Shown: positions 1 to 64,000, numbered from the stretch's first letter. The stretch: DNA of 64,000 bases from Porphyromonas levii DSM 23370 (GCF_000379925.1 NZ_KB904250.1:1-64000), one strand, 5' to 3'. The notes: generated by a model not told the origin, from the letters alone. Program-made: numbers and translations.

Positions 1-2
1 AT

Positions 3-155
3 TACGCTCGCATCTACTCCTTTATGGCCACCTGCGATGAGGCAGGAGTCAACTTCTACGATTGGCTACTAGCAGTCCTTCCAAAGCTCCCCAAGATAGG
101 CGAGCTCACAGAAGACGAAATAATCAACCTCCTCCCAGGTCACATAGAAGTCTAA
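3..155 (+). CDS. IS66-family transposase, C-terminal end (partial)
   Basis: The frame is open from the window start and ends at TAA 153-155, giving about 50 residues. The stretch containing IYSFMATCDEAGVNFYDWL and ending LLPGHIEV resembles the C-terminal tail of IS66 transposases (DDE enzymes), where an IYSLIATCK-like motif precedes NPYEWL and LLP. The catalytic core lies upstream of the window, so nothing can be said about activity. The terminal repeat 67 bases downstream supports the assignment. Confidence 0.75.
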   Translation, partial: YARIYSFMATCDEAGVNFYDWLLAVLPKLPKIGELTEDEIINLLPGHIEV

Positions 156-176
156 CTCAAAAAGACACCGAGACAC

Positions 177-218
177 AAAATAGACTGTAGGTACCAAATC
201 GTACCTACAGGCTATTTT
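177..218. terminator. Hairpin terminator at the end of the IS66 transposase gene
   Basis: A perfect 10-bp stem (CTGTAGGTAC at 185-194 with its complement at 201-210) has a 6-base loop. One mismatch further out it continues as AAAATAG paired with CTATTTT. The A- and T-rich outer arms let it work as an intrinsic terminator in either direction. It sits 22 bases after the transposase stop codon. Confidence 0.75.
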
Positions 219-221
219 ATT

Positions 222-253
222 CTCTCCTTACGCGCCCGTTTTGGGAGAGTTAC
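222..253. repeat. IS66 terminal repeat; second copy at 21126-21157
   Basis: This 32-base sequence, running from CTCTCCTTACGC to GGGAGAGTTAC, recurs identically at 21126-21157, where no transposase is present. Here it forms the outer end of the element, abutting the truncated cbiZ frame. Confidence 0.75.
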
Positions 254-254
254 C

Positions 255-1166
255 CTCTACAATTACACCTATGCCCACTCTCCTCTTGTACAGAATAAGG
301 TGGTATGCAAAATGGAGAGCCCAAACCTCCAAAGCCACTACGCTCGCCTTACTCAAGAGCTGGGGCTACCAGTGGAGACAACAGCTGGCATGGGGACAGC
401 TGCACTCCTCGAAGATGCGGCACTATGCACTAGCTCCTTTGAGAATATCCACCTCAGCACCATCGTCACAGCAGGAGTAGACCATAATGGCGGACGTGCT
501 GGCGACCCTCCCTCATACGACGAGTTTACAGGAGAGAATCTACCGCCATCTGGCACCATCAATATCATGCTTTTCATCGATGCCCACCTACCAGCAGGCA
601 CCGCTGTCCAAGCTATTATTACCGCCACAGAGGCCAAGAGTGCAGCACTCCAAGAGCTACAAGCAGGCAGCCTGTATTCCAGCGGTATTGCTACTGGCTC
701 GGGCACCGATACGATTATGGTGGTGACACGCCCCGATGCCTCCGACACCCTGTACGATGCAGGGCACCATTCTCGGCTGGGTTCTACCATCGGGCAATTG
801 GTAAAACAAGCCGTAAAGCAAGCTCTAGGGCACCACGATAATGGTATGACCCCCTCCCGACAAGCTAGTTTACTCTGGCAAGGTTTCCGCCATGGTATCA
901 CCTTGGCAAGCCTCTCTTCTGAATCCCAACGCCTTTATGGAGACCTTCCAGGCCACCTCCAGGTAGAGCAAATACTTAAAGACCCACAGATACTCGCCTA
1001 CTGTGCCCCCTTGCTCCACCTCCGCGACCAATACGATTGGGGTATCCTCAACGAAAAACAGTTTGCCACCGTTTACCGCCAATACCTCCACCACTTCTGC
1101 CAAGCCTACCAACTCCCTATCACGGACAACCTCCTCTCTGCGCTCGCCCACCTCAACCACAGATAG
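255..1166 (+). pseudogene. cbiZ: Adenosylcobinamide amidohydrolase CbiZ, 5' end removed by IS66
   Basis: CbiZ hydrolyses adenosylcobinamide to adenosylcobyric acid, so that scavenged corrinoids can re-enter cobalamin synthesis. Recognisable family blocks are an early TAGMGTAA stretch, TAGVDHNGGRAGDP, the TINIMLFID segment, and IITATEAKSAALQEL followed by GTGTDT-like GSGTDTIMVV. The same frame is open upstream of the first possible start (GTG 300) back to the element boundary at 253, and those extra codons read as plausible protein (LYNYTYAHSPLVQ). The N-terminal part expected in the family (an NGGYR..L...NHD-type region) is missing. I infer that the IS66 insertion removed the start. A shortened protein from GTG 300 (288 aa) is possible but probably inactive. 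Confidence 0.75.
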
Positions 1167-1254
1167 TCCCTACCTCCTATTCAGGAAATCTCTGACCATA
1201 CATCTCCAAATTGTACTCAGGAGAGCACCCACAGCGGCTCGCGCAACTAGAGAA

Positions 1255-1342
1255 ATTTATTTCTAGGAATAAATTTATTTTTCTGTACAAATAAAAATAT
1301 TTATCTCTAGGAAAAGTTTTATTTGTTCCTAGGAATAAATTT
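1255..1342. repeat. Four tandem 22-bp dyad-symmetric repeats, array 1
   Basis: Four contiguous 22-base units (1255-1276, 1277-1298, 1299-1320, 1321-1342) fit without gaps. Each begins ATTT; three share a CTAGGAA core, and the second carries CTGTACAAA instead. Units 1 and 4 are almost perfect palindromes (AAATTTATT..AATAAATTT). The array lies downstream of cbiZ in a 541-base gene-free stretch. An array of the same period and unit number, but different sequence, is at 33792-33879. Confidence 0.8.
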
Positions 1343-1458
1343 GGCTACTATGGCTACCTCCGTTGTGCGCTCGCCAGAGGCACAAACAATAGGAAACGTA
1401 TTCAATGATCATATAGGATTAACGGGGAATAATTTTGGGCGTATAGCTCAAAAAATAT

Positions 1459-1509
1459 ACACAGGTCGAGCGATGCGATAACCTGTGTAAGGGATGGTTT
1501 CCACATCCC
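1459..1509. other. Two consecutive hairpins in the cbiZ-yjdI gap
   Basis: ACACAGGT at 1459-1466 pairs with ACCTGTGT at 1481-1488 (14-base loop). GGGATG at 1491-1496 pairs with CATCCC at 1504-1509 (7-base loop). They are two bases apart and neither is followed by a T run, so they do not look like a standard terminator. I recognise no riboswitch consensus. The rest of 1167-1707, outside this, the repeat array and the promoter, shows nothing further. Confidence 0.4.
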
Positions 1510-1627
1510 ACGACCTTTTCGTGTTTAGCAAAAACTCTTTCTTGGCATCGAGTGTTATAGAATAAAGGAACCCTCTATGGGACAATAGTGTAGTCATAGT
1601 AGGATTTTTGTTAGTATCAAAAAGCGT

Positions 1628-1635
1628 TATATTTG
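1628..1635 (+). promoter_or_regulatory. -7 element of the yjdI promoter
   Basis: TATATTTG matches the Bacteroidota -7 consensus TAnnTTTG and lies 73 bases before the yjdI start. A TTTTTG stretch upstream, 17 bases away, may be a short-spaced -33 element. Confidence 0.5.
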
Positions 1636-1707
1636 TGTGAGTCGTAGGTGCTTAATGCTGCATGAGCGCTAAGTGCCAGATTTCTAATACAAAAAAAGAG
1701 AGATAAT

Positions 1708-1923
1708 ATGGGAAAAGTAAAAGAGTACAAAAACGATGAGATAACTGTGTACTGGGATGCGGAGATATGCCAGCATGCGGGCAAGTGTGTAGCGGGGTCA
1801 GCCGCGTTTAACGTAAAAGCCCGCCCTTGGATTGACTTATCTAAGGATAGTTCTGAAAACCTAATGAGAGTAATTGACTCCTGTCCTTCAGGGGCATTAA
1901 AGTATAAGAAGAATAACGAGTAA
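1708..1923 (+). CDS. yjdI: YjdI-like (4Fe-4S) single-cluster protein
   Basis: This is a 71-aa cytoplasmic protein of the divergent Fer4_19/YjdI family. The motif CQHAGKC (near residues 22-28), then FNVKARPWI and CPSGAL, supplies the cysteines expected to bind one iron-sulfur cluster. The physiological role of YjdI is not established. In many bacteria yjdI stands directly before a small acetyltransferase gene, yjdJ. The same order is kept here, 8 bases apart, but the partner is frameshifted. Signal peptide and membrane segments are absent. Confidence 0.8.
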   Translation: MGKVKEYKNDEITVYWDAEICQHAGKCVAGSAAFNVKARPWIDLSKDSSENLMRVIDSCPSGALKYKKNNE

Positions 1924-1931
1924 GACCGATT

Positions 1932-2209
1932 ATGGTAGAGATTGTATTTGAGAGCGACAACAAAAGAGCCACAGCCTATGACGAAGGCAAATTCGTTGGT
2001 GAGAGTACCTTTCAGCATCACAGAACCTCTGGATTATCGACCACACGTTGGTAGAGGAAGAATATGGAGGTCAGGAGATAGCTACAAGATTAGTCGAAAA
2101 GATCGTCCAAGAAGCTAGAGCCCAAGGGATAAAGATAATTCCTCTTTGCCCTTTTGCGAAGAGAGAGTTCGATCATAAAGAGGAGTACAGAGATGTCTTA
2201 GCAAGATAA
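1932..2209 (+). pseudogene. yjdJ: YjdJ-like GNAT acetyltransferase, frameshifted
   Basis: Translation from ATG 1932 gives MVEIVFESDNKRATAYDEGK and similar family sequence, then meets a stop at about 2052. From about 2027 a second frame carries the rest of the protein: LWIIDHTLVEEEY, then KIIPLCPFAKREFDH, then EYRDVLAR and TAA at 2207-2209. The two halves together make a complete small GNAT protein. They are out of register by one base, and a few codons seem lost at the junction (about 2010-2027). No slippery sequence is evident, so I regard it as broken rather than programmed. Confidence 0.75.
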
Positions 2210-2577
2210 TCATCCGTAATACCACAAAGAGCTCAGTACCAACGTGCACCCAATAGATCTTAAGGCCTAGCTAAGAAATACTAGTATGTCCAAAATGTGA
2301 ACACTATTTAGAGCATTAGAGTCTTGTATATAGCCCCTTATATTTTGATCTTTTTATATACTTCCATAAGTCTTCCTACAGAAGTTCCGCAGAGAACTTT
2401 TAGCACTTCCTCAAAAGAGGATAAGACTCAATTCTACACAGATTTATTTAGTGAAAGAGGAAAACGAATGCAAATACTGAAGATGCTACATAGGAGCATT
2501 GGCTTTTGAGGTAGTCATACTTAGGTCACTGCGAAATATTTTTTATTGCAGAGCCCTTGCATATCTATAATTTTTGT
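2210..2577. other. Gene-free stretch, no clear feature
   Basis: This AT-rich stretch holds only short open frames. The longest on the plus strand (2324-2509) has no start context, signal peptide or recognisable motif, and may be the remnant of something lost. I see no convincing terminator, repeat or RNA here. Confidence 0.4.
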
Positions 2578-2585
2578 TACATTTG
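2578..2585 (+). promoter_or_regulatory. -7 element of the first peptide-GLPGLI cassette
   Basis: TACATTTG, followed by CGAAGAAG, matches the promoter of the related cassette at 47221-47228 (TACATTTGCGAAAAG) in sequence and in place. The -33 element is weak here, with only TTG about 18 bases upstream. Confidence 0.6.
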
Positions 2586-2637
2586 CGAAGAAGTTCTGAG
2601 TACTGATTCAGGCGCTTCATTTTTTATTAACCCATTT

Positions 2638-2862
2638 ATAACAAAAAGTATAAAACGACTACTATTACTAGGAGCAACATCATTATTGTTTGCGTTGAAT
2701 TCAGGTGGGACACCCTCGACAGAAAACAACGTCATTAAAGTAGAGACATCATGTGGAGAGGAGACTTAGCTATTTATCGAAAAAGGGACTGAAATAGATC
2801 AAGTTCTTGAAGATGTCAAAGCAATAGAAGAGCTCCTTTGTGGTGAAGATAAAGTGCAGTAA
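2638..2862 (+). pseudogene. Small secreted Cys peptide, copy 1 (no start codon, in-frame stop)
   Basis: The frame opens at ATA 2638 (ITKSIKRLLLLGATSLLFAL, a signal-peptide-like start) and continues through VIKVETSCGEET. It then meets TAG at 2767-2769, reads on in the same frame as LFIEKGTEIDQVLEDV and LLCGEDKVQ, and ends at TAA 2862. The layout of a hydrophobic leader, linker, TSC, acidic stretch and final C-x-E-D resembles the intact peptide at 49056-49328. It also shares the promoter and a downstream GLPGLI gene with that copy. The lack of ATG plus an internal stop suggest decay. The family function is unknown. Confidence 0.5.
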
Positions 2863-3008
2863 CCTAGACCGTAATCTTATTGCGCTTGTGATGTATAGCT
2901 GAGTCACAGACTCTGCTTGTAAAGTAATTAGCCCCATCGTATTTGATTGTTTCAAAGATAAAAGATTCGATGGGACATTTATAGTAGCTTTAATCTCCAT
3001 ACATAAAT

Positions 3009-3875
3009 ATGATTAACAATAGAAGTTATCTAATATTACTCGTCGCCTTATTCCTGTCTTGTGGGACTGCTTCTGCACAAAATATCGATGCCCCCTGGCT
3101 AACGAGGAAGAAACTAGAGTCAACACCCATAACCATTCATGACAAGAGCCACTTGCGGGTCTTTTATCAGCTATTCTATAGACCTGACCATAATGCTAAA
3201 GATGTCAAAAAAGAGGTGCTCACCACCTTGCTGGTAGGAGATAAGGCTCTTATGTATGAGGACTACAATAGTCTCAGAGAGGACTCATTAATGAGTGCCT
3301 ATGTGAAGCAAGGCAAAACAGTTGGAGAATTCATGGAAGCTGCTATGCCGCTTAAGGTTAAGTATAAGGATAAGGTCATTATTCTACTAGACAAGAGCAA
3401 AATAGTATATGCACTCAATTCTGTACCCTTTAATAAGTACTATTATGAGGAAGCTATTCCCAACTTTGACTGGCAACTCCTAGATGAGACCAAGACTATT
3501 TCAGGCTTGAAGTGTCAGAAAGCCAAGATGAGTTTTAGGGGCAGAGATTATGAGGCTTGGTACAGCACTGAGGTTGCCCTGCCTTATGGACCATATAAGT
3601 TTGGCGGACTACCAGGGCTGATCGTGGAGATTTATGATATCGATATGGATTATCAATTCACTTTGGTAAAGATAGAACAGGGGGACTTAGGCGATGAGAT
3701 AGGGATGAATTATGAGAATAATAGACTCATCAAGACCTCAAGAGTCAACGCCATGAAGGCTCTAGAAAATTATAGGAACAATCCAAGTAAAACGATGTCT
3801 CAAAGGGTAAAGACCGTGGATGGCAAACCTGCGAAGGTCAAGACATTACCACACAATCCTATTGAGCTAGAGTAA
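3009..3875 (+). CDS. GLPGLI family secreted protein
   Basis: The 288-aa protein begins with a Sec signal peptide (ILLVALFLSCGTASA, cleavage after about residue 23). It carries the family signature at residues 200-205 (GLPGLI), preceded by YGPYKFG and an upstream DWQLLDETKTISGLKC block. This pattern is the hallmark of the GLPGLI family (TIGR01200), which is described from Porphyromonas and other Bacteroidota but has no known function. The protein is probably periplasmic or surface-exposed. It lies between a broken Cys peptide gene and a large barrel gene that starts 12 bases after its stop. The same trio recurs at 47-53 kb, which suggests that the products act together at the outer membrane. 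Confidence 0.9.
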   Translation: MINNRSYLILLVALFLSCGTASAQNIDAPWLTRKKLESTPITIHDKSHLRVFYQLFYRPDHNAKDVKKEVLTTLLVGDKALMYEDYNSLREDSLMSAYVKQGKTVGEFMEAAMPLKVKYKDKVIILLDKSKIVYALNSVPFNKYYYEEAIPNFDWQLLDETKTISGLKCQKAKMSFRGRDYEAWYSTEVALPYGPYKFGGLPGLIVEIYDIDMDYQFTLVKIEQGDLGDEIGMNYENNRLIKTSRVNAMKALENYRNNPSKTMSQRVKTVDGKPAKVKTLPHNPIELE

Positions 3876-3887
3876 AATTAATTTTTC

Positions 3888-6434
3888 GTGCTACGATTCA
3901 TTCAATTACTCCTCTGTCTGGTACCGATTGTTGCTTCAGCGCAAAGCGTGAAACTGCAAGTTATCGTATCAGAAGCAGTAACTAATGCGCCCATAGCATC
4001 GGCTATCGTAACAAGCTATGATAACAATGGGAAACAATTGGGCTATCACCTGACCAATACCTCTGGTATAGCCGACCTTATGCTCTTACCACAAGTGCAC
4101 ACAATCAGAATCCGAAAGATGGGCTACAAAGAAAGAGAGGTAGCTCTATCGGATATACACAAAGGCATACTCCGGATAACCTTAGAGGAAAAGACCGAAC
4201 TACTGCCTGAATTTGTCTTTCGCATTCCTGCAATAGAGCGAAAAAGCGACACGATTGTCTACAATGCAAGTTCCTTTATCTCCACTCAAGACACTTACTT
4301 GCGTGATCTACTAGAGAAACTTCCTGGAGTGCGCATCAATGAGAGCGGTATTGTTTACTATCAAGGAGAACCTATCAAGAGGTTTTATATTGAAGGCAAA
4401 GACTTGCTCGGAAGCCAATATGCCCAAGCTACCAATAACTTATCGGCGGATGTGGTCTCCAAGGTAGAGGTATTAGAGCATCATCAAGATGTAAAGATAC
4501 TACAAGGCATAGTACCAGAAGAGCGTAGCTCTATGAATATCATCCTCAAGGACTCCTATAAGGTGCGACCATTTGGCTACCTTGAAGGGGGAATGGGATA
4601 TAAACCAACCCTCTACGAAGCCAAGGCGAATGCTACGAAAATAAGTAAATCACCATTGCAGTACTATATTTTTGGTTCGGTGGACAATTACAATGCCGAA
4701 AATGCCGATGCCTCTCTAAGTCTCAATGTCTCCGAACTCAATAGCCTGATACCTCAAAAAGGCAAGCTGTCATCCACGGGCATAGGAGGAAAGCCCATTG
4801 GGACTCAGCACTATGCCAGCAATAAGAGTTGGCAAGCCTCTGCCAATGGTCTTTTGAGTTTTTCCGAAGACGCACAGTTGAGAATCAATGTAAAAGGGAA
4901 CAACGACTGGATAGGGGCAGAAGAGCAGCAGAGAGAGTACTACAAGGAGCTTGACGTAAGATTGGAGGAGAGGAGTAAGAACCAGACCAATCAGGTGGGA
5001 TTTAAGCCGATCATTGTTTACGAACTTAATAGCAAACAAATACACTTGAGCAATAAGCTCATGTCAGATATCGGTAGGAATAAAGGGTTTAGACATGTGG
5101 TTGGGGATAGGAGAGAACTAAGATACACTCCAGAGAGTAGGTATTGGTGGGTGCAAAACAACCTCAATACGACTTTCCCTATCAGTAGAGAGAGGTCACA
5201 TCTCGGCAATTTTTACAGCAAAGTACTCTATGGAGAGACGACAGATCATCTGGGCATAGATAAGCTTGACCACCCTCTTTTCCAAAGTGAGTGGCAAGCA
5301 TCTCATGGGTTTAGCGCAGATTTTACATTGCCTATATCTGCCCGACTAGATTTGTCTGTAGACGACCATTTCTATTATCGCCGCTACCAAGTAGAGAGAC
5401 TAGAGACTAGAGTATTACACAATGAACTAGAGGTCTCGCCAAGAGTGTCCCTTCTGTTCGATAGGAAGCGTGGTCATCTGAGTGTAGGAGTAGACCTCCA
5501 ACATACACTACAGAACATCTCTGAAGTGGCGACTCATCTGTGGGCGCTCTCGCCTAGTCTCCGCATGAGCTATAAGGGGAGAAATGGCTGGGAATACCTC
5601 CTCAGTAGTTCATATAGAAACCATCTACCTTTGGGCAGCAGTTACTTCCCTATGGCTTATAGTCTGAGCCACAGAGTGCAGTCCATAGACTACTTAAAGA
5701 GTTACCGGACGAGACAATGGAACACTTATGCGAAGCTATCCTACAGTGACATCATCAATTATGTATTTGCCACGCTCAACCTAAGATATACGAATACTTG
5801 GAGCCCTATAGTGCGCGACATATCACTCTCTTCCGATGCTGCTACTATTATCTCCTCCTCGCTATACAAAGGGCACTCTCAGAGTGTAACTAGCGAGATT
5901 AAGCTCGATAAATCATTTAGCGACTACGGCGTTAATATCATTTTCGATGGCTCTATCAATCTTGCATCCATACCTTCCTCACTTAATAAGAACGTGACTC
6001 AAGGCTACTACCATAATTACATGGCGCAGCTTGAACTCGTATACACCCAGATTGAATGGCTTTCTCTTTCGGGGAAACTATCTTACAACTACGGACAGGC
6101 GAAGCGAGGAGAGAGGGATGGCTGGAATAAAAGTACACAAATCAGAGGCGACATATCGGCTCTATTCTCTTTGTCAAAGCAAATGAGCTTAGCTTGGAAC
6201 TATGAATGGAGTCACTTCTCTCAGGAGCTCAATAGGACGCTTCCCGACTTTCACCTTATGAGTTTGTCACTAGATTGGAAGGCGAGCAAGAAGCTCAAGT
6301 TCTTAGTGGAGTGTAACAACCTATTGAATAGCAATGACTACATCATACGTACTAACACGCCCATAGAGGAGCGAACAACCCTTCTTCAACTCCGACCACG
6401 GAGCATTTTCCTTAAACTCCATTGGTCGTATTAG
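3888..6434 (+). CDS. CarboxypepD_reg-like / TonB-receptor-like outer-membrane barrel protein
   Basis: The start is GTG 3888, directly before a signal peptide (LLLCLVPIVASAQS). Residues about 20-105 form a carboxypeptidase-regulatory-like beta-sandwich. A plug-like segment follows (LEKLPGVRINESG, FYIEGKDLLG), then a long C-terminal barrel with alternating aromatic strands ending in an aromatic residue (LHWSY). The total of 848 aa is usual for this group. Such proteins resemble SusC/TonB-dependent receptors, but I see no obvious TonB box, so active transport is an inference. It sits 12 bases after the GLPGLI gene and is probably co-transcribed with it. It resembles 50153-52759 in architecture and position. 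Confidence 0.85.
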   Translation: MLRFIQLLLCLVPIVASAQSVKLQVIVSEAVTNAPIASAIVTSYDNNGKQLGYHLTNTSGIADLMLLPQVHTIRIRKMGYKEREVALSDIHKGILRITLEEKTELLPEFVFRIPAIERKSDTIVYNASSFISTQDTYLRDLLEKLPGVRINESGIVYYQGEPIKRFYIEGKDLLGSQYAQATNNLSADVVSKVEVLEHHQDVKILQGIVPEERSSMNIILKDSYKVRPFGYLEGGMGYKPTLYEAKANATKISKSPLQYYIFGSVDNYNAENADASLSLNVSELNSLIPQKGKLSSTGIGGKPIGTQHYASNKSWQASANGLLSFSEDAQLRINVKGNNDWIGAEEQQREYYKELDVRLEERSKNQTNQVGFKPIIVYELNSKQIHLSNKLMSDIGRNKGFRHVVGDRRELRYTPESRYWWVQNNLNTTFPISRERSHLGNFYSKVLYGETTDHLGIDKLDHPLFQSEWQASHGFSADFTLPISARLDLSVDDHFYYRRYQVERLETRVLHNELEVSPRVSLLFDRKRGHLSVGVDLQHTLQNISEVATHLWALSPSLRMSYKGRNGWEYLLSSSYRNHLPLGSSYFPMAYSLSHRVQSIDYLKSYRTRQWNTYAKLSYSDIINYVFATLNLRYTNTWSPIVRDISLSSDAATIISSSLYKGHSQSVTSEIKLDKSFSDYGVNIIFDGSINLASIPSSLNKNVTQGYYHNYMAQLELVYTQIEWLSLSGKLSYNYGQAKRGERDGWNKSTQIRGDISALFSLSKQMSLAWNYEWSHFSQELNRTLPDFHLMSLSLDWKASKKLKFLVECNNLLNSNDYIIRTNTPIEERTTLLQLRPRSIFLKLHWSY

Positions 6435-6457
6435 TGTGCCATAAGGTTAGTAGAGGA

Positions 6458-6799
6458 TTACTTCTTAGGCTGGCGTACGTAGTGAGGCATCTCTTGTGGG
6501 ATAACCATGGAGAGCTCAATAAAGCCTGCATAAGCGCCATCTTTATACCAAGGTATTTGGTAGATCAGCTTTCTTCGCTCTCCCTTAGTGATGGTATACA
6601 CGTGCTTCTCTTCCGCCTCCATAAGGTGCTGTAGTAGGGAGCGGGCTGGTTCGGGGTGGCAATCGAGCACATTGGCGCCTATGAGCGATTGCCCAGGCTT
6701 GAGGTTGACCTCCCTCGACTGCCCATTCATCTCAATAATCTTACCCTCCTTATCACAAATGGTAACGGCGATGTCCGCTTCTTCGAAATATGGTATCAT
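6458..6799 (-). CDS. Small PAS-domain protein
   Basis: This 113-aa cytoplasmic protein is essentially a single PAS-like fold. It has AVTICDKEGKIIEMN as the first strands, NVLDCHPEPARSL in the middle, and a final KLIYQIPWYKDGAYAGFIEL segment. I chose ATG 6799 because the sequence begins there as in related proteins (MIPYFEEADIAV); an upstream ATG at 6841 would add 14 unconserved residues. No kinase, cyclase or DNA-binding domain is attached, so it may be a stand-alone sensor or a ligand-binding protein. It converges on the barrel gene with 23 bases between them. Confidence 0.7.
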   Translation of the reverse strand: MIPYFEEADIAVTICDKEGKIIEMNGQSREVNLKPGQSLIGANVLDCHPEPARSLLQHLMEAEEKHVYTITKGERRKLIYQIPWYKDGAYAGFIELSMVIPQEMPHYVRQPKK

Positions 6800-6867
6800 A
6801 TAGTACTTATTATGTATGTTATTATTAAATGTATAGTGCAAATGTAGGGATTATTGGTGATAAATGG

Positions 6868-6875
6868 TATCTTTG
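6868..6875 (+). promoter_or_regulatory. manC promoter, extended -7 type
   Basis: TATCTTTG is preceded directly by ATAAATGG. There is no TTTG at the -33 position. It is one of seven sites in the window with GG immediately before TAnnTTTG. The start codon of manC follows 57 bases downstream. Confidence 0.65.
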
Positions 6876-6931
6876 TGGGAGCGGGCAAGGGAGGAATAAG
6901 CCCCATTGGTATCCAAATTGACCTATAGAAT

Positions 6932-8053
6932 ATGATGAGTATGGCTCAGGCAGATAATCTCTATTGCGTAATATTGGCAGGCGGTGTAGGGCGTAGGTTT
7001 TGGCCCTACAGCAGGAAGAGCTATCCAAAGCAGTTTCTAGATTTTTTCAATTCAGGAAGAAGTCTATTACAGACCACTGCTCGGAGATTTGAGAAGCTAT
7101 TGCCCGTAGAGCGTATCATGGTATCTACTAACGAGAGTTATAGAGATATTGTTCGAGAGCAATTGCCCTATCTTCCAGAGGAGAATATTCTCTGCGAACC
7201 GAATCCCCGTAATACAGCATGTGCAATAGCAAGTGTAGTGAGGCATATCCATGCGCTCAACCCCGATGCAGTAGTAGCCATTACGCCTTCAGACCATTTA
7301 GTGACAGACGAGATGGTATTTTGCGAGCGGGTACAGCAGGCATGGGGGGATGCGCTACAGCATGATATGATTGTGACGATAGGTATCAAGCCCACGTATC
7401 CCGAGGTCGGTTATGGCTATATCCAAGCTGAGACCGAGGAGACTACGGAGCGAGGACTGCAGGAGGGGTGCTGCCAGCCGGTAAAGACCTTTATAGAGAA
7501 GCCAAACGCCGAGATGGCTAGGGTGCTAGTGGAGAGCGGAGAGTTTTACTGGAATGCAGGTATCTTTGTAGCCAAGACGAGGGTAATCATAGAGGAGGTG
7601 AAGGCGCATGCCAAGGAGATAGCTGAGCGGCTCTATGCTAAGCCTGAGGTGTGGGGAACACCCGAGGAGTACCACTTTGTTCAGGAGACCTTCCCATATT
7701 GCCCTAATATCTCTTTCGACTATGCTGTGATGGAGAAGTCGCAACGGGTGATGATGATTACGGCAGACATGGGTTGGACTGATGTGGGCACTTGGTCTTC
7801 GACCTATAGGCTCACGGAGAAGGATGCCAATGCCAATGCCTCAGTAGGCGAGCATAAGCATATTTACAATGACAGCCAAGGCAATCTTGTGGTAACAGAT
7901 ACGCCAGATAAACTAGTGGTGCTACAGGGTATTCGGGATCTCCTCGTGATAGAGAAAGGAGATGTCTTACTTGTGTGCAGAAGGGGCGAGGAGAGCAAGC
8001 TCCGCCAGGTAATCCCAGAGATACGAGGTCTAGGAGATCATTATATAGACTAA
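6932..8053 (+). CDS. manC: Mannose-1-phosphate guanylyltransferase
   Basis: The enzyme makes GDP-mannose from mannose-1-phosphate and GTP in the cytoplasm, for glycan and lipopolysaccharide precursors. The nucleotidyltransferase signature LAGGVGRRFWP, followed by SYPKQF, lies at residues about 16-36. Downstream are TPSDHLV, an EKPN motif and the FYWNAGIFV block. At 373 aa it has only the nucleotidyltransferase part with a short beta-helix end, and lacks the phosphomannose isomerase domain found in bifunctional versions. The first two codons are both ATG; either could be the start. radC follows 3 bases downstream, so the two are probably co-transcribed. Confidence 0.93.
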   Translation: MMSMAQADNLYCVILAGGVGRRFWPYSRKSYPKQFLDFFNSGRSLLQTTARRFEKLLPVERIMVSTNESYRDIVREQLPYLPEENILCEPNPRNTACAIASVVRHIHALNPDAVVAITPSDHLVTDEMVFCERVQQAWGDALQHDMIVTIGIKPTYPEVGYGYIQAETEETTERGLQEGCCQPVKTFIEKPNAEMARVLVESGEFYWNAGIFVAKTRVIIEEVKAHAKEIAERLYAKPEVWGTPEEYHFVQETFPYCPNISFDYAVMEKSQRVMMITADMGWTDVGTWSSTYRLTEKDANANASVGEHKHIYNDSQGNLVVTDTPDKLVVLQGIRDLLVIEKGDVLLVCRRGEESKLRQVIPEIRGLGDHYID

Positions 8054-8056
8054 GCT

Positions 8057-8791
8057 ATGGCGGAGGAGAAGAGCTATCCACTGGATAGCGTCCGTATGAC
8101 TGATATTCAGGAGTCCGAGCGTCCGAGAGAGAAGCTCTTGACAAATGGTGCTCGTTCACTCACCAAGACAGAGCTCCTAGCGATACAGATAGGCACGGGG
8201 CGAGTAGGAGTGAATGCTCTGGATATGGCTCACCAACTACTGGAGCAAGCGAATTACAACTTCTACACCCTCTATTGTATGCTGACTAGTGGTCTAGAGG
8301 TAGGGGTAAAGGGATTAGGTCCTGCGAAGATGGCTAATATTCTCTCGTGCCTCGAAATAGGCTATCGCATGAAAGCAGACAAGCAGATGGTAGAGAGCGA
8401 GGGGCAACAACTGAACAATAGTGATAAGATTTATAATTATATCTTCCCTGAACTTTGCGACCTTCCTCACGAGGAGCTTTGGCTGATATTCCTAAACCAG
8501 CAGGGGGTAACCAAGTCCAAAGTACGTATAGCGGTAGGTGGTATCACTTCTTCTACCGCCGACCTGAGGGTGATCTTGCGTACCGCACTCCGTATGGGAC
8601 AGCCTGCGATAGCTTTAGTGCACAATCACCCTGGGGGTGGATTGGAGCCTAGCAGGGACGATGACCAGCTTACAGAGCGCCTATATAAGGCGTGTCGATT
8701 GATTGGGATTACACTGCTAGACCATCTGATCTTTACTGATCATGGGTACTACAGCTACTTTAATAATAGTCGTTTTGACAACTGGATTTAA
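8057..8791 (+). CDS. radC: RadC family protein (JAB/MPN domain)
   Basis: This 244-aa protein has an N-terminal helix-hairpin-helix-like region (SVRMTDIQESERPREKLL) and a C-terminal JAMM metalloprotease-like domain with the HNHPGG motif, followed by PSRDD. These supply the metal-binding His, His and Asp of the family. RadC was named for DNA repair, but that role is doubtful and its substrate is unknown. It sits between manC and an FHA protein gene, with 3- and 15-base gaps. Confidence 0.93.
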   Translation: MAEEKSYPLDSVRMTDIQESERPREKLLTNGARSLTKTELLAIQIGTGRVGVNALDMAHQLLEQANYNFYTLYCMLTSGLEVGVKGLGPAKMANILSCLEIGYRMKADKQMVESEGQQLNNSDKIYNYIFPELCDLPHEELWLIFLNQQGVTKSKVRIAVGGITSSTADLRVILRTALRMGQPAIALVHNHPGGGLEPSRDDDQLTERLYKACRLIGITLLDHLIFTDHGYYSYFNNSRFDNWI

Positions 8792-8806
8792 TTAGGTGAT
8801 TATTCT

Positions 8807-9370
8807 ATGAAATATGAAGTATCTTGCCCTTATTGCGGGGCAACGCTAGTGGGGTCTATGCCGAAGGATAGTGCGGGTAGCCTGAGGATAATTTGCGATG
8901 AATGCAAGCAGCCTGTGGTGGTGTACCAAACAGCTGCCGAAGCGCTCCAGCATCGTGAACGCGGGGTGAAGTCGGTAAGCATTGAGGGAGCACAGTTCGA
9001 TAAGGAAACAACCTATCTAGAGATTATTGAGACAGAGTTTACCAAGCCTCAGAACCTGAGAATACCTGAGGGTAAAAGCCTATTTGGGCGTTTCAATCCC
9101 AAGAGTACGGCACAGCTACAAGTGCTGACTGCCGACCCTAGTATTGACCGCCAGCATGCCTATTTTATGCTGAATAAGAAGGGGAAGTTAGAGGTGATGG
9201 ACAACGATAGTATGACGGGCACTTTCGTAAATGGTGGAGAGATAGGCAAAGGGGAGCGTCGTCGTCTTGCTAGTGGTGATGTGCTTACCTTTGGGGCAAC
9301 TACAGCTATCGTTCATCTCGCAGGAGAAGAGGCTAACGAGGATGAGGCGGACTACTTCCTAGGTCTGTAG
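8807..9370 (+). CDS. Zinc-ribbon and FHA domain protein
   Basis: The N-terminus (residues 1-40) has paired CPYC and CDEC motifs spaced like a zinc ribbon. Residues about 85-170 form a forkhead-associated domain: LFGRFNPKST, then SIDRQHAYF, then DNDSMTGTFVNG, which are the GR, S..H and N-G positions that bind phosphothreonine. The protein is 187 aa, without membrane segments, and ends acidic. It probably reads a phosphorylation signal or acts as a scaffold; its partner is unknown. It lies 15 bases after radC. Confidence 0.85.
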   Translation: MKYEVSCPYCGATLVGSMPKDSAGSLRIICDECKQPVVVYQTAAEALQHRERGVKSVSIEGAQFDKETTYLEIIETEFTKPQNLRIPEGKSLFGRFNPKSTAQLQVLTADPSIDRQHAYFMLNKKGKLEVMDNDSMTGTFVNGGEIGKGERRRLASGDVLTFGATTAIVHLAGEEANEDEADYFLGL

Positions 9371-9460
9371 TCCTGATACATAACACCTAAGATTAAACGA
9401 ATAGACCTGTTCTTTGTCTTATTGTTGAAACGTATTTGAAAATCAAATTAGTATTAACTG

Positions 9461-12178
9461 ATGAGGCAATGGTTATTGGTGGTAGCGAGCTTGCTCGTAA
9501 GTATAGGGGCAGCCGCACAGACCACGCATTCAATTAGTGGAAAGGTCTTAGAGAAGAAGACAGGAGAGACTGTGATAGGGGCTGCGGTACGGGTGCTAGC
9601 TGTGTCCGACTCTACTTTTGTGAAGGGCGCTTCGACGGGCACTTCAGGAAGATTTAATATCACGGGAATCAAGGATGGTAAGTATATCCTCCACGTAAGT
9701 TTTATGGGCATGCAGCCCGTCTACCGTAATTTCACAGTACACGGAGCGAATTTGACGGTACCCCAGATAGAACTGGATGAGGCAGTTACCCGATTAGCCG
9801 AAGTACAGGTGACGGCTCAGGCCAACCCTATTACCGTAAAGCAAGACACCATCCAGTTTAATGCCAGTGCCTTTAAGACCCGCAAGGGTGCCAATCTAGA
9901 GGAACTTCTTCGCCGCATCCCAGGCATGGAGGTGGACGAAGAAGGTAAGGTAAGTTACAATGGAGAGTCCATTGAGCGCATAGAAATGGATGGGCGGGAC
10001 TTCTTCAGTAACGACCCCCAGATGGCTACACGTAATCTTCCCTCCGATATGATTAAGAATGTGCAGGTCGTGGATAAGAAATCGGAGGAGACCCGTCTTA
10101 CCGGTATGAACGATGGGGAGAAGGTTAAGGTACTTAACCTCCAGATTAAGGAAGATAAGAAGAAGGGAGTCATAGCCAACGCTACCGCTGGCTATGGTAC
10201 TAAGGATCGCTATCGGGGCAATCTGATGATGAATATCTTCAATAAGGATGCCCGATATACCGTAATCGGGGAACTAAATAACACCGATGGCGTACGGAGA
10301 GGCAGGGGCGACCGTGTCACCCGACGTATCGGTGCCAATTATGACGATGTCTTGCTCAATAAAACCCTCAAGATAACTGCCGAGGCGTCTCTGGACAGTA
10401 GGGATAATATCAATAGCGGAAGGGTGCGTACGGAGCAGCTTCTAGGTGGTGAGCAGAGCAATATAGAGAACGAACAGAACTATAGCTTCAATCGCAACCA
10501 AACGGCAGGTGCCAATAGCCGAATAGAATGGAACCCTTCTAAAAATACCATGTTAATCTTCGAGCCATCGGCAGAGTACAACTGGGGAAGGGGCAATGAC
10601 AATTCAAGCTTTACCACAGTCAATAACGGCGGAGATAAGATTAACGAAGGTACTTCCGATAACTCTACTCAAAACCATGGCTATGAACTGGGTGGACGTC
10701 TCCACTTTAGTCACACTTTCAATGAGCCAGGACGTAATATATACACACAGCTCTTTACAAACTACTCCAATAATAGCGGGGATGGATACAACCGCTCCAC
10801 TACTCATTTCTATAATGGGAGGGGAGATCAGATAAGGGATCAGTACAACAACAAGTGGAACAATAGCCTACGCATGGGCTCTCGTATCATGTATCTAGAG
10901 CCCTTCAGTGAGCGCTGGGCTGTCCAGCTAGGCTATCATTTGGACTATAATAAGCGGGCAAGCGACCAATCCACCTACAACAAGGATACCAGTGGTGCCT
11001 ATACGCTCCTCGATACCGACTACTCCCGTGGTTCTCAGAACACCTCTCTCTCGCATCGCTTACAGGCGAGGCTCAGGTATAGCTTCGGGAAGAGCAGTAT
11101 CTCGGCAGGATTCGGAGCCAATCCTACCTATACACATACCATAGCCACTCAGGGGAGAGAGGTGACGTTCGATAAGGATAGGACGGTATGGAACTTCTCC
11201 CCTAGTCTGATCATGGATATACGCCCTTCCGACTCGTTGGTGTTCAACCTATTTTACAATGGTCGTACTAGCCAACCAAGTATGGAGCAGCTCAACCCCG
11301 CTACCATCATTCTCTCCCCATTGGCACAGATTAAGGGTAACCCCGACCTACTGCCCTCTTTCTCCCACAGCGTATGGGTAAGTACCAACTTCAATAGGCG
11401 CTTAGCTCGCCAGAGCTTTAACCTCAATGGGCAATGGAGCTACACTCAGAATGGTGTTGCCACCAAGCAAACCATCGACCCAGCTACAGGTATGCGCAGC
11501 ACCACCTACGAGAATATCGATGGCAATCAAATGCTCCGCGCCGGCTTTATGATCAATACCCCTATAGGCGGTCCTCGCTCCAAGTGGACGAGCTTCACCT
11601 TTGGGCATATAATGTACACCAAAGACAAGGGGTTCGTCAATGGCGAGCTCAATACCGCCAATGTATGGTACCCCAACCTCTCCCAGCGCATCTCTTGGAA
11701 TGGCTCTTGGCTTCAAGCCTCAGTGGGAGGCTTCCTATCCGTTCAGGATGTAACAAATAGCTTCTCCACACAGCTCGATAGGCGCACTTGGGATTATAAC
11801 ACCTTCGGAGAAGCAATTATCTCTATCCCAGGTAACATCTCCCTCAATACCAAGCTCACCTACCAGGATGCCAAGGGGTATGACGATGGTATCAAGCGTA
11901 ACTTCTGCCTATGGGATATCTCGGCTAGCTGGTCTTTCTTGAAAGAGAAGAATGCGATGATTGAACTATCAGTATACGACCTATTGCAACAGCGCACTAA
12001 TTTCCAGCGCCGTATCTCGGCTAATAGTATTGTGGATAGGGAGTTCAATGGCATCACGTCTTATGTAATGCTCTCCTTCACCTACCGTTTCAATAATATG
12101 GGTGGTGGCGTATCTATGGACGGGAGTCAGAGACGTGGCAGAGGATTCGGCTTTAACGGGGGTCGCGGTCGAAGGTAA
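9461..12178 (+). CDS. Outer-membrane beta-barrel protein with CarboxypepD_reg-like domain
   Basis: The 905-aa protein has a signal peptide ending near SIGAAAQ. A regulatory beta-sandwich follows (HSISGKVLEKKTGETVIGAAV, residues about 23-105), then a plug-like region (LEELLRRIPGMEVDEEGKVS, MDGRDFFS), then a long barrel rich in NY/NN strands. The C-terminal tail after the last strand is unusual: it is Gly/Arg-rich (RRGRGFGFNGGRGRR). It fits the OMP_b-brl_3 group (TonB-receptor-like). Unlike the two cassette barrels, it has no GLPGLI or peptide gene beside it. The substrate is unknown. A bidirectional terminator follows. Confidence 0.85.
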   Translation: MRQWLLVVASLLVSIGAAAQTTHSISGKVLEKKTGETVIGAAVRVLAVSDSTFVKGASTGTSGRFNITGIKDGKYILHVSFMGMQPVYRNFTVHGANLTVPQIELDEAVTRLAEVQVTAQANPITVKQDTIQFNASAFKTRKGANLEELLRRIPGMEVDEEGKVSYNGESIERIEMDGRDFFSNDPQMATRNLPSDMIKNVQVVDKKSEETRLTGMNDGEKVKVLNLQIKEDKKKGVIANATAGYGTKDRYRGNLMMNIFNKDARYTVIGELNNTDGVRRGRGDRVTRRIGANYDDVLLNKTLKITAEASLDSRDNINSGRVRTEQLLGGEQSNIENEQNYSFNRNQTAGANSRIEWNPSKNTMLIFEPSAEYNWGRGNDNSSFTTVNNGGDKINEGTSDNSTQNHGYELGGRLHFSHTFNEPGRNIYTQLFTNYSNNSGDGYNRSTTHFYNGRGDQIRDQYNNKWNNSLRMGSRIMYLEPFSERWAVQLGYHLDYNKRASDQSTYNKDTSGAYTLLDTDYSRGSQNTSLSHRLQARLRYSFGKSSISAGFGANPTYTHTIATQGREVTFDKDRTVWNFSPSLIMDIRPSDSLVFNLFYNGRTSQPSMEQLNPATIILSPLAQIKGNPDLLPSFSHSVWVSTNFNRRLARQSFNLNGQWSYTQNGVATKQTIDPATGMRSTTYENIDGNQMLRAGFMINTPIGGPRSKWTSFTFGHIMYTKDKGFVNGELNTANVWYPNLSQRISWNGSWLQASVGGFLSVQDVTNSFSTQLDRRTWDYNTFGEAIISIPGNISLNTKLTYQDAKGYDDGIKRNFCLWDISASWSFLKEKNAMIELSVYDLLQQRTNFQRRISANSIVDREFNGITSYVMLSFTYRFNNMGGGVSMDGSQRRGRGFGFNGGRGRR

Positions 12179-12198
12179 TAAGGTCTGCTCATCTAATG

Positions 12199-12241
12199 GA
12201 ATTGCCCCCGGCTTGTATTCACAACAAGTCGGGGGCAATTC
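12199..12241. terminator. Bidirectional terminator between convergent genes
   Basis: GAATTGCCCCCG pairs with CGGGGGCAATTC over 12 perfect base pairs, and a second CTTGT/ACAAG stem lies inside. It lies 20 bases after the barrel gene and 21 bases before the end of the minus-strand porin gene, so it can serve both. Confidence 0.85.
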
Positions 12242-12262
12242 TGTAAGATACAGTGCGTGGAA

Positions 12263-13279
12263 TCAGAATGCGAACTGTAGCTGTGCGCGGAGTAGATGCC
12301 CCTTCTGCCCCAAGTGCATACCCTCGGTAGGTAGCGTATAGGTATAGAAAAGCTGAGCACGGCAATTGCCATAGAACCACTTATTGACACCTAGTGTAGC
12401 ACTATAGAGGGCTGCATCCTTAAGGCTCATGTCTGTCTTCAGGTAATCGCCACTGAGTACAACGTCGTACCGCTTAGGCAGGTGCACAGTAGCCGTGAGG
12501 TACGCACCCATACCCGCTACGCTATTGTCCTTACCATACATATATTCAGCCATTACACTGATAGGCTCATAGTCGGCAGTCACACCAGCACTTACCCTAT
12601 GGCGGGTAAAGAGGCTGCCCGCATCTATTCCCTTAGCAGCCCCCATAGCTATCTGCTTACCTCCCATGTACGAAGTGTGTAGCGCTATGCCCTGGAGTGG
12701 ACGTACATAGATTGAGCCAGCAAAGGTCTTGCCGAGCTTGATATCTCTGGTATTCATCCCTCTACCATTGAGCATCATCAGGCGATAGGAAACCACCCTA
12801 TCCCATAGATCACCAGATAGATCAATACCTATATCACGTCCCGATGTGCCAGAATACAGAGGATCCATTCCGATACCAGCAAAGTATACAGTAGGATTAG
12901 AACCTCCTGCGGCAGTCGGATTGAGGAATGGCGCTACCTGATTCTCGTGAGCGAATGGGGTCTTGAACTGTCCCATCTTTACCTTCAACTCAGGCATAAA
13001 GGTGTATTGCATATACATATCCTTGAGCATCACATGTCCATTAAACTGGAGGGTTACAGCGACCTTCCACTTGTCCGTAATGTCTGCCATACCAAGGAGC
13101 TCTAGCCTAGGGATAAAGAATGAGCTCGTAGTATTGCCCTTTTCAGGCGTCGCTAAGTCTGCGCTCATCATACCATAGCCACCGAAGGTAATCCTGTCGG
13201 CAAAGGTTTCGCGCTTCTGTGCTACTGCCGAAAGGGTAACGCATAGAGCTACAAGAGCAATCGTTATAATCCTTTTCAT
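12263..13279 (-). CDS. Porin of the phosphate-selective OprO/OprP type
   Basis: The 338-aa protein has a clear signal peptide (TIALVALCVTLSAVAQ) and then a barrel: ITFGGYGMMSADLA, the VAVTLQFNGHVMLKDMYMQY strand region, VKMGQFKTPFAHEN, and a terminal strand ending in Phe (LQLQFAF-like). The KMGQFKTPF block is typical of the family. It is the last gene of the long minus-strand operon, 12 bases after the ABC permease gene, so it may supply the outer-membrane pore for the substrate of that transporter. The name does not prove phosphate selectivity. Confidence 0.8.
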   Translation of the reverse strand: MKRIITIALVALCVTLSAVAQKRETFADRITFGGYGMMSADLATPEKGNTTSSFFIPRLELLGMADITDKWKVAVTLQFNGHVMLKDMYMQYTFMPELKVKMGQFKTPFAHENQVAPFLNPTAAGGSNPTVYFAGIGMDPLYSGTSGRDIGIDLSGDLWDRVVSYRLMMLNGRGMNTRDIKLGKTFAGSIYVRPLQGIALHTSYMGGKQIAMGAAKGIDAGSLFTRHRVSAGVTADYEPISVMAEYMYGKDNSVAGMGAYLTATVHLPKRYDVVLSGDYLKTDMSLKDAALYSATLGVNKWFYGNCRAQLFYTYTLPTEGMHLGQKGHLLRAQLQFAF

Positions 13280-13291
13280 AGAAAAACTAAA

Positions 13292-14065
13292 TTAATTGTT
13301 TTGGTGATAAATATTAGGCTCCCGCCATCGGCAGAGCCATAGTTCTAATATGTCTGTCAATACAAATAGGATGAAGCCCGCGATACTCAGTACCACGATG
13401 CCACCATACATATCTAGGTAGTCGAACCTCATCCAAGCATCGATAATGAAATAGCCCATACCCTTATCGGTACCATAGGTCTCGGTAACAAACAGCACCG
13501 ATATGGCGGTGCCAATAGCTACTCTGAGGGTGGAAAGGATATCGGGGAGTATGGCGGGCAATAGCAGGTGTCGGAAGAGCTGCCACTGGCTCGCACCCAA
13601 TGAGGTGGTAATCAGGTAGCTCTCCCTAGGGATATTGGCAAGGCTATCTCGGATATTCACGATGACTTGGAAGAGTATGATCAATACAATCATCGTGACC
13701 TTTCCCCCATCGCCAAGCCCAGCTATTAGCATCACAATAGGCAGAAGGGCGAGCTTGGGGATAGGATAAGCGAGATAGGTAAAGGCACTCATCATACGCC
13801 CCAACCCTTGCCACCGATGCATAACCCACGCAGTAATGATGCCTAGGATAAGGGCTATAGGTAGACCTATAAGCAGGCGCCTAAAACTGGCACCCAAATG
13901 AGCACCCATACCGCTAGTGAGTAGCTCGGGTATGTGAGTAAAGACCCTGTGAGGTGTCGCAATCACTCGCTCACCTAGCAATAGGTAGCCTGCCAACCAT
14001 ATTAGGTTGATAAGCAGCGCCCCCACAATGATGCGGTAAAGTATCTTACGTCCGTCTATCCTCAT
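13292..14065 (-). CDS. ABC transporter permease, NitT/TauT type
   Basis: This 257-aa membrane protein has about six helices. The cytoplasmic loop SLGASQWQLFRHLLLPAILP is the EAA motif that contacts the ATPase. Family matches point to permeases of nitrate, taurine, sulfonate or HMP-type importers (SsuC/TauC/ThiX). Its start overlaps the end of the ATPase gene by 4 bases (ATGA), and a binding protein is upstream, so the importer is complete. Confidence 0.88.
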   Translation of the reverse strand: MRIDGRKILYRIIVGALLINLIWLAGYLLLGERVIATPHRVFTHIPELLTSGMGAHLGASFRRLLIGLPIALILGIITAWVMHRWQGLGRMMSAFTYLAYPIPKLALLPIVMLIAGLGDGGKVTMIVLIILFQVIVNIRDSLANIPRESYLITTSLGASQWQLFRHLLLPAILPDILSTLRVAIGTAISVLFVTETYGTDKGMGYFIIDAWMRFDYLDMYGGIVVLSIAGFILFVLTDILELWLCRWREPNIYHQNN

Positions 14066-14679
14066 GGCATGCGTTGTACCCTATCGGTGAGTGTCTCTAT
14101 CTCCTGAGGGTTATGGCTCACGAGTATAGTCGTTACCCCTAGTTCTTTTTGGAAGGAGCGGAAGAATGCCCGCCCCTTTTCTGCCGTCTCTATATCCAGT
14201 GCAGAAAATGGCTCATCCATGAGCAGCAGATCGGGCGACTGTACAAAGGCTCTTGCCAATGCCACACGCTGTTTTTGCCCTCCGGAAAGCTGGCTGGGAT
14301 ACCTCTTGAGTAGGTGACCTACCTCTAGCTGCGCCACAATCTCAGGAAGCTTACTGGCTCTCGGACACGCTTTGCCAAAGGCTTGGGGCAGTAGGATATT
14401 CTCCCTTACGCTCTTCCATGGAAGCAGACCAAAGTGCTGGGGCACTAGTGCGATCGAATGGTGCTTGGGATTGGGGCTTTCTCCGTTAATCAGTACCTCA
14501 CCCTTATAGTCTTGCAATATTCCTGAGAGAATATGGAGGAGGGTGGACTTGCCGCTGCCCGAAGCGCCAACAAGTCCAAGCACCTCCCCATCAGCCACAG
14601 AGCAGGTCAGCCCCTCTATCGCTTGGGTAATGCCTTCACGGCTTTGGTAGAAGTAAGATAAGTCCTTAATAGATACCAC
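14062..14679 (-). CDS. ABC transporter ATP-binding protein, NitT/TauT type
   Basis: The 205-aa ATPase has a Walker A (GASGSGKSTLL), a signature LSGGQKQR, a Walker B (LLLMDEPFSALD) and a switch His in VSHNPQEI. It is short for the family (usually 240-260 aa), lacking most of the C-terminal extension, but all catalytic motifs are present. It overlaps the binding-protein gene by 14 bases and the permease gene by 4 bases, so the three are translationally coupled. Confidence 0.92.
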   Translation of the reverse strand: MVSIKDLSYFYQSREGITQAIEGLTCSVADGEVLGLVGASGSGKSTLLHILSGILQDYKGEVLINGESPNPKHHSIALVPQHFGLLPWKSVRENILLPQAFGKACPRASKLPEIVAQLEVGHLLKRYPSQLSGGQKQRVALARAFVQSPDLLLMDEPFSALDIETAEKGRAFFRSFQKELGVTTILVSHNPQEIETLTDRVQRMP

Positions 14680-15574
14680 TGTACACCAGACCTTCTCCCT
14701 CGTACTCTACTGGCACTAGTGCTCTCGCTTTGAGCCACTCTATAGTCTCTTTTATCTCCTTCTGGCTAGGCTGCTCGGCATGCCTATAGGTAGGCAATAC
14801 CACCTGGCTCACCAGCTCTGCGGGGATACCTGCATCCTCTATCAGGATTTCCTGCCACTCTTCCCGAGGATGGCTATTGATATAGTCTACAGCAAGGTTG
14901 TACGCTGTCATCAGTGCCTTGATTGCTTCACCCTTTTCGGTAAGTGCCTTTTGGCTAAAGATAGTACCCGTAACCGAAATACCTAGGTCACGAGTAGAAC
15001 TGAGCGATACAAATCCCTTTGCCTTGGAGATGGTGATGAATGGGTCGGGGAATACCGAAGCATCTACCTCACCGCCTACCATCATCTCCATCCTAAGCGG
15101 AATCTTATTCACCTCGGGCTTCTCTACCTCCTCAGGACTAAGACCCGCAACCTCTAGCATCTTATCTGTAGCGTACTCGATCACCGTGTTGCGGGATACA
15201 GACACCTTCTTTCCCTTTAGCTCTGCCATAGATGCCAGAGAAGGCTGTGCCATCATCTCGAAATAGCCATCGTGCTTCACCACAAGCGCAAGAGGCAGAC
15301 CAGCGGCATGCTGTATGGCTGCCCCAGTGTAGTCGGTTACGGTGCCATCAACCTGTCCGCTACGGAATGCGGCATCGCGATCATTGGCAGAGAAAAACTT
15401 CACAATCTCGAGATCCACTCCTAGACTATCGGTGTAGCCGAGCTCCTCCGCTAGTACATAGGGGATGTAGTCGAGCGAAGACATCGCCCCTACTTTTAGC
15501 ACTTCGCTTTTCTTCTCCTCTCCTCCGCACGCTGCTAAGAGCAGTGCTAGGGTTACGAATAACACTTTCTTCAT
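14666..15574 (-). CDS. ABC transporter substrate-binding lipoprotein, NMT1/SsuA-like
   Basis: The 302-aa protein has a lipoprotein signal (LALLLAACGG, Cys about residue 16) followed by a periplasmic-binding fold. It contains LKVGAMSSLDYIPYVLAEEL, a DAAFRSGQVDG block and the VSRNTVIEYATDKM lobe. This matches the NitT/TauT/ThiY (NMT1) family. The ligand cannot be read from the sequence. Because pnuT and thiamine pyrophosphokinase lie at the head of the same operon, a thiamine-precursor ligand such as HMP is a reasonable but untested guess. Confidence 0.85.
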   Translation of the reverse strand: MKKVLFVTLALLLAACGGEEKKSEVLKVGAMSSLDYIPYVLAEELGYTDSLGVDLEIVKFFSANDRDAAFRSGQVDGTVTDYTGAAIQHAAGLPLALVVKHDGYFEMMAQPSLASMAELKGKKVSVSRNTVIEYATDKMLEVAGLSPEEVEKPEVNKIPLRMEMMVGGEVDASVFPDPFITISKAKGFVSLSSTRDLGISVTGTIFSQKALTEKGEAIKALMTAYNLAVDYINSHPREEWQEILIEDAGIPAELVSQVVLPTYRHAEQPSQKEIKETIEWLKARALVPVEYEGEGLVYSGIY

Positions 15575-16020
15575 ACTTCGTTCTCTTTATTGATAAATGG
15601 AATTACTTCACTAAAGGCTTCGCCCTCACGATCCTCTTCGGCATAAAATGCTAGAGGGAATAGAGGGAGTTCGGAGAGCGCCTCATTGAGGGTCTCCTGA
15701 AATGCAGGGAGGTTGCGGGTATAGAAGCACCAGAGACGCTCTCCCTCGCCAGTCAATTGGTAAGCGAGGAGTGCCAGATTGTTTTTCTCTAGTGCCGGGA
15801 TAAGGGCTTCCTCTAGAGTGCCCATTTGCTCTGTTACATCGTCCGAAGGCATACCCGACTTATCACCTTCGTAGCTCCAGGTCATATCTACGCGGATGGG
15901 GTATTTCCCCTCTGCCAGCGCTCTCGGTAGCTCATTGCGTACCTGTAGAAACCTCATCATACGCTCGTCTCGCTCTCCTGCGAGATACACCGAGGTCATA
16001 TCTTTACTAATTCGTGCCAT
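15571..16020 (-). CDS. DUF695 domain protein
   Basis: This soluble 149-aa protein matches the DUF695 pattern: RVDMTWSYEGDKSGMPSDD, LLAYQLTGEGERLWCFYTRN, and an FPLAFYAEED end. No function is established for the family. It overlaps the neighbouring genes by 4 and 14 bases, so it is coupled to the transporter genes, but it has no domain linking it to transport. Confidence 0.75.
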   Translation of the reverse strand: MARISKDMTSVYLAGERDERMMRFLQVRNELPRALAEGKYPIRVDMTWSYEGDKSGMPSDDVTEQMGTLEEALIPALEKNNLALLAYQLTGEGERLWCFYTRNLPAFQETLNEALSELPLFPLAFYAEEDREGEAFSEVIPFINKENEV

Positions 16021-16915
16021 TGTGTCTTCTATAAGCTGCCAACTCTAGCGAATTGATAACATTTTGGGTGATTATATACAGTGTGGGGAAAAAGGCTATC
16101 TCGGGATCTAAGAAGGTTATCGCTAGCCAGATGGTGAATACCGTATTCTTCTGACCAAGGGTCTGCCGACCGTTTACCACTCGTTCGCCTGTCCATGACG
16201 CGCAACGCCCACCTAGGAAGTAGAGCGCCAAGGTGGTCATCGTGGTGATGAGCATGAGTAGACCTGTGTACCTGATGGTAAGCTGTTCGCTAACGACAAA
16301 GGTATGTACAGCGCTCGACATAAGTACCATGATATTGAAAGCCCATATCCAGAAGGTCCAGCTACTTAGCTTCGCTATGCGGTCGTGTACCTTGGGCAGC
16401 GCATACCTCAAGGTCCACACAATCACGAGCGGTAGTACCAGTAGCGCCGACACTTTGCCAAAGATGGCGAGTACCATGGACCAGTAGCTGCCCCCCATAT
16501 CGGGATGGACAGCTCCAATGAGTACTGGACCGATAAGGGCTATGGCAATATTGCTGACAATCATGTAAGTAGTGACGAAGGCTATATTGCCCCCCAGCAT
16601 CCCCGTAATCACCGCAGCCGCTGTAGCTGTAGGTGTGAGGATAAGAGCCGACACGCCTATGGCTATCAGGCGGTCAAAAGGTTCAATCACGAAGTACGCT
16701 AAGATGCCTAGCACCCATTGGACGGCAAACATGATGCCATGGGTGTACTTCAGCCTTATCTCGCTCGGCTTTATCTTGGTATACGAGAGAAAAAGCATCA
16801 GGAAGAGAGTATAGGTACAGAGGGGTGCCAACTGCCAGAGCCAAGGGTAGAAGATAGCGCCTAGTACCATCGCCCAAAATAGGGCATAATCTTTGATCAA
16901 CTTCGTTAGTTTCAT
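16007..16915 (-). CDS. Bile acid:sodium symporter (BASS) family transporter
   Basis: This 302-aa inner-membrane protein has about nine to ten helices. Family features are LILTPTATAAAVITGMLGGN in the middle and ITQNVINSLEL near the C-terminus. BASS proteins couple sodium to the uptake of organic acids; bacterial members also carry pantothenate, HMP/thiazole and others. The substrate is unknown here. With PnuT and a NitT/TauT importer in the same operon, a vitamin-related substrate is possible. It overlaps the MBL gene by 4 bases. Confidence 0.8.
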   Translation of the reverse strand: MKLTKLIKDYALFWAMVLGAIFYPWLWQLAPLCTYTLFLMLFLSYTKIKPSEIRLKYTHGIMFAVQWVLGILAYFVIEPFDRLIAIGVSALILTPTATAAAVITGMLGGNIAFVTTYMIVSNIAIALIGPVLIGAVHPDMGGSYWSMVLAIFGKVSALLVLPLVIVWTLRYALPKVHDRIAKLSSWTFWIWAFNIMVLMSSAVHTFVVSEQLTIRYTGLLMLITTMTTLALYFLGGRCASWTGERVVNGRQTLGQKNTVFTIWLAITFLDPEIAFFPTLYIITQNVINSLELAAYRRHNGTN

Positions 16916-17616
16916 ACCAATACGCTAGCCACCGAGGTCTGTGGTAATAATAAGGTAATACCATGTGCTCTGCAGAGGGCTTCTAGTTCTTCGGGGTCTA
17001 GTGTCCCATTGAGGTGCATGGGCGCTAAGTACTTCACGGTCACTACTGCGAGAAGCTCGCGAAGCCCCTTTAGATAATCTCTACCCAAGCGAAGGTCGGT
17101 AGGGAACATCAGTAGGTCGAGTGCCTCAATGGAGGTAGTCAACCGCCGTAGCTCTCGCTGCCACTGTGCTTCATAGAGCTCTACGTACTCTTCATCTGCC
17201 TCTTCATTCCAGTGCCAGTTATTGAGGTCTCCTGCATGGAAGAGCTGTAGCCCATGCACCTCTACATAGAAGCTACCACCACAGTCGGTGCTCCCCAGTG
17301 CTTTTACCCGAAGCACACCATCGGTCCACTCTTCTTCGGTCTCTAGGAATACCACCTCTTCACGTGCCACGACCTCTTCTAGCTCTCTGTGGAAAATATA
17401 CTGCACACCGCCCCCATGTTGGGCGAACTGAGGACTAAATAGGACAGGGGAGTAATGATCACCATGGGAGTGCGTAGCCATAATATACAGGCGTTTCTCG
17501 CTGTATTGAGCAAGGAGGGAAGCCACCTCGCCCTTGCCATAATAATCCCATAGGATCATGGCATCGGTGCCGACCCACAGGTAACTGCTGTGGTGTATAA
17601 AATAAAGCTGACTCAT
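16912..17616 (-). CDS. MBL-fold metal-dependent hydrolase
   Basis: The 234-aa protein carries the metallo-beta-lactamase motif THSHGDHY, a later LFHAGDLNNWHW metal-binding segment, and a terminal APMHLNG His. I chose ATG 17616 because MSQLYFIHHSSY starts the conserved fold and the codon overlaps the hemH stop (ATGA). The frame runs further upstream only through the hemH coding region. It resembles the small UlaG-like hydrolases. The substrate is unknown. Confidence 0.82.
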   Translation of the reverse strand: MSQLYFIHHSSYLWVGTDAMILWDYYGKGEVASLLAQYSEKRLYIMATHSHGDHYSPVLFSPQFAQHGGGVQYIFHRELEEVVAREEVVFLETEEEWTDGVLRVKALGSTDCGGSFYVEVHGLQLFHAGDLNNWHWNEEADEEYVELYEAQWQRELRRLTTSIEALDLLMFPTDLRLGRDYLKGLRELLAVVTVKYLAPMHLNGTLDPEELEALCRAHGITLLLPQTSVASVLV

Positions 17617-18599
17617 GGTGCTATCCATCTTTCTACATCTGTGGTGGAATGATTGATCAAGTCTACAATGGCTCTTGCCATAGTATGCGAAGCGTTGGGG
17701 CATGGGACTAAGGTAAACTGGTCGCCTGCCCACATTGCTTTTAGGTGCATACCGATCTCCCAAGTAGTCTCTAGTCCATCGCAGACGAAAGAGGGACATA
17801 CCACAGCCACTTTCTTATGTCCTTCACTGGGCAGATGTGCCAAACGCTCTTCTAGGGTTGGCGATAACCATTTAGTACTTCCGAAGCGAGACTGATACGC
17901 TACCTCGTGGGTGAGCTGGAGCGACTTCACCCAAGGGTGCGCCATCAGTAGGCGTGTAGTCTCGTGGCACTGTCGCTCATAGTCTTTCTCTATATTCCCT
18001 AGATAGGGCTTTGCCTGAGCTAGTGGGATGCCGTGGTAGGAAAATACCAAGTGAAAGCCCATCGGTACGGATTGGGACACCTGTTCGGCTAGAGCCTCTA
18101 TATATATAGGGTGATGGTAATAGGGTGCTACGGACCTAAGGGCAAACGTGTACGCTCCCTGCTGCCACACCTCCATGGCATGGGCAATAGCACTCTCGTA
18201 GCTACTCCTCGCATAGTGCGGGAAGAGCGGTACCAATACCACCTCTTCGCACCCACGTTGGGCAGCCTTATCAAGGGTGCGCTTTAGCGAACCCTTTTGG
18301 TATCTCATGGCTGTAAAGGTAGGCACTCCGCTGATGCGTTGAACCTCTCGAACGAGTTCGACCGATCTGAGCACAAGCGGTGCTCCCTCTTCTTCCCAGA
18401 TGAGTGCATACTTATCCCGTGTCTTGGGTGCCCTACGAGGCACTATAATGCCCTTCACGAGTAAGATTCTAAGTACAGAAGGGAGGTTGATGATCCGCTT
18501 ATCTGTGAGGAACGCCTCTAGGAAGGCACGCACATCACTGAGCGCCAAACTCTCTGGCGAACCCGTATTAATTAGTATGATAGCTCTTTTCATCATCAT
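17613..18599 (-). CDS. hemH: Ferrochelatase
   Basis: The enzyme inserts Fe2+ into protoporphyrin IX, the last step of heme synthesis. Family features are ILINTGSPESL at the N-terminus, the VVLVPLFPHYARSS block, FSYHGIPLAQ with the metal-site His (near residue 190), and CPSFVCDGLET-WEIG carrying the distal Glu region. The 328-aa length is normal. Porphyromonas species typically lack most of the heme pathway and take up heme or porphyrin, so a retained ferrochelatase fits salvage of protoporphyrin. Its neighbours in the operon are not heme genes. Confidence 0.93.
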   Translation of the reverse strand: MMMKRAIILINTGSPESLALSDVRAFLEAFLTDKRIINLPSVLRILLVKGIIVPRRAPKTRDKYALIWEEEGAPLVLRSVELVREVQRISGVPTFTAMRYQKGSLKRTLDKAAQRGCEEVVLVPLFPHYARSSYESAIAHAMEVWQQGAYTFALRSVAPYYHHPIYIEALAEQVSQSVPMGFHLVFSYHGIPLAQAKPYLGNIEKDYERQCHETTRLLMAHPWVKSLQLTHEVAYQSRFGSTKWLSPTLEERLAHLPSEGHKKVAVVCPSFVCDGLETTWEIGMHLKAMWAGDQFTLVPCPNASHTMARAIVDLINHSTTDVERWIAP

Positions 18600-19213
18600 T
18601 TTCTACCATAGTCTGCAGGTATCTCGCCCCACTCTTTGGTCTCCCACTTCCTAATAGAGTAGACCGAGAGGTCGTTCTCATCCAACCATTGTTTAGCGCG
18701 TTGGAGCACCTGATAGAGTTCCAAGGTCTGTTGCTCAAAAGGAAGGGTTGTCTTATAATGGTGCTTCCGCACCCACGACTGTGCGGTCATACTATCGGTA
18801 TAGATGGGCACATAATAGTTGTGCTGTTTCATCCAAGCCATGGCATGGACAATGGCGAGGAATTCGCCTATATTATTTGTCCCTACTGGGTACACCTTGC
18901 TACTGAAGACAATATCGCCCGTCTCTACCCATACCCCACGGTATTCCATAGGACCAGGGTTCCCCGTAGTAGAGGCATCCACCGCTATAGCACTCTGGTC
19001 TATCGTACTGCTGCGCGAAACTATTTCTGGCTCGCCCTCCCCTCGTGCTGCTTCGGGATGCTCGAAGAGCTCCTCTGCCTCGGCTCTTGTGATTCCCTTA
19101 AAACTCTTGTACTTAGGACGACTGTAGTGCATTACCTGTGCCTTACACTCTGCCCAAGTATCATAAATACCTGGTTGGTGCCCCTCCCATACAATATAGT
19201 ATTTCTGCGCCAT
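18596..19213 (-). CDS. rnhA: Ribonuclease HI with viroplasmin-like N-terminal domain
   Basis: This 205-aa nuclease degrades RNA in RNA-DNA hybrids. Residues 1-50 form the caulimovirus viroplasmin-like domain that binds hybrids (YYIVWEGHQPGIYDTWAECK). The RNase H domain follows with AVDASTTGNPGP (first Asp), NNIGEFLAIVHAM (Glu) and IYTDSMTAQSWV (Asp). The start codon directly abuts the stop of the thiamine pyrophosphokinase gene. Confidence 0.9.
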   Translation of the reverse strand: MAQKYYIVWEGHQPGIYDTWAECKAQVMHYSRPKYKSFKGITRAEAEELFEHPEAARGEGEPEIVSRSSTIDQSAIAVDASTTGNPGPMEYRGVWVETGDIVFSSKVYPVGTNNIGEFLAIVHAMAWMKQHNYYVPIYTDSMTAQSWVRKHHYKTTLPFEQQTLELYQVLQRAKQWLDENDLSVYSIRKWETKEWGEIPADYGRK

Positions 19214-19870
19214 TTAGTTTCTCTTCTCCGTGGATACAAAAAATAGTGCAACTCCTTCGCTCCAAAGCTCTACCCTAGACTGGGTCACTTGGTTGAGCGT
19301 CGCTTGCCAGAGTGCGGTAAACACTCGGTGCTCAAAAGGATAGGCCACGCCTCGTGCACTCATCGGCTTGGGCTCCACAGCAAAGAGAGAGAGCTCTCGC
19401 CCCATCTCGGTCTCTAGTACCACTGTCCCGCAGAAGGGCATCATAATACCGAACGGACTGTAGAGGCGCACCTCCGCACCGCTCTTATAATAGTCGGGCA
19501 GCAAAAAGATATTCCCTAGGGTATGATCCTCGCGCCTACCGGTTGCCCCTACAATAGCAATCTCGTGCCATCCTTGCGCAAGGGCATAGGTCACTGCCTT
19601 GGTAAGATCGTTGGTCTCTTGCTCTTCTACTTTCGTGAAAGGCGCACCTATCCGCTCCAAGTCGGCAGGGTTCACCGAGTCACCATCCCCTATCACCATG
19701 TCGGGACAGCGGTCGGAGAGTTCTAGATAGCGCTCTAGTGCCCCATCGCAGACCACAATATGCTGAGCCACTTCGATAAGGCGAAGGGTCTCGGCATCCT
19801 CATAAAGGTCACCGTGGGCGACCACTAGCGCAGTAGGAATATAGGGGAGACAAAAGTTGATGGTCTTCAT
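19214..19870 (-). CDS. thiN: Thiamine pyrophosphokinase
   Basis: The enzyme transfers pyrophosphate from ATP to thiamine. The family pattern is clear: VCDGALERYL, PDMVIGDGDSV, EQETNDLTKAV and GATGRREDHTLGN. I chose ATG 19870 (MKTINFCLPY, 218 aa) because it overlaps the pnuT stop by 4 bases (ATGA). An ATG nine codons upstream at 19897 is inside pnuT. Its coupling to PnuT is the known Bacteroidota arrangement for thiamine uptake and trapping. Confidence 0.9.
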   Translation of the reverse strand: MKTINFCLPYIPTALVVAHGDLYEDAETLRLIEVAQHIVVCDGALERYLELSDRCPDMVIGDGDSVNPADLERIGAPFTKVEEQETNDLTKAVTYALAQGWHEIAIVGATGRREDHTLGNIFLLPDYYKSGAEVRLYSPFGIMMPFCGTVVLETEMGRELSLFAVEPKPMSARGVAYPFEHRVFTALWQATLNQVTQSRVELWSEGVALFFVSTEKRN

Positions 19871-20448
19871 GACTGTATGTGCATCATGCGTCGCCAATTA
19901 AAGTAACCAGCAATGGCGATAGCAGTGTAGAGGGTAAAGAAAATACCTGAGATAGTGAAGCCTTGGACAAAGTAGAGGCAACTATAAATAACATTAGAGA
20001 GGATCCAGCAGTACCAGTTCTCCATATACTTCTTAGCGAGCAACCACATGCCCACGAAGCTTACCGAAGTAGCGATACCATCCCAGTAAGGGAAAGGACT
20101 CTGCATAAACCTATCGTAGGCAGGGGCAAGCAGCAGCGCAAGTGCTACAGCAATAGCCACCACCCACAAAAGCGTCCGCTTACCAATAAAGGAGATAGGG
20201 CGCTCGGCATCAGTAGTCCCCTCTTTTTTGTGTTTGAGCCACTCCCTCCAACCCCAGACACAAGCGATGATATAATAGATATTGACCAAAACATTACCGT
20301 ACACCTCACTGTGCCACGAGATGTATATCCAGAAAAGCGGTAGCACAATGCCCACAGGCCATAGCCACACACTCGCCTTCAGCTCCAACCAGACATATAT
20401 CAGCCCTATAGTAGCAGCGGCTATCTCTATTACTTGCATCCAATCCAT
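19867..20448 (-). CDS. pnuT: PnuC-family transporter, probably thiamine transporter PnuT
   Basis: This 193-aa inner-membrane protein has about seven helices. Family features are WLWPVGIVLPLFWIYI, NIYYIIACVWGWREWL and the ENWYCWILSNVIY segment with the W-x-x-x-N motif. I chose ATG 20448 (MDWMQVIEIA); the 13 codons before it are not conserved-looking. PnuC carries nicotinamide riboside, whereas PnuT carries thiamine. The coupled thiamine pyrophosphokinase gene makes thiamine the likely substrate. I see no TPP riboswitch in front of it. Confidence 0.85.
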   Translation of the reverse strand: MDWMQVIEIAAATIGLIYVWLELKASVWLWPVGIVLPLFWIYISWHSEVYGNVLVNIYYIIACVWGWREWLKHKKEGTTDAERPISFIGKRTLLWVVAIAVALALLLAPAYDRFMQSPFPYWDGIATSVSFVGMWLLAKKYMENWYCWILSNVIYSCLYFVQGFTISGIFFTLYTAIAIAGYFNWRRMMHIQS

Positions 20449-20475
20449 TGCGAATAGTCTATCACTTATAGCCCA

Positions 20476-20483
20476 CAAAGTTA
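20476..20483 (-). promoter_or_regulatory. Promoter of the pnuT operon, extended -7 type
   Basis: On the minus strand TAACTTTG is directly preceded by AAAAAAATGG. Transcription would start about 20 bases before the pnuT ATG, leaving no room for a riboswitch. It belongs to the GG-extended class of -7 elements described under findings. Confidence 0.65.
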
Positions 20484-20511
20484 CCATTTTTTTGCAGAGC
20501 CACCGCCCTCC

Positions 20512-21100
20512 CTAGCCATCAGTAGTAGCCCGGTGGTGCCGCGCAGCCGACATCTGCTCCCTCATCCCGCCTTCCTTCAAAAACTGCTCCTTCTGTCGCT
20601 CAATGAATGTTGCACGAAGTGCCATTCTCGCCAATTTGCAAGCAAATCGGCTGAGACGTTGCACGGTGGTGAAATACAAGGCACTGAGACTGAGGCTGAC
20701 GGAAGCGTACTCACGTACGTGACCGAAGCCGAATGTCGAAAGTAACGCAGTAGTTCGCCACCGTGCAACAGTCTCTATATCGTGGATGCTCCAATCCCCA
20801 TTGCTCCAAACCACGCACCCTGAGGTAATCCTCATAATCGATGAGCAACTCCTCCAAACTCGCCTTAGCTACATTGGTGAGCTTAATCTCGGTCTCCCGA
20901 GAAGTAGTAGCCGCCTCGCTCCCCTCCGCTATATTCTGCTTACCTGAGCGTGCAGCCTGCACCATCTGATCCACCGTACGATCGCCCCACCCTAGGAAAC
21001 GCTTCGTAAAGTGAAACGTGATATCATACACCACCACAGACACCCTGTAAGCCTTGAGCTTACGATAACCCCCTCTATTTGAAAAAAGTCTCCTTTATAA
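20512..21100 (-). pseudogene. Four-helix-bundle (S23/IVS-type) protein, broken
   Basis: The N-terminal half is readable as YRKLKAYRVSVVVYDITF, DQMVQAARSGKQNIAEGS and LLIDYEDYLRVRGLEQWG, the hallmark of four-helix-bundle suffix proteins. Upstream, KETFFK and RGGYRKL are in different frames (a frameshift near 21078). After HPRYRD the frame runs into an inverted-repeat element and stops. A different frame then carries the expected C-terminus (ERQKEQFLKEGGMREQM) to the stop at 20512. At least two lesions make it a pseudogene. Relatives occur inside 23S rRNA intervening sequences and as dispersed genes of unknown function. Confidence 0.65.
20653..20775. repeat. Inverted-repeat element inside the four-helix-bundle gene
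   Basis: GAGACGTTGCACGGTGG at 20653-20669 is matched by CCACCGTGCAAC at 20758-20769, then one extra base and GTCTC to 20775. The interior has a near-central perfect palindrome, TCACGTACGTGA, at 20711-20722. The host gene's coding sequence breaks exactly at the GAGAC edge. It could be a small non-autonomous insertion or a long structured RNA. Confidence 0.6.
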
Positions 21101-21116
21101 TGAAGAAGTTACAAAA

Positions 21117-21124
21117 CAAATGTA
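21117..21124 (-). promoter_or_regulatory. -7 element upstream of the four-helix-bundle gene
   Basis: On the minus strand TACATTTG matches TAnnTTTG about 20 bases before the first readable codons of the broken gene. It overlaps the inner edge of the 36-base hairpin at 21122-21157. Confidence 0.4.
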
Positions 21125-21157
21125 ACTCTCCTTACGCGCCCGTTTTGGGAGAGTTAC
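21122..21157. repeat. Solitary copy of the IS66 end, forming a perfect hairpin
   Basis: GTAACTCTCC at 21122-21131 pairs with GGAGAGTTAC at 21148-21157. Bases 21126-21157 are identical to the terminal repeat at 222-253. No transposase remnant lies beside it. The flanking TCTACA on the plus strand also resembles the flank at 254-261. It may be a scar or a mobile fragment. Confidence 0.65.
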
Positions 21158-21197
21158 TCTACACTTTCTGAAAGAGGACAATCAAAAGAACCAAAAA

Positions 21198-21234
21198 GGA
21201 GTGGCGCTACGGTTCTCTCCCGAAGCGCCACTCC
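21198..21234 (-). terminator. Intrinsic terminator of the fimbrial operon
   Basis: GGAGTGGCGCT pairs perfectly with AGCGCCACTCC over 11 bp. Read on the minus strand, TTTTTGG follows the stem. It lies 29 bases after the last fimbrial gene. Confidence 0.85.
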
Positions 21235-21262
21235 CATCTCTAAGAATCTATTACGAAATCAA

Positions 21263-22924
21263 CTATCGGTACCTGTTTGTTATCTGTACATTCTTTTCCT
21301 TAAAGTAACCCTCCACGCACTCCACCTTGATGGTCTCCGCAGAATTGCTCTTGTTGGACTTGAAGTTGTAGGTGAGTTGTCTGTTATCAGAAATGCTTGT
21401 CACGATAACTTCATAGAAGGTCTTATCACCCTTTCGACCATAAGAGAACCCTTGGTTGCCTGATGGGTAGAAGTTCTCGGTATAGAATCTAAAGGTGATG
21501 GGCAAAAGCTCCTTCCTAAATTCCTCTGGAATCTTCAGGGTAAGGGTCAGAGGTGTATCCTGAGTTTTATTGATAGTTGTATACTCTGGTGTAACTGTCA
21601 AGTCAAACTGTGGTCTCACCTGTATACGAACTAAGCGCTTCAGCTCAGGGTTATCCTTGACCCCAATGATCAACTCTGACGTCAGACTACCACCGTTAGC
21701 TGGTTTCTCTTTAAGAGGCACCTTAATATCCCCATTATCGTTAGTAGGTTCTCCGCTAATTGAACCACTTTCTGAATTTGTCCACTTAAAAGTGAGCTTA
21801 GAATTATCAGTCGTATATGTATTATTATTAGGATAGAAATCTACATGGAAAGTCAATTCACGCTTGCCATCCACGACTGCGAAGAAAGTCTTGTCCCCTT
21901 TTACAACTAGCGTACCTGCACCATCGGAGAAGGTAGGGAAGCTTTGGATTTCCTCTGAGAGTGCCAAGTTATTAGCCGCTAGACCCTTTAATGCTTCTTC
22001 ACGAGATTTGTACCCCTTAGCACGTACATCATTGATCGTAACCTTATAAAAGTGGTTGCGGAGGATATCATACCTTACCTTATCGGTATTCACAAAGTCA
22101 ATCTTGTAATAGCACTCCTCAGGAGATAGCATTCCTTCACCTTTGTACGTGCCTTTGACAATTAGGCACGAAATCTCTTTTGCATCGGCATTCTTGCGCT
22201 CGTAACCGTAGTGATACTGGCCTGCATCAGCTTTAAGCCATTGACCATCTTTATCGTAATTTATTAGAGAAGCTCCCGCAGGCTCGGTAACCGCTCCCTC
22301 TGTAAATTCCTTCTTATCTGGGTCAAAGGGTGCGATAGAGCCCTTGTCGTAGGTGCGGTAGAGAGCGTAGGTGACGTCAGTCAGCTTGCTGGTAGCTTCA
22401 CCAGTAATCACTAACCTAAATTTCGCCATGTTACGTAGTACTTCTATAGTGCCTAGGTCAGAATATTTTTTAATTTCTTGATCATACTTCTTACGTCCCC
22501 ACATGGTCATTACATTACCATCTGAGGTGCCATCGATAGAGAAGAGCACATCGGATTCGTTTTTACCGATAAGACTGGTGACATCGTCGCCGAGAGACTT
22601 ATTGGCTACGAAGTGGATGATACAGCCATCAGGGGCTGGTGTCATCTTAGCCTCGTAGGTATAGGTCTTATTGTCAGTGGACTTGATGTTCTCAGCTTTG
22701 GCACGCTCGAGGAAGTGACCATCCTTATCGAAGACCCATAGTTCGAGTGTTTCGATCTTATTCTCATCGATACCTACAGCACGTGAGGTGGTGAAGTTGG
22801 GAACATCCACGCCAAAGCGGATAGTGACCTTCTCAGAGTCCTTAGGGGATAGAGCGGTATCGCGCATCGTACATGCTCCGAGCAGTAGTGCCGTTAGCAT
22901 GAATAGTAAACTTATCTTCTTCAT
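21263..22924 (-). CDS. Fimbrial accessory/tip lipoprotein, last gene of the operon
   Basis: The 553-aa protein has a lipoprotein signal (LTALLLGACTM, Cys about residue 18) and an N-terminal fimbrillin-like beta-sandwich (VTIRFGVDVPNF, IETLELWVFDKDGHFLERA). The middle carries LRNMAKFRLVI, and a long C-terminal region follows with Ig-like strands. The pattern matches accessory or tip subunits of type V fimbriae (Mfa/FimC-E type), which are lipidated, exported and proteolytically matured. I cannot assign which subunit it is. It is 28 bases after the preceding fimbrial gene and ends before a strong terminator. Confidence 0.7.
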   Translation of the reverse strand: MKKISLLFMLTALLLGACTMRDTALSPKDSEKVTIRFGVDVPNFTTSRAVGIDENKIETLELWVFDKDGHFLERAKAENIKSTDNKTYTYEAKMTPAPDGCIIHFVANKSLGDDVTSLIGKNESDVLFSIDGTSDGNVMTMWGRKKYDQEIKKYSDLGTIEVLRNMAKFRLVITGEATSKLTDVTYALYRTYDKGSIAPFDPDKKEFTEGAVTEPAGASLINYDKDGQWLKADAGQYHYGYERKNADAKEISCLIVKGTYKGEGMLSPEECYYKIDFVNTDKVRYDILRNHFYKVTINDVRAKGYKSREEALKGLAANNLALSEEIQSFPTFSDGAGTLVVKGDKTFFAVVDGKRELTFHVDFYPNNNTYTTDNSKLTFKWTNSESGSISGEPTNDNGDIKVPLKEKPANGGSLTSELIIGVKDNPELKRLVRIQVRPQFDLTVTPEYTTINKTQDTPLTLTLKIPEEFRKELLPITFRFYTENFYPSGNQGFSYGRKGDKTFYEVIVTSISDNRQLTYNFKSNKSNSAETIKVECVEGYFKEKNVQITNRYR

Positions 22925-22952
22925 AATCTTTACTTCTCTTATTCCGTCCTAC

Positions 22953-24917
22953 TTACTTAGTCACTGTATTATCCTTCACATCACGCACACAACGTACGTA
23001 TGCCCATTCCCATTGACTTCCTATTAACCACACTTTAGTTGTAGGTTTATCCATCTTTGTTGCTCCATTCTTATCATAAGCATCCCAGTAGTAATTACCG
23101 GTCATGATCTCGTTAACAACTCCACGGCTATCATGCTGTAACTTGTCAATTAGTTTTATTTCAGCCTCTGTAGGTAAGCGCCAATCGTCAAGCTCCTTGC
23201 CATCTCTTTTTTCCCAGTAATCTTTGCAATGCCTTTGTGCACTATTATAACTATGGATATTTGTTGCGCCAAGTTGAGAAGCTAATTCAAAGCATGGAGA
23301 AACCATATTGGCAGTTTCTGCTTCATTTTTAGTATCCCCGTAATCCAATGGAGGGAAACCTAGGATCATATCTACACCTAAAATATTATCTCCAGGTACC
23401 AGAATATTAATGCGATATATAGCTCTATTCTTAAGGTGAGATTCACCAGAGAAACTACCATCCCAATTATAAGAAGGCTTAGGTCTGAGTTTAGATGCCG
23501 TACCTGTGGTGTTGGTGATAAAGAGGCTTGGATATTGCTTTACAACGACATGCTCCGTCATTCCCTCTTTATTCTTAACATTGAACTTGATGGTCTTAGG
23601 AACAAAGTTAACTGGTAGAACAGAATTAACAATTATCTTATTGATGTCTGTGTCTACAGTCACCTTTGGGTACTGAGGATTTTCTTTATAAGAATAGCCT
23701 GTCCCTTTTTTTTTGTTAATAGGTTCGTTATGTTCATGCCCCGCAGCATCAGTATACTCGAAAGATGCCTGTAAATTTTCTATGGTGATATCAGAGGAGG
23801 ACTTGTAAGGGATATCGTAGGTGTCGACGTTGTTCATGGTGACGTGTTTCTCGGCAACTAGTAGGTACTTAGTAGCTGGCAAGTCGAACGCATCATCATG
23901 AGTTGTCCAATCTTTGATAACGAGTTTGCCTGTAATCTTTTGTGGCTCCTCTACGGTGAGACCGCCAAGGATCTCTATCTTTACCTTTACGTCGTAGAGG
24001 TAGTTGGACTTTAGCTCTTGCCCCTTTGCCTCTACTGGCACCTTGTAGTAGTACGCCTTAGCCTCTGTATTTGTAGAGTCGTTCTTCTTCAACTTAATCA
24101 TCAGGGTAAGGGTGGGGCGCTCCTTAGCATCCTTCTCCCACTTAGTGTAGTAGGAGTAGAAGTGTGCCGACTTGGTGTTCAGTTCGTTTACATTTATATA
24201 ATCTGATGCAAATAGAGCTGATCCAGGTACGTTCTCAGCCTTATCCATGTACCCTTGGTTACGGGCATTGCTTAGGTAAGCTTGTGCTTCACCTTCTTGG
24301 GTATAGCCGTCTACGTTTACAGTGAGGAGCGAAAGGCGTACCTTCGCAGCCACACGCTTAAGCTCTACTGTCCCCAGTTGCTTCCCGTCTGTAGTAGACA
24401 TATTGATGGTCTTAGTGACCGAGCCCACCATCACAAACTTAGCAGGCTTTTCTGTATTACTTACCTTAATAGACTCACTTACAACGATTGCCTTCAGTGC
24501 GTCTTCTGTAGCAGGCTTATCGCCAGTAAAGGTGTGATTCGCTACAACATAGATCTTAAACTCTGTCTTACCATCTATCCCAGCCATCTGCTCTTTAGGT
24601 ACAGGAATGAGATAGTTCTTGTTGATATCCTGAGTCAGACCCTTCTTTGACTGAGCCCATAAGAACTTACCCTCCTTATAGAATAGGACGGTGAAATCCT
24701 CTATCTTATTCTCGTTATAGGGGTCTTGCCCTGCTTCTGTCTTATCAGCGCGGAGGGCTGCTCTACTCTCGGCAATATCCTGAACGTTGATCCTTAGTGC
24801 TAGGGTGTTGTCGCCTAGCTCGGGACAATCCACTCCATTCTCTTTGACACATCCCTGCCCCAAGAGCATTAGTGCGACTAGGGTAAGAATGGAACTCAAT
24901 GTATATATCTTCTTCAT
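22953..24917 (-). CDS. Fimbrial lipoprotein with C-terminal adhesin-like domain
   Basis: The 654-aa protein has a lipoprotein signal (ALMLLGQGCVK) and an N-terminal fimbrillin-like domain (LALRINVQDIAESRAAL, DFTVLFYKEGKFLW), then ELKRVAAKVRLSL and further beta domains. The last 150 residues differ in character: SAQRHCKDYW, DDWRLPTEAEIKLI and EWAYVRCVRDV. The WRLPTEAE pattern recalls Fib_succ_major/DUF1566-type lectin-like folds. This suggests a tip adhesin, with the extra domain exposed at the end of the fimbria. The role is inferred from the domain and the operon. Confidence 0.7.
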   Translation of the reverse strand: MKKIYTLSSILTLVALMLLGQGCVKENGVDCPELGDNTLALRINVQDIAESRAALRADKTEAGQDPYNENKIEDFTVLFYKEGKFLWAQSKKGLTQDINKNYLIPVPKEQMAGIDGKTEFKIYVVANHTFTGDKPATEDALKAIVVSESIKVSNTEKPAKFVMVGSVTKTINMSTTDGKQLGTVELKRVAAKVRLSLLTVNVDGYTQEGEAQAYLSNARNQGYMDKAENVPGSALFASDYINVNELNTKSAHFYSYYTKWEKDAKERPTLTLMIKLKKNDSTNTEAKAYYYKVPVEAKGQELKSNYLYDVKVKIEILGGLTVEEPQKITGKLVIKDWTTHDDAFDLPATKYLLVAEKHVTMNNVDTYDIPYKSSSDITIENLQASFEYTDAAGHEHNEPINKKKGTGYSYKENPQYPKVTVDTDINKIIVNSVLPVNFVPKTIKFNVKNKEGMTEHVVVKQYPSLFITNTTGTASKLRPKPSYNWDGSFSGESHLKNRAIYRINILVPGDNILGVDMILGFPPLDYGDTKNEAETANMVSPCFELASQLGATNIHSYNSAQRHCKDYWEKRDGKELDDWRLPTEAEIKLIDKLQHDSRGVVNEIMTGNYYWDAYDKNGATKMDKPTTKVWLIGSQWEWAYVRCVRDVKDNTVTK

Positions 24918-24938
24918 AATGTTTTCCTCTCTAGCTCG

Positions 24939-26285
24939 TTAAGCATGTGGTTTCTGAGAAATCTTTATACGAGTCTTGCGATCTGATACTCCAGCACCAG
25001 AAAGGACTATTTCCTTACCATCTACAGTGAAGAATAGTTCTGTGGTACGTGTCTTAGTGGTATCAGGATCCTTGAGTGGTGTCACCACAACAGTATACTC
25101 AGTTTCATCGACCTTACCTTCAGCAACGATTGTATCGCCTTGCTTTATCTCCACCTTGAACTCTAGACCATTCGTTACTGTAGCCCTCCAAGTCTTACCT
25201 TCAGAAGCCTTAATCTTCACCTTGAAGGTAAGTGGCTTATATTTCGTAATTACGTTGTCAGTATTGACAATATTGGCATCAATGGACGTTGCCTTTGGTT
25301 CTAGGAAGTTCTTCTCTAGCTCTTCTACGTTCCAAGGGAGTACCTTGGTGCTGAGGAGGAGGGCAGAGAACTCACCTAGCTTGGTGATGGTACCCTGTAG
25401 CTTGTAGTGGTGGTTGCGCTCTAGGCAGTAGTGCTTTGTCGCCTCAGTTGCCTTGTCATCATTGATATAGGCGTGGTAAGTGGTCTCGATACCATTGTAA
25501 AGCGCGGTAACGGTTAGGCGTGGTGCTCTACTGGTAGAGTCCTGAGCACTACCTAGGTTCTCGTACACGTACAGTGTATTATCAGCGATATATGGAGTGA
25601 ACTCTGTAGCTTTATTAGTGAGCTTCACTTCCTCCTTCTTGGTATAAGTCCAAGAGTCGCTAAGTGCCCAACCGTCCTTAGGGAAGAGGGTGCTATGCTT
25701 AGGCAGGCGGTCGATAGAAGCACTGAGGATCTCCACCTCTGCCTCCTCGTCGGTAGCCTGCTTCAGGTCGAGGGTAATCTTCGCTACCACGCGAGTTAGT
25801 GTTACTGTAGCCTCGGTTTTGCCTTCAGCTTTAAGCTCGATATTCTTAGTATCACCCACCATGGTAAGTGGTGTAGTAAGCTTATCTTCTTTCTCTGGCA
25901 GCATTATCTTCATAAGGTCGGATACGAAGACCACTTTCTCAAGCTGGTCCGTCAGTTCGCTTGGCTCGTTTGCCACCACGTAGATATCCTTAGTGCCTAC
26001 ATGAGCTTCCATGGTGAAAGGGTTCTTGAAATCCTCTGTATCTGCTTTGAATAGCTTCTGTGCATCGATATTATTACCCTTTTGGTTAAAGACGAAGATA
26101 CGAACCGTCTTTAACTCCTCCTCCACTTTGTCAGCGAAGAGTGCACCAGCACGCATGGATACAGATGGAAGGGTGAGCTGTAGTTCAGCTACCTCTCCAT
26201 TAGGAGACTCCCCTCTATCCTTGCTACAGCTGAGCAGTACGCCCATCAGTAGCATTGTATATATTATACTCTTATATAGTTTCAT
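24939..26285 (-). CDS. Fimbrial minor subunit lipoprotein (Mfa/FimC-like)
   Basis: I chose ATG 26285 because MKLYKSIIYTMLLMGVLLSC is a textbook lipoprotein signal; the longer frame from 26363 adds 26 unlike residues. The 448-aa protein has VAELQLTLPSVSMR, LKTVRIFVFNQKG and LTRVVAKITLDL, then RNHHYKLQGTITKLG and a terminal domain. These are typical Mfa-like/fimbrillin accessory features. It lies 21 bases before the next gene of the operon and 34 bases after the anchor gene. Confidence 0.72.
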   Translation of the reverse strand: MKLYKSIIYTMLLMGVLLSCSKDRGESPNGEVAELQLTLPSVSMRAGALFADKVEEELKTVRIFVFNQKGNNIDAQKLFKADTEDFKNPFTMEAHVGTKDIYVVANEPSELTDQLEKVVFVSDLMKIMLPEKEDKLTTPLTMVGDTKNIELKAEGKTEATVTLTRVVAKITLDLKQATDEEAEVEILSASIDRLPKHSTLFPKDGWALSDSWTYTKKEEVKLTNKATEFTPYIADNTLYVYENLGSAQDSTSRAPRLTVTALYNGIETTYHAYINDDKATEATKHYCLERNHHYKLQGTITKLGEFSALLLSTKVLPWNVEELEKNFLEPKATSIDANIVNTDNVITKYKPLTFKVKIKASEGKTWRATVTNGLEFKVEIKQGDTIVAEGKVDETEYTVVVTPLKDPDTTKTRTTELFFTVDGKEIVLSGAGVSDRKTRIKISQKPHA

Positions 26286-26319
26286 AGTCTTTCTATATCT
26301 ATTGGAACCTCTACCACAA

Positions 26320-27270
26320 TTAGTACTGTACGAACTGGTGAACGATGTTCCAAGGTGTGACAACGACTGTGATGCTTACCTCGGCACTTCTGAAGTCGAT
26401 CAGCAAGTTGAGCATCTTCCCTACCACTGGCAAGATAGGTTTGCCTGTAGAGTCCTTAGTGAAGGAAAGAGCCTTATGATCATTGACCCAGAAATCCAAA
26501 CTGAATAACTTGCCGTCTAGAGAAGGATATACTCTAAATGGCGCTATACGATAATCCCCCATGTTATTCATCGTACCCGTTGGACGATAGATCACCAATT
26601 CACCACCCAGCTGATCCACCAAGGTATAAGTCTCTGGTGAAGTGCCGAAGAGTATCTTGGCTGCCTTTAGGTCTTTAGGGTCGAATGCTTTCTTAGGATA
26701 TCCATTACGCTTGAGCCAGCCCTCGTAGCCAATCACCGTGATATTGACAGAGGCGGTGCGCCTATAGATATCGATGACGCCGTCCTCATCCTTGAGGACA
26801 CTACCATACTTGATGGTGCGTACTAGTTTGCCTGAGAATAGGTCTTCAGGCGAATTTACGAGCTGCTCGGCAGCCCTTGTCCGATTAAGTGCTACTACGA
26901 GGTCGTCCATCTTCTTCACGCCCTCTAGGTTAGCTTTGTCTTGGTCCGATAGGTTACCCCAAGCCACGAAAGTGACATCCTTAAGGTTGAGACCTACCTT
27001 CTTGAAGTGTATTGGTGTACGAGCTTTTACCTGATCAGCACCCATCATCACGCGATCTATCAGATACCCCTTTTCATCGAATATGAATACGACAACGCTC
27101 TGTACATCACCATCCGCAGTGATATCGTTATTCTCCGAATCCAGAGCTCTTACCGTGATATCGAATGGAAGTGGACAGTCTGATAAATCTTCCTTGATGC
27201 AGCTCGTAGATATTAAAGCCGTCAATGTGACCATTGCGACTATTTTAATCCATTTAAATGCATTATTCAT
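26320..27270 (-). CDS. FimB/Mfa2-family fimbrial anchor subunit
   Basis: This 316-aa lipoprotein (TLTALISTSCIKEDLSDCP) matches the FimB/Mfa2 family. It has the conserved CP..FDITVRAL opening, VVVFIFDEKGYLIDR, and a VTPWNIVHQFVQY end. In Porphyromonas such proteins anchor the fimbria to the outer membrane and limit its length. It follows the major pilin gene, with a terminator-like hairpin between them, the expected order for the family. Confidence 0.82.
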   Translation of the reverse strand: MNNAFKWIKIVAMVTLTALISTSCIKEDLSDCPLPFDITVRALDSENNDITADGDVQSVVVFIFDEKGYLIDRVMMGADQVKARTPIHFKKVGLNLKDVTFVAWGNLSDQDKANLEGVKKMDDLVVALNRTRAAEQLVNSPEDLFSGKLVRTIKYGSVLKDEDGVIDIYRRTASVNITVIGYEGWLKRNGYPKKAFDPKDLKAAKILFGTSPETYTLVDQLGGELVIYRPTGTMNNMGDYRIAPFRVYPSLDGKLFSLDFWVNDHKALSFTKDSTGKPILPVVGKMLNLLIDFRSAEVSITVVVTPWNIVHQFVQY

Positions 27271-27331
27271 AATTCCTCTTTTCTAAAGTGTTAGTACCTA
27301 ATAGAGGCAAAATATACTTAAGGGAAAAAAT

Positions 27332-27386
27332 GGCTTGCGAGAGGGCTCCTATCCCTCAGTAGGCACGGGAGCACCTCCCTCTAGCC
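27332..27386 (-). terminator. Partial terminator after the major fimbrillin gene
   Basis: On the minus strand GGCT-A-GAGGG pairs with CCCTC-TCGCA-AGCC across a 32-base loop, and ATTTTTT follows. It lies about 50 bases after the major pilin stop. An attenuating terminator here would keep pilin mRNA above that of the anchor and tip genes. Confidence 0.55.
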
Positions 27387-27434
27387 AATCAATTAATAAT
27401 TACCTAAGGTGCGATGCACCCCTATTCTCGTGGA

Positions 27435-28619
27435 TTACCACTGAACATTCTGAGTAACAAGTACCCAAGGTGCCACAGTGATTGTAACATCCAAAGTTGC
27501 AGGCTCGTTGGTTGGATCCTCAGGCTGATTTGTACCAGGACCAGTGATATTCATAGAGATTTGATACTTGTGGTTGCGCTCAATCACATTTCTCTTCTGA
27601 TCTTTACCAGCACCTTCATACTTGTAATTAGCCTTCTCGAAGTTTACAAGCACTGGATAGTAGGTGTAACCGTTCTCGTCGCAGTAACCTGCAGCTTGAG
27701 CTGTCTTCAAAGCTTCTCCCTCTATTATCTTATCTGTTGACTGATCAATAAGAGGTGTCTTGATTGTAAGAATAGTTGGGTGCTTCTCATCGTTGTTCTC
27801 GAGGATATAAAAACCTGCAGCAGCGTAGTTGCTACCATCAAAATCTATTGATAATGACTTTTCTTCAGTATAAGTAAAACCAGCTTCTGGTGTATACTTA
27901 TCTTCTGTAACGCCGAAGTGTTGCTCACCGTAAACAAACTTAGTACCATGTGCAAGAGGGTTTCCAAAGATCTTAGATTCTTGTTTCACGATTAGTCCAA
28001 TGAGCTTCGTGTCTTTAGCAAGATCAATAGCATACTTAGCTGCAAAAGCATCGTTAAACTTGACATCCACCTTTGTGAGTTCCATGCCAGCATGTACGTG
28101 AGTAATCTCAAGAGCCTCTTCAGAGAGGACATTACCATCGCCAGTCTTACCATAATGGTTTTTACCCGCCTTGATATTGACAGAAGTAATATCAGACGTC
28201 ATCATGTGAAGCTTGTTCTCTGGATTCTGCTGAGCCTCATTGAGGGTCAACACCTTGTTCTGTAGCTCGGTAAGGCTTAGTCCTTCAAGCTTCTCAGTAC
28301 CAAAGTTTGCTACAACTACGAGTTTGCGAGGACCTGCTGTACACAGAATCTCAGTAATCTCTGTTGCACCTTCTCCAGCTGCCTTGTATGCCTCCTGAAC
28401 ATCACCGTTGTAGACCATCGCAGCAAGGGTGTAGATCTTCTTATCTGCATCACCTGCTCCTTGCTCATAAGCGTTAGCACGCATTGCAGCGCCCTGAACC
28501 CTTACGCTTACAGTTGCCTTTGCACCGTCTGCTGATGGTGCGTTGTTCTCCTTGTTACACCCTACGAGTGCAACCATTGCAAGGCTCATAAGCCCTGCCA
28601 TGAATAAACTCTTCTTCAT
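27435..28619 (-). CDS. Major fimbrial subunit (FimA/Mfa1-like type V pilin)
   Basis: The 394-aa prepilin has a lipoprotein signal (LAMVALVGCNKE, Cys about residue 21). The N-terminal domain has KATVSVRVQGAAMRAN, the Arg-containing site where Rgp-type proteases cut in type V pilins. The middle has VHAGMELTKVDVKF. Near the end are VIERNHKYQISMNI and a last strand VTITVAPWVLVTQNVQW, suited to donor-strand exchange. It is first of the subunit genes and has its own downstream hairpin, as expected for the most abundant protein. Confidence 0.85.
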   Translation of the reverse strand: MKKSLFMAGLMSLAMVALVGCNKENNAPSADGAKATVSVRVQGAAMRANAYEQGAGDADKKIYTLAAMVYNGDVQEAYKAAGEGATEITEILCTAGPRKLVVVANFGTEKLEGLSLTELQNKVLTLNEAQQNPENKLHMMTSDITSVNIKAGKNHYGKTGDGNVLSEEALEITHVHAGMELTKVDVKFNDAFAAKYAIDLAKDTKLIGLIVKQESKIFGNPLAHGTKFVYGEQHFGVTEDKYTPEAGFTYTEEKSLSIDFDGSNYAAAGFYILENNDEKHPTILTIKTPLIDQSTDKIIEGEALKTAQAAGYCDENGYTYYPVLVNFEKANYKYEGAGKDQKRNVIERNHKYQISMNITGPGTNQPEDPTNEPATLDVTITVAPWVLVTQNVQW

Positions 28620-28726
28620 ACGCTTTTTTGTTTTGATAAATAGTTGAAAATAGTTGTCTTGTTCCGGGCGACCCGATTAGCTCAAGCCTACCCAGATATT
28701 TATTATTTACTACTTTTTTCTCTCCT

Positions 28727-30178
28727 TTAGAAGTTATCCGCTAGGAAGTGGTTCAGTTCATCGAGGTTGTGTTGTGCCTCTGCCGAACCGCTCTGTGCCG
28801 CCTTCTCTAGATAGCTCTTAGCCTCCTCGTACTGCTCATTGTAGGCATACGCCACACCGAGGATGTTCCATAGCTTCTTATTCTCCTTGAACTGCTCCAG
28901 TAGGCGTACTGCCTGAGCGTAGCGCCCAGCCTTGAAGTCCATAATTGCTGCATTGGTAGCAGGCTCCACCGCCGTTGGGAACGCCTTAGCCGCGGTCACC
29001 CAAGTCTGGTACTGTTCATTGCTGTCCTCTGGGTAGCTCTTTGCCACGAGGTTGATCTCAGCAAGGCTTAGGTGGGTAGGATGTGTCTTGATTACCTCAC
29101 GAGCCTCCTCAAGCTCAAATCCCCTTACAATGAAAGAGAAAGTAATCACTGTACGGCGTAGTGGGGGATATACCTCCCTCAATAGGTAGGCATAGGTGTT
29201 GCCACCATTGAGCTGTTGGAGTGCTGGCGTGCGCTCAGCCACTGGGCGCTCATCGATAATCTTGAGGACACTCTCCTTATCCGCCATAGAGCTCTTTGCC
29301 ACAGCGTCTCTTAGACCATCCCAGTCGGCACCCATAGCCACCGACTTGTAGCTGTTTTTGAAGCGTGGGTAGCGGTTGACAAGTTGGCGTGAGATACTCT
29401 CCACACGCTTTTCTGATAGAGTCTGGTTGAACTCCGCACCACCCTCAGGTGAAGCATAACCGGTGAGCTTCAGTCCATCTACCTTTAGATTATTATTGGT
29501 GGTGAGCTCCTTTAGCTTGTCCTCCACTCGCTTCAGTTCAGCCTTGTTATTACCGAGTGTAGGCACGAAGTCACTCTTAGCTACATTGAAGACGATGAGT
29601 GCCGTGATGCTCTCCTCCCTTCTCTTGGTCTCCTCGCCCTGTGGCACCATCATATTATAGGTGTACTTAGGCTGGTATAGGGGCACTAGTGCATTAGGTG
29701 TAAGCTTAAGCACCTCATCGCCGAGGTCACAATCGGCACACCCATACGCCTTAGCGTATAGGGTAAGCGCAGCATCCTTGAGCCACTGTTCAAAAGGTGC
29801 CTCAGAAGTGTAGTGGTAGGTCTGTCCCTTAGTCCTAGTCTTCACGACATCGGCAGTGCGTCCCTTACGGGTGAGCATGATAGCTCTTGTGCGACCAGAT
29901 ATAATAAAAGAGGGGAGCTCCACCCTTTGTGCAGAGTTGTTTGCCTCCAATACTGGAGTAACTTCTAGCATCACATTACGATTGAGTGCAGGCATCTCAC
30001 TGAGGTCTACCGTAAAGTCTACAGCCACCTTCTTGCCTTGCTTCTGTGCCACATGAGGAGTTGTCGCCTTTATGCCCTGCAGTCGATGGGGCCCATCCTG
30101 AGCCTTTGCACTCAGAGCTCCGCCCATGGTGCCAATTACTAAGAATAGTAATGATGAAATTATAGTGTAATATCTCAT
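28727..30178 (-). CDS. DUF3868 and OmpA-like fimbrial assembly protein
   Basis: I chose ATG 30178, which gives a clean signal peptide (SLLFLVIGTMGGALSAKA) and 483 aa. Residues about 25-180 match DUF3868. An OmpA-like peptidoglycan-binding domain follows (LKLTGYASPEGGAEFNQTLS, KRVESISRQL), and a C-terminal tetratricopeptide-like part (LLEQFKENKKLWNILGVAYA, AKSYLEKAAQSGSAEAQ). DUF3868 proteins accompany Bacteroidales fimbrial loci and may assist assembly or anchor the base to the cell wall. It sits between the DUF3575 gene and the pilin gene. Confidence 0.8.
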   Translation of the reverse strand: MRYYTIISSLLFLVIGTMGGALSAKAQDGPHRLQGIKATTPHVAQKQGKKVAVDFTVDLSEMPALNRNVMLEVTPVLEANNSAQRVELPSFIISGRTRAIMLTRKGRTADVVKTRTKGQTYHYTSEAPFEQWLKDAALTLYAKAYGCADCDLGDEVLKLTPNALVPLYQPKYTYNMMVPQGEETKRREESITALIVFNVAKSDFVPTLGNNKAELKRVEDKLKELTTNNNLKVDGLKLTGYASPEGGAEFNQTLSEKRVESISRQLVNRYPRFKNSYKSVAMGADWDGLRDAVAKSSMADKESVLKIIDERPVAERTPALQQLNGGNTYAYLLREVYPPLRRTVITFSFIVRGFELEEAREVIKTHPTHLSLAEINLVAKSYPEDSNEQYQTWVTAAKAFPTAVEPATNAAIMDFKAGRYAQAVRLLEQFKENKKLWNILGVAYAYNEQYEEAKSYLEKAAQSGSAEAQHNLDELNHFLADNF

Positions 30179-30210
30179 GGTTGTTAGTTCTCTTAGATGT
30201 GATACATTCA

Positions 30211-30786
30211 TTAGAAAAGATAGATCAAAGAAATTGTAGCTTTTGTAGGACCAAAGTAATGCTTTGTATTCTTCTCAATTTCCTTACCACATTTCTCACA
30301 GTTGTACTTGGCATAGTCAAAGAATAGATAGCCACCACTGAGAGAGGCTTCTAGGTTCCAGTGTTTTCCTAAAACGAACTCGTAGCCATAGGTCACGCCA
30401 CCTCCGTAAACCCACCCCTGATAGCGGTAATCCTTCAGACCTTTGAGCTTGTCAATAGGTAGATTGATGTTAGCAACATTGAAGAACCCAGCTAGACCGT
30501 GTACACCAAAGAAATGACCGTTGAATGCTTCGCAGGTGTAGTAGCGAACCTCAGGAGCCACCATCCAGTGCTTCCACTTCATGCTAGTCTCCTTATTCAT
30601 CACAAAAGGATTGTATCCGCCACTAACATCTACCGTCCATTTGTCAGCCATCTTCACCTCAATACCTAAGTTGGGGGTAGCTGTTCCGAGGTAGGGGATG
30701 TTCGTTTTTACTCCAACACTCTGAGCTAGAGCACCGACGCAAGACCCCATCAGGAGAATAATAAGAGTTATAAACCTCTGCTTCAT
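30211..30786 (-). CDS. DUF3575 outer-membrane protein, first gene of the fimbrial operon
   Basis: The 191-aa protein starts at ATG 30786 with a signal peptide (TLIILLMGSCVGALAQ). It then shows the DUF3575 opening VGVKTNIPYLGTATPNLGIE, repeated beta strands (WTVDVSGGYNPFV, GWVYGGGVTYGYEF) and a terminal Phe. This suggests a small beta-barrel. A CEKC motif near residue 165 is notable. Genes of this family regularly head fimbrial operons with a DUF3868 partner. The long leader upstream is described separately. Confidence 0.8.
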   Translation of the reverse strand: MKQRFITLIILLMGSCVGALAQSVGVKTNIPYLGTATPNLGIEVKMADKWTVDVSGGYNPFVMNKETSMKWKHWMVAPEVRYYTCEAFNGHFFGVHGLAGFFNVANINLPIDKLKGLKDYRYQGWVYGGGVTYGYEFVLGKHWNLEASLSGGYLFFDYAKYNCEKCGKEIEKNTKHYFGPTKATISLIYLF

Positions 30787-30902
30787 AATTTTATATCTTA
30801 GTAAGTACAATGTATTTCAAATCAAATAGGCGAAAAGGAGAACAATTATTAGAGAACAACTCCTGACAATAGGTATTCCCTTGTCTGTCCAGATTGATGA
30901 GC

Positions 30903-30950
30903 AAAAAAAATATCAGAAACCACTCCTTTAATGGGAGCAGCTTCTGATAT
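30903..30950 (-). terminator. Intrinsic terminator in the fimbrial leader
   Basis: Read on the minus strand, ATATCAGAA pairs with TTCTGATAT over 9 bp, with a second CTCC/GGAG stem inside, and TTTTTTTT follows directly (30903-30910 on the plus strand). It lies between the predicted promoter at 31205-31235 and the first gene at 30786, so it could attenuate the operon. Confidence 0.65.
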
Positions 30951-31039
30951 CAGTGGAATATACGATAAGATGGTTGTAGCGACAATTGTATGTGCTACAA
31001 GAACCAGATCTATTAAGTTAGTAAGAGTGTGTACGAGAG

Positions 31040-31193
<154 letters not shown>

Positions 31194-31204
31194 AAATCCA
31201 GCGA

Positions 31205-31235
31205 CAAAGATACACACATATTTGTAAACACCAAA
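31205..31235 (-). promoter_or_regulatory. Promoter upstream of the fimbrial operon
   Basis: On the minus strand TTTG (31232-31235) is followed after 19 bases by TATCTTTG (31205-31212), an exact match to the Bacteroidota consensus. Transcription would begin near 31198, giving a leader of about 410 bases before the first fimbrial gene. A second -7-like element, TATATTTG, is at 31108-31115. Confidence 0.65.
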
Positions 31236-31466
31236 ATCAACTTGAGAACCACACAATGCAAAATTAGCAAAACGCACTCCAAATCAACAGTTGATCACAC
31301 TGTTAACATATCACAATCTCATAATACTATAGCCCATAGTGTATAAATAATCCTCACATATACTATAAGAGGTTAACCCCTAAGACACGACACTTGCCAC
31401 GTAATCATTCTCTCTCATGTTGCGACTACGCTGAAAGAGATATGCGGTGGCTTGGCGTAAAATTGG

Positions 31467-31474
31467 TAAATTTG
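31467..31474 (+). promoter_or_regulatory. purM promoter, extended -7 type
   Basis: TAAATTTG is directly preceded by TAAAATTGG. It lies 29 bases before the purM start. There is no TTTG at -33. Confidence 0.65.
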
Positions 31475-31502
31475 TGACTCATTACACACCTATATTATAG
31501 AT

Positions 31503-32672
31503 ATGATGGATAAGGAATTGTACCAAATGAGGGGGGTATCCGCCGATAAGGAGGACGTACACGCCGCTATTAAGCATATTGATAAGGGGCTCTTCCCCCA
31601 AGCGTTTTGCAAGATATTGCCCGACTTGCTCGGCAATGACCCCGACTACTGTAGCCTGATGCATGCCGATGGAGCGGGGACGAAGAGTAGCCTCGCCTAT
31701 GCTTACTGGCGGGAGACGGGCGACCTCAGTGTATGGAAGGGGATTGCTCAGGATGCCATCGTGATGAATCTGGACGACCTGATCTGTGTTGGGGCGGTGG
31801 ACAATATCCTTATTTCTAGTACCATAGGGCGAAATAAGCGCCTCATCCCTGGCGAAGTAATCTCGGCCATCATCAATGGCACGGAGGAGCTATTGGAGCA
31901 ACTCAGGACACTGGGTGTGGGCATTGTCTCCACCGGCGGTGAGACTGCCGATGTGGGCGACCTCGTTCGTACGATCATCGTGGATAGCACCGTAACGGCA
32001 CGCATGAAACGTTCGGAGGTAATCGATAATGCGCGCATCAAAGGGGGCGACGTGATTGTGGGGCTTGCCAGCTATGGTCAGGCGACGTACGAGGAGCGCT
32101 ACAATGGTGGCATGGGCAGTAATGGGCTTACTTCGGCAAGGCACGATATCTTCAACCATGAGATAGCTCGGAAGTACCCGGAGTCGTACGACGGCACTCT
32201 GCCCGATGAGGTGGTCTATGTAGGTCAGCGTGGACTGACGGAGCAGGTAGAGGGGCTGGGCATAGACTACGGTAGGCTGGTGCTCTCCCCTACCCGCACA
32301 TATGCCCCTATCGTGGCTAAGATGCTTAGGGAGATGCGTGGCGCAGTTCATGGCATGGTACACTGCACGGGGGGCGCGCAGACCAAGGTACTTCACTTTG
32401 TGGAGGGAAAGCGTATTGTGAAGGACAATTGGCACGCTGTGCCACCGCTCTTCCAGACCATTGCCCGTGAGGGTAAGACGCCTGCGAAGGAGCTGTACAA
32501 GGTGTTCAACATGGGGCACCGCCTAGAGGTCTACCTCCCCGAAAGCGAGGCGCAGCAGGTGATCGCCCTATCGGAGAGCTTCGGTGTCCCTGCCAAGATT
32601 GTGGGTAGGGTAGAAGAGGCCCCAACGAATGAGCTGGTACTAGAAACGCCTTACGGCAGATTTGAGTATTGA
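31503..32672 (+). CDS. purM: Phosphoribosylformylglycinamidine cyclo-ligase (AIR synthetase)
   Basis: The enzyme closes the imidazole ring in purine synthesis, converting FGAM and ATP to AIR. Family features are LMHADGAGTKSSLAY, DAIVMNLDDLICVGA, GIVSTGGETADVGDLV, GGDVIVGLASYG and GSNGLTSARHD. It is 389 aa, longer than the common 345, as in the divergent Bacteroidota form. The start is ATG 31503 or the next codon, also ATG. prfA follows 3 bases after its stop. Confidence 0.92.
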   Translation: MMDKELYQMRGVSADKEDVHAAIKHIDKGLFPQAFCKILPDLLGNDPDYCSLMHADGAGTKSSLAYAYWRETGDLSVWKGIAQDAIVMNLDDLICVGAVDNILISSTIGRNKRLIPGEVISAIINGTEELLEQLRTLGVGIVSTGGETADVGDLVRTIIVDSTVTARMKRSEVIDNARIKGGDVIVGLASYGQATYEERYNGGMGSNGLTSARHDIFNHEIARKYPESYDGTLPDEVVYVGQRGLTEQVEGLGIDYGRLVLSPTRTYAPIVAKMLREMRGAVHGMVHCTGGAQTKVLHFVEGKRIVKDNWHAVPPLFQTIAREGKTPAKELYKVFNMGHRLEVYLPESEAQQVIALSESFGVPAKIVGRVEEAPTNELVLETPYGRFEY

Positions 32673-32675
32673 TAG

Positions 32676-33764
32676 ATGGGACAACCCTTTGACCTACTAG
32701 CCCGCACGGCTGGACTTAAGGATAGATTTGAGGAGGTGCAGGTGCTGATCACGGACCCTAATGTGATTAGCGACCAGAAGCGCTTTATGCGCCTGAGTAA
32801 GGAGTATAAGGAGCTGGACTTGGTCAACCAAAAGACGGACGAGTACCGTACGCTCTTAGCCAATCAGAAAGAGGCGCAGCAGATTATCCGTGAGGAGAGC
32901 GACGACGAACTCCGACACATGGCGGAGGACGAATTGGAAGCTATCAAAGAGAAGCTCCCTACCCTGGAGGAGGAGATAAAGCTACTCCTGATCCCTGCCG
33001 ACCCTGAGGACGACAAGGATGCCATCATGGAGATCCGCGGCGGCACGGGCGGTGATGAGGCGGCCCTCTTTGCGGGCGACCTATATAAGATGTATACGAA
33101 GTACTGCGAGAGCCAAGGCTGGCGGTGCAGTGTTACTTCGTATAGCGAGGGATCGCTCGGGGGCTTCAAGGAGATTGTTTTCAAGGTAGAAGGCGATGGG
33201 GTTTATGGCAAGCTGAAGTATGAATCGGGCGTGCACCGTGTACAGCGAGTACCAGCTACGGAGACCCAAGGGCGTGTGCATACCTCGGCAGCTACGGTGG
33301 CGGTGCTTCCTCAGGCCGATGAATTCGACGTGGAGGTCAAGGAGTCGGACATCAGGGTGGATACCTTCTGTTCGTCGGGAGCCGGTGGACAGTCGGTGAA
33401 TACCACCTACTCTGCGGTGCGCCTCACGCATATCCCCACAGGCATTGTGGTGCAGAGCCAAGACGAGCGCTCGCAGCTGAAGAATAAAGCACGTGCTATG
33501 GAGGAGCTCCGTACGCGTATCTATAATATGGAGTACCAAAAGTACATTGACGAAATCTCCTCTAAGCGCAAGACCATGGTCAGTACGGGCGATAGGTCGG
33601 CCAAGATCCGCACCTATAATTTCCCTCAAGGACGTGTGACCGATCACCGCATCGGGCTCACGGTGTATCAGCTGGATGATGTACTGAATGGCAATATCCA
33701 ACAATTCATAGACGCCCTTACGGTGGCGGAGAATGCTGAGCGCCTCGCCTCGGCAGAGATGTAA
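32676..33764 (+). CDS. prfA: Peptide chain release factor 1
   Basis: RF1 recognises UAA and UAG and triggers hydrolysis of the finished peptide. The GGQ motif (SSGAGGQSVNTT, near residue 230) is present. RVPATETQGRVHTSAATVAV is the anticodon-like region around the PxT tripeptide. MEIRGGTGGDEAALFAGDL is also typical. At 362 aa it is full length. No frameshift site is expected or seen, unlike RF2. Confidence 0.95.
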   Translation: MGQPFDLLARTAGLKDRFEEVQVLITDPNVISDQKRFMRLSKEYKELDLVNQKTDEYRTLLANQKEAQQIIREESDDELRHMAEDELEAIKEKLPTLEEEIKLLLIPADPEDDKDAIMEIRGGTGGDEAALFAGDLYKMYTKYCESQGWRCSVTSYSEGSLGGFKEIVFKVEGDGVYGKLKYESGVHRVQRVPATETQGRVHTSAATVAVLPQADEFDVEVKESDIRVDTFCSSGAGGQSVNTTYSAVRLTHIPTGIVVQSQDERSQLKNKARAMEELRTRIYNMEYQKYIDEISSKRKTMVSTGDRSAKIRTYNFPQGRVTDHRIGLTVYQLDDVLNGNIQQFIDALTVAENAERLASAEM

Positions 33765-33791
33765 AGCTCCAGTTATTGGTTATTCCAAAAA

Positions 33792-33879
33792 ACTTTCCAT
33801 GCTTGGAAACTATATTTTCCAAGCATGGAAAGTTTTGTTTCCAGGGATGGAAAGAATTGTTTCCACCGTAGGAAACACC
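33792..33879. repeat. Four tandem 22-bp dyad repeats, array 2
   Basis: Four contiguous 22-base units start at 33792, 33814, 33836 and 33858. Each contains TTTCC-N6-GGAAA (N6 is ATGCTT, AAGCAT, AGGGAT, ACCGTA). They fill the space between the convergent genes prfA and hemD. The period and copy number equal array 1 at 1255-1342. They could act as a two-way terminator, a protein-binding array or a mobile repeat. Confidence 0.85.
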
Positions 33880-33897
33880 CCTTCGATTGTTGTATTA

Positions 33898-34731
33898 CTA
33901 CTTATCTGCCTCGGAGAAGGCGTTCAATAGGGTAGCGAGGAGATCCTCCTCGTGAGGGGTTGGGGATTCATAAATAGTGGTAAATCCATTTTCTCTAAGT
34001 TCCTTAGAGGTGACTGGACCAATACTCACTACTGCGGGACGAAGATCCGACACGCCGACCCATGACCTTACCCCACTAGGGCTATAGAATAGAACCACCT
34101 TAGGCTCCTGAGTCAACTGGGATAGCTCTTCACTGAGTGCTGGATGCCCAACTACCTGATAAATCTCGAGACGAGTATAGGTAGCCCCTGCACCTTCCAG
34201 TGTCTTTTGGATAAAGTCGCCTGCGATATCGCATGTAGGTTGGATAAAGTGGTATGCACCGATAGGCTTTTCAGAAGCCTCGAAGTACTTGAGTAGCTCT
34301 TCTGCCATGCCTTTGGTGGTCTCTACACTACTTACAAGGTCGCACTTGTAACCACTCTCCTCTATAGCTTTCTGTGTCCCCGTACCGAGTGCCATTACCT
34401 TGGCCCCCTTTGGCAATGAATCTTGTGCCACAAAATACTCTACCGCTCTAGGCGAAGTGAATAGGAACACAGGCTGCTTGCCCTCCTCTACCACAGGCAA
34501 CTCGAAAGGCATTGGTTGCGTCTGAATCATAGGTACCGCACGATAATCGTTGTCGGTAGCGGCGGACTTGAGTTGCTCCAAAAGCGTAAGGCACCTTTCT
34601 TCCTCACGTCCGAGGATGACAAGAGGCTTATCCTCACCGATTTTTACACTGTCTTGCTGTGCAGCCATTGGTACTGCAGTCATAAATAGTGCTGCACACA
34701 GCAGCGATAATCCAAATGTCTGTCGTCTCAT
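33898..34731 (-). CDS. hemD: Uroporphyrinogen-III synthase-like protein with a signal peptide
   Basis: Residues about 38-275 match the HEM4 fold: VFLFTSPRAVEYF, VMALGTGTQKAIEESGY, HFIQPTCDIAGDF, VVLFYSPSGVRSWVG and VVSIGPVTSKELRENG. HemD normally acts in the cytoplasm, closing hydroxymethylbilane to uroporphyrinogen III. Here an N-terminal Sec signal peptide precedes it (RR, then SLLCAALFMTAVPMAA, cut before QQDS), placing the domain in the periplasm. No later in-frame ATG gives a clean cytoplasmic start. The function may have changed. It converges on prfA across repeat array 2. Confidence 0.75.
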   Translation of the reverse strand: MRRQTFGLSLLCAALFMTAVPMAAQQDSVKIGEDKPLVILGREEERCLTLLEQLKSAATDNDYRAVPMIQTQPMPFELPVVEEGKQPVFLFTSPRAVEYFVAQDSLPKGAKVMALGTGTQKAIEESGYKCDLVSSVETTKGMAEELLKYFEASEKPIGAYHFIQPTCDIAGDFIQKTLEGAGATYTRLEIYQVVGHPALSEELSQLTQEPKVVLFYSPSGVRSWVGVSDLRPAVVSIGPVTSKELRENGFTTIYESPTPHEEDLLATLLNAFSEADK

Positions 34732-34752
34732 ATTATTCTAATCTATAATGAG

Positions 34753-34778
34753 CATCTGAGGGTGTTTCCCTGCAGATG
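34753..34778 (-). other. Hairpin in the hemD-like gene leader
   Basis: CATCTG at 34753-34758 pairs with CAGATG at 34773-34778. GGG and CCC pair inside, next to a small bulge. It lies 22 bases before the start codon in the predicted leader and could influence translation. The remaining stretch 34732-35007 shows only this and a weak promoter. Confidence 0.4.
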
Positions 34779-34817
34779 TTAGGATGCTGAAAGGTACAAA
34801 ATTCTCTGAGACTAGCA

Positions 34818-34825
34818 CGAAAGTA
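34818..34825 (-). promoter_or_regulatory. Possible -7 element of the hemD-like gene
   Basis: On the minus strand TACTTTCG fits TAnnTTTG with one mismatch, about 85 bases before the start codon. No -33 element is clear. Confidence 0.35.
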
Positions 34826-35007
34826 ATGACTTAGATAGTGGGACATTAATACTTATTCATAAAGACACAACAAGCTACCTATTATATAATGTGTGGATAT
34901 GCTCTGTTCTTTAGTTTTATTATAAGGTTCTTACGATTTGGCTTAGTTGCCCTTCTGACATACTAGGAGGCTATTGAATCTACGGGATATCTTAGTAGGT
35001 GAAAATA

Positions 35008-35039
35008 TTTGGAGAATTAGTTTCTTTTGTGTACCTTTG
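35008..35039 (+). promoter_or_regulatory. Promoter of the two tRNA-Leu genes
   Basis: TTTG at 35008-35011, a 20-base spacer and TACCTTTG at 35032-35039 form a perfect match to the Bacteroidota promoter. The first tRNA begins 20 bases downstream. Confidence 0.8.
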
Positions 35040-35058
35040 CGTTCGCAATCCTACAAAG

Positions 35059-35142
35059 GCCCAGGTGGCGGAATTGGTAGACGCGCTAGTTTCAGGTACT
35101 AGTGTTAGCAATGACGTGCAGGTTCGATTCCTGTCCTGGGCA
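35059..35142 (+). tRNA. tRNA-Leu (CAG)
   Basis: The 84-base gene has acceptor arms GCCCAGG and CCTGGGC with discriminator A, the D-arm GGCGGAATTGGTAGACGC typical of tRNA-Leu, anticodon CAG in TTCAGGT, a variable arm, and the T-arm GGTTCGATTCC. CCA is not encoded. It forms a pair with the next tRNA. Confidence 0.95.
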
Positions 35143-35170
35143 CAGAGGTAGAATTGGGAAGACATATTTT

Positions 35171-35254
35171 GCGCAGGTGGCGGAATTGGTAGACGCGCTA
35201 CTTTGAGGGGGTAGTATCGGTTTCGATGTGTGAGTTCGAGTCTCATTCTGCGCA
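35171..35254 (+). tRNA. tRNA-Leu (GAG)
   Basis: The 84-base gene has acceptor arms GCGCAGG and TCTGCGC with discriminator A, the same D-arm as the preceding tRNA, anticodon GAG in TTGAGGG, a long variable arm, and the T-arm GAGTTCGAGTCTC. A terminator follows. Confidence 0.93.
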
Positions 35255-35266
35255 CTTTTTCTTCAT

Positions 35267-35298
35267 GATGGCTTCAAGCATGCTTGGAGCCATCTTTT
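35267..35298 (+). terminator. Terminator of the tRNA-Leu pair
   Basis: GATGGCT and AGCCATC form a 7-bp stem, continued by CAAGC/GCTTG-type pairs around ATGC, and TTTT follows the stem. Confidence 0.75.
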
Positions 35299-35366
35299 GC
35301 CATACAGTGCTCGGCTCTACAGAACTATTGCAAGTATAAGCGTCTCGCTATGTGGTGATAAATTGG

Positions 35367-35374
35367 TAAGTTTG
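35367..35374 (+). promoter_or_regulatory. ffh promoter, extended -7 type
   Basis: TAAGTTTG is directly preceded by GATAAATTGG, nearly the same as the purM and manC sites. It lies 39 bases before the ffh start. Confidence 0.65.
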
Positions 35375-35412
35375 CCAGATAAGAGACTTTAATAATATAC
35401 TAAGATATAGAG

Positions 35413-36756
35413 ATGTTTAATAATCTTTCGGACAGATTAGACAGAGTGCTGAAAGGCCTAAAGGGCGAGGGCACTATCACGGAACTTAATATAGCAGATA
35501 CCATTAAGGAGGTGCGCATAGCCCTACTTGAGGCGGATGTCAACTATGATGTAGCGCGCGACTTTACCAAGAGGGTACGCGAGAAAGCGATAGGCGAGCG
35601 TGTACTTACGGCGGTAAAGCCTGGGGAGCTGATGGTGAAGATTGTCCATGATGAGCTGACTGCCCTGATGGGTGGTGAAACATCGGAGATTCGACTAGAC
35701 GGCAAACCTAATATCATCTTGATGAGCGGTCTGCAAGGTTCGGGTAAGACAACGTTCTCGGGCAAGCTAGCTAAGTATCTGCGTGAGAAGCGTGGGCAGA
35801 AGCCTCTGCTCGTAGCTGGCGACGTGTACCGTCCTGCTGCAATTGAGCAGCTCCGTGTGGTGGGTGAGCAGCTTAAGGTGCCTGTCTATATGGAGGAAGG
35901 GAATAAGAACCCCGTAGAGATTGCCACCCATGCAGTGGAGAAAGCCAAGAGGGAAGGCTTTACGACTGTGATTATTGATACCGCTGGTCGTCTGGCTGTG
36001 GATGAGGTGCTCATGGAGGAGATTGCCAATATCAAGAAGGCAGTGAACCCAACGGAGATACTCTTTGTGGTGGACTCTATGACGGGTCAGGATGCAGTCA
36101 ACACTGCGAAAGAATTTAACGACCGTCTCAATTTTGATGGCGTAGTCCTCACCAAGCTAGATGGTGATACTCGTGGTGGTGCTGCGCTTTCGATTCGTTC
36201 GGTAGTAGAGAAGCCGATTAAGTTTATAGGTACTGGTGAGAAGCTAGATGCTATCGATGTATTCCACCCTAAGCGTATGGCGGATCGTATCCTCGGCATG
36301 GGTGATGTGGTATCGCTGGTGGAGCGTATGCAACAGCAGTACGACGAGGAGAAAGCTAGGGAACTGGAGAAGAAGATTAGGAAGAATGAGTTTGACTTCG
36401 ATGACTTCTTGGACCAGATAAAGCAGATCAAAAAGATGGGTAACCTGAAGGATCTGCTGGGCATGATACCAGGTATGGGAAAGGCTATCCGTGATCTAGA
36501 TGTAGATGATAATGCTTTCAAGAGTATTGAGGCCATCATCTACTCTATGACCCCAGAGGAGCGCTCCAACCCTAAGATCATCAATGGCAACCGTCGCAAA
36601 CGTATCGCAAGTGGTAGTGGTGTGCAGGTACAGCAAGTTAATCAGCTACTGAAGCAATTTGAACAAGCAAGAAAGGTGATGCAGCTCATGGGGGGCGGCG
36701 GCAAAAACAAGAAGGGTATGAATATGGCGGCACTACGCCATCTGGGACGGAGATAA
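35413..36756 (+). CDS. ffh: Signal recognition particle GTPase Ffh
   Basis: Ffh with 4.5S RNA delivers nascent membrane proteins to FtsY and the translocon. The N-domain (residues 1-90) is followed by the G-domain with P-loop GLQGSGKTTFSGKLA, DTAGRLAVDE, and TKLDGDTRGGAAL. The Met-rich M-domain begins after GMGDVVSLVERMQQ and ends GGKNKKGMNMAAL. At 447 aa it is full length. The 4.5S RNA gene is not visible in this window. Confidence 0.96.
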   Translation: MFNNLSDRLDRVLKGLKGEGTITELNIADTIKEVRIALLEADVNYDVARDFTKRVREKAIGERVLTAVKPGELMVKIVHDELTALMGGETSEIRLDGKPNIILMSGLQGSGKTTFSGKLAKYLREKRGQKPLLVAGDVYRPAAIEQLRVVGEQLKVPVYMEEGNKNPVEIATHAVEKAKREGFTTVIIDTAGRLAVDEVLMEEIANIKKAVNPTEILFVVDSMTGQDAVNTAKEFNDRLNFDGVVLTKLDGDTRGGAALSIRSVVEKPIKFIGTGEKLDAIDVFHPKRMADRILGMGDVVSLVERMQQQYDEEKARELEKKIRKNEFDFDDFLDQIKQIKKMGNLKDLLGMIPGMGKAIRDLDVDDNAFKSIEAIIYSMTPEERSNPKIINGNRRKRIASGSGVQVQQVNQLLKQFEQARKVMQLMGGGGKNKKGMNMAALRHLGRR

Positions 36757-36807
36757 AAACAATCGTAGAAGGTTAGTAGTTTATTAGCTAGAGAAGAGTC
36801 GGTTATC

Positions 36808-36822
36808 GGTGTACTGTACACC
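36808..36822. promoter_or_regulatory. 15-bp perfect palindrome before folD
   Basis: GGTGTACTGTACACC is a perfect dyad about a central base, 37 bases before the folD start. It may be an operator, or a short RNA hairpin. No -7 element is clear between ffh and folD, so its role is open. Confidence 0.4.
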
Positions 36823-36859
36823 AAGAGGAAGACCCTTTAGTTACAAGAACATACATACT

Positions 36860-37756
36860 ATGAGTTATCAATTATTAGACGGCAAAAAGGTTGCAGACCA
36901 AATGAAGGCGGAGATTGCAGCCGACGTGAAGGAAATAGTGGCTGCTGGACATAAGCCACCTCGCCTTGTAGCTATATTGGTAGGCAATGACGGGGGAAGC
37001 GAGACTTATGTGGCATCCAAGATGAAGACGGGGAAGGAGCTAGGGTTTCAGGATGAGCTCATCCGCTTTGACTCGGATGTGACTGAGGAAGAGATTCTGA
37101 AGACCATTGATAGACTGAATAAGGATGAGAGTGTGGATGGCTTTATTATGCAGCTCCCTCTGCCTAAGCATATCGATGAGCAGAAGGTGATTGAGGCAAT
37201 CGACCCAAGCAAGGATGTGGATGGTTTTCACCCTATCAATGTAGGTAAGACGAGTATCGGTCTTCCTTCGTTTGTATCGGCTACACCTGCAGGAATCCTT
37301 GAGCTACTCAAGCGCTACAATATTGAAACAAAGGGGAAGCACTGTGTAGTACTAGGGCGCAGTAACATTGTGGGCAAACCGATGGCACAGCTGATGATGC
37401 AGAAGGCATACCCTGGAGATGCTACGGTGACTGTGGTGCATAGCCGCACTGAGGACATTGCTTCGATTACCCGACAGGCTGATATTATCATAGCCGCACT
37501 GGGCTCTCCAGAATTCCTAAAGGGGGATATGGTAAAGGAGGGTGTAGTAGTGGTAGATGTGGGGACAACTCGTGTGCCAGACACCAGTAAGAAGAGTGGC
37601 TTCAGGCTTTGCGGAGATGTGAAGTTTGACGAGGTGGCTCCAAAGGCTTCGTATATCACACCTGTACCTGGCGGTGTTGGTCCGATGACGATTATCTCCC
37701 TGATGCGCAATACCCTGATTAGCGCTCGTAGGCGTAGGGGTATGCAGGTGGATTGA
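36860..37756 (+). CDS. folD: Bifunctional methylenetetrahydrofolate dehydrogenase/cyclohydrolase
   Basis: FolD interconverts 5,10-methylene- and 10-formyl-tetrahydrofolate, supplying one-carbon units. Signatures are [16 protein letters not shown] (catalytic Lys), [25 protein letters not shown] (NADP site) and [13 protein letters not shown] chose ATG 36860 ([12 protein letters not shown], 298 aa), where homology begins; an earlier ATG adds 17 unrelated residues and crosses the palindrome. Confidence 0.95.
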
Positions 37757-37791
37757 GCTTTGACTCCCGCCACAAATGAATAAGGATTTCC

Positions 37792-37856
37792 CCGAGAAGG
37801 TGTGCCGATGTTCTTGTACCGCTAGATACATTGAGGCACACCCTCGGAGGATTTTT
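37792..37856 (+). terminator. Terminator of folD
   Basis: CCGAG-AA-GGTGTGCC pairs with GGCACACC-CTCGG (13 bp with an AA bulge) across a 28-base loop, and AGGATTTTT follows. It ends 27 bases before the next start codon, so it could also act as a leader attenuator of the HD phosphohydrolase gene. Confidence 0.65.
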
Positions 37857-37882
37857 CGTATTAAACGTAATGGAATACACTT

Positions 37883-39976
37883 ATGGCTCTCTATAGGTCT
37901 CAGAAAATTAAGAGCGCGCTGGTATTTTTGGTAGCTGCGGTGCTGATTACATTCCTCTACCCATCCAAGGTGAAGTTTAAGTACGACTACAGCCTTGGAC
38001 AACCATGGAGGTACGAGGGTGTGCTTACGGCGCCATACAACTTCAATGTCTACAAGAGCGATGCACAGAAGGTGGCTGAGCGCGACAGCATTGAGAGAAC
38101 GGAGGTCTCTTACTACACGATTGACCCCAAGGTGAAGCTTACAGAGCGCCATTTATTGACGGAGAACTTCTCTGCTGGGAATATGGGAGCTGAGGTAACT
38201 AGCGACTATATCCAGTATGCACTAAAGGTACTAGACGAAGTGTATGACCAAGGGATTCTCTCTAATGAAAACTACGAGGCTCTCGCAGCTCAGGAGCAAG
38301 GCTATATCTATCTAGTAGATGAAATGAATGTAGCCAAGAAGAGAGAGTTAACGGAGCTATTTAATGCGAGGAAAGCGTATGACTACGCAATCAATAATGC
38401 GCCACCTAAGATAAAACCTGAGGTACTACAGCAAGTAAACTTTGAGAAGTATCTACTGAGCAACCTCAGTGTAGATGAGCTAAAGACGGCACAGATGCAG
38501 AGTGCGCGACTAGCGACTCTGACGGAGGTGGTAGGGGAAGTGCAGAAAGGAGAACGTATCGTAGGAACTGGAGATGTGGTGACTACTGATATTTACCAGA
38601 TGCTAGAGGGATATAGGATGGCGTACGAGAAAGCATCTAAGTCCAAGAGCGAGAACTTCATCCTCTTTGCTGGGCAACTCGTACTCATCGTGCTCCTTTT
38701 CGGAACACTCTACACCTATTTATTGGCATTTAGACCAGAGCTCATGAAAGAGACGAAGAATATTCTATTCATATCGTCTAATGTAACGCTCTTCACTATA
38801 TTGGCTTTCTTGCTGATTCCCAATCAGCCAGAAATTACCTATATGTTGCCACTGAGTATGGTGGCGATACACATTCGTATCTTCCTGGATAGCCGAACTG
38901 CGGCGATTACCCACCTAGCAACCGTACTAATGGTCTCCTTGGTGGTGCCTTCGCCCCTTATATTTATCATCATTCAGGTGGTAGCTGGTAGGATTGTATT
39001 GGTTACGCTCCGTAATCTTACTCAAAGAAGCGACCTCATTAGGACTAGTTTCTCCGTATTCTTTGGTATGGTAGTCGTCTACTACGCCATGACTTTTGCC
39101 TTTGAGGGCATTCCGCAGACGATGGACTGGAATATCATCTTCTACTTCACTATCAACTTTATCTTCCTGATGTTTACCTACCTGATGGTATATGTCATCG
39201 AGAAGAGTTTTGGTTATGTATCTAGTATCAGCCTTGTGGAGCTAGCCGATATCAATAAGCCATTGTTACGCCAGCTTAGCGAGGTAGCACCAGGGACTTT
39301 CCAACACTCGCTAAATGTATCGACCCTTGCCTCAGAGGCAATCGACGAGATCGGTGGCGATATCCGACTGGTAAGGAGCGGCGCCTTGTATCACGATATA
39401 GGAAAGATGAAAAACCCTACTTACTTCACCGAGAACCAAGGTGCTAATAACCCCCACGACCGTCTCTCTTACGACCAGAGCGCCAAGATTATCATCAAAC
39501 ATATCACCGATGGTATTGAGATGGCGGAGAAAGCCAATCTACCTAAGCCTATCATTGACTTTATTCGTACGCACCATGGCCTGGGGATGACGAAGTACTT
39601 CTACATCAAGTACAAGAACGAGAACCCCAACATGATTGTGGACGAGAGCATATTCCGCTACCCTGGTCCTAATCCGTGGACGAAAGAGCAAGGCGTGCTG
39701 ATGCTAGCGGATGCCGTAGAGGCCTCCTCGAGAAGCCTTAAAGAGATTACCGAGCAGGTGCTGATAGATCATGTGAATAAGATTGTGGATAGCATCGTGG
39801 CTGATGGGTATCTCAAGAATACGCCGCTGACGTTCCGTGACATTGAGAAAACCAAATATATCTTTACGGAGAAGCTGCGCAATATGTACCACTCGAGGAT
39901 AGATTATCCTGAGCTCACGAGGGAGAAGAAAACCGAGGCTGAGAGCAAGAATGAAGATACCAACCAAAATATCTGA
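37883..39976 (+). CDS. Membrane 7TMR-HD phosphohydrolase (PgpH-like c-di-AMP phosphodiesterase)
   Basis: The 697-aa protein has one N-terminal helix (residues about 10-25), an extracytoplasmic 7TMR-HDED domain, about seven membrane helices (residues 260-460) and a cytoplasmic HD domain. That domain has FQHSLNVSTLA, ALYHDIGKMKNPTYF and THHGLGMTKYFY, holding the metal-binding His and Asp residues. PgpH proteins degrade cyclic di-AMP. By homology this one probably does too, which would link it to osmotic and cell-wall control. Its end overlaps the ECF sigma gene by 26 bases. Confidence 0.88.
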   Translation: MALYRSQKIKSALVFLVAAVLITFLYPSKVKFKYDYSLGQPWRYEGVLTAPYNFNVYKSDAQKVAERDSIERTEVSYYTIDPKVKLTERHLLTENFSAGNMGAEVTSDYIQYALKVLDEVYDQGILSNENYEALAAQEQGYIYLVDEMNVAKKRELTELFNARKAYDYAINNAPPKIKPEVLQQVNFEKYLLSNLSVDELKTAQMQSARLATLTEVVGEVQKGERIVGTGDVVTTDIYQMLEGYRMAYEKASKSKSENFILFAGQLVLIVLLFGTLYTYLLAFRPELMKETKNILFISSNVTLFTILAFLLIPNQPEITYMLPLSMVAIHIRIFLDSRTAAITHLATVLMVSLVVPSPLIFIIIQVVAGRIVLVTLRNLTQRSDLIRTSFSVFFGMVVVYYAMTFAFEGIPQTMDWNIIFYFTINFIFLMFTYLMVYVIEKSFGYVSSISLVELADINKPLLRQLSEVAPGTFQHSLNVSTLASEAIDEIGGDIRLVRSGALYHDIGKMKNPTYFTENQGANNPHDRLSYDQSAKIIIKHITDGIEMAEKANLPKPIIDFIRTHHGLGMTKYFYIKYKNENPNMIVDESIFRYPGPNPWTKEQGVLMLADAVEASSRSLKEITEQVLIDHVNKIVDSIVADGYLKNTPLTFRDIEKTKYIFTEKLRNMYHSRIDYPELTREKKTEAESKNEDTNQNI

Positions 39977-40520
39977 CGAACAGCTAGTAGAACTACTTCA
40001 GACCAAGAAGGATAGAGAGCAGGCATTTGGGTACCTAGTAGACAAGTACTCGCAGCAGCTCTATGCCGTGATCCGAAGGATAGTCTACCGCCACGAAGAT
40101 GCCGATGATATACTCCAGGACACCTTTATAAAGGTATGGAGGAATATCGATAGCTTCAAAGGACAATCCAAGCTAAGTACCTGGATGTACTCTATTGCCA
40201 CCAACGAAGCATTGTCATTCCTCAGGCGAGAGAAAGCAAACCGAAAGCTCCCACTTACCACTGAGGAGTACGACCTAGCTGAGATGCTCACCAGTGACCC
40301 TTACTTCGACGGCGATGAAGCGGAAGCACAATTTATGGCTGCGATAGACAAATTACCCGAAAAGCAAAAGATTACTTTCGAGCTTCGCTACTTTCAGGAC
40401 CTTCCCTACAAGGAAATATCAGAGATTACCAACACGAGCGAGGGTGCTCTGAAAGCTAATTACCACCATGCCATTAAGAAGTTAAAAGGGTTTCTTGGTA
40501 TTGATAATACCGAAGAATAG
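39951..40520 (+). CDS. ECF-type RNA polymerase sigma factor
   Basis: The 189-aa protein has region 2 (YLVDKYSQQLYAVIRRIV, HEDADDILQDTFIKVW, LSTWMYSIATNEAL) and region 4 (LPEKQKITFELRYFQDLPYK, EISEITNTSEGALKANYHHA). It starts inside the 3' end of the HD phosphohydrolase gene. The next gene encodes a one-helix membrane protein that may be its anti-sigma factor, and a periplasmic Spy-like protein follows. Confidence 0.92.
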   Translation: MKIPTKISDEQLVELLQTKKDREQAFGYLVDKYSQQLYAVIRRIVYRHEDADDILQDTFIKVWRNIDSFKGQSKLSTWMYSIATNEALSFLRREKANRKLPLTTEEYDLAEMLTSDPYFDGDEAEAQFMAAIDKLPEKQKITFELRYFQDLPYKEISEITNTSEGALKANYHHAIKKLKGFLGIDNTEE

Positions 40521-40597
40521 AAAATTTGCTCAACATAGATTAAACCATTATTCCCACCAATCGTCAAAGAGGTGTAAATAGATAGCAGATAAGTAAT

Positions 40598-40993
40598 ATG
40601 ACCGGAGAGGAGAGAATACATAAGATGGAAAGGAATCCCCTTCACCCATTCAGCACACCAGAGGGCTACTTTGAGTCCTTCAAGGATCGGCTGATGGCGC
40701 GAATAGCAGAGGAGGAGGTTCAAGTTATTCCACAGAAGCCTAAGCCACTCGATGTACTGCGCCCTTATCTATATATTGCTGCGGCAATCGTTGGACTAGT
40801 ATTGGTGCTTAATCTAGTGCCTAATTTATTTGATAAAGGGATAGAGAGTACAGGTATCGAATTACGAGCCGAAGATATGTCGAAAGACCAATTTGAGCAG
40901 TTTCTACTGGACGACACCACAGAGGACTACTGGGGCACTGTGCTTCTCGAGGATATGGACAACGAAAAGAATATAATCTCTAGCTCTAGATAA
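40598..40993 (+). CDS. Single-helix membrane protein, possible anti-sigma factor
   Basis: The 131-aa protein has an N-terminal NPLHPFSTPEGYFESFKDRL block, common to small proteins behind Bacteroidota sigma genes. One membrane helix follows (residues about 54-74, YLYIAAAIVGLVLVLNLV), then an acidic tail. It has no zinc-binding anti-sigma motif. Position and topology suggest a membrane-bound inhibitor of the preceding sigma factor, but this is inference. Confidence 0.6.
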   Translation: MTGEERIHKMERNPLHPFSTPEGYFESFKDRLMARIAEEEVQVIPQKPKPLDVLRPYLYIAAAIVGLVLVLNLVPNLFDKGIESTGIELRAEDMSKDQFEQFLLDDTTEDYWGTVLLEDMDNEKNIISSSR

Positions 40994-40998
40994 TATTT

Positions 40999-41520
40999 AT
41001 GAGAAGATTTATGACTTGGGCAGCTATTGCCTGTATCGGCTGTACAGTTACGACTACGGCAATAGCCGAAGTAGCCACTACATACGAAGCCAATGCACAG
41101 ACACAACTAGATAGTCAGCGTCCTAGAGGAAGAGGGCAGAATGGCGGGAGGATGTCTATGGTAAAGCCTCAGCAGTATGCTCAGGATAGACTGGATGCTA
41201 TAGCTAAGGCTGCCGAGCTTACCGAAGAGGAGAAGGCAATAGTGGGAGCCGAACTAAAGAGATACGATGATATCAGAGTACAGACTTGGGTAGAGACTCG
41301 AAAGGTATACGACGAGATGACTCAGCTTGGGGATAGAGCAGGCGATAAGGATTATCGCGATAGTATACAAAAACTAGTAGATCTAAGCGCGAAGAGGCAA
41401 AAGGCCAATCAAGACTTTATTACCTTATTGACACAAAAGCTACCACCCAAGAAGGCGTATCTCGTACATAGGAGCTATAAAAGATTCAATGCCTACACTG
41501 CGCGTAAACTTAGGCAATAA
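40999..41520 (+). CDS. Periplasmic helical protein, Spy/CpxP-like
   Basis: The 173-aa protein has a signal peptide (AAIACIGCTVTTTAIA), an Arg/Gly-rich linker (RPRGRGQNGG) and a helical domain: LDAIAKAAELTEEEKAIV, RVQTWVETRKVYDEM and SAKRQKANQDFITLL. The pattern recalls Spy/CpxP-type periplasmic chaperones, with the LT-x-E motif turned into ELTEEEK. It is separated by 5 bases from the putative anti-sigma gene and followed by a strong terminator. It is possibly the sensor or effector of this envelope-stress set. Confidence 0.6.
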   Translation: MRRFMTWAAIACIGCTVTTTAIAEVATTYEANAQTQLDSQRPRGRGQNGGRMSMVKPQQYAQDRLDAIAKAAELTEEEKAIVGAELKRYDDIRVQTWVETRKVYDEMTQLGDRAGDKDYRDSIQKLVDLSAKRQKANQDFITLLTQKLPPKKAYLVHRSYKRFNAYTARKLRQ

Positions 41521-41593
41521 CAGCAAACCAGTTCGCACTTCTGGGAAATAAGTGCATCATACAATTAGTGTTAGTTAATTGAGTTTAGTTGGT

Positions 41594-41633
41594 CGAGCCA
41601 TAGTCATAGGTTTATGACTATGGCTCGATTTTT
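41594..41633 (+). terminator. Terminator of the sigma-factor operon
   Basis: CGAGCCATAGTCATA pairs perfectly with its complement over 15 bp around a GGTT loop, followed by ATTTTTATTT. Confidence 0.9.
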
Positions 41634-41676
41634 ATTTGTCGCTCTATATCAACCAACAGACATAGTACTCTGCCAA

Positions 41677-42162
41677 TCACGGCAGGTATACCAATGCCGT
41701 AGCGAGTGCTAGAATACCCTCCTGGCGGCCAGTAAAACCCATCTTCTCATTGGTCGTTGCCTTAATGGAAATCTGATTCGGCTCCACACTCAGTATCCCT
41801 GCAATCACTGACTGCATCGTCTCCACATGCGGATTGATCTTAGGTTGCTCGGCAACGATTGTGGCATCTATATTACCAATCTTGTATCCCTCTTTAGCCA
41901 CCAGCGCCCCTACTTCCTTCAGCAACACCTTCGAGTCTGCCCCCTTGTACTTGGGGTCGGTATCGGGGAAATGGTATCCTATATCTCTAAGCGCCAAAGC
42001 ACCGAGCAAAGCATCGCTTATAGCATGGAGCAAAACATCTGCATCGGAGTGCCCCTTAAGTCCCAATGGGTAATCGATCTTAACGCCACCGAGCCATAGT
42101 TCACGCCCCTCCTCGAATCGATGAACATCATACCCATGCCCTATTCTATATGGTACCTTCAT
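41677..42162 (-). CDS. ispF: 2-C-methyl-D-erythritol 2,4-cyclodiphosphate synthase
   Basis: IspF makes the cyclic diphosphate intermediate in the MEP isoprenoid pathway. Signatures are [11 protein letters not shown] and [12 protein letters not shown] (metal ligands), [13 protein letters not shown], and [20 protein letters not shown] chose ATG 42162 ([10 protein letters not shown], 161 aa), which begins just after the porV stop. The porV-ispF pair also occurs in Porphyromonas gingivalis. Confidence 0.95.
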
Positions 42163-42163
42163 A

Positions 42164-43297
42164 CTAGAAATTGACACCGAGTGATAGTCTAAACGTATTA
42201 TTCAGAGGCGAATTAGCCTGTGTAGCTATGAAATAGGAGATATCCACTTTTGCCCACTCATAGACAAATCCACCACCCAAGGTCATTCCCCCATTCGTTC
42301 CTTTGCTCTTATCCTGATGGTGGTAACCAATACGTCCGAAGAGCTTATTATCATAGCTATACTCCGCACCCAAGCTCCATACCACCTCACGAAGCTCCTC
42401 AGAAGCCCCTCCCTCGGCATCGCCGAAAGAGACTCCCATCGCCTTCCACATACTCATAGCATAGTATCCCTCAGGCTTAATCCGATCTGTCGCAGTCAGC
42501 GTAGGCGCCATTACCTTATTGGCCTCGATATGCAGACCCACCTTATGCTCAGGCGTTGCCAATACATCCATACCTACACCCAAGCGCAAAATAGCAGGAG
42601 CGAATAGGTAGCTCTTACCGCCATCATAGCTCATCTTCCCTCCCACGTTATTGACCGCTATAGCCGCACGTAGGTCACCTCTCATCTCTTCACCCAGGCG
42701 AAGCTGAGTCTGATAAGTGGCTGATACATCCATCAATAGATTATCCACCCGACCCTTCACCTCATTCACAGAATAGTTGTAGTCGCTTTTTAGATACCTC
42801 ATGGATACCCCCAGTCCCCAGTGCTTGTTCAGAGCTATTGAATACCCAGCATCGAGTGCCAACTCGTATGGCATAATCGTAAGAGGGAGCAACATTTCAC
42901 GCTGAAACGCCTGTGTCTGCCCGATATGGAAATAGCGTATCGAAGCCGCCACAGCATGATTAATCTCTCCTGTATTTCCCCAACCATAATAGCCAGCCAG
43001 CGTAGAAAGGCTGATATCCTTTGCCACCTCGGTGAGCCAAGGCGTATAACCAAAAGAAATACCCCAAGTCTTATCCACGAAAGCCAACTTGGAGATATTA
43101 TGGTATAGAGCATAGGCATCTGCACTCGTAGTAAGCCCCACTTCACCCATACCAGCACTCCTCGCATCAGGCGTGATGGTGAGAATAGGTGCTCCTGTCA
43201 CCACTGGATTATAACTTGTCCCCCCAGTCTGTGCCCTCATCGAGCACGCAAGAGACACCACTACCAATACAACACCACAAAGTCTTAGCTTACTCAT
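42164..43297 (-). CDS. porV: Type IX secretion outer-membrane protein PorV
   Basis: This 377-aa FadL-like barrel has a signal peptide ([15 protein letters not shown]) and the PorV pattern: [20 protein letters not shown], then [14 protein letters not shown] and [12 protein letters not shown], ending [15 protein letters not shown]. PorV shuttles type IX cargo from the translocon to the PorU attachment complex. PorU, adjacent in P. gingivalis, is not in this window. It lies 2 bases after the FAH-like gene and just before ispF. Confidence 0.9.
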
Positions 43298-43299
43298 AT

Positions 43300-43875
43300 C
43301 TACTTAATACCTACGTATATCAATTCCTTCTTCTCCTCACCCTCATACATTATCAGCCCATTGCCGGGTGCCACGCTCCACCCATCCATTAGAGCAGGAA
43401 GAGCTACCCAGTCCCCCACCTTTAGCAAGTAATATTGACTCACCAAAGCGATAGCGTCAGCTATCATCTCGTCCGTTGGGAGTTCCAGTTGGGCAGGCAC
43501 ACTCAGCTCTGTCGGACGAATCACCTTCAGTGCTTCCAAGTGCCTCGTTCTCAGATTATCGACCTCCACCCAGTCACTCCAGCGCACAAAAGAACCATCG
43601 AAGTCCTCTCTCATCCTTTCAGGATACCCTTCTGCCAACCCCTCCGCTCTGAACGTAAATGCGAGCGACACTCTATCGAAGTACCGCTCGGCATATTCCT
43701 TCTCCACGCTCTTCGCCACCTTGCTAATACGTATCACAAGCATTGGCAGCGCTTCAACACTTGTCATCCAGTCCGGCACATAGATGTCCTTGCCCGAATT
43801 ACAGACTACATTATCGGCTCTCAGGACAAACCCTTCTATCCCCTGATGCTCTCCCCAAGTGCTAAATATCTTCAT
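43300..43875 (-). CDS. FAH-fold protein lacking the metal-binding residues
   Basis: The 191-aa protein follows the fumarylacetoacetate hydrolase family: a FAxKYY-like YAERYFDRVSLAF block, EDFDGSFVRWSDWV, and a late YYLLKVGDWVALPALM region matching the family TGDIIFTGTPAG position. The expected E-x-E metal motif is replaced by LPML in SVEALPMLVIRI, and the DFTARD aspartate is replaced in FTFRAEGLA. It is probably not a hydrolase. It overlaps rex by 4 bases and lies 2 bases before porV. Confidence 0.6.
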   Translation of the reverse strand: MKIFSTWGEHQGIEGFVLRADNVVCNSGKDIYVPDWMTSVEALPMLVIRISKVAKSVEKEYAERYFDRVSLAFTFRAEGLAEGYPERMREDFDGSFVRWSDWVEVDNLRTRHLEALKVIRPTELSVPAQLELPTDEMIADAIALVSQYYLLKVGDWVALPALMDGWSVAPGNGLIMYEGEEKKELIYVGIK

Positions 43876-44516
43876 GGCTTAGTAGTCTCCTCTATCCGGT
43901 GAAACATCACCGACAGATGCGAGTATATAGAGGTATTCTGCAACACAACCCCTTCAGGCACACTAATACGGAAAGGCGTAAAATTCCAGATTGCAGTCAT
44001 GCCAGCACCGACCAGCGTATCCGTCACCTCCTGAGCCACGTCCACAGGCACGGTAAGGATGCCTATATGCACGTCTGGAGCCATCACCTCTTTTAGCTTA
44101 GACATGTGGTAGACAGGCGTACCCCCTATCTCAGTATTATCCATTTCATTGCGCACGTCGAAGCCCCCTACTATATCCATGCCGTATTGCGATAGTCCCT
44201 TATCGTGCAGGAGTGCTGCACCTAGGTTACCTACCCCAAAGAGATAAGCCTTATGCTGATGATTGAACCCCAAGAACTCCTCTAGCACCTCCACCATCAA
44301 GTTCACATCGTATCCCACTCGGGTCTTGCCCACGATCGAGACATACGACAAGTCCTTCGCAACCAGCGCTGAGTCTACCCCAGTACTCTTTGCGATATGG
44401 GTCGAGGAGACCACAGACTCCCCCTGAGCCATCAATAGTTTTACAAAAGCCAGATACCAAGGCAAGCGCCTCAGTGCTGGTTCGGGTACTATACTGCCAT
44501 TTGTCCTTCTCTTCAT
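43872..44516 (-). CDS. rex: Redox-sensing transcriptional repressor Rex
   Basis: Rex reads the NADH/NAD+ ratio and represses fermentation and respiration genes. The protein has an N-terminal winged helix (ALRRLPWYLAFVKLL, SSTHIAKSTGVDSALVAKDL) and a Rossmann domain (YLFGVGNLGAALL, VGGFDVRN). I chose ATG 44516 (MKRRTNGSIVPEPALRRL, 214 aa); an upstream ATG at 44534 would add six residues. An extended -7 promoter lies 30 bases upstream. Confidence 0.92.
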   Translation of the reverse strand: MKRRTNGSIVPEPALRRLPWYLAFVKLLMAQGESVVSSTHIAKSTGVDSALVAKDLSYVSIVGKTRVGYDVNLMVEVLEEFLGFNHQHKAYLFGVGNLGAALLHDKGLSQYGMDIVGGFDVRNEMDNTEIGGTPVYHMSKLKEVMAPDVHIGILTVPVDVAQEVTDTLVGAGMTAIWNFTPFRISVPEGVVLQNTSIYSHLSVMFHRIEETTKP

Positions 44517-44546
44517 ATATATCTTCCCATCCATTTAGGGCTTCGA

Positions 44547-44554
44547 CAAAGATA
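44547..44554 (-). promoter_or_regulatory. rex promoter, extended -7 type
   Basis: On the minus strand TATCTTTG is directly preceded by GAGATTTTGG. No TTTG occurs at the -33 position. Confidence 0.65.
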
Positions 44555-44625
44555 CCAAAATCTCACTAGTTGGCTGTTGGCAACTGGGTATTGGCTGTTG
44601 ACGACCAAATGCTAAAGGTCAATGG

Positions 44626-45192
44626 TTAGAAGTATCGATCAGCTCGTACCATCTCCACCGCCTTTCTCACAGAGTCTAGCCCAAAGTCCTCAGGATTAAG
44701 TTCAGCAAAAGGAATAGCCTTCAATTCCGCTACATCGTCACGACCTATGCCCACATAAGGATCCAGCGACTCTACAGCCATGTGGAAGACCATATCCACA
44801 GTATGTACATCGAACTCCGAATACCTGTAGATGTTGGGCAGAGAGAATAGATACTTCAGGGGCGAAATCACACCAGCCCTAGTCCCAGCGAGTGCATCAA
44901 TCCTTGTCTCCTCTCGTATCTCACGAGCCATACCTTCCTCCACGGTCTCGAAACAATCCACAAAACCGCCCGGTAAGTCATAACTTCCCTTGGCAGGCTC
45001 CTCGCCTCGTACCGCCACAAGCACCCGATAGTACCTGTCGGTAATAAAACACATACTTGCCGTAGAGGGGTTGAAGTAATAAGTGAAGCCACAGTCGTTG
45101 CAATGCTTCGCCTTATCGTTCTGCTCCACGAAATTGACACTGCCACACTTAGGGCAGTACTTAAAGTCTTCCAATGGGTGTTTTTCCTCCAT
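44626..45192 (-). CDS. NUDIX hydrolase with N-terminal zinc ribbon
   Basis: This 188-aa protein has a zinc ribbon (CPKC at 13-16 and CNDC) followed by the NUDIX box (GGFVDCFETVEEG, then REIREET). NUDIX enzymes cleave nucleoside diphosphates linked to other groups. The zinc ribbon resembles NudC (NADH/NAD-capped RNA pyrophosphatase), but the protein is shorter and the SQPWPFPxS NADH signature is missing. The substrate is therefore open. holA lies 23 bases upstream on the same strand. Confidence 0.85.
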   Translation of the reverse strand: MEEKHPLEDFKYCPKCGSVNFVEQNDKAKHCNDCGFTYYFNPSTASMCFITDRYYRVLVAVRGEEPAKGSYDLPGGFVDCFETVEEGMAREIREETRIDALAGTRAGVISPLKYLFSLPNIYRYSEFDVHTVDMVFHMAVESLDPYVGIGRDDVAELKAIPFAELNPEDFGLDSVRKAVEMVRADRYF

Positions 45193-45215
45193 AACTCATT
45201 AATATCTATAGTTTG

Positions 45216-46280
45216 TTAGCTCATGATAAATAGTACCAGATCCAGTAGGATCTCCTCTCCACTCCCCTCATCACTATACATACCTTTGCTTCGGGCATCA
45301 CACCTACGTATGTATTTAATGATATTCAATACCTTACTTGCCCTATAATTACGCAGACCAGCCATATACTCACGGACGAAGAAGCGGTTAGAAATCCCCA
45401 ATTGCTTCATCACACTCTGCTCATTACTCCTATCGACAGCATAAAATGCAATCAATAGATTGGCAAAGTAACTAAAAATCTGAGGTAAAATCATCTGCAC
45501 AGGCGTTTTCTTTTCGTCTGCCGCCAGTGCCATCGCCACCTTCATCGCCTCTCCTCTCTGCCCGAAGGCAAGCGCCTTACGAAGGTCAAAGACACTATAC
45601 TCCTTATTCCATCCAGTGTACTCGAGCACCATCTCGGGGGTCACCATCTGCTTAGCATTGGGTGGCAAAGCTGTTGCCAACTTCTCCATCTCACTATCTA
45701 GGCGAATCAGGTCGGTACCAATACGAGCTGCCACCACGTCCTGAGACTGCATAGATAGCTGCAAACCATGCTCAGCAGCAATAGGCTGAATATATGGTGT
45801 TATCTGATAGTCGCGTATCTCCTTACTCTCCACCAGCACGCCCCCCTTCTCCAGTTCTTTCACGAAAGACATCCTCCGATTCAGCTTCTTACCCCCCTTG
45901 ATACTCACTACCAAGATATTGAATGGATTGGGATGAGTGAGTAGCTGGGTAAGACCAGCCAAAGGCTGACCACTACCACTCTCACTTGTGCTAGAAGAGA
46001 TTAGTCCCTGTGCCTCGCGCACCACCACAATGGTACGATTACCACCCATAGGATACCTTCGGCATGAGGCTACAATATCCTCTATCGTACAAGTCGAACC
46101 GTAAAGAATGGTATAATTAAAATCCCGTTCATCTTCGTTCGGCATGTAGGCAGATACGATTTTTTTCTCTATCTTGTCCGTGAAATACTCCTCCTCTCCC
46201 ATCAATATATAGATAGGAAAAGGCTTCTCATCCGCACGGATCTGCGAGAGTATCTCCTGAGGTTTGTCGCTATAGGGCAT
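45216..46280 (-). CDS. holA: DNA polymerase III subunit delta
   Basis: Delta is the wrench of the clamp loader that opens the beta ring. The protein is 354 aa, with IYILMGEEEYFTDKIEKKIV at the N-terminus, RTIVVVREAQGL, RIGTDLIRLDSEMEKLA and YSVFDLRKALAFGQRGEA, all typical of HolA. It is divergent from the HsdR-domain gene. A TATATTTG element lies about 80 bases upstream. Confidence 0.92.
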   Translation of the reverse strand: MPYSDKPQEILSQIRADEKPFPIYILMGEEEYFTDKIEKKIVSAYMPNEDERDFNYTILYGSTCTIEDIVASCRRYPMGGNRTIVVVREAQGLISSSTSESGSGQPLAGLTQLLTHPNPFNILVVSIKGGKKLNRRMSFVKELEKGGVLVESKEIRDYQITPYIQPIAAEHGLQLSMQSQDVVAARIGTDLIRLDSEMEKLATALPPNAKQMVTPEMVLEYTGWNKEYSVFDLRKALAFGQRGEAMKVAMALAADEKKTPVQMILPQIFSYFANLLIAFYAVDRSNEQSVMKQLGISNRFFVREYMAGLRNYRASKVLNIIKYIRRCDARSKGMYSDEGSGEEILLDLVLFIMS

Positions 46281-46360
46281 GCTTCGTGATTGTATTACTA
46301 CTGGCTGTTAGCTATTTGCTATTGGCGGATAAAGGCCAAGAGCCAAGAGCTCTCCAGCCA

Positions 46361-46368
46361 CAAATATA
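46361..46368 (-). promoter_or_regulatory. Possible -7 element of holA
   Basis: On the minus strand TATATTTG fits TAnnTTTG. It leaves a leader of about 75 bases. No -33 element is clear. Confidence 0.4.
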
Positions 46369-46382
46369 GCTAAATAAGTAGA

Positions 46383-46835
46383 ATGATGAGCGACCAACGC
46401 CCTACTGTATTCGATCCCATACGTCAAAAGCGGGTTGCACTCACCCCTGAAGAGCGAGTGCGACAAGCCGTAGTCCACTTTCTACTCACCCAGCTGGGCT
46501 ATCCTGCCACGCATCTCGCCAATGAATACACCATTACCGTTGGGAAACTCTCTAGGCGGTGCGATACCATCGTATTCGACGAAGCACTGCAGCCACTCAT
46601 GGTTCTCGAATATAAGGCACCACATATCCCTCTGACCCAAACCGTAATCCAGCAAGCGTGGCAGTACAATAGCGCCCTCGGGGTTCCCTATATCTGTCTC
46701 TCTAATGGCACCACCACGGTCGTGTACCGCATCGGCTATGATGGACTCCAAACCACCCAGCTCCCCTCCATCCCTACCTACCAAGAGCTCTGTATCAGAC
46801 ACGAAAGAGATAGCAGTGACGAATCCCATCCGTAG
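46383..46835 (+). CDS. Type I restriction enzyme R protein N-terminal domain protein
   Basis: The 150-aa protein matches the stand-alone HSDR_N_2 family. It has EERVRQAVVHFLLTQLGYP, RRCDTIVFD and LMVLEYKAPHIPLT, the Asp and E-x-K of a PD-(D/E)XK nuclease core. Such proteins occur singly beside holA in many Bacteroidota, without methylase or specificity subunits. They are therefore probably not restriction enzymes. No partner is present here. Confidence 0.82.
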   Translation: MMSDQRPTVFDPIRQKRVALTPEERVRQAVVHFLLTQLGYPATHLANEYTITVGKLSRRCDTIVFDEALQPLMVLEYKAPHIPLTQTVIQQAWQYNSALGVPYICLSNGTTTVVYRIGYDGLQTTQLPSIPTYQELCIRHERDSSDESHP

Positions 46836-46875
46836 AGCCGTCTCTGCTACGATATAGGAGAGGTAAATTTATCTG

Positions 46876-47170
46876 TGTATAGCCGATTTGTAGTTGGCTG
46901 GAAGCCTCCAATACGCTTTCAGCCAACAACTGCACAGAACTTGTAAAGGAAATGTATAGAGCAGTATGGTTACCCAGAGATTATCAAATCAGACAAGCCG
47001 TACAATACACAAGCAAAAAGTGGGTAGAGCTATTAGAGGAAAAGGGTATAAAGATAAGTATGGATGGAAAAGGTCGCCGGATAACACCCGGATAGAGCGC
47101 TTCTGGAGAAGCATCAAACAGGAATGGGGAGTAGTATATACATCCCACATTTCATTAACAAATTGCCTTT
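46876..47170 (+). pseudogene. IS3-type transposase remnant, several frameshifts
   Basis: Pieces of an IS3-family integrase core can be read in different frames: VYSRFVVGW, then SNTLSANNCTELVKE, then QYGYPEIIKSDKP, then KKWVELLEEKGIKISMDGKGR, then DNTRIERFWRSIKQEW. These are consecutive parts of the DDE domain, including a D and the E of IERFWRSIKQE. No terminal repeats are evident. It marks a past insertion beside the peptide cassettes. Confidence 0.7.
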
Positions 47171-47196
47171 TTTTACTAAACAACAATAAAAAAACA

Positions 47197-47228
47197 TTTG
47201 GACACTATAGCTATTATCGCTACATTTG
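47197..47228 (+). promoter_or_regulatory. Promoter of the second peptide-GLPGLI cassette
   Basis: TTTG at 47197-47200, a 20-base spacer and TACATTTG at 47221-47228 form a perfect promoter. Directly after it AAAGAGT (47232-47238) pairs with ACTCTTT (47251-47257), a short hairpin near the RNA 5' end. Confidence 0.75.
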
Positions 47229-47287
47229 CGAAAAGAGTATGAGAGGTTTTACTCTTTGCTATGTTTAATTTTTTAACTACAACTACG

Positions 47288-47549
47288 ATGAAAAAGATTA
47301 TTTTATCCGCTGTGGCACTTTTCTGCCTTCCTTTTTTTCGCTTTAGCAGATAGCTCTACCGACGCTACAGCTACTCCGTCTACATCTAGCAATCCTCCAC
47401 AGGAAGAACAATCCGAACTTGAGGGCGATGATGATGTCCAAATGCACTGTGTGTGGACATCTTGCGCTGGCACCTTTTGTGACGACACCTTAGCTGATCC
47501 AGAGTTTCTTGACATCTACATGAAGACGTTTGACAATTGCTATGAATAA
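47288..47549 (+). pseudogene. Small secreted Cys peptide, copy 2 (frameshifted at a T7 tract)
   Basis: From ATG 47288 the leader MKKIILSAVALFCLP is almost identical to the intact copy. A run of seven T at 47332-47338 then throws the frame, giving a stop after FFRFSR. With six T the frame would continue as PFFALADSST, DDDVQMHCVWTSCAGTFC, and PEFLDIYMKTFDNCYE to the stop at 47549. Apart from the one extra base the gene looks functional, so it may be switchable by slippage. The mature part would have four cysteines. Confidence 0.7.
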
Positions 47550-47790
47550 ATTGCCAGGATGGAACCGGGATGGAAAGATTTCTTCTTTTGTCTCATAGCA
47601 TTTGTAGCTTAAGCACTTGGCTATTCCTAAACAATATTTGCTTTACATAACAATATTAAGAGGAAGGAGCAATTTGTTACAGGAGAGATCCTCTGAGATC
47701 TCTCCGTTTTTAAGGTTCTCACATGATAAGACAAAGTTATTTCTAATTTATCAAAACTTTACAATTATATTTACTTTAGTACGGGAAAAT

Positions 47791-47993
47791 TATATTGTCT
47801 TTAGTGGTATTTTCTGTCTACCTCTTTTTGCTTTAACCGATGAACATTGACGTAATTGCGACTCGACTATAATTGCTCCAAATAAGTTTCAAACAAAGAG
47901 AAAACTAAAGAGGCAAGATAGTAGTGATAACACCCAAACGCAATGTGTGGGTACTTCGTATTGGCATATCATGCCGCAAAGATTTCGCTAATA
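47791..47993 (+). pseudogene. Small secreted Cys peptide, copy 3 (highly degenerate)
   Basis: GIFCLPLFALTDE, from about 47806, copies the end of the family signal peptide and then stops at 47850. Further on, TQTQCVGTSYWH followed in another frame by ISCRKDFANI echoes the CVWTSC..FC region of copy 2. It lies directly before the GLPGLI gene at 48069, exactly where a peptide gene is expected. Boundaries are approximate. Confidence 0.45.
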
Positions 47994-48068
47994 TAAGTTT
48001 TGTCAGAGCATTTTGGGATGTATTCTATATTTGTAAATATATACTTATTGACACGTAAATGTAAAAAT

Positions 48069-48884
48069 ATGAACAAATACAAATTATTTATTTTCATTGT
48101 ACTTATAGTAGTTGGGCTACCACTTAATGCTCAATCCTATAGAGTAATGTATGAAGAAGAAGAGATTAATTTATTTGATGAAGAGGTCATTAGAGATCTC
48201 TTTATACTCGAGATTTCCAAAAGCGGTATAAGCTCATTCCAAAGCTATTATACTCTTCAAGCAGATTCTATTGGAAGAGCGTGTCGAGATGCAGGCATGA
48301 GTTTGCAAGAAAGAATAGCACAAATGCGGACTGTTCCACCTGGTTCAAGGAATATATTATTTTATAACCCCATGGAAATGAAGTATACCGAACTGGATTA
48401 TGGATATTATTATTTCAAGACAGTCGAGGATATAAAGGCACCTGACTATGCCTTTGAAGATTCCACTAAATTGGTCGTTGGATATACTTCAGAAATGGCA
48501 ACAGCGCACCTATATGGTAGAGATTGGGTGATCTATTATACCACTGAAATTCCTCTCCCTTATGGACCATGGAAAATCAATGGGTTGCCAGGGCTGGTAA
48601 CAGAGGCATACTCCATAGATGGCGCCTATAAATTTACGCTGACGGGCTTTGAGGTCTTGGATGAAGATGTAAATATTGAAATCCCTCTAAAGATGCTCAA
48701 TCAGCCAGTTCAAGAAGTAAGCCGAAATGAGCTGATGTGGATTAGGAAACAAATCGCCTGTAAAGACCCTAGACCCATTATCAAGAAATACTCCAAGAAC
48801 TATGACATGAGCGGTATGTACCACAACAAGATAGATAGGATGTATAGAGAGCTATCCAAGCGCTACCAATACATAGAACAATAA
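48069..48884 (+). CDS. GLPGLI family secreted protein, tandem copy A
   Basis: I chose ATG 48069 (271 aa), which starts a normal signal peptide (LFIFIVLIVVGLPLNAQ). The earlier TTG at 48000 adds 23 unlikely residues. The family signature is GLPGLV at about residues 172-177, after YTTEIPLPYGPWKI. It has the same length as the copy at 49333-50148 and is clearly its paralogue, with roughly three quarters of positions alike by eye. Family function is unknown. It may use TATATTTG at 48026-48033 as a -7 element. Confidence 0.9.
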   Translation: MNKYKLFIFIVLIVVGLPLNAQSYRVMYEEEEINLFDEEVIRDLFILEISKSGISSFQSYYTLQADSIGRACRDAGMSLQERIAQMRTVPPGSRNILFYNPMEMKYTELDYGYYYFKTVEDIKAPDYAFEDSTKLVVGYTSEMATAHLYGRDWVIYYTTEIPLPYGPWKINGLPGLVTEAYSIDGAYKFTLTGFEVLDEDVNIEIPLKMLNQPVQEVSRNELMWIRKQIACKDPRPIIKKYSKNYDMSGMYHNKIDRMYRELSKRYQYIEQ

Positions 48885-48962
48885 TTTAATATAGAACAGA
48901 CACATTATTCAAATATTACTCACAAAACAGCGCATTTTATTACTAAATAACATCAAAATATT

Positions 48963-48994
48963 TTTGGATGTTATTACGATTCTCATTACGTTTG
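48963..48994 (+). promoter_or_regulatory. Promoter of the third peptide-GLPGLI-barrel cassette
   Basis: TTTG at 48963-48966, a 20-base spacer and TACGTTTG at 48987-48994 match the consensus, with the same geometry as the promoter at 47197-47228. Confidence 0.75.
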
Positions 48995-48996
48995 CA

Positions 48997-49041
48997 AAAG
49001 TAAAACATGAGGTTTTTATACCTCTTTGTATGTTTTACTTT
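48997..49041 (+). other. 5' leader hairpin of the third cassette
   Basis: AAAGTAAAACAT (48997-49008) pairs perfectly with ATGTTTTACTTT (49030-49041). Inside, GAGGT (49009-49013) pairs with ACCTC (49020-49024). It begins three bases after the -7 element, so it would form at or near the very start of the RNA, 14 bases before the peptide start codon. It may stabilise the mRNA or control translation. Confidence 0.7.
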
Positions 49042-49055
49042 AAGTTTATTTTATC

Positions 49056-49328
49056 ATGAAAAAGATTATCTTATCCGCGGTGGCGCTATTCTGTCTCCCG
49101 CTTTTCTCCTTGGCTGATGAACCTGCCAATGTTATCACAACGACCTCTACTCCTACTCCACCTCAGACGATAGAAGTAGGTTCAGAGACAGAGGATCAAC
49201 AAAATGTTCAAATGCACTGTGTATTTGCAACATGTACTGGTACCGTTTGTTCTGCAAGGTTTTCTGATCCTGAAGTCGCCAATGACTTCATAGAGAAGAA
49301 TGACCATTGCTACGAAGATTACAAATAG
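49056..49328 (+). CDS. Small secreted Cys peptide, intact copy 4
   Basis: This 90-aa protein has a Sec signal peptide (MKKIILSAVALFCLPLFSLA), a Thr/Pro-rich linker (NVITTTSTPTPPQT) and a mature end with four cysteines: MHCVFATCTGTVC, then NDHCYEDYK. I recognise no named family, although the layout recalls small secreted peptides of Bacteroidota such as NVEALA. It is the only intact member among four in the window. The GLPGLI gene starts 4 bases after its stop, so the two are co-transcribed. Confidence 0.75.
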   Translation: MKKIILSAVALFCLPLFSLADEPANVITTTSTPTPPQTIEVGSETEDQQNVQMHCVFATCTGTVCSARFSDPEVANDFIEKNDHCYEDYK

Positions 49329-49332
49329 CATC

Positions 49333-50148
49333 ATGAAAAGACATATCATGGTTATCCTCTTTGCTTTCGTAGTGATTGCACTACCGCTTAGGGCACAGTC
49401 CTATAGGGCAATGTATGAAGAAGAGGAGGTCAATTTGTTTGATGAAGAGGTCATTAGAGACCTCTTCATACTTAATATTTCCACAAATAGTAACAGCTCT
49501 TTTCAGAGCTATTATACGGTTCAACGGGACTCAATAAGAGTTGCTGCTATAGCTGCTGGATTGAGTTCACAAGAAGTTGTTGCACAGATGCGGACTGTTC
49601 CCCCTGGTTCTAAGAATAGGTTGTACTATAACCCCGTGGAAATGAAGTATACCGAACTAGACTACAACGTATTTTACTTCAAAACTGTAGAGGATATAAA
49701 AGAGGTAAACTACACCTTTGGAGACTCTACTAAATTGGTTGCTGGGTATGCTTCAGAAATGGCAACAGCGCACCTATACGGCAGAGATTGGATAATCTAT
49801 TACACTACCGAAATCCCTCTATCATATGGTCCATGGAAGCTCAATGGCTTGCCAGGGCTGGTAACAGAGGCATACTCCATAGATGGCGCCTATAAATTTA
49901 CGCTGAAGGGCTTTGAGGTATTAGATCAGGAGGTAGATGTTGAAATCCCTCTAAAGATGCTCAATCAACCAGTTCAAGAAGTAAGCCGAGAGGAGCTGAT
50001 GTGGATTAGGAAACTAAATGCCTGTGGGGATCCCAGACCTATTTTCAAGAAATACGATGAGCACTATGACTTAAGTAATATGTACCACGACAAGATAGAT
50101 CGAAGGTATAGAAAGCTATCCAAGCGCTACCAATATATAGAGCAATAA
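49333..50148 (+). CDS. GLPGLI family secreted protein, tandem copy B
   Basis: I chose ATG 49333 (271 aa) because a signal peptide begins there (MVILFAFVVIALPLRAQ); the frame further upstream lies in the peptide gene. The signature YGPWKLNGLPGLVTEAYS is kept. It differs from copy A mainly in residues about 50-80 and 125-130. It stands between the intact peptide gene (4 bases upstream) and the barrel gene (4 bases downstream), the complete form of the cassette. Confidence 0.92.
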   Translation: MKRHIMVILFAFVVIALPLRAQSYRAMYEEEEVNLFDEEVIRDLFILNISTNSNSSFQSYYTVQRDSIRVAAIAAGLSSQEVVAQMRTVPPGSKNRLYYNPVEMKYTELDYNVFYFKTVEDIKEVNYTFGDSTKLVAGYASEMATAHLYGRDWIIYYTTEIPLSYGPWKLNGLPGLVTEAYSIDGAYKFTLKGFEVLDQEVDVEIPLKMLNQPVQEVSREELMWIRKLNACGDPRPIFKKYDEHYDLSNMYHDKIDRRYRKLSKRYQYIEQ

Positions 50149-50152
50149 TCGA

Positions 50153-52759
50153 ATGCGTAAATACTTGACCCTATTATTTACCTTACTCTGCTTTTTACTC
50201 TCTGAGTCAAAATCGATTGCTCAGACAGTGATAGAGGGAGAGGTTTTGGAGGGAAATGGAGCCAAAGTGGATGGGGCTATGCTCTTCCTTATAGATCCCG
50301 ACACGAATAGGTCGATTAGCACCGCTCAGAGTGATGAAGACGGTCGTTTCACCTTTAAGAGTAAAAGAACAATAGTAGAGGGGAAGAGCCTAGTGGTGAG
50401 GGGATCGCTACTAGGCTACAAACCCTTGAAAGTTACTATCCAATACCAGAGCGGGACAACGCTAAGGTTGGAGATGGAGGCAACCACATTTCAATTGAGA
50501 GAAGTACAGATCAAAGCACCTGCCATCAGAGAGGAGGGCGATACGATAGTATATCGCACCTCTGCATTTGCCCAAAAGCAGGATCTGACACTATCGCAAG
50601 TGATAGAGCGCATGCCTGGCTTGGAGGTCGTAGGAGGGCAAATCAAATACGAGGGTAAGGGCATCAATAAGTTTTACATAGAGGAGATGGATTTACTGGG
50701 GAGACGGTACGCCATCGCCAGCAATAGCCTACGCCCTGATGATGTGGCTGCCGTGGAGGTTTACCGCAATCACGAACCAATACGTATGCTGGAGACGCAG
50801 TCGCTCTCGGATAGAGCAGCACTCAATATCAAACTCACGGAGAAAGCAAAAGGCCGGTGGCTCGCATGGGTTTCGGCAGGCGTAGGGGCTAGCCCATTGC
50901 TCTATGACCTCAATGCCCGAGTGATGAGGTTTAACTCTACCTCACAAGGGATCTATCTCATCAAAGCCAATGACACAGGCAAGGATATGGCTGCTGAGCT
51001 CCGTGCACACGAGCAATCGACAAGCAGGAAGATGACTTTTTCTCTAAGTGATTATACTTCGCCCGACTTCTATAGCAGTATGGGAGAGTCGCTCCAAGGC
51101 TCTCCTATTGGCAATCGACAAAGATTTAACCACTCCTACGTATTCTCTGGTAATCAGCTACTGAAGCTAGGCAATTATCAATTCCTCCGCATCAATGCCA
51201 TCTATAGTGACGAACGCTTCAGCTCCTCCAAGCAAGAGACGATAGGCTACGCTCTACCCGATGGTAATCGGTACACGCTCGAGAGTGAACAGAAGTATCG
51301 ATTACGCGAACGCAAAATGGTGCTAGAGGGGGACTATGAATACAATGGTGATGCCTCCTTCTTTAACAACAAGACCAAGGTAGAGCACCAATCTCGCCAC
51401 AGCCAAGACATTATTAATCAAGACAATACCCCCTACCAACAAGATCTATCTCTACCCTACACGAAGGTGGAAAATAGTACGGAGTACCTCTTTAGGGCGG
51501 GTGAAACCTTGGTAAAACTGAGTAATATAGCGAAGTACCTATCTCGAAATCAATCGATAACTATTACTCTACCTCGTAGCCAAAGTATCAAGAGCAAGCT
51601 CTTGGACAATAGCCTTACCATTGGAGCTAATTGGAGGTGGGGCGAGCACCAACTCGACAATACGCTCCAGTGGGATATACAGTACCACAATATCGAAGTA
51701 GAGAGCTCATGGTTGGATGATAACTCTGCTACGCCCTCAAAGTATCTATCCAATAGTATAGGCTGGAGACCACAGTACAATTGGAAGAGCAATAACTGGC
51801 ATATAACGGCTGAACTGCCTATCACCTATTACCTATACAGATATCCTCAGGCACATGAGAGCTTTGCAAAGTCAGACTTCTATCTCAGAGGTAGTCGATA
51901 CTGGGACAATAACCTCAAAGTGAATGCCTCCTATAGCTTTTACCATAATCTCTTGGGAGCGGCGAGCCAATTCCCTGGGCTTAAAGTCATGGACTCGCGG
52001 AGACTGACCGAAAAGCTCCCAAGACCTTACCAAGGCAATACCCACGTAGCCACAGTGAACCTATCCTATTCGGTGCCGATAAGTGGCACTGCGATTACTG
52101 CGGGCAGCAACTTCTCCAAGAATAAAAGGCTCTACACCTCCTCTAGCTCACTACAAGATGGCTTTATTATCTTCAGATCTATTGAGCGTCCTTCATTATC
52201 CACCAATTGGGGAGCCAACCTCCGTGTAGCCCAGACTTTTTGGCAAGGCAAGATAGACGCTGCTATTAGAGGCTCATACAGTCGCAATTGGTCAGACATG
52301 TTGGTCCAAGAGCAAATAACAAGTCTAATCTCAGACAGCTATACTAGTGGGCTAGACTTATCATTCCGCTTCACCCCAGACATCAATTTGGACTACTCTG
52401 GATCAATAGTGGGAAGTAACACCAATAGTCAAGGCGGGAGAGTAGAGACACATGCTAGATTACTTAGCCAAATACACAAGGGGAGGCTACTGGTATGGCT
52501 TTCGGACAATTGGTCTGCCACAGCAGCTGCAGAATACCACAATACCCTACAAGGGAATACTAAAGCTAATGCGGAGGCTACCTTCCTCGACCTAGGTGTA
52601 AAGTATCAAAGCAAGAAGATAAAAATCGACCTACTCCTTTCCAATATCACAAATCAAAAAAATTATGAGGTCATCACCATTTCCGAACCTCACACCTATA
52701 GGACAATTACGCCCCTCAGACCCCTCGAAATACTGCTTACCTTTACACTTTTGAGATAA
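50153..52759 (+). CDS. CarboxypepD_reg-like / TonB-receptor-like outer-membrane barrel protein
   Basis: The 868-aa protein has a signal peptide (LTLLFTLLCFLLSESKSIAQ) and a regulatory beta-sandwich (IEGEVLEGNGAKVDGAMLFL, residues about 25-110). A plug-like segment follows (VIERMPGLEVVGGQIKY, FYIEEMDLLGRRY) and then a barrel ending ILLTFTLLR. It resembles 3888-6434 in order of domains and in the FYIE.DLLG motif. It is coupled to the GLPGLI gene upstream. Transport of the peptide, or insertion of the GLPGLI protein, is conceivable but unproven. Confidence 0.86.
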   Translation: MRKYLTLLFTLLCFLLSESKSIAQTVIEGEVLEGNGAKVDGAMLFLIDPDTNRSISTAQSDEDGRFTFKSKRTIVEGKSLVVRGSLLGYKPLKVTIQYQSGTTLRLEMEATTFQLREVQIKAPAIREEGDTIVYRTSAFAQKQDLTLSQVIERMPGLEVVGGQIKYEGKGINKFYIEEMDLLGRRYAIASNSLRPDDVAAVEVYRNHEPIRMLETQSLSDRAALNIKLTEKAKGRWLAWVSAGVGASPLLYDLNARVMRFNSTSQGIYLIKANDTGKDMAAELRAHEQSTSRKMTFSLSDYTSPDFYSSMGESLQGSPIGNRQRFNHSYVFSGNQLLKLGNYQFLRINAIYSDERFSSSKQETIGYALPDGNRYTLESEQKYRLRERKMVLEGDYEYNGDASFFNNKTKVEHQSRHSQDIINQDNTPYQQDLSLPYTKVENSTEYLFRAGETLVKLSNIAKYLSRNQSITITLPRSQSIKSKLLDNSLTIGANWRWGEHQLDNTLQWDIQYHNIEVESSWLDDNSATPSKYLSNSIGWRPQYNWKSNNWHITAELPITYYLYRYPQAHESFAKSDFYLRGSRYWDNNLKVNASYSFYHNLLGAASQFPGLKVMDSRRLTEKLPRPYQGNTHVATVNLSYSVPISGTAITAGSNFSKNKRLYTSSSSLQDGFIIFRSIERPSLSTNWGANLRVAQTFWQGKIDAAIRGSYSRNWSDMLVQEQITSLISDSYTSGLDLSFRFTPDINLDYSGSIVGSNTNSQGGRVETHARLLSQIHKGRLLVWLSDNWSATAAAEYHNTLQGNTKANAEATFLDLGVKYQSKKIKIDLLLSNITNQKNYEVITISEPHTYRTITPLRPLEILLTFTLLR

Positions 52760-52845
52760 GCATACAAGAAACCTTTTCGACTGAAAAATCAAAGGACTAC
52801 CAATGGCAAACAAGTCCCACAATTGGCTATGTCGAGAAAAATCGG

Positions 52846-52853
52846 TAACTTTG
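52846..52853 (+). promoter_or_regulatory. Promoter of the GT5 gene, extended -7 type
   Basis: TAACTTTG is directly preceded by GAAAAATCGG. It lies about 80 bases before the coding start. Confidence 0.6.
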
Positions 52854-52933
52854 GGGTGTAAAGTGTATAAAAATCAAGACAACGTACACACTACACGCAG
52901 TATTAAATAATAGGAGATGTGAGAATGGTGACA

Positions 52934-53785
52934 ATGAGGAAGAAGAAGGTGGCGAAGAAAAAGGTTCTTTACTTGGCGCAGGAAATCTATCCATACTTGG
53001 AGGATAGTCCTGTGGGGAAGGACTCTAAATTGATTCCTTTGGGCATCTTAGAGCGCGGCAATGATATCCGCACGTTTATGCCCAACTACGGGGTAATCAA
53101 TGAGCGTCGCAACCAGCTTCATGAGGTCATCCGACTATCTGGGGTCAATCTTACAGTCAATGATAAGGTACACCAGCTCATCATCAAGGTAGCTAGCCTA
53201 ATGCCACAGAGGATGCAGGTCTACTTCATCGACAATGATGACTTCTTTGGTCGCAAAGGTGTCTTTACCGAAAGCGATGGCACTTACTACCAGGACAATG
53301 TGGAGCGTGCTGTATTCTTTATCCGTGGTGTATTTGAGACGGTCAAGAAGCTACGCTGGATACCAGATATCATCCATTGCCAAGGTTGGTTTACTGGGCT
53401 AGCGCCATTGTATCTGCGTACTATGCTTAAGGATGACCCTGCGCTCTCTAGAGCCAAGATAGTCTATTCGGCTTACGATACGGCTCCAGAGTTTCCTTTT
53501 GATGACCAGCTCACAGGAGTATTAGGCTATGATAACATCAAGCACCCTCTGCTTGATGGCAACAAACTGGATAGAGAGGCCTTGGTTAAGCTTATTCTAG
53601 AGTATGTAGACGGCATTATCTATTCTGAAGCCAACGCAAGTGATGAGCTCAAGAATGTCATCAAGAACTCGGGGATAAAGGCTCTTAACTTTGAGAGCGA
53701 CGATAAACTGATAGAGACCGTGGCGGACTTTTACACCGATGTGATTGGGCGTGACGAGGAAGAAGATATAGACGAGAACGAGTAA
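52934..53785 (+). CDS. Stand-alone starch/glycogen synthase N-terminal (GT5) domain protein
   Basis: The 283-aa protein matches only the N-terminal lobe of GT5 glycogen synthases: VLYLAQEIYPYLED, a diverged GRGNDIRTFMPNYG-like segment (ILERGNDIRTFMPNYG), PDIIHCQGWFTGLAPLYL and ASDELKNVIKNSG. The C-terminal lobe with the sugar-nucleotide site is absent, and the usual KTGGLADV loop is missing. Proteins of this length are common in Bacteroidota next to DUF4270, so this is a distinct family rather than a truncation. The start may be ATG 52934, ATG 52925 or GTG 52919. Confidence 0.75.
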   Translation: MRKKKVAKKKVLYLAQEIYPYLEDSPVGKDSKLIPLGILERGNDIRTFMPNYGVINERRNQLHEVIRLSGVNLTVNDKVHQLIIKVASLMPQRMQVYFIDNDDFFGRKGVFTESDGTYYQDNVERAVFFIRGVFETVKKLRWIPDIIHCQGWFTGLAPLYLRTMLKDDPALSRAKIVYSAYDTAPEFPFDDQLTGVLGYDNIKHPLLDGNKLDREALVKLILEYVDGIIYSEANASDELKNVIKNSGIKALNFESDDKLIETVADFYTDVIGRDEEEDIDENE

Positions 53786-53873
53786 GTATTACAGGTGAGA
53801 TAGGATTGGGACAACTATAGAGTGTGGCTGATCCTACCCTAGCCCGATATGTATTGGACGATTATTTGGATAG

Positions 53874-55301
53874 ATGATGAATAAGAAAGGTATAATATGG
53901 GCAGCAGTCACAGTAGCTCTCCTCTTGGTAGGGTGTGATAGCAGCAAAAACTCAATCGGATCAGAGGTGCTTCCGGATTACCTCAAAAGTAAGCCCATCA
54001 GCAAAGACTTCAAGGTAAAGATCCGCTCTGTAGAGGCGAGTACCGAGGGTCATAGCAATAATATATACGTGAGTAGCTCTAGGGGCTACCTTGGGAGTAT
54101 CCCGAATAAGGAGTTTGGGGCAATAAAGAGCGAGTATCTCACACAGTTCTACATTCCTCAGGGCTTTAAGTTTAGAGACGAGGAGGTAATCCAAAAGATA
54201 GACTCTGTGCGTCTGCATCTCTACTATGACGGCTTTGTAGGTGATACCATCTCCAATATGGCAGCAACAGCCTATAGGCTCGCAAAGCCATTGGAGCACA
54301 ACAAGTATACGATAAGCGACATCACGGGTTATGTTGGGAATGAGCTAGGTACTGCTTCTTACTGGGCAGGCAGAGGCTCAAGCAAGGTTTTCGATGCCAC
54401 TGGTAAGCAAAAGGGATATCGGATATCGATTCCTGTACCGACAGAGTTAGGGCAGGAGTTCTTCAATAAGTCCAAGGCCAATGACCCAGTCTTTGCAAAC
54501 CAGACTGCATTTGGCCAATGGTTCTCGGGGGTATATTTGCAAATTACTTCAGGGCAAGGTAGCGTCATCAGGATAAGCAATACAGAACTCTCCTTTTACT
54601 ACACTAAAGAGGTAGAGAAGGTAGATCCAAAGACCAAGGAGAAGAAGATGGTAAAGGAGGCTTTCTCTCAGTCTCTGATCCACACTTCGGAGGTACCTCA
54701 GCTATCTATGTTTGTTAACTACAACCTAGATAAGTTGCTAGCCTCAACGACCCACGTACATATCAAGGCTCCAGCTGGCTCTTGGATAGAGATGACTATA
54801 CCTACAACAGAGATAGAGAAGACGCTGAAGGAGGCGCCTAAGGGCTTTACACGCCGACTGAATGCGGCTACGTACACACTACAAGGTGTGCAGACTGAGG
54901 CGGCATCGAAGAACAATGCCAATAAGCTACTCACCCCACAAACCCTTTTGATGCTACCTAAGGAGCGAGCCAGGGAGTTCTTCGAGAAGGAGCGCACCGA
55001 AGGCACTCGTTCGGAGCTCTACACCTCTTTCCTAGGAGAGATTACGGTTCAGGGGTCTAATGCCTACTACTTTGGTAACATTGGCTCGGTGATTCTAGAC
55101 CATATCAAGAAGCATCCAGGCAAGGACTTAGAGGTACTTATCATCCCTGTGGAGCGTATTTCTACGCCTCTTGACCAGGGCAATGTAACCGTGAGCCTAT
55201 CGCACCTTGTACTACCGTCGGCTATGAGTTTCGTTATTGACGATAAGAACACCACACTTGAGGCTACGATTATAGAGAATAAGAGTGGCGCTCCATTTTA
55301 A
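53874..55301 (+). CDS. DUF4270 lipoprotein
   Basis: The 475-aa protein has a lipoprotein signal (VTVALLLVGCDSS, Cys about residue 21). The body matches the DUF4270 family: NSIGSEVLPDYLKSKPI, SSSRGYLGSIPNKEFG, YLTQFYIPQGF and DSVRLHLYYDGFVGD. The function is unknown. Members are thought to lie in the outer membrane and to be mostly beta-structured. It follows the GT5-domain gene by 88 bases, a recurrent pairing in the phylum. Confidence 0.8.
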   Translation: MMNKKGIIWAAVTVALLLVGCDSSKNSIGSEVLPDYLKSKPISKDFKVKIRSVEASTEGHSNNIYVSSSRGYLGSIPNKEFGAIKSEYLTQFYIPQGFKFRDEEVIQKIDSVRLHLYYDGFVGDTISNMAATAYRLAKPLEHNKYTISDITGYVGNELGTASYWAGRGSSKVFDATGKQKGYRISIPVPTELGQEFFNKSKANDPVFANQTAFGQWFSGVYLQITSGQGSVIRISNTELSFYYTKEVEKVDPKTKEKKMVKEAFSQSLIHTSEVPQLSMFVNYNLDKLLASTTHVHIKAPAGSWIEMTIPTTEIEKTLKEAPKGFTRRLNAATYTLQGVQTEAASKNNANKLLTPQTLLMLPKERAREFFEKERTEGTRSELYTSFLGEITVQGSNAYYFGNIGSVILDHIKKHPGKDLEVLIIPVERISTPLDQGNVTVSLSHLVLPSAMSFVIDDKNTTLEATIIENKSGAPF

Positions 55302-55331
55302 TTATAAGATGATATAGAAAGGGGGATACCA

Positions 55332-58214
55332 ATGAGTCGATCCTATCTTGAGGGACTTGCAGAGCTCTTCTACCGCACTAAGGGAGAAGAGCTCTACAAG
55401 TATCGTTTCTTTTTTCAGAATAAACGTGCGGGTACATTCTTCAGCCACTACCTATTAAAGGCAGCGCGAAAGAATGGCAAGGAGCAACTCTTGCTCCCCG
55501 AGACAACTACCCTATACAACTATCTGAGGAGGTGTAGAAATCTGCCTGAGGAGGATGTCAACAACGATTTACTGGTGATATTCCACCTCTATCAGATCTA
55601 TAAGACCTACTACCCGAGGACGGAAGAGCAAGGGGAATACAGGTTTGAACAATTCTATGAACTCGGCAAGCAACTCCTTGCGGACTTCAATGACATAGAC
55701 CTTCATTTGGCTCCGACCCACCAGATCTTCAGGAATATGGATGAGCTGGGAGAGCTTACGAGTAACCCTTCGGACTACCTCAGTGAGGAGCAGATAGAGG
55801 CACTAACTCGCTTTGTCAAAATAATGAAGGATGGGGCGAAGCAATTTGATAGGGAGTACTCTGGGTTTTGGGCAAAGGTAGGCTACATATATTCTGAACT
55901 GAACCTACGGCTAAGCCAGGAAGGTCTGACCTACACAGGCAGGCTGATGCGGGAGGTCGTAGAGCAGAAGAACCCTCTTGGCGAGGACAAAGTCAATGTA
56001 TTCGTAGGACTCAATGGGCTTTCGATGAGCGAGCAGAAGGTGCTCAGGCTTTTCCCAGAGGGGACGCTCTTTTATTGGGATTATGATAGTGACCTCTTGC
56101 AGAAGAGCTTCACAGAGAAGTCGCGAGAGCTACTACATAAGTTCCCTGAGCCTACTGGCGAACTGGAATATCAGCGCACCCTTGATAATAGTAACGCAAA
56201 CTTTCGCTTTATCTCTATCCCTTCTCGTGTTGCGCAATCGATATACATCGATCAGGAGATTCTTGGGACGATAGATTGGCAGGAAGAAACGAATAGAGCA
56301 CAGCTAGAGGATCCTCAAGTAGCTATTATTCTACCCGATGAAGGACAGCTTATCCCGCTACTCTCGAATCTATCTCTCGAGCCAGAGCAAGTAAATATAA
56401 CTATGGGCTTCCCTATAAAGGAGCTCCCTCTAATCAATAGAATATTACAACTTCTATCGCTCCAAAAGCGAGTATACAATCGTAAGAACCGCTGGAGAGG
56501 AGATGAACTAAAAGTAATTGTTGGCCTGGAACTGACAGAAGAAGAGATCTCAACAGCAGAGCTCTTGAGTGACCCTAAGGAATATAAGCACTACTTCGAG
56601 GTCTCTGAGATACTAACGAGACTCAATGTCGATACCAATTCGGTAAGACTCCTATTGGGGCTCGAGGGTAAGACTTTACTAGATAACACTCTAGCGCTTT
56701 TGTTCCAAATACCGACCGATAGCGCTACCGACAGAGACGTGCTTGCTCTGGTTCGAGACAAACTCATACAACAGAGAGAGTCACTAGACAGGTTCGTACA
56801 GGGCGATGAAGAGCGCACAGAAATCAATAGCTTCGCTACGCAATACGACCTAATCACTACGACCATTAAGCGCTTACGTATCCCTTTCGAGGGCGAACCT
56901 CTCAGAGGAATACAGATAATGGGAATGCTGGAAGCAAGGTCTATAGACTTTGAGACGGTAATCATCATGGATGCAGGAGAGGGTATCCTTCCGTCAAAGA
57001 GTAGAAGGATAGGGTTGCTCCCGCAGAGTCTAAGAGCAGGCTTTGGACTACCGACCTATCAATGGCAGGACAATATCCGCGCCTATAACTTCTTCCGCCT
57101 CATCAGTAGAGCGAAGGAGGTACATGCTCTGTACGACTCTAGGAAGAGCGATAGGTCAAGTGGCGAACCATCGCGCTACCTCACCCTTCTCACACATATC
57201 TATGGCAGGGAAGCAACTCACATCGAAGCAAATCTCCCCATCAACCCTGTAGATAATAGCACCGCTGAATTCACCTTGGACAGAGCAAAAATACACGCTT
57301 ACCAAGAGGAACTGAAGCTAGGTGGCACCAAGAGCCTATCGCCTAGCAGCTTAATAAAGTATATCTGCTGTCCTCGGCAGTTCTATTTCGAAAATATCCT
57401 AGGGCTAAAGCGAGAGGAGGAGATATCCGAGATACCGCAGAGGAATGAGTTCGGAACGTCCATTCACGACACTATCAATCAGCTTTACAAAGACTTCGAG
57501 GGCAAGGTGGTGAAGACCGATACACTCAAAGCCATCACCGAAGAGAAGGTTAAAGAGGTGCTAACAACTAACTTCTGCAATACCTTAGGTCTGAATCCGA
57601 ACAATATGGAGAAGTCGTTCGTCGCTCATATTTCTGCGGCTGCAAAGATTGTATGTAAGCAGATAGAGATGGACATTCTGCAGAATGTCTCCTTCGAGTA
57701 CATCGGCGGGGAAGTCCCTGTTTATGCCCAGTTGGAGTATCAGCCAGGAAAGATAATATCGCTATTCGGAAAACTTGATAGGGTAGATAAGCTTGGCGAT
57801 ATGGTGCGCATCATCGACTACAAGACAGGAGGAGACAAGTTTGATGGGGATATTGAGACAAGTTTTAGCTCTGGCAATTCCAAGACATTCAAAGTGCTCC
57901 TTCAGCTGCTTACCTACTGCTATATGGTTCTGCACCCTCAGGATGGCAAAGAGATTGTAAAGGGCGTCAATGCAAGCCATCTACTACCACTGATGATGAA
58001 GCCTAGGGAACAGCTCCAAGACCTCTTCAAGAATGCCAAGCAAGAAGTATCGAACTACAAAGAGCTACAAGAGCTATTCGAGGAAAAACTAAAGGAGACC
58101 GTCATCCAAATGATGGCTCCCGACTGTCCTTTTCATACCAACAATAAAAAGTCCAACTGCAAGTTCTGCGGCGGAGCTAGTATTTGTAGTGATCTCAAAA
58201 TCAATAACTTTTAG
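55332..58214 (+). CDS. AddB-like PD-(D/E)XK nuclease
   Basis: The 960-aa protein resembles AddB/RexB. The N-terminal two thirds is helicase-like but lacks a recognisable Walker A. The C-terminal nuclease has KLDRVDKLGDMVRIIDYKTG (D and D-x-K) and LLQLLTYCYMV. Cysteines in KYICCPRQFYFENILGL and in DCPFHTNN, NCKFCGGASIC match the iron-sulfur cluster that closes AddB nuclease domains. AddB works with AddA in double-strand break repair; AddA is not in this window. The DUF4270 gene is 30 bases upstream and lipB follows by 5 bases. Confidence 0.82.
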   Translation: MSRSYLEGLAELFYRTKGEELYKYRFFFQNKRAGTFFSHYLLKAARKNGKEQLLLPETTTLYNYLRRCRNLPEEDVNNDLLVIFHLYQIYKTYYPRTEEQGEYRFEQFYELGKQLLADFNDIDLHLAPTHQIFRNMDELGELTSNPSDYLSEEQIEALTRFVKIMKDGAKQFDREYSGFWAKVGYIYSELNLRLSQEGLTYTGRLMREVVEQKNPLGEDKVNVFVGLNGLSMSEQKVLRLFPEGTLFYWDYDSDLLQKSFTEKSRELLHKFPEPTGELEYQRTLDNSNANFRFISIPSRVAQSIYIDQEILGTIDWQEETNRAQLEDPQVAIILPDEGQLIPLLSNLSLEPEQVNITMGFPIKELPLINRILQLLSLQKRVYNRKNRWRGDELKVIVGLELTEEEISTAELLSDPKEYKHYFEVSEILTRLNVDTNSVRLLLGLEGKTLLDNTLALLFQIPTDSATDRDVLALVRDKLIQQRESLDRFVQGDEERTEINSFATQYDLITTTIKRLRIPFEGEPLRGIQIMGMLEARSIDFETVIIMDAGEGILPSKSRRIGLLPQSLRAGFGLPTYQWQDNIRAYNFFRLISRAKEVHALYDSRKSDRSSGEPSRYLTLLTHIYGREATHIEANLPINPVDNSTAEFTLDRAKIHAYQEELKLGGTKSLSPSSLIKYICCPRQFYFENILGLKREEEISEIPQRNEFGTSIHDTINQLYKDFEGKVVKTDTLKAITEEKVKEVLTTNFCNTLGLNPNNMEKSFVAHISAAAKIVCKQIEMDILQNVSFEYIGGEVPVYAQLEYQPGKIISLFGKLDRVDKLGDMVRIIDYKTGGDKFDGDIETSFSSGNSKTFKVLLQLLTYCYMVLHPQDGKEIVKGVNASHLLPLMMKPREQLQDLFKNAKQEVSNYKELQELFEEKLKETVIQMMAPDCPFHTNNKKSNCKFCGGASICSDLKINNF

Positions 58215-58219
58215 AAGAT

Positions 58220-58897
58220 ATGAGTAGGAATATCAAGGTACTTATCAATAGGGAGATAAAGTACAAGGACTCATTGGCGCAGCAACAAGCACTATATAAG
58301 AAGGCACTCTCAGACAAACGACAAGGTGTGGAAGTACAGCACCATATCATCTTCAATGAGCACTATCCTGTCATTACCTTGGGCAAACATGCCGATCCGC
58401 ACAATATCCTCTTTAGCCCAGAGCTTCTGGAGACGAAAGGAATAGACCTATTCAGCATCCAGAGGGGCGGAGATGTCACTTACCACGGACCAGGCCAGTG
58501 GACGGTCTACCCTATCTTCGATCTTGAAGAGATAGGGATAGGGCTAAGGCAGTATGTCGACAACCTCGAGGAAGTAGCCATCCGTGTTGCCGCTAAGTAT
58601 GGTGTCGTAGGTGGTCGCATACATGGTGCTTCAGGAGTATGGATAGACATCAATAATCATCCACGAAAGCTATGCGCTGTAGGCATACAGGCAAGTCGCT
58701 TCATCACCATGCACGGTATCGCGTTTAATGTCACGACACCACCCAATGCGTATAGCATCATCAACCCTTGCGGGTTTACCGACAAGGGGGTAACCAATTT
58801 ATCTATCGAATCCGGTCAAGAGATAAGTATGGAGCAGGCCATGCAGGACTTATGGACTGCCTTTCAGGAAGTCTTCCAACGTCCACTCACCGAATAG
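58220..58897 (+). CDS. lipB: Octanoyltransferase
   Basis: LipB moves octanoyl from acyl carrier protein to lipoyl domains, the first step of lipoate synthesis. Signatures are HYPVITLGKHAD, IQRGGDVTYHGPGQWTVYPI, and KLCAVGIQASRFITMHGIAFN with the catalytic Lys region (GIQASRF..HG.A.N). The final NPCGFTDKGVTNL is also typical. It is 225 aa. It converges on cdsA with only 10 bases between and no clear terminator. Confidence 0.94.
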   Translation: MSRNIKVLINREIKYKDSLAQQQALYKKALSDKRQGVEVQHHIIFNEHYPVITLGKHADPHNILFSPELLETKGIDLFSIQRGGDVTYHGPGQWTVYPIFDLEEIGIGLRQYVDNLEEVAIRVAAKYGVVGGRIHGASGVWIDINNHPRKLCAVGIQASRFITMHGIAFNVTTPPNAYSIINPCGFTDKGVTNLSIESGQEISMEQAMQDLWTAFQEVFQRPLTE

Positions 58898-58907
58898 ACT
58901 TCACTTC

Positions 58908-59741
58908 TTACATTCTTAGAAAACTCAGATAGAAGTAGGCAGGCACTGCTACAAAGAGCAGACTGTCTATTCTATCGAGAATCCCACCATGCCCTGGTAG
59001 GATCTTTCCTGAGTCTTTCACACCACAAGAACGCTTGAGAAAGCTCTCAAAGAGATCCCCAAAGGTAGAGAAAAACACCACGATAAGCACAAAGCCTACT
59101 AGCTCTAAGCCAAACCTACCAACACCGAGTAAGTGGACAAAAGCCGTAGTACCTATAAGCGCAACCACGGCACCCCCTATAGTCCCTTCCCAAGTCTTAT
59201 TCGGCGAGACTCTCTGTATCATCTTATGCTTTCCTATAAGCGAACCCACCAGATATGCCCCAGTATCATTGAGCCAGATAGTGATGAAAATAGGCAGCAA
59301 TATTAGCGTCCCCCAACGGAAGTGCTCCTCCGTTGCCGCTAATAGCAAGAATATCATCGGAACAGTGACATAGAAGTGCGAGAAAAAAGCATGTCCCAGC
59401 TCCACACCCGGCTGTCGCTTGATGCGATATATCTCCCCTATCAAGTAGAAAAGGTAATACACCACCAAGGGCAAAGCAGCCATATACACTTCACCGCCGC
59501 ACCTCCATTCATAAGCGATATAGATAGGCAACCCCGCCATCAGGGAGTGCCATATCTTCAGGAAGAGGGCATATTGGTTACTCTTCATCATCGTCTGGTA
59601 CTCATACACACCCAGCATAGCAAAGAGTGCCAGTATCCAAGCCAAGACCTCCACCTTGCCCCAGAATAGGCTACCCAATATCACTCCCACGTATACTGCT
59701 CCAGTAATACTCCTAGTCGCAAGAGACTTTAGCTTTCCCAT
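58908..59741 (-). CDS. cdsA: Phosphatidate cytidylyltransferase
   Basis: CdsA makes CDP-diacylglycerol from CTP and phosphatidate for phospholipid synthesis. It is a 277-aa inner-membrane protein with about eight helices. The family signature near the C-terminus is SGKILPGHGGILDRIDSLL, preceded by WLNDTGAYLVGSLIGKHKM and SPNKTWEGTIGG. The EEP-family gene lies 6 bases upstream on the same strand. Confidence 0.95.
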   Translation of the reverse strand: MGKLKSLATRSITGAVYVGVILGSLFWGKVEVLAWILALFAMLGVYEYQTMMKSNQYALFLKIWHSLMAGLPIYIAYEWRCGGEVYMAALPLVVYYLFYLIGEIYRIKRQPGVELGHAFFSHFYVTVPMIFLLLAATEEHFRWGTLILLPIFITIWLNDTGAYLVGSLIGKHKMIQRVSPNKTWEGTIGGAVVALIGTTAFVHLLGVGRFGLELVGFVLIVVFFSTFGDLFESFLKRSCGVKDSGKILPGHGGILDRIDSLLFVAVPAYFYLSFLRM

Positions 59742-59747
59742 ATTATG

Positions 59748-60875
59748 CTATTTCCAATTAAAGTCCACAATCAAAGGATTGTGGTCGCTATATTCCTTAT
59801 ACTTCGGTATTTTACTTCCTATTGCTTTCGCCTCCCCCTCATAGAAAAGGTGGTCTATCCTAAAGGGCATCCACCTATCGTTAAACGATACGCCTAGTCC
59901 CAACCCCGTTTCCGCATAGGCATCTCTCATACCCGAACGTAGTTGGTGGTAAGTATAGCTCTTAGGGGTATCATTGAGGTCGCCCAATACGATCGTAAGA
60001 TCCGGCTGATACTTCTCCTGCAAATCCTTTAGCTCGGCATGCACACACTCTGCCGCAAAAGCACGCTGATTGAGGTTCGGCCCTAGTCTCCTCTTGACCG
60101 CCATAAACTGCTTCGGCAAGTCCTTTAGCCTTAAATCTCTTAGGTAACCCTTGTACTCCTCTCGTTCGCTCTCTACTAGGCTATAAGACTCCATATGGTT
60201 ATTGACTACCAATATCTTCTTCCCATTAGGAGCTTCCAATAGATAAGCATGCGAGCCATTACCATACGATTCGTACCTTATCTTCTCCTTCGCCTTAATG
60301 GGGAACTTCGAAGCAAAAGCCTGACTCCTATACACATGCACATACGGGTAATCCTTAAGCAAGCGCTTTATCTTCTGGGTCTGTGGGGCATTATCTGGGT
60401 AGTAGTTTGCCTCCTGTAGTGCCACAATATCCGCACCATACTCCCTTATCAGTGCAGGAACCAAAGGCTTATCCCCCATTCCTCGTTCGATAAATCCCTC
60501 CACATTATAGGTCATCACCCTCAAGTCATGTACCTTATTCAGATTATGCCCTAAATTGATAGGGAAATAACTGAAGATATACCCCCAACTAAGGAGCACT
60601 ACTCCAGTATAAACCAAGAAGTAACCCCACTTGCGCCTAATCAGATAGAATAGCCACAGAAATGCCAATACAGCTAGAATCAAGACAAACCCGAGATTTA
60701 AGAAGGCAGGGATCTGTGTCTTTGTGGGTGAGATAAAAGGAGAGAGCATAGCACCAGCATAGATAGCCCAAAAGAGCAAGTTGGGTATAAGTTCTACCAC
60801 CCCCATCGTTGTGCGAAGGATAGAGAACTGTTTGGCTTTTCGCTTAATACTATGACCCTTTTGGTACGTTTTCAT
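59748..60875 (-). CDS. Endonuclease/exonuclease/phosphatase family membrane protein
   Basis: The 375-aa protein has three membrane helices (residues about 25-115) and then an EEP domain: VMTYNVEGF, IVALQEANYY (catalytic Glu), VVNNHMESYSLVE, TIVLGDLNDTP and the DHNPLIVDF end. The active site would face the periplasm or the cytoplasm depending on topology, which I cannot fix. Such proteins hydrolyse phosphodiesters or phosphomonoesters of unknown substrates. It overlaps the second rhomboid gene by 4 bases. Confidence 0.85.
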   Translation of the reverse strand: MKTYQKGHSIKRKAKQFSILRTTMGVVELIPNLLFWAIYAGAMLSPFISPTKTQIPAFLNLGFVLILAVLAFLWLFYLIRRKWGYFLVYTGVVLLSWGYIFSYFPINLGHNLNKVHDLRVMTYNVEGFIERGMGDKPLVPALIREYGADIVALQEANYYPDNAPQTQKIKRLLKDYPYVHVYRSQAFASKFPIKAKEKIRYESYGNGSHAYLLEAPNGKKILVVNNHMESYSLVESEREEYKGYLRDLRLKDLPKQFMAVKRRLGPNLNQRAFAAECVHAELKDLQEKYQPDLTIVLGDLNDTPKSYTYHQLRSGMRDAYAETGLGLGVSFNDRWMPFRIDHLFYEGEAKAIGSKIPKYKEYSDHNPLIVDFNWK

Positions 60876-61513
60876 ACCCCCATCTGCTTTATCTGTTCGC
60901 GCTCAGCCCTATTCAGAGATTGGTAGCCCGACAGATTGACCTTTTCTATCAGCGCACTATCCTCCGCCCTCACCACAGAAAGCCTACCCCATGAAGCGAG
61001 TAGATAGAGCAAACCAACTACATAGCCCACGATATGAATGGATTGCACCACACCACCGATAGCGCTCCTCACTCCTATTTCCAAGACGACTATCCATAGG
61101 ACAAGCGACACGAGCCCCCACCTCTTCCCTAGTCTACGGAATGCCTCTATCGGTACTATTGCAGCAATACCTGATGAAGCCCCCATCAAAATACCATTAC
61201 CTCCAATAAGGAAGATAATACCACCTAGCACCACACCCGAGAGAAATAGTAGCCAATACTCCTTCTCCCTTATACAGCGAGAATTAGCGAACCAAGACAG
61301 AAGTAGTACATTGACACCTACATGTAGCCATCCCGTATGGACAACACCATAGCTCAGTAAACTCCATGGACGTAACCACCACTCGCCCCACTCACTAGAA
61401 AGGGTAAGTGCAGCCACGCTCCCATCTCCACCCACCAATGCCAGCCCAAAGAGGAGCGACACGAGGAGCGGAAGAGCTACCTTGCTATTAATAAAAGTCT
61501 TGCCAATCATCAT
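60872..61513 (-). CDS. Rhomboid family intramembrane protease (second of a pair)
   Basis: The protein of about 213 aa has six helices. The catalytic Ser lies in GASSGIAAIV and the His in HIVGYVVGLL; HTGWLHVGVNVLLL is the HxxxN-bearing helix. I chose ATG 61513 (MMIGKTFINS), which overlaps the end of the first rhomboid gene by 26 bases. The next codon is also ATG. A C-terminal cytoplasmic tail (LSGYQSLNRAEREQIKQMG) is short and conserved-looking. Rhomboids cut within or near membrane helices; the substrate is unknown. Confidence 0.85.
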   Translation of the reverse strand: MMIGKTFINSKVALPLLVSLLFGLALVGGDGSVAALTLSSEWGEWWLRPWSLLSYGVVHTGWLHVGVNVLLLSWFANSRCIREKEYWLLFLSGVVLGGIIFLIGGNGILMGASSGIAAIVPIEAFRRLGKRWGLVSLVLWIVVLEIGVRSAIGGVVQSIHIVGYVVGLLYLLASWGRLSVVRAEDSALIEKVNLSGYQSLNRAEREQIKQMGV

Positions 61514-62153
61514 TACTATTGGTGCGTGCTCGATTCTCCCACACCTTGATGAGTATAAATCCAAAGAGCATACCGCCCAAGTGAGCAAAGTGCGCTACAC
61601 CATCGGCGCTACCTGTCACACCATAGAAGAGCTCTAGAAGTCCATAACCCAGTACGAACCACTTTGCCTTGATAGGAATAGGGATAAAGAGAAAGTAAAT
61701 AGGCGCATTGGGAAACATCATACCGAAACCTAGTAGGATGCCGTAGACAGCACCACTTGCACCAATCGTTAGTAGAGCATCGGAGAAGTACGCCAATTGC
61801 TCGGGACTAAATGAGAGTGTCCATACCAGCTCTTGCATGAGCGCAGCACCGACCCCTGTTACAAGATAAAAGACAAGAAAACGCCAACTACCCCAGATCC
61901 GTTCTAGCGTGCCTCCAAACATCCAGAGGGCAAACATATTGAAGAAGATATGGCTCACACCTCCGTGCATAAACATATAGGTGACCAATTGCCATAGCCC
62001 AAACTGAGCCGACCGAAAGTAGTGCAACCCCATCATATCCGTGAAGTCAACCCCAACCCTCGGCAAAGCCATCTGTGCCAAGAAGGCAATGACATTAATA
62101 ATGATTAGGTTTTTCGTCACGTCCGACACCTTATCTTGCAAACTTATCCTCAT
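61488..62153 (-). CDS. Rhomboid family intramembrane protease (first of a pair)
   Basis: This 221-aa, six-helix protein has MFMHGGVSHIFFNMFALW (H-x-x-x-N type helix), catalytic Ser in IGASGAVYG, and His in HFAHLGGMLFG. It carries no extra domain. The tandem pair of rhomboids with overlapping ends recurs in Bacteroidota. A GG-extended -7 element lies 36 bases upstream. Confidence 0.92.
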   Translation of the reverse strand: MRISLQDKVSDVTKNLIIINVIAFLAQMALPRVGVDFTDMMGLHYFRSAQFGLWQLVTYMFMHGGVSHIFFNMFALWMFGGTLERIWGSWRFLVFYLVTGVGAALMQELVWTLSFSPEQLAYFSDALLTIGASGAVYGILLGFGMMFPNAPIYFLFIPIPIKAKWFVLGYGLLELFYGVTGSADGVAHFAHLGGMLFGFILIKVWENRARTNSNDDWQDFY

Positions 62154-62188
62154 CTACTTATGCTCTTAATACTATATATTACCTCCTA

Positions 62189-62196
62189 CAAAGATA
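62189..62196 (-). promoter_or_regulatory. Promoter of the rhomboid-cdsA operon, extended -7 type
   Basis: On the minus strand TATCTTTG is directly preceded by GGAAAAAGG. It lies between the DUF805 stop and the first rhomboid start, and has no TTTG at -33. Confidence 0.65.
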
Positions 62197-62207
62197 CCTT
62201 TTTCCCT

Positions 62208-62642
62208 TCAGAATCCATTACCCTGATACTTTGGGGATGGACCATAGGCGTTGGCTGCGGGGTGACTATCCTGCATGAGTTTGAAGAGGGCTAGCCCGGC
62301 AATGCCTGTAAGCATCAATTGCAGTAGCTTAGCGCCTTCAAATCCGAAGTCTTGCGCTATTCCGTAGAGTGCTGCATAGAGGACAAAGACAATGTAACCC
62401 TCTTGCCCTACATCCTGATACCTCCGCCACAATACAGCTAGCATCAAAAAGGCATAAAGCCCGAGCAGCCCAGCCATTACCGCTTGAGGGACTGCCTCCC
62501 CCAAGGTGAGCAACCATATCATCACCGCCATCCAAGGGATAGTCACTACCAAACCGAAGCTAAATAGCTCCATACGCCTAGCCCTGCCGCTAAAGCGGAA
62601 TAACCCACCGAAGCCACTCCTCACGCCCTGAAAGAAAGTCAT
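62208..62642 (-). CDS. DUF805 membrane protein
   Basis: The protein of about 144 aa has a conserved N-terminus (GLFRFSGRARRMELFSF) and four membrane helices, as in the DUF805 family (YhaH/YhaI-like). The function is unknown. I chose ATG 62642 (MTFFQGVRSG), next to the stop of the upstream gene; ATG 62657 would overlap it by 14 bases. A short Asn/Pro/Gly-rich end follows the last helix. Confidence 0.75.
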   Translation of the reverse strand: MTFFQGVRSGFGGLFRFSGRARRMELFSFGLVVTIPWMAVMIWLLTLGEAVPQAVMAGLLGLYAFLMLAVLWRRYQDVGQEGYIVFVLYAALYGIAQDFGFEGAKLLQLMLTGIAGLALFKLMQDSHPAANAYGPSPKYQGNGF

Positions 62643-62643
62643 C

Positions 62644-64000
62644 CTACTCCGCTCCATCCTCCAGTGCTCTATAATAATAGACCGAGCCCGTTACAGGTTG
62701 CCGTTCACGATTCGTCACGAGGTCGTATTCACCGACCTTAATCCCTATCAGGCTCTCCGCCGTGAACGCACTCCAAGGGAGGACTACCTGGTTATCCATT
62801 GTCGTAAGATAGGGGGCTTCTTCCCCCGAAGGCACTTCGCCATCCGTCCTTAGGTAAAGTGCGAAAAGCTGATGTGGTTTCGTACGCTTCCAAGATATAT
62901 GAAGCCCCTCTTCCACCCCCTCAAGTAGCAGCTCCTGCTCCTCCATCCACTCGAGTGCCACACCTCTATCTATAGATAGAGATGCGCTTTTTAGCCAATC
63001 TTCAGCAATGAGCTTACGTGTACCCAAACTATTAGAAAGGGCGTGCTCAGCCCTAAACATGGCTGTGCCTGCTAGGTCAGGTATAGTATCGAGATACTGA
63101 AGCTGGCTCTTCACCTCCTGCAGAGGCCAATCCCCCTCACTACGCATCACCATATAAGGACCCATACCCACCACAAGAGGTACGGCGAGTACCTTCTGCC
63201 ACTCCTTTACATAAGGATAGAAGCGATCTCCTCTCTGGTACATCATAGGCACTACAAAATCTATCGTCCCAGCCTTGGACCACGCCACCGGATCCTGCCA
63301 TACCTCATTGTACGCAGTCCACCCGCTCTCACGGAGACCGGGTACATTATCGTATGTTCCCAGTACCGAGGCACTCAGGAGTGTAAAGGGGCTATGCGCC
63401 TTCACCTCTTCGTAGACTTCCGCCACTATCTTATTGATATTTTCTCGTCGCCAATCCTCAAGAGTTCGGCACCCATTATGAGCGTTGAACCTACTCTTAT
63501 CGGGGAAGTCCTTTGCCCTATCAGGATAGCGAATATAGTCGAGATGTACCCCAGCAACATCATAGTTAGCCAACAACTCCTTTACAATCGCCCGCATGTG
63601 CTTACTTGTGGCGGGTTTGGAAGGATCCATATACCAATGCCCTTTATAACGAACCACATCGGAGCGGTGTTGCTTGGGATAAGCCCATGAAGGCATATCC
63701 TGGACATTCCGATTATTACCAATAGGGGTCACTACCAGCCACGCATGGAGCGTCATGCCCCGCTTATGACATTCCTCTATCGCAAAAGCAAGAGGATCAT
63801 AGCCCAAAGTGTAACCGCTATTCGCAGGCACAAAGTCGGTGCTCATAGGCTCTACCTTGGAAGGGTAGATAAGCCGACCTCTGCCGCGTACTTGTAGAAA
63901 AACAGTATTGGTACCAATCGCTTTCAATTCGTCCAGCATTCGTACCAGTTCGCGCTTCTGCTGCTCTTCTCCCGCTCTACTCGTGGTCGATCTACGAGGC
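62644..64000 (-). CDS. GHL10/DUF187-type glycosyl hydrolase-like protein (5' end outside window)
   Basis: The frame is open to the window edge; the internal ATG at 63939 is not the start, since conserved sequence continues before it (QQKRELVRMLDEL). The TIM-barrel domain has TNTVFLQVRGRGRLIYPS, GMTLHAWLVV, VAGVHLDYIRYPD and IDFVVPMMYQRGD, the family's putative active-site blocks. A fibronectin-like C-terminal part follows (LHISWKRTKPHQLFALYLR). Substrates of this family are thought to be cell-wall or other glycans. The signal peptide would lie beyond the edge. Confidence 0.82.
   Translation of the reverse strand, partial: PRRSTTSRAGEEQQKRELVRMLDELKAIGTNTVFLQVRGRGRLIYPSKVEPMSTDFVPANSGYTLGYDPLAFAIEECHKRGMTLHAWLVVTPIGNNRNVQDMPSWAYPKQHRSDVVRYKGHWYMDPSKPATSKHMRAIVKELLANYDVAGVHLDYIRYPDRAKDFPDKSRFNAHNGCRTLEDWRRENINKIVAEVYEEVKAHSPFTLLSASVLGTYDNVPGLRESGWTAYNEVWQDPVAWSKAGTIDFVVPMMYQRGDRFYPYVKEWQKVLAVPLVVGMGPYMVMRSEGDWPLQEVKSQLQYLDTIPDLAGTAMFRAEHALSNSLGTRKLIAEDWLKSASLSIDRGVALEWMEEQELLLEGVEEGLHISWKRTKPHQLFALYLRTDGEVPSGEEAPYLTTMDNQVVLPWSAFTAESLIGIKVGEYDLVTNRERQPVTGSVYYYRALEDGAE

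Follow-up and report, generated by a model that had tools for sequence, protein, structure and literature searches.

A duplicated cassette of a cysteine peptide, a GLPGLI protein and a TonB-dependent-transporter-like barrel in Porphyromonas levii, and its counterparts across the Bacteroidota

Organisation of the cassette

The window analysed here is a stretch of 64,000 nucleotides from Porphyromonas levii DSM 23370 (GCF_000379925.1, NZ_KB904250.1:1-64000), and all positions are counted from its first letter. Direct reading of the sequence from 47,288 to 52,759 revealed, all on the forward strand, a frameshifted peptide gene (copy 2, 47288–47549), the relic of another (copy 3, approximately 47785–47958), a GLPGLI gene (GLPGLI A, 48069–48884), a promoter, an intact peptide gene (copy 4, 49056–49328), a second GLPGLI gene (GLPGLI B, 49333–50148) and a gene for a barrel resembling TonB-dependent transporters (50153–52759). 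The first-pass annotation had described a duplicated peptide-GLPGLI cassette ending in a barrel, and all of its parts are present, co-oriented and repeatedly duplicated; the two gaps within the last unit, between copy 4 and GLPGLI B and between GLPGLI B and the barrel, each measure 4 bases, as had been claimed. The genes of the cassette are probably co-transcribed. The promoter postulated before copy 4 was located as a Bacteroidetes-type -7 box (TACGTTTG, 48987–48994), which is followed by a 5'-UTR hairpin at approximately 48997–49041 (z -3.1 against mononucleotide shuffles), and copy 2 has a -7 box of its own (TACATTTG, 47221–47228). The ORF of GLPGLI A as listed from position 48000 uses an early TTG. 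The cassette contains no gene for an inner-membrane importer.

A second unit lies at 2641–6434 on the same strand and consists of a decayed peptide gene (copy 1, 2641–2862), a GLPGLI gene (3009–3875; TIGR01200, E 4e-47) and a barrel gene (3888–6434). Boxes of the form TACNTTTG precede copies 1, 2 and 4 by 66–69 bases, counted from the start or the lost start. Upstream of the cassette, the IS relic that had been reported beside it is real: a decayed fragment on the forward strand (46874–47125) retains an integrase-core remnant, matched weakly by a piece of the PF00665 (rve) profile (E 0.017), and has repeats of 81–82% identity elsewhere in the genome, several of them at contig ends, making it one of several decayed copies. 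FecA-type signalling was considered and set aside, as the ORFs listed next to the cassette include neither a sigma nor an anti-sigma gene.

Intact and decayed peptide copies

The 90-aa frame of copy 4 is intact and comprises a Sec-type signal, a variable linker and a core with four cysteines, in agreement with its earlier description. In copy 2 the signal frame breaks at a run of seven T, exactly the frameshift that had been noted, and the four-cysteine core (VQMHCVWTSCAGTFCDDTLADPEFLDIYMKTFDNCYE), which runs from VQMHCVWTSCAGTFC to DNCYE, remains open downstream. Copy 3 retains part of the signal and traces of the core; its status as a decayed copy is upheld by a profile match (E 8.5e-4) and by a local alignment with copy 2 that scored better than 500 of 500 dinucleotide shuffles. 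Copy 1 lacks an ATG, has an in-frame TAG at 2767–2769 and belongs to a different peptide family from copies 2–4, the TSCGK type. The proposed birth and decay of peptide copies are supported, a frameshifted, a relic and a broken copy lying in the same window as an intact one.

A 23-base pattern at the start of the signal occurs twice in the window, at two peptide starts, against 0 occurrences expected by chance, and copies 2 and 4 have 16 of 36 core residues in common. The window peptide had no significant match in Pfam or NCBIfam and no match on plasmids. It has neither a double-glycine leader nor a match to TIGR04149, carrying a Sec-type signal instead.

Predicted structures of the GLPGLI protein and the barrel

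All three GLPGLI proteins exceed the 50-bit cut-off of TIGR01200 (GLPGLI A, 108.9 bits; GLPGLI B, 114.7; second unit, 160.8), a profile with 21 matches in the window genome. For the Pfam family Porph_ging (PF09697), GLPGLI A (18.3 bits) and B (22.9) fall below the 25-bit cut-off and the protein of the second unit (30.9) lies above it. GLPGLI A and B are 75% identical to one another and 62–65% identical to the orthologue GLPGLI A', and they group closer to each other than to their orthologues (SH-aLRT 95). Since their mutual identity exceeds that to the orthologue, homogenisation by gene conversion or a later duplication would explain the pair.

GLPGLI B has a signal peptide, and its structure was predicted with a pLDDT of 93.8 and a pTM of 0.88. 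The best structural match of this model was the N-terminal domain of PNGase F-II (Z 15.8), followed by the half-barrels of LolA, RseB, VioE and EPDR1 (Z approximately 8–10), including the LolA proteins of P. gingivalis (Z 9.1) and P. aeruginosa (Z 9.6) and RseB (approximately 9). GLPGLI B is therefore confidently predicted to be a LolA-type half-barrel.

The barrel of the cassette (pLDDT 86.5) was modelled as a plug inside a large beta-barrel, as in TonB-dependent transporters, and its Foldseek matches included Fiu, PhuR and FhuA (E 1e-16). Profile searches identified an N-terminal CarboxypepD_reg domain, like that of SusC, and the only candidate for a TonB box is a conserved LxEVxV stretch that precedes the plug. 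The protein thus models as a TonB-dependent transporter with a plug.

Conservation and coding constraint in relatives

An alignment scan matched only two close relatives, both with an orthologous cassette: Porphyromonas somerae (L047 = L126) and P. macacae (L112 = L125). A single-sequence scan of genome contigs gave no match. Among 198 genomes of the order, the four-cysteine peptide was found at a convincing score in the window genome only, to which P. somerae and P. macacae are added. P. somerae has kept the layout of peptide, GLPGLI, 5' trace of a peptide, GLPGLI and barrel, from which it appears that the duplication is old or has occurred repeatedly, whilst in P. macacae only one peptide-GLPGLI-barrel unit is present.

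The first-pass annotation had held that peptide frames free of codon constraint would speak against its proposal. Between species strong constraint is present: 23 of the 33 differences between the core of copy 2 and that of P. somerae fall at third positions, and over the first 21 codons pS is 0.88 and pN 0.04. This bias, together with the recurrence of the core with all four cysteines in P. macacae, which the search places in another genus, argues that the peptide core was translated and selected. The same conservation across species does not fit the suggestion of a diversifying locus, as the core is not hypervariable.

Pairing of peptides with GLPGLI genes across genomes

At most GLPGLI loci of the window genome (L013–L026), the GLPGLI gene is preceded by a small ORF that contains cysteine codons and begins with a Sec signal or a double-glycine leader. 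Five families of such peptides were distinguished: F1, with a Sec signal and a TSCGK...C pattern; F2, the four-cysteine Sec type of the window cassette; F3, the TIGR04149 precursors of radical-SAM RiPPs; F4, a Sec type at loci L021 and L091; and F5, other double-glycine peptides. The strongest test was a profile of F1, which gave 13 matches in 38 genomes of the family; in 12 cases a GLPGLI gene follows closely in the same orientation, and five of these 12 were absent from the profile seed. The thirteenth is a weak match inside a frame of 676 codons.

The reverse question was addressed with a strict classifier, a heuristic that finds a peptide at approximately one in six GLPGLI genes. Within the family it credited 15 of 91 non-tandem GLPGLI genes with a peptide, compared with 1/264 control genes and 1/91 reverse strands; a few of the 15 (L049, L088) may be false. 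Since it misses the double-glycine peptides at L013, L016, L017 and L034, this count represents a lower bound for real peptides. In a phylum-wide sample of 37 loci from a GTDB species scan, including Flavobacterium, Sphingobacterium and Chitinophagaceae, peptides were called at 9/52 GLPGLI genes, 0/88 controls and 0/52 reverse strands (Fisher p 8e-5). These controls and the codon constraint of the core also rule out chance ORFs.

When the five peptide families were mapped onto a tree of 112 GLPGLI proteins, five changes were required, where the minimum is four and shuffled labels give a mean of 14.8. Peptide family thus tracks GLPGLI clade, and these sequence relationships indicate a specific pairing. 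The 12/13 linkage, the classifier controls and the co-segregation on the tree strengthen the earlier proposal that the GLPGLI protein and barrel are partners of exported peptides; the notion of a single local system has to give way, the window cassette being one instance of a phylum-wide pairing in which several unrelated peptide families share the GLPGLI partner. No description of a peptide-GLPGLI-barrel pairing was found in the literature available.

GLPGLI genes within RiPP operons

Elsewhere in the window genome, locus L017 comprises a precursor gene, a GLPGLI gene, a TIGR04148 radical SAM maturase (E 2.5e-129), a TIGR04150 pseudo-rSAM protein (E 4.7e-58) and a barrel gene cut by the contig end. 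Locus L103 has neighbours similar to those of L017, by sequence likeness only, as well as an ORF for a C39-type exporter. TIGR04149 precursors were matched at L016 (E 9.5e-8) and L118 (E 1.9e-8), with no maturase seen at either locus. L118 and L117 come from other families of the order, the former with the gene order barrel, TIGR04149 peptide, GLPGLI, GLPGLI, and the latter with an array of GLPGLI genes and peptide relics. In 80 genomes of the order TIGR04149 gave nine matches, of which four lie beside GLPGLI genes, and such precursors adjoin GLPGLI genes in the window genome and in two other families. At L033, a VKOR oxidoreductase gene lies ahead of the GLPGLI gene.

Asymmetric decay of peptides and partners

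Amongst the F1 and F2 peptides, 7/19 are clearly broken (L055, L104, copies 1, 2 and 3, and a pair from P. somerae). Another two are doubtful: L096 is without the second cysteine, and L112 has lost one base near the start, with a possible inner start. Only one of 18 GLPGLI partners is broken (L020). The difference (9/19 versus 1/18; Fisher p 0.008) rests on few cases that are not phylogenetically independent.

Proposed function and alternatives

We propose, with a probability of roughly 0.4, that the cassette encodes a ligand-receptor set, in which the peptide serves outside the cell as the cognate ligand, the barrel takes it up and the GLPGLI protein is the carrier that receives it. A small cysteine-stabilised peptide would be exported, by Sec in the window cassette and, at related loci, by an ABC exporter of the double-glycine kind; the TonB-dependent barrel of the same unit would recognise and import it, alone or with something bound, and the periplasmic LolA-type half-barrel would receive it behind the barrel. 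Units would duplicate as peptide and GLPGLI pairs, and peptide genes would often be lost whilst receptor and carrier are kept, so that many genomes would have receptors without a peptide of their own, like receptors for foreign siderophores. Here we infer peptide binding, the direction of transport (uptake, export or immunity) and the cargo.

By the classifier, 76 of 91 GLPGLI genes are without a peptide. Uptake is preferred because most barrels have no adjacent peptide and the partners outlast the peptides, and a role as receptor and carrier is accordingly the one we favour for them. In some loci the double-glycine peptides come with dedicated exporters, so the simplest place for the GLPGLI protein and barrel would be the return path. 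A Sec-type peptide reaches the periplasm only, so its way out is left unexplained by uptake. The missing inner-membrane importer and a TonB box for which the LxEVxV stretch is the only candidate also count against this reading. On a broader and somewhat more tentative view, GLPGLI proteins and their barrels may form an undescribed Bacteroidota system dedicated to trafficking small exported cysteine peptides, which some genomes would make themselves and others, having lost the peptide gene, would capture.

The barrel and GLPGLI protein might instead serve export, with GLPGLI as a periplasmic chaperone that ferries the Sec- or ABC-exported peptide to a barrel for release from the cell or display on its surface. 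This we regard as unlikely and rank second to uptake, because the majority of GLPGLI-barrel pairs lack a peptide that could be exported. In addition, the partners outlive the peptides, and the barrel is modelled with a full TonB-dependent plug, a fold known from importers. Sec-type peptides would nonetheless need an outer-membrane step, the predicted LolA-type fold would suit a periplasmic ferry, and Bacteroidales RiPP clusters have been reported that combine an exporter with an outer-membrane protein but include no membrane-fusion protein (PMC10352776).

A similarly low probability is given to an antibacterial peptide, with the barrel acting as its receptor or as a decoy and the GLPGLI protein providing immunity in the periplasm. 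Related loci resemble those of the bacteroidetocins (PMC6671954) in their double-glycine leaders, VKOR and C39-type exporters, and partners kept after peptide loss have the look of orphan immunity genes. Yet strains that make bacteroidetocins lack an immunity protein and are sensitive to their own product (PMC6671954), a receptor within the producer's own cassette would be unusual, and the core is conserved across species.

That unrelated secreted proteins or regulatory leaders lie ahead of GLPGLI genes by chance might be read from the minority of such genes with a peptide (15/91) and from the many decayed copies, but is strongly disfavoured and very improbable in view of the converse linkage (12/13 against controls of 1/264 and 0/88), the curated RiPP families, the co-segregation on the tree and the codon constraint.

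GLPGLI genes are numerous in the Bacteroidota, and in the parts of the literature available they are named in lists of regulated genes with no role assigned. With this pairing, a role for GLPGLI proteins becomes testable for the first time, and peptide ligands, radical-SAM products and their receptors could be sought through it in Bacteroidota of the mouth, the gut and the environment. Should the barrels of the proposed ligand-receptor sets also import the peptides of others, peptide exchange or piracy might take place in these communities.

Comparison with known systems

The GLPGLI B model has a fold in common with LolA, LolB, RseB and the N-terminal bowl domain of PNGase F-II, on which no paper was found in the literature available, at 7–13% identity; the fold does not imply a role in lipoprotein sorting, and unlike these proteins GLPGLI B has a peptide gene and a barrel gene as its neighbours. 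The barrel has the N-terminal CarboxypepD_reg domain, plug and large barrel of SusC-type and other TonB-dependent transporters. In place of a SusD partner, it is paired with a GLPGLI protein and, in some loci, with a putative cognate peptide.

GG-samocin clusters (TIGR04148 radical SAM, TIGR04149 precursor, TIGR04150) likewise encode an exported cysteine peptide, and GLPGLI genes, in some cases with a barrel, occur in clusters of this kind in the window genome and elsewhere, whereas the peptide of the window cassette carries a Sec-type signal in place of a double-glycine leader and has no maturase gene next to it. A survey of Bacteroidales RiPPs does not mention TonB in its text or name GLPGLI. 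Bacteroidetocins are small secreted four-cysteine peptides encoded with a thiol oxidoreductase and a C39-type exporter, as at related GLPGLI loci (PMC6671954). They have a double-glycine leader and no barrel or GLPGLI partner has been reported for them, whereas the window peptide is of Sec type with another cysteine pattern; a double-glycine leader, thiol oxidoreductase and C39 transporter were not found in the window cassette.

Secreted methanobactin is re-internalised by the TonB-dependent transporter MbnT (PMC9601215), and in methanobactin operons a ribosomal cysteine peptide, MbnA, is encoded with a TonB-dependent transporter, as in the cassette. The window peptide is unrelated to it in sequence, its partner is a LolA-type GLPGLI protein, no MbnB/MbnC-type maturase gene occurs between the IS relic and the barrel, and a metal role is not implied. 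Methanobactin re-uptake and the bacteroidetocins are the nearest precedents for the cassette.

GLPGLI proteins and their unusual architectures

Alignments A2 and A4, considered together with the GLPGLI protein encoded at 49333-50148 of the window, revealed that the cysteine of the GYxCxKA motif is near-invariant among GLPGLI (TIGR01200) proteins, whilst the GLPGLI partners of the four-cysteine, Sec-type peptide family of the window cassette lack this residue and carry GYASEMA, GYTSEMA or GYFSNAA instead. The peptides paired with these proteins each contain four cysteines.

At L117, a GLPGLI array from another family of the order, a 326 aa frame (12181-13161, reverse strand) combines a TIGR04149 RiPP leader and a cysteine core, continuous into a GLPGLI protein, representing either a fusion or a lost stop codon. 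Double GLPGLI proteins, each a single open frame of ~580 codons with two TIGR01200 matches, were found at L018 (contig C96 of the P. levii genome) and L039 (G006, contig C2). Locus L033 encodes a VKOR-type oxidoreductase (3536-4267) with GLPGLI and then barrel genes directly 3', and a C39-peptidase-like ORF 3' of the barrel.

Expected transcript starts, IS fragments and neighbouring genes

A strong hairpin (48997-49041; z -3.1, mononucleotide shuffles) lies where the peptide copy 4 transcript would be expected to begin; in both copy 1 and copy 2, the -7 box is followed by a weaker hairpin. The IS fragment recurs at the ends of P. levii contigs C43, C83, C96, C98 and C108, and several GLPGLI loci reside on C43, C96 and C98.

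The region between the IS relic and a DNA polymerase III delta gene holds an orphan HSDR_N_2 protein gene (46383-46835; 150 aa, E 1.9e-31). A small acetyltransferase-like gene broken across frames (1932-2209) lies ahead of the first unit and adjoins a small ferredoxin-like ORF. The reverse strand at 21263-30810 carries a series of lipoprotein-like, fimbrillin-like genes and encodes an OmpA-like protein, probably constituting an Mfa/Fim-type fimbrial locus.
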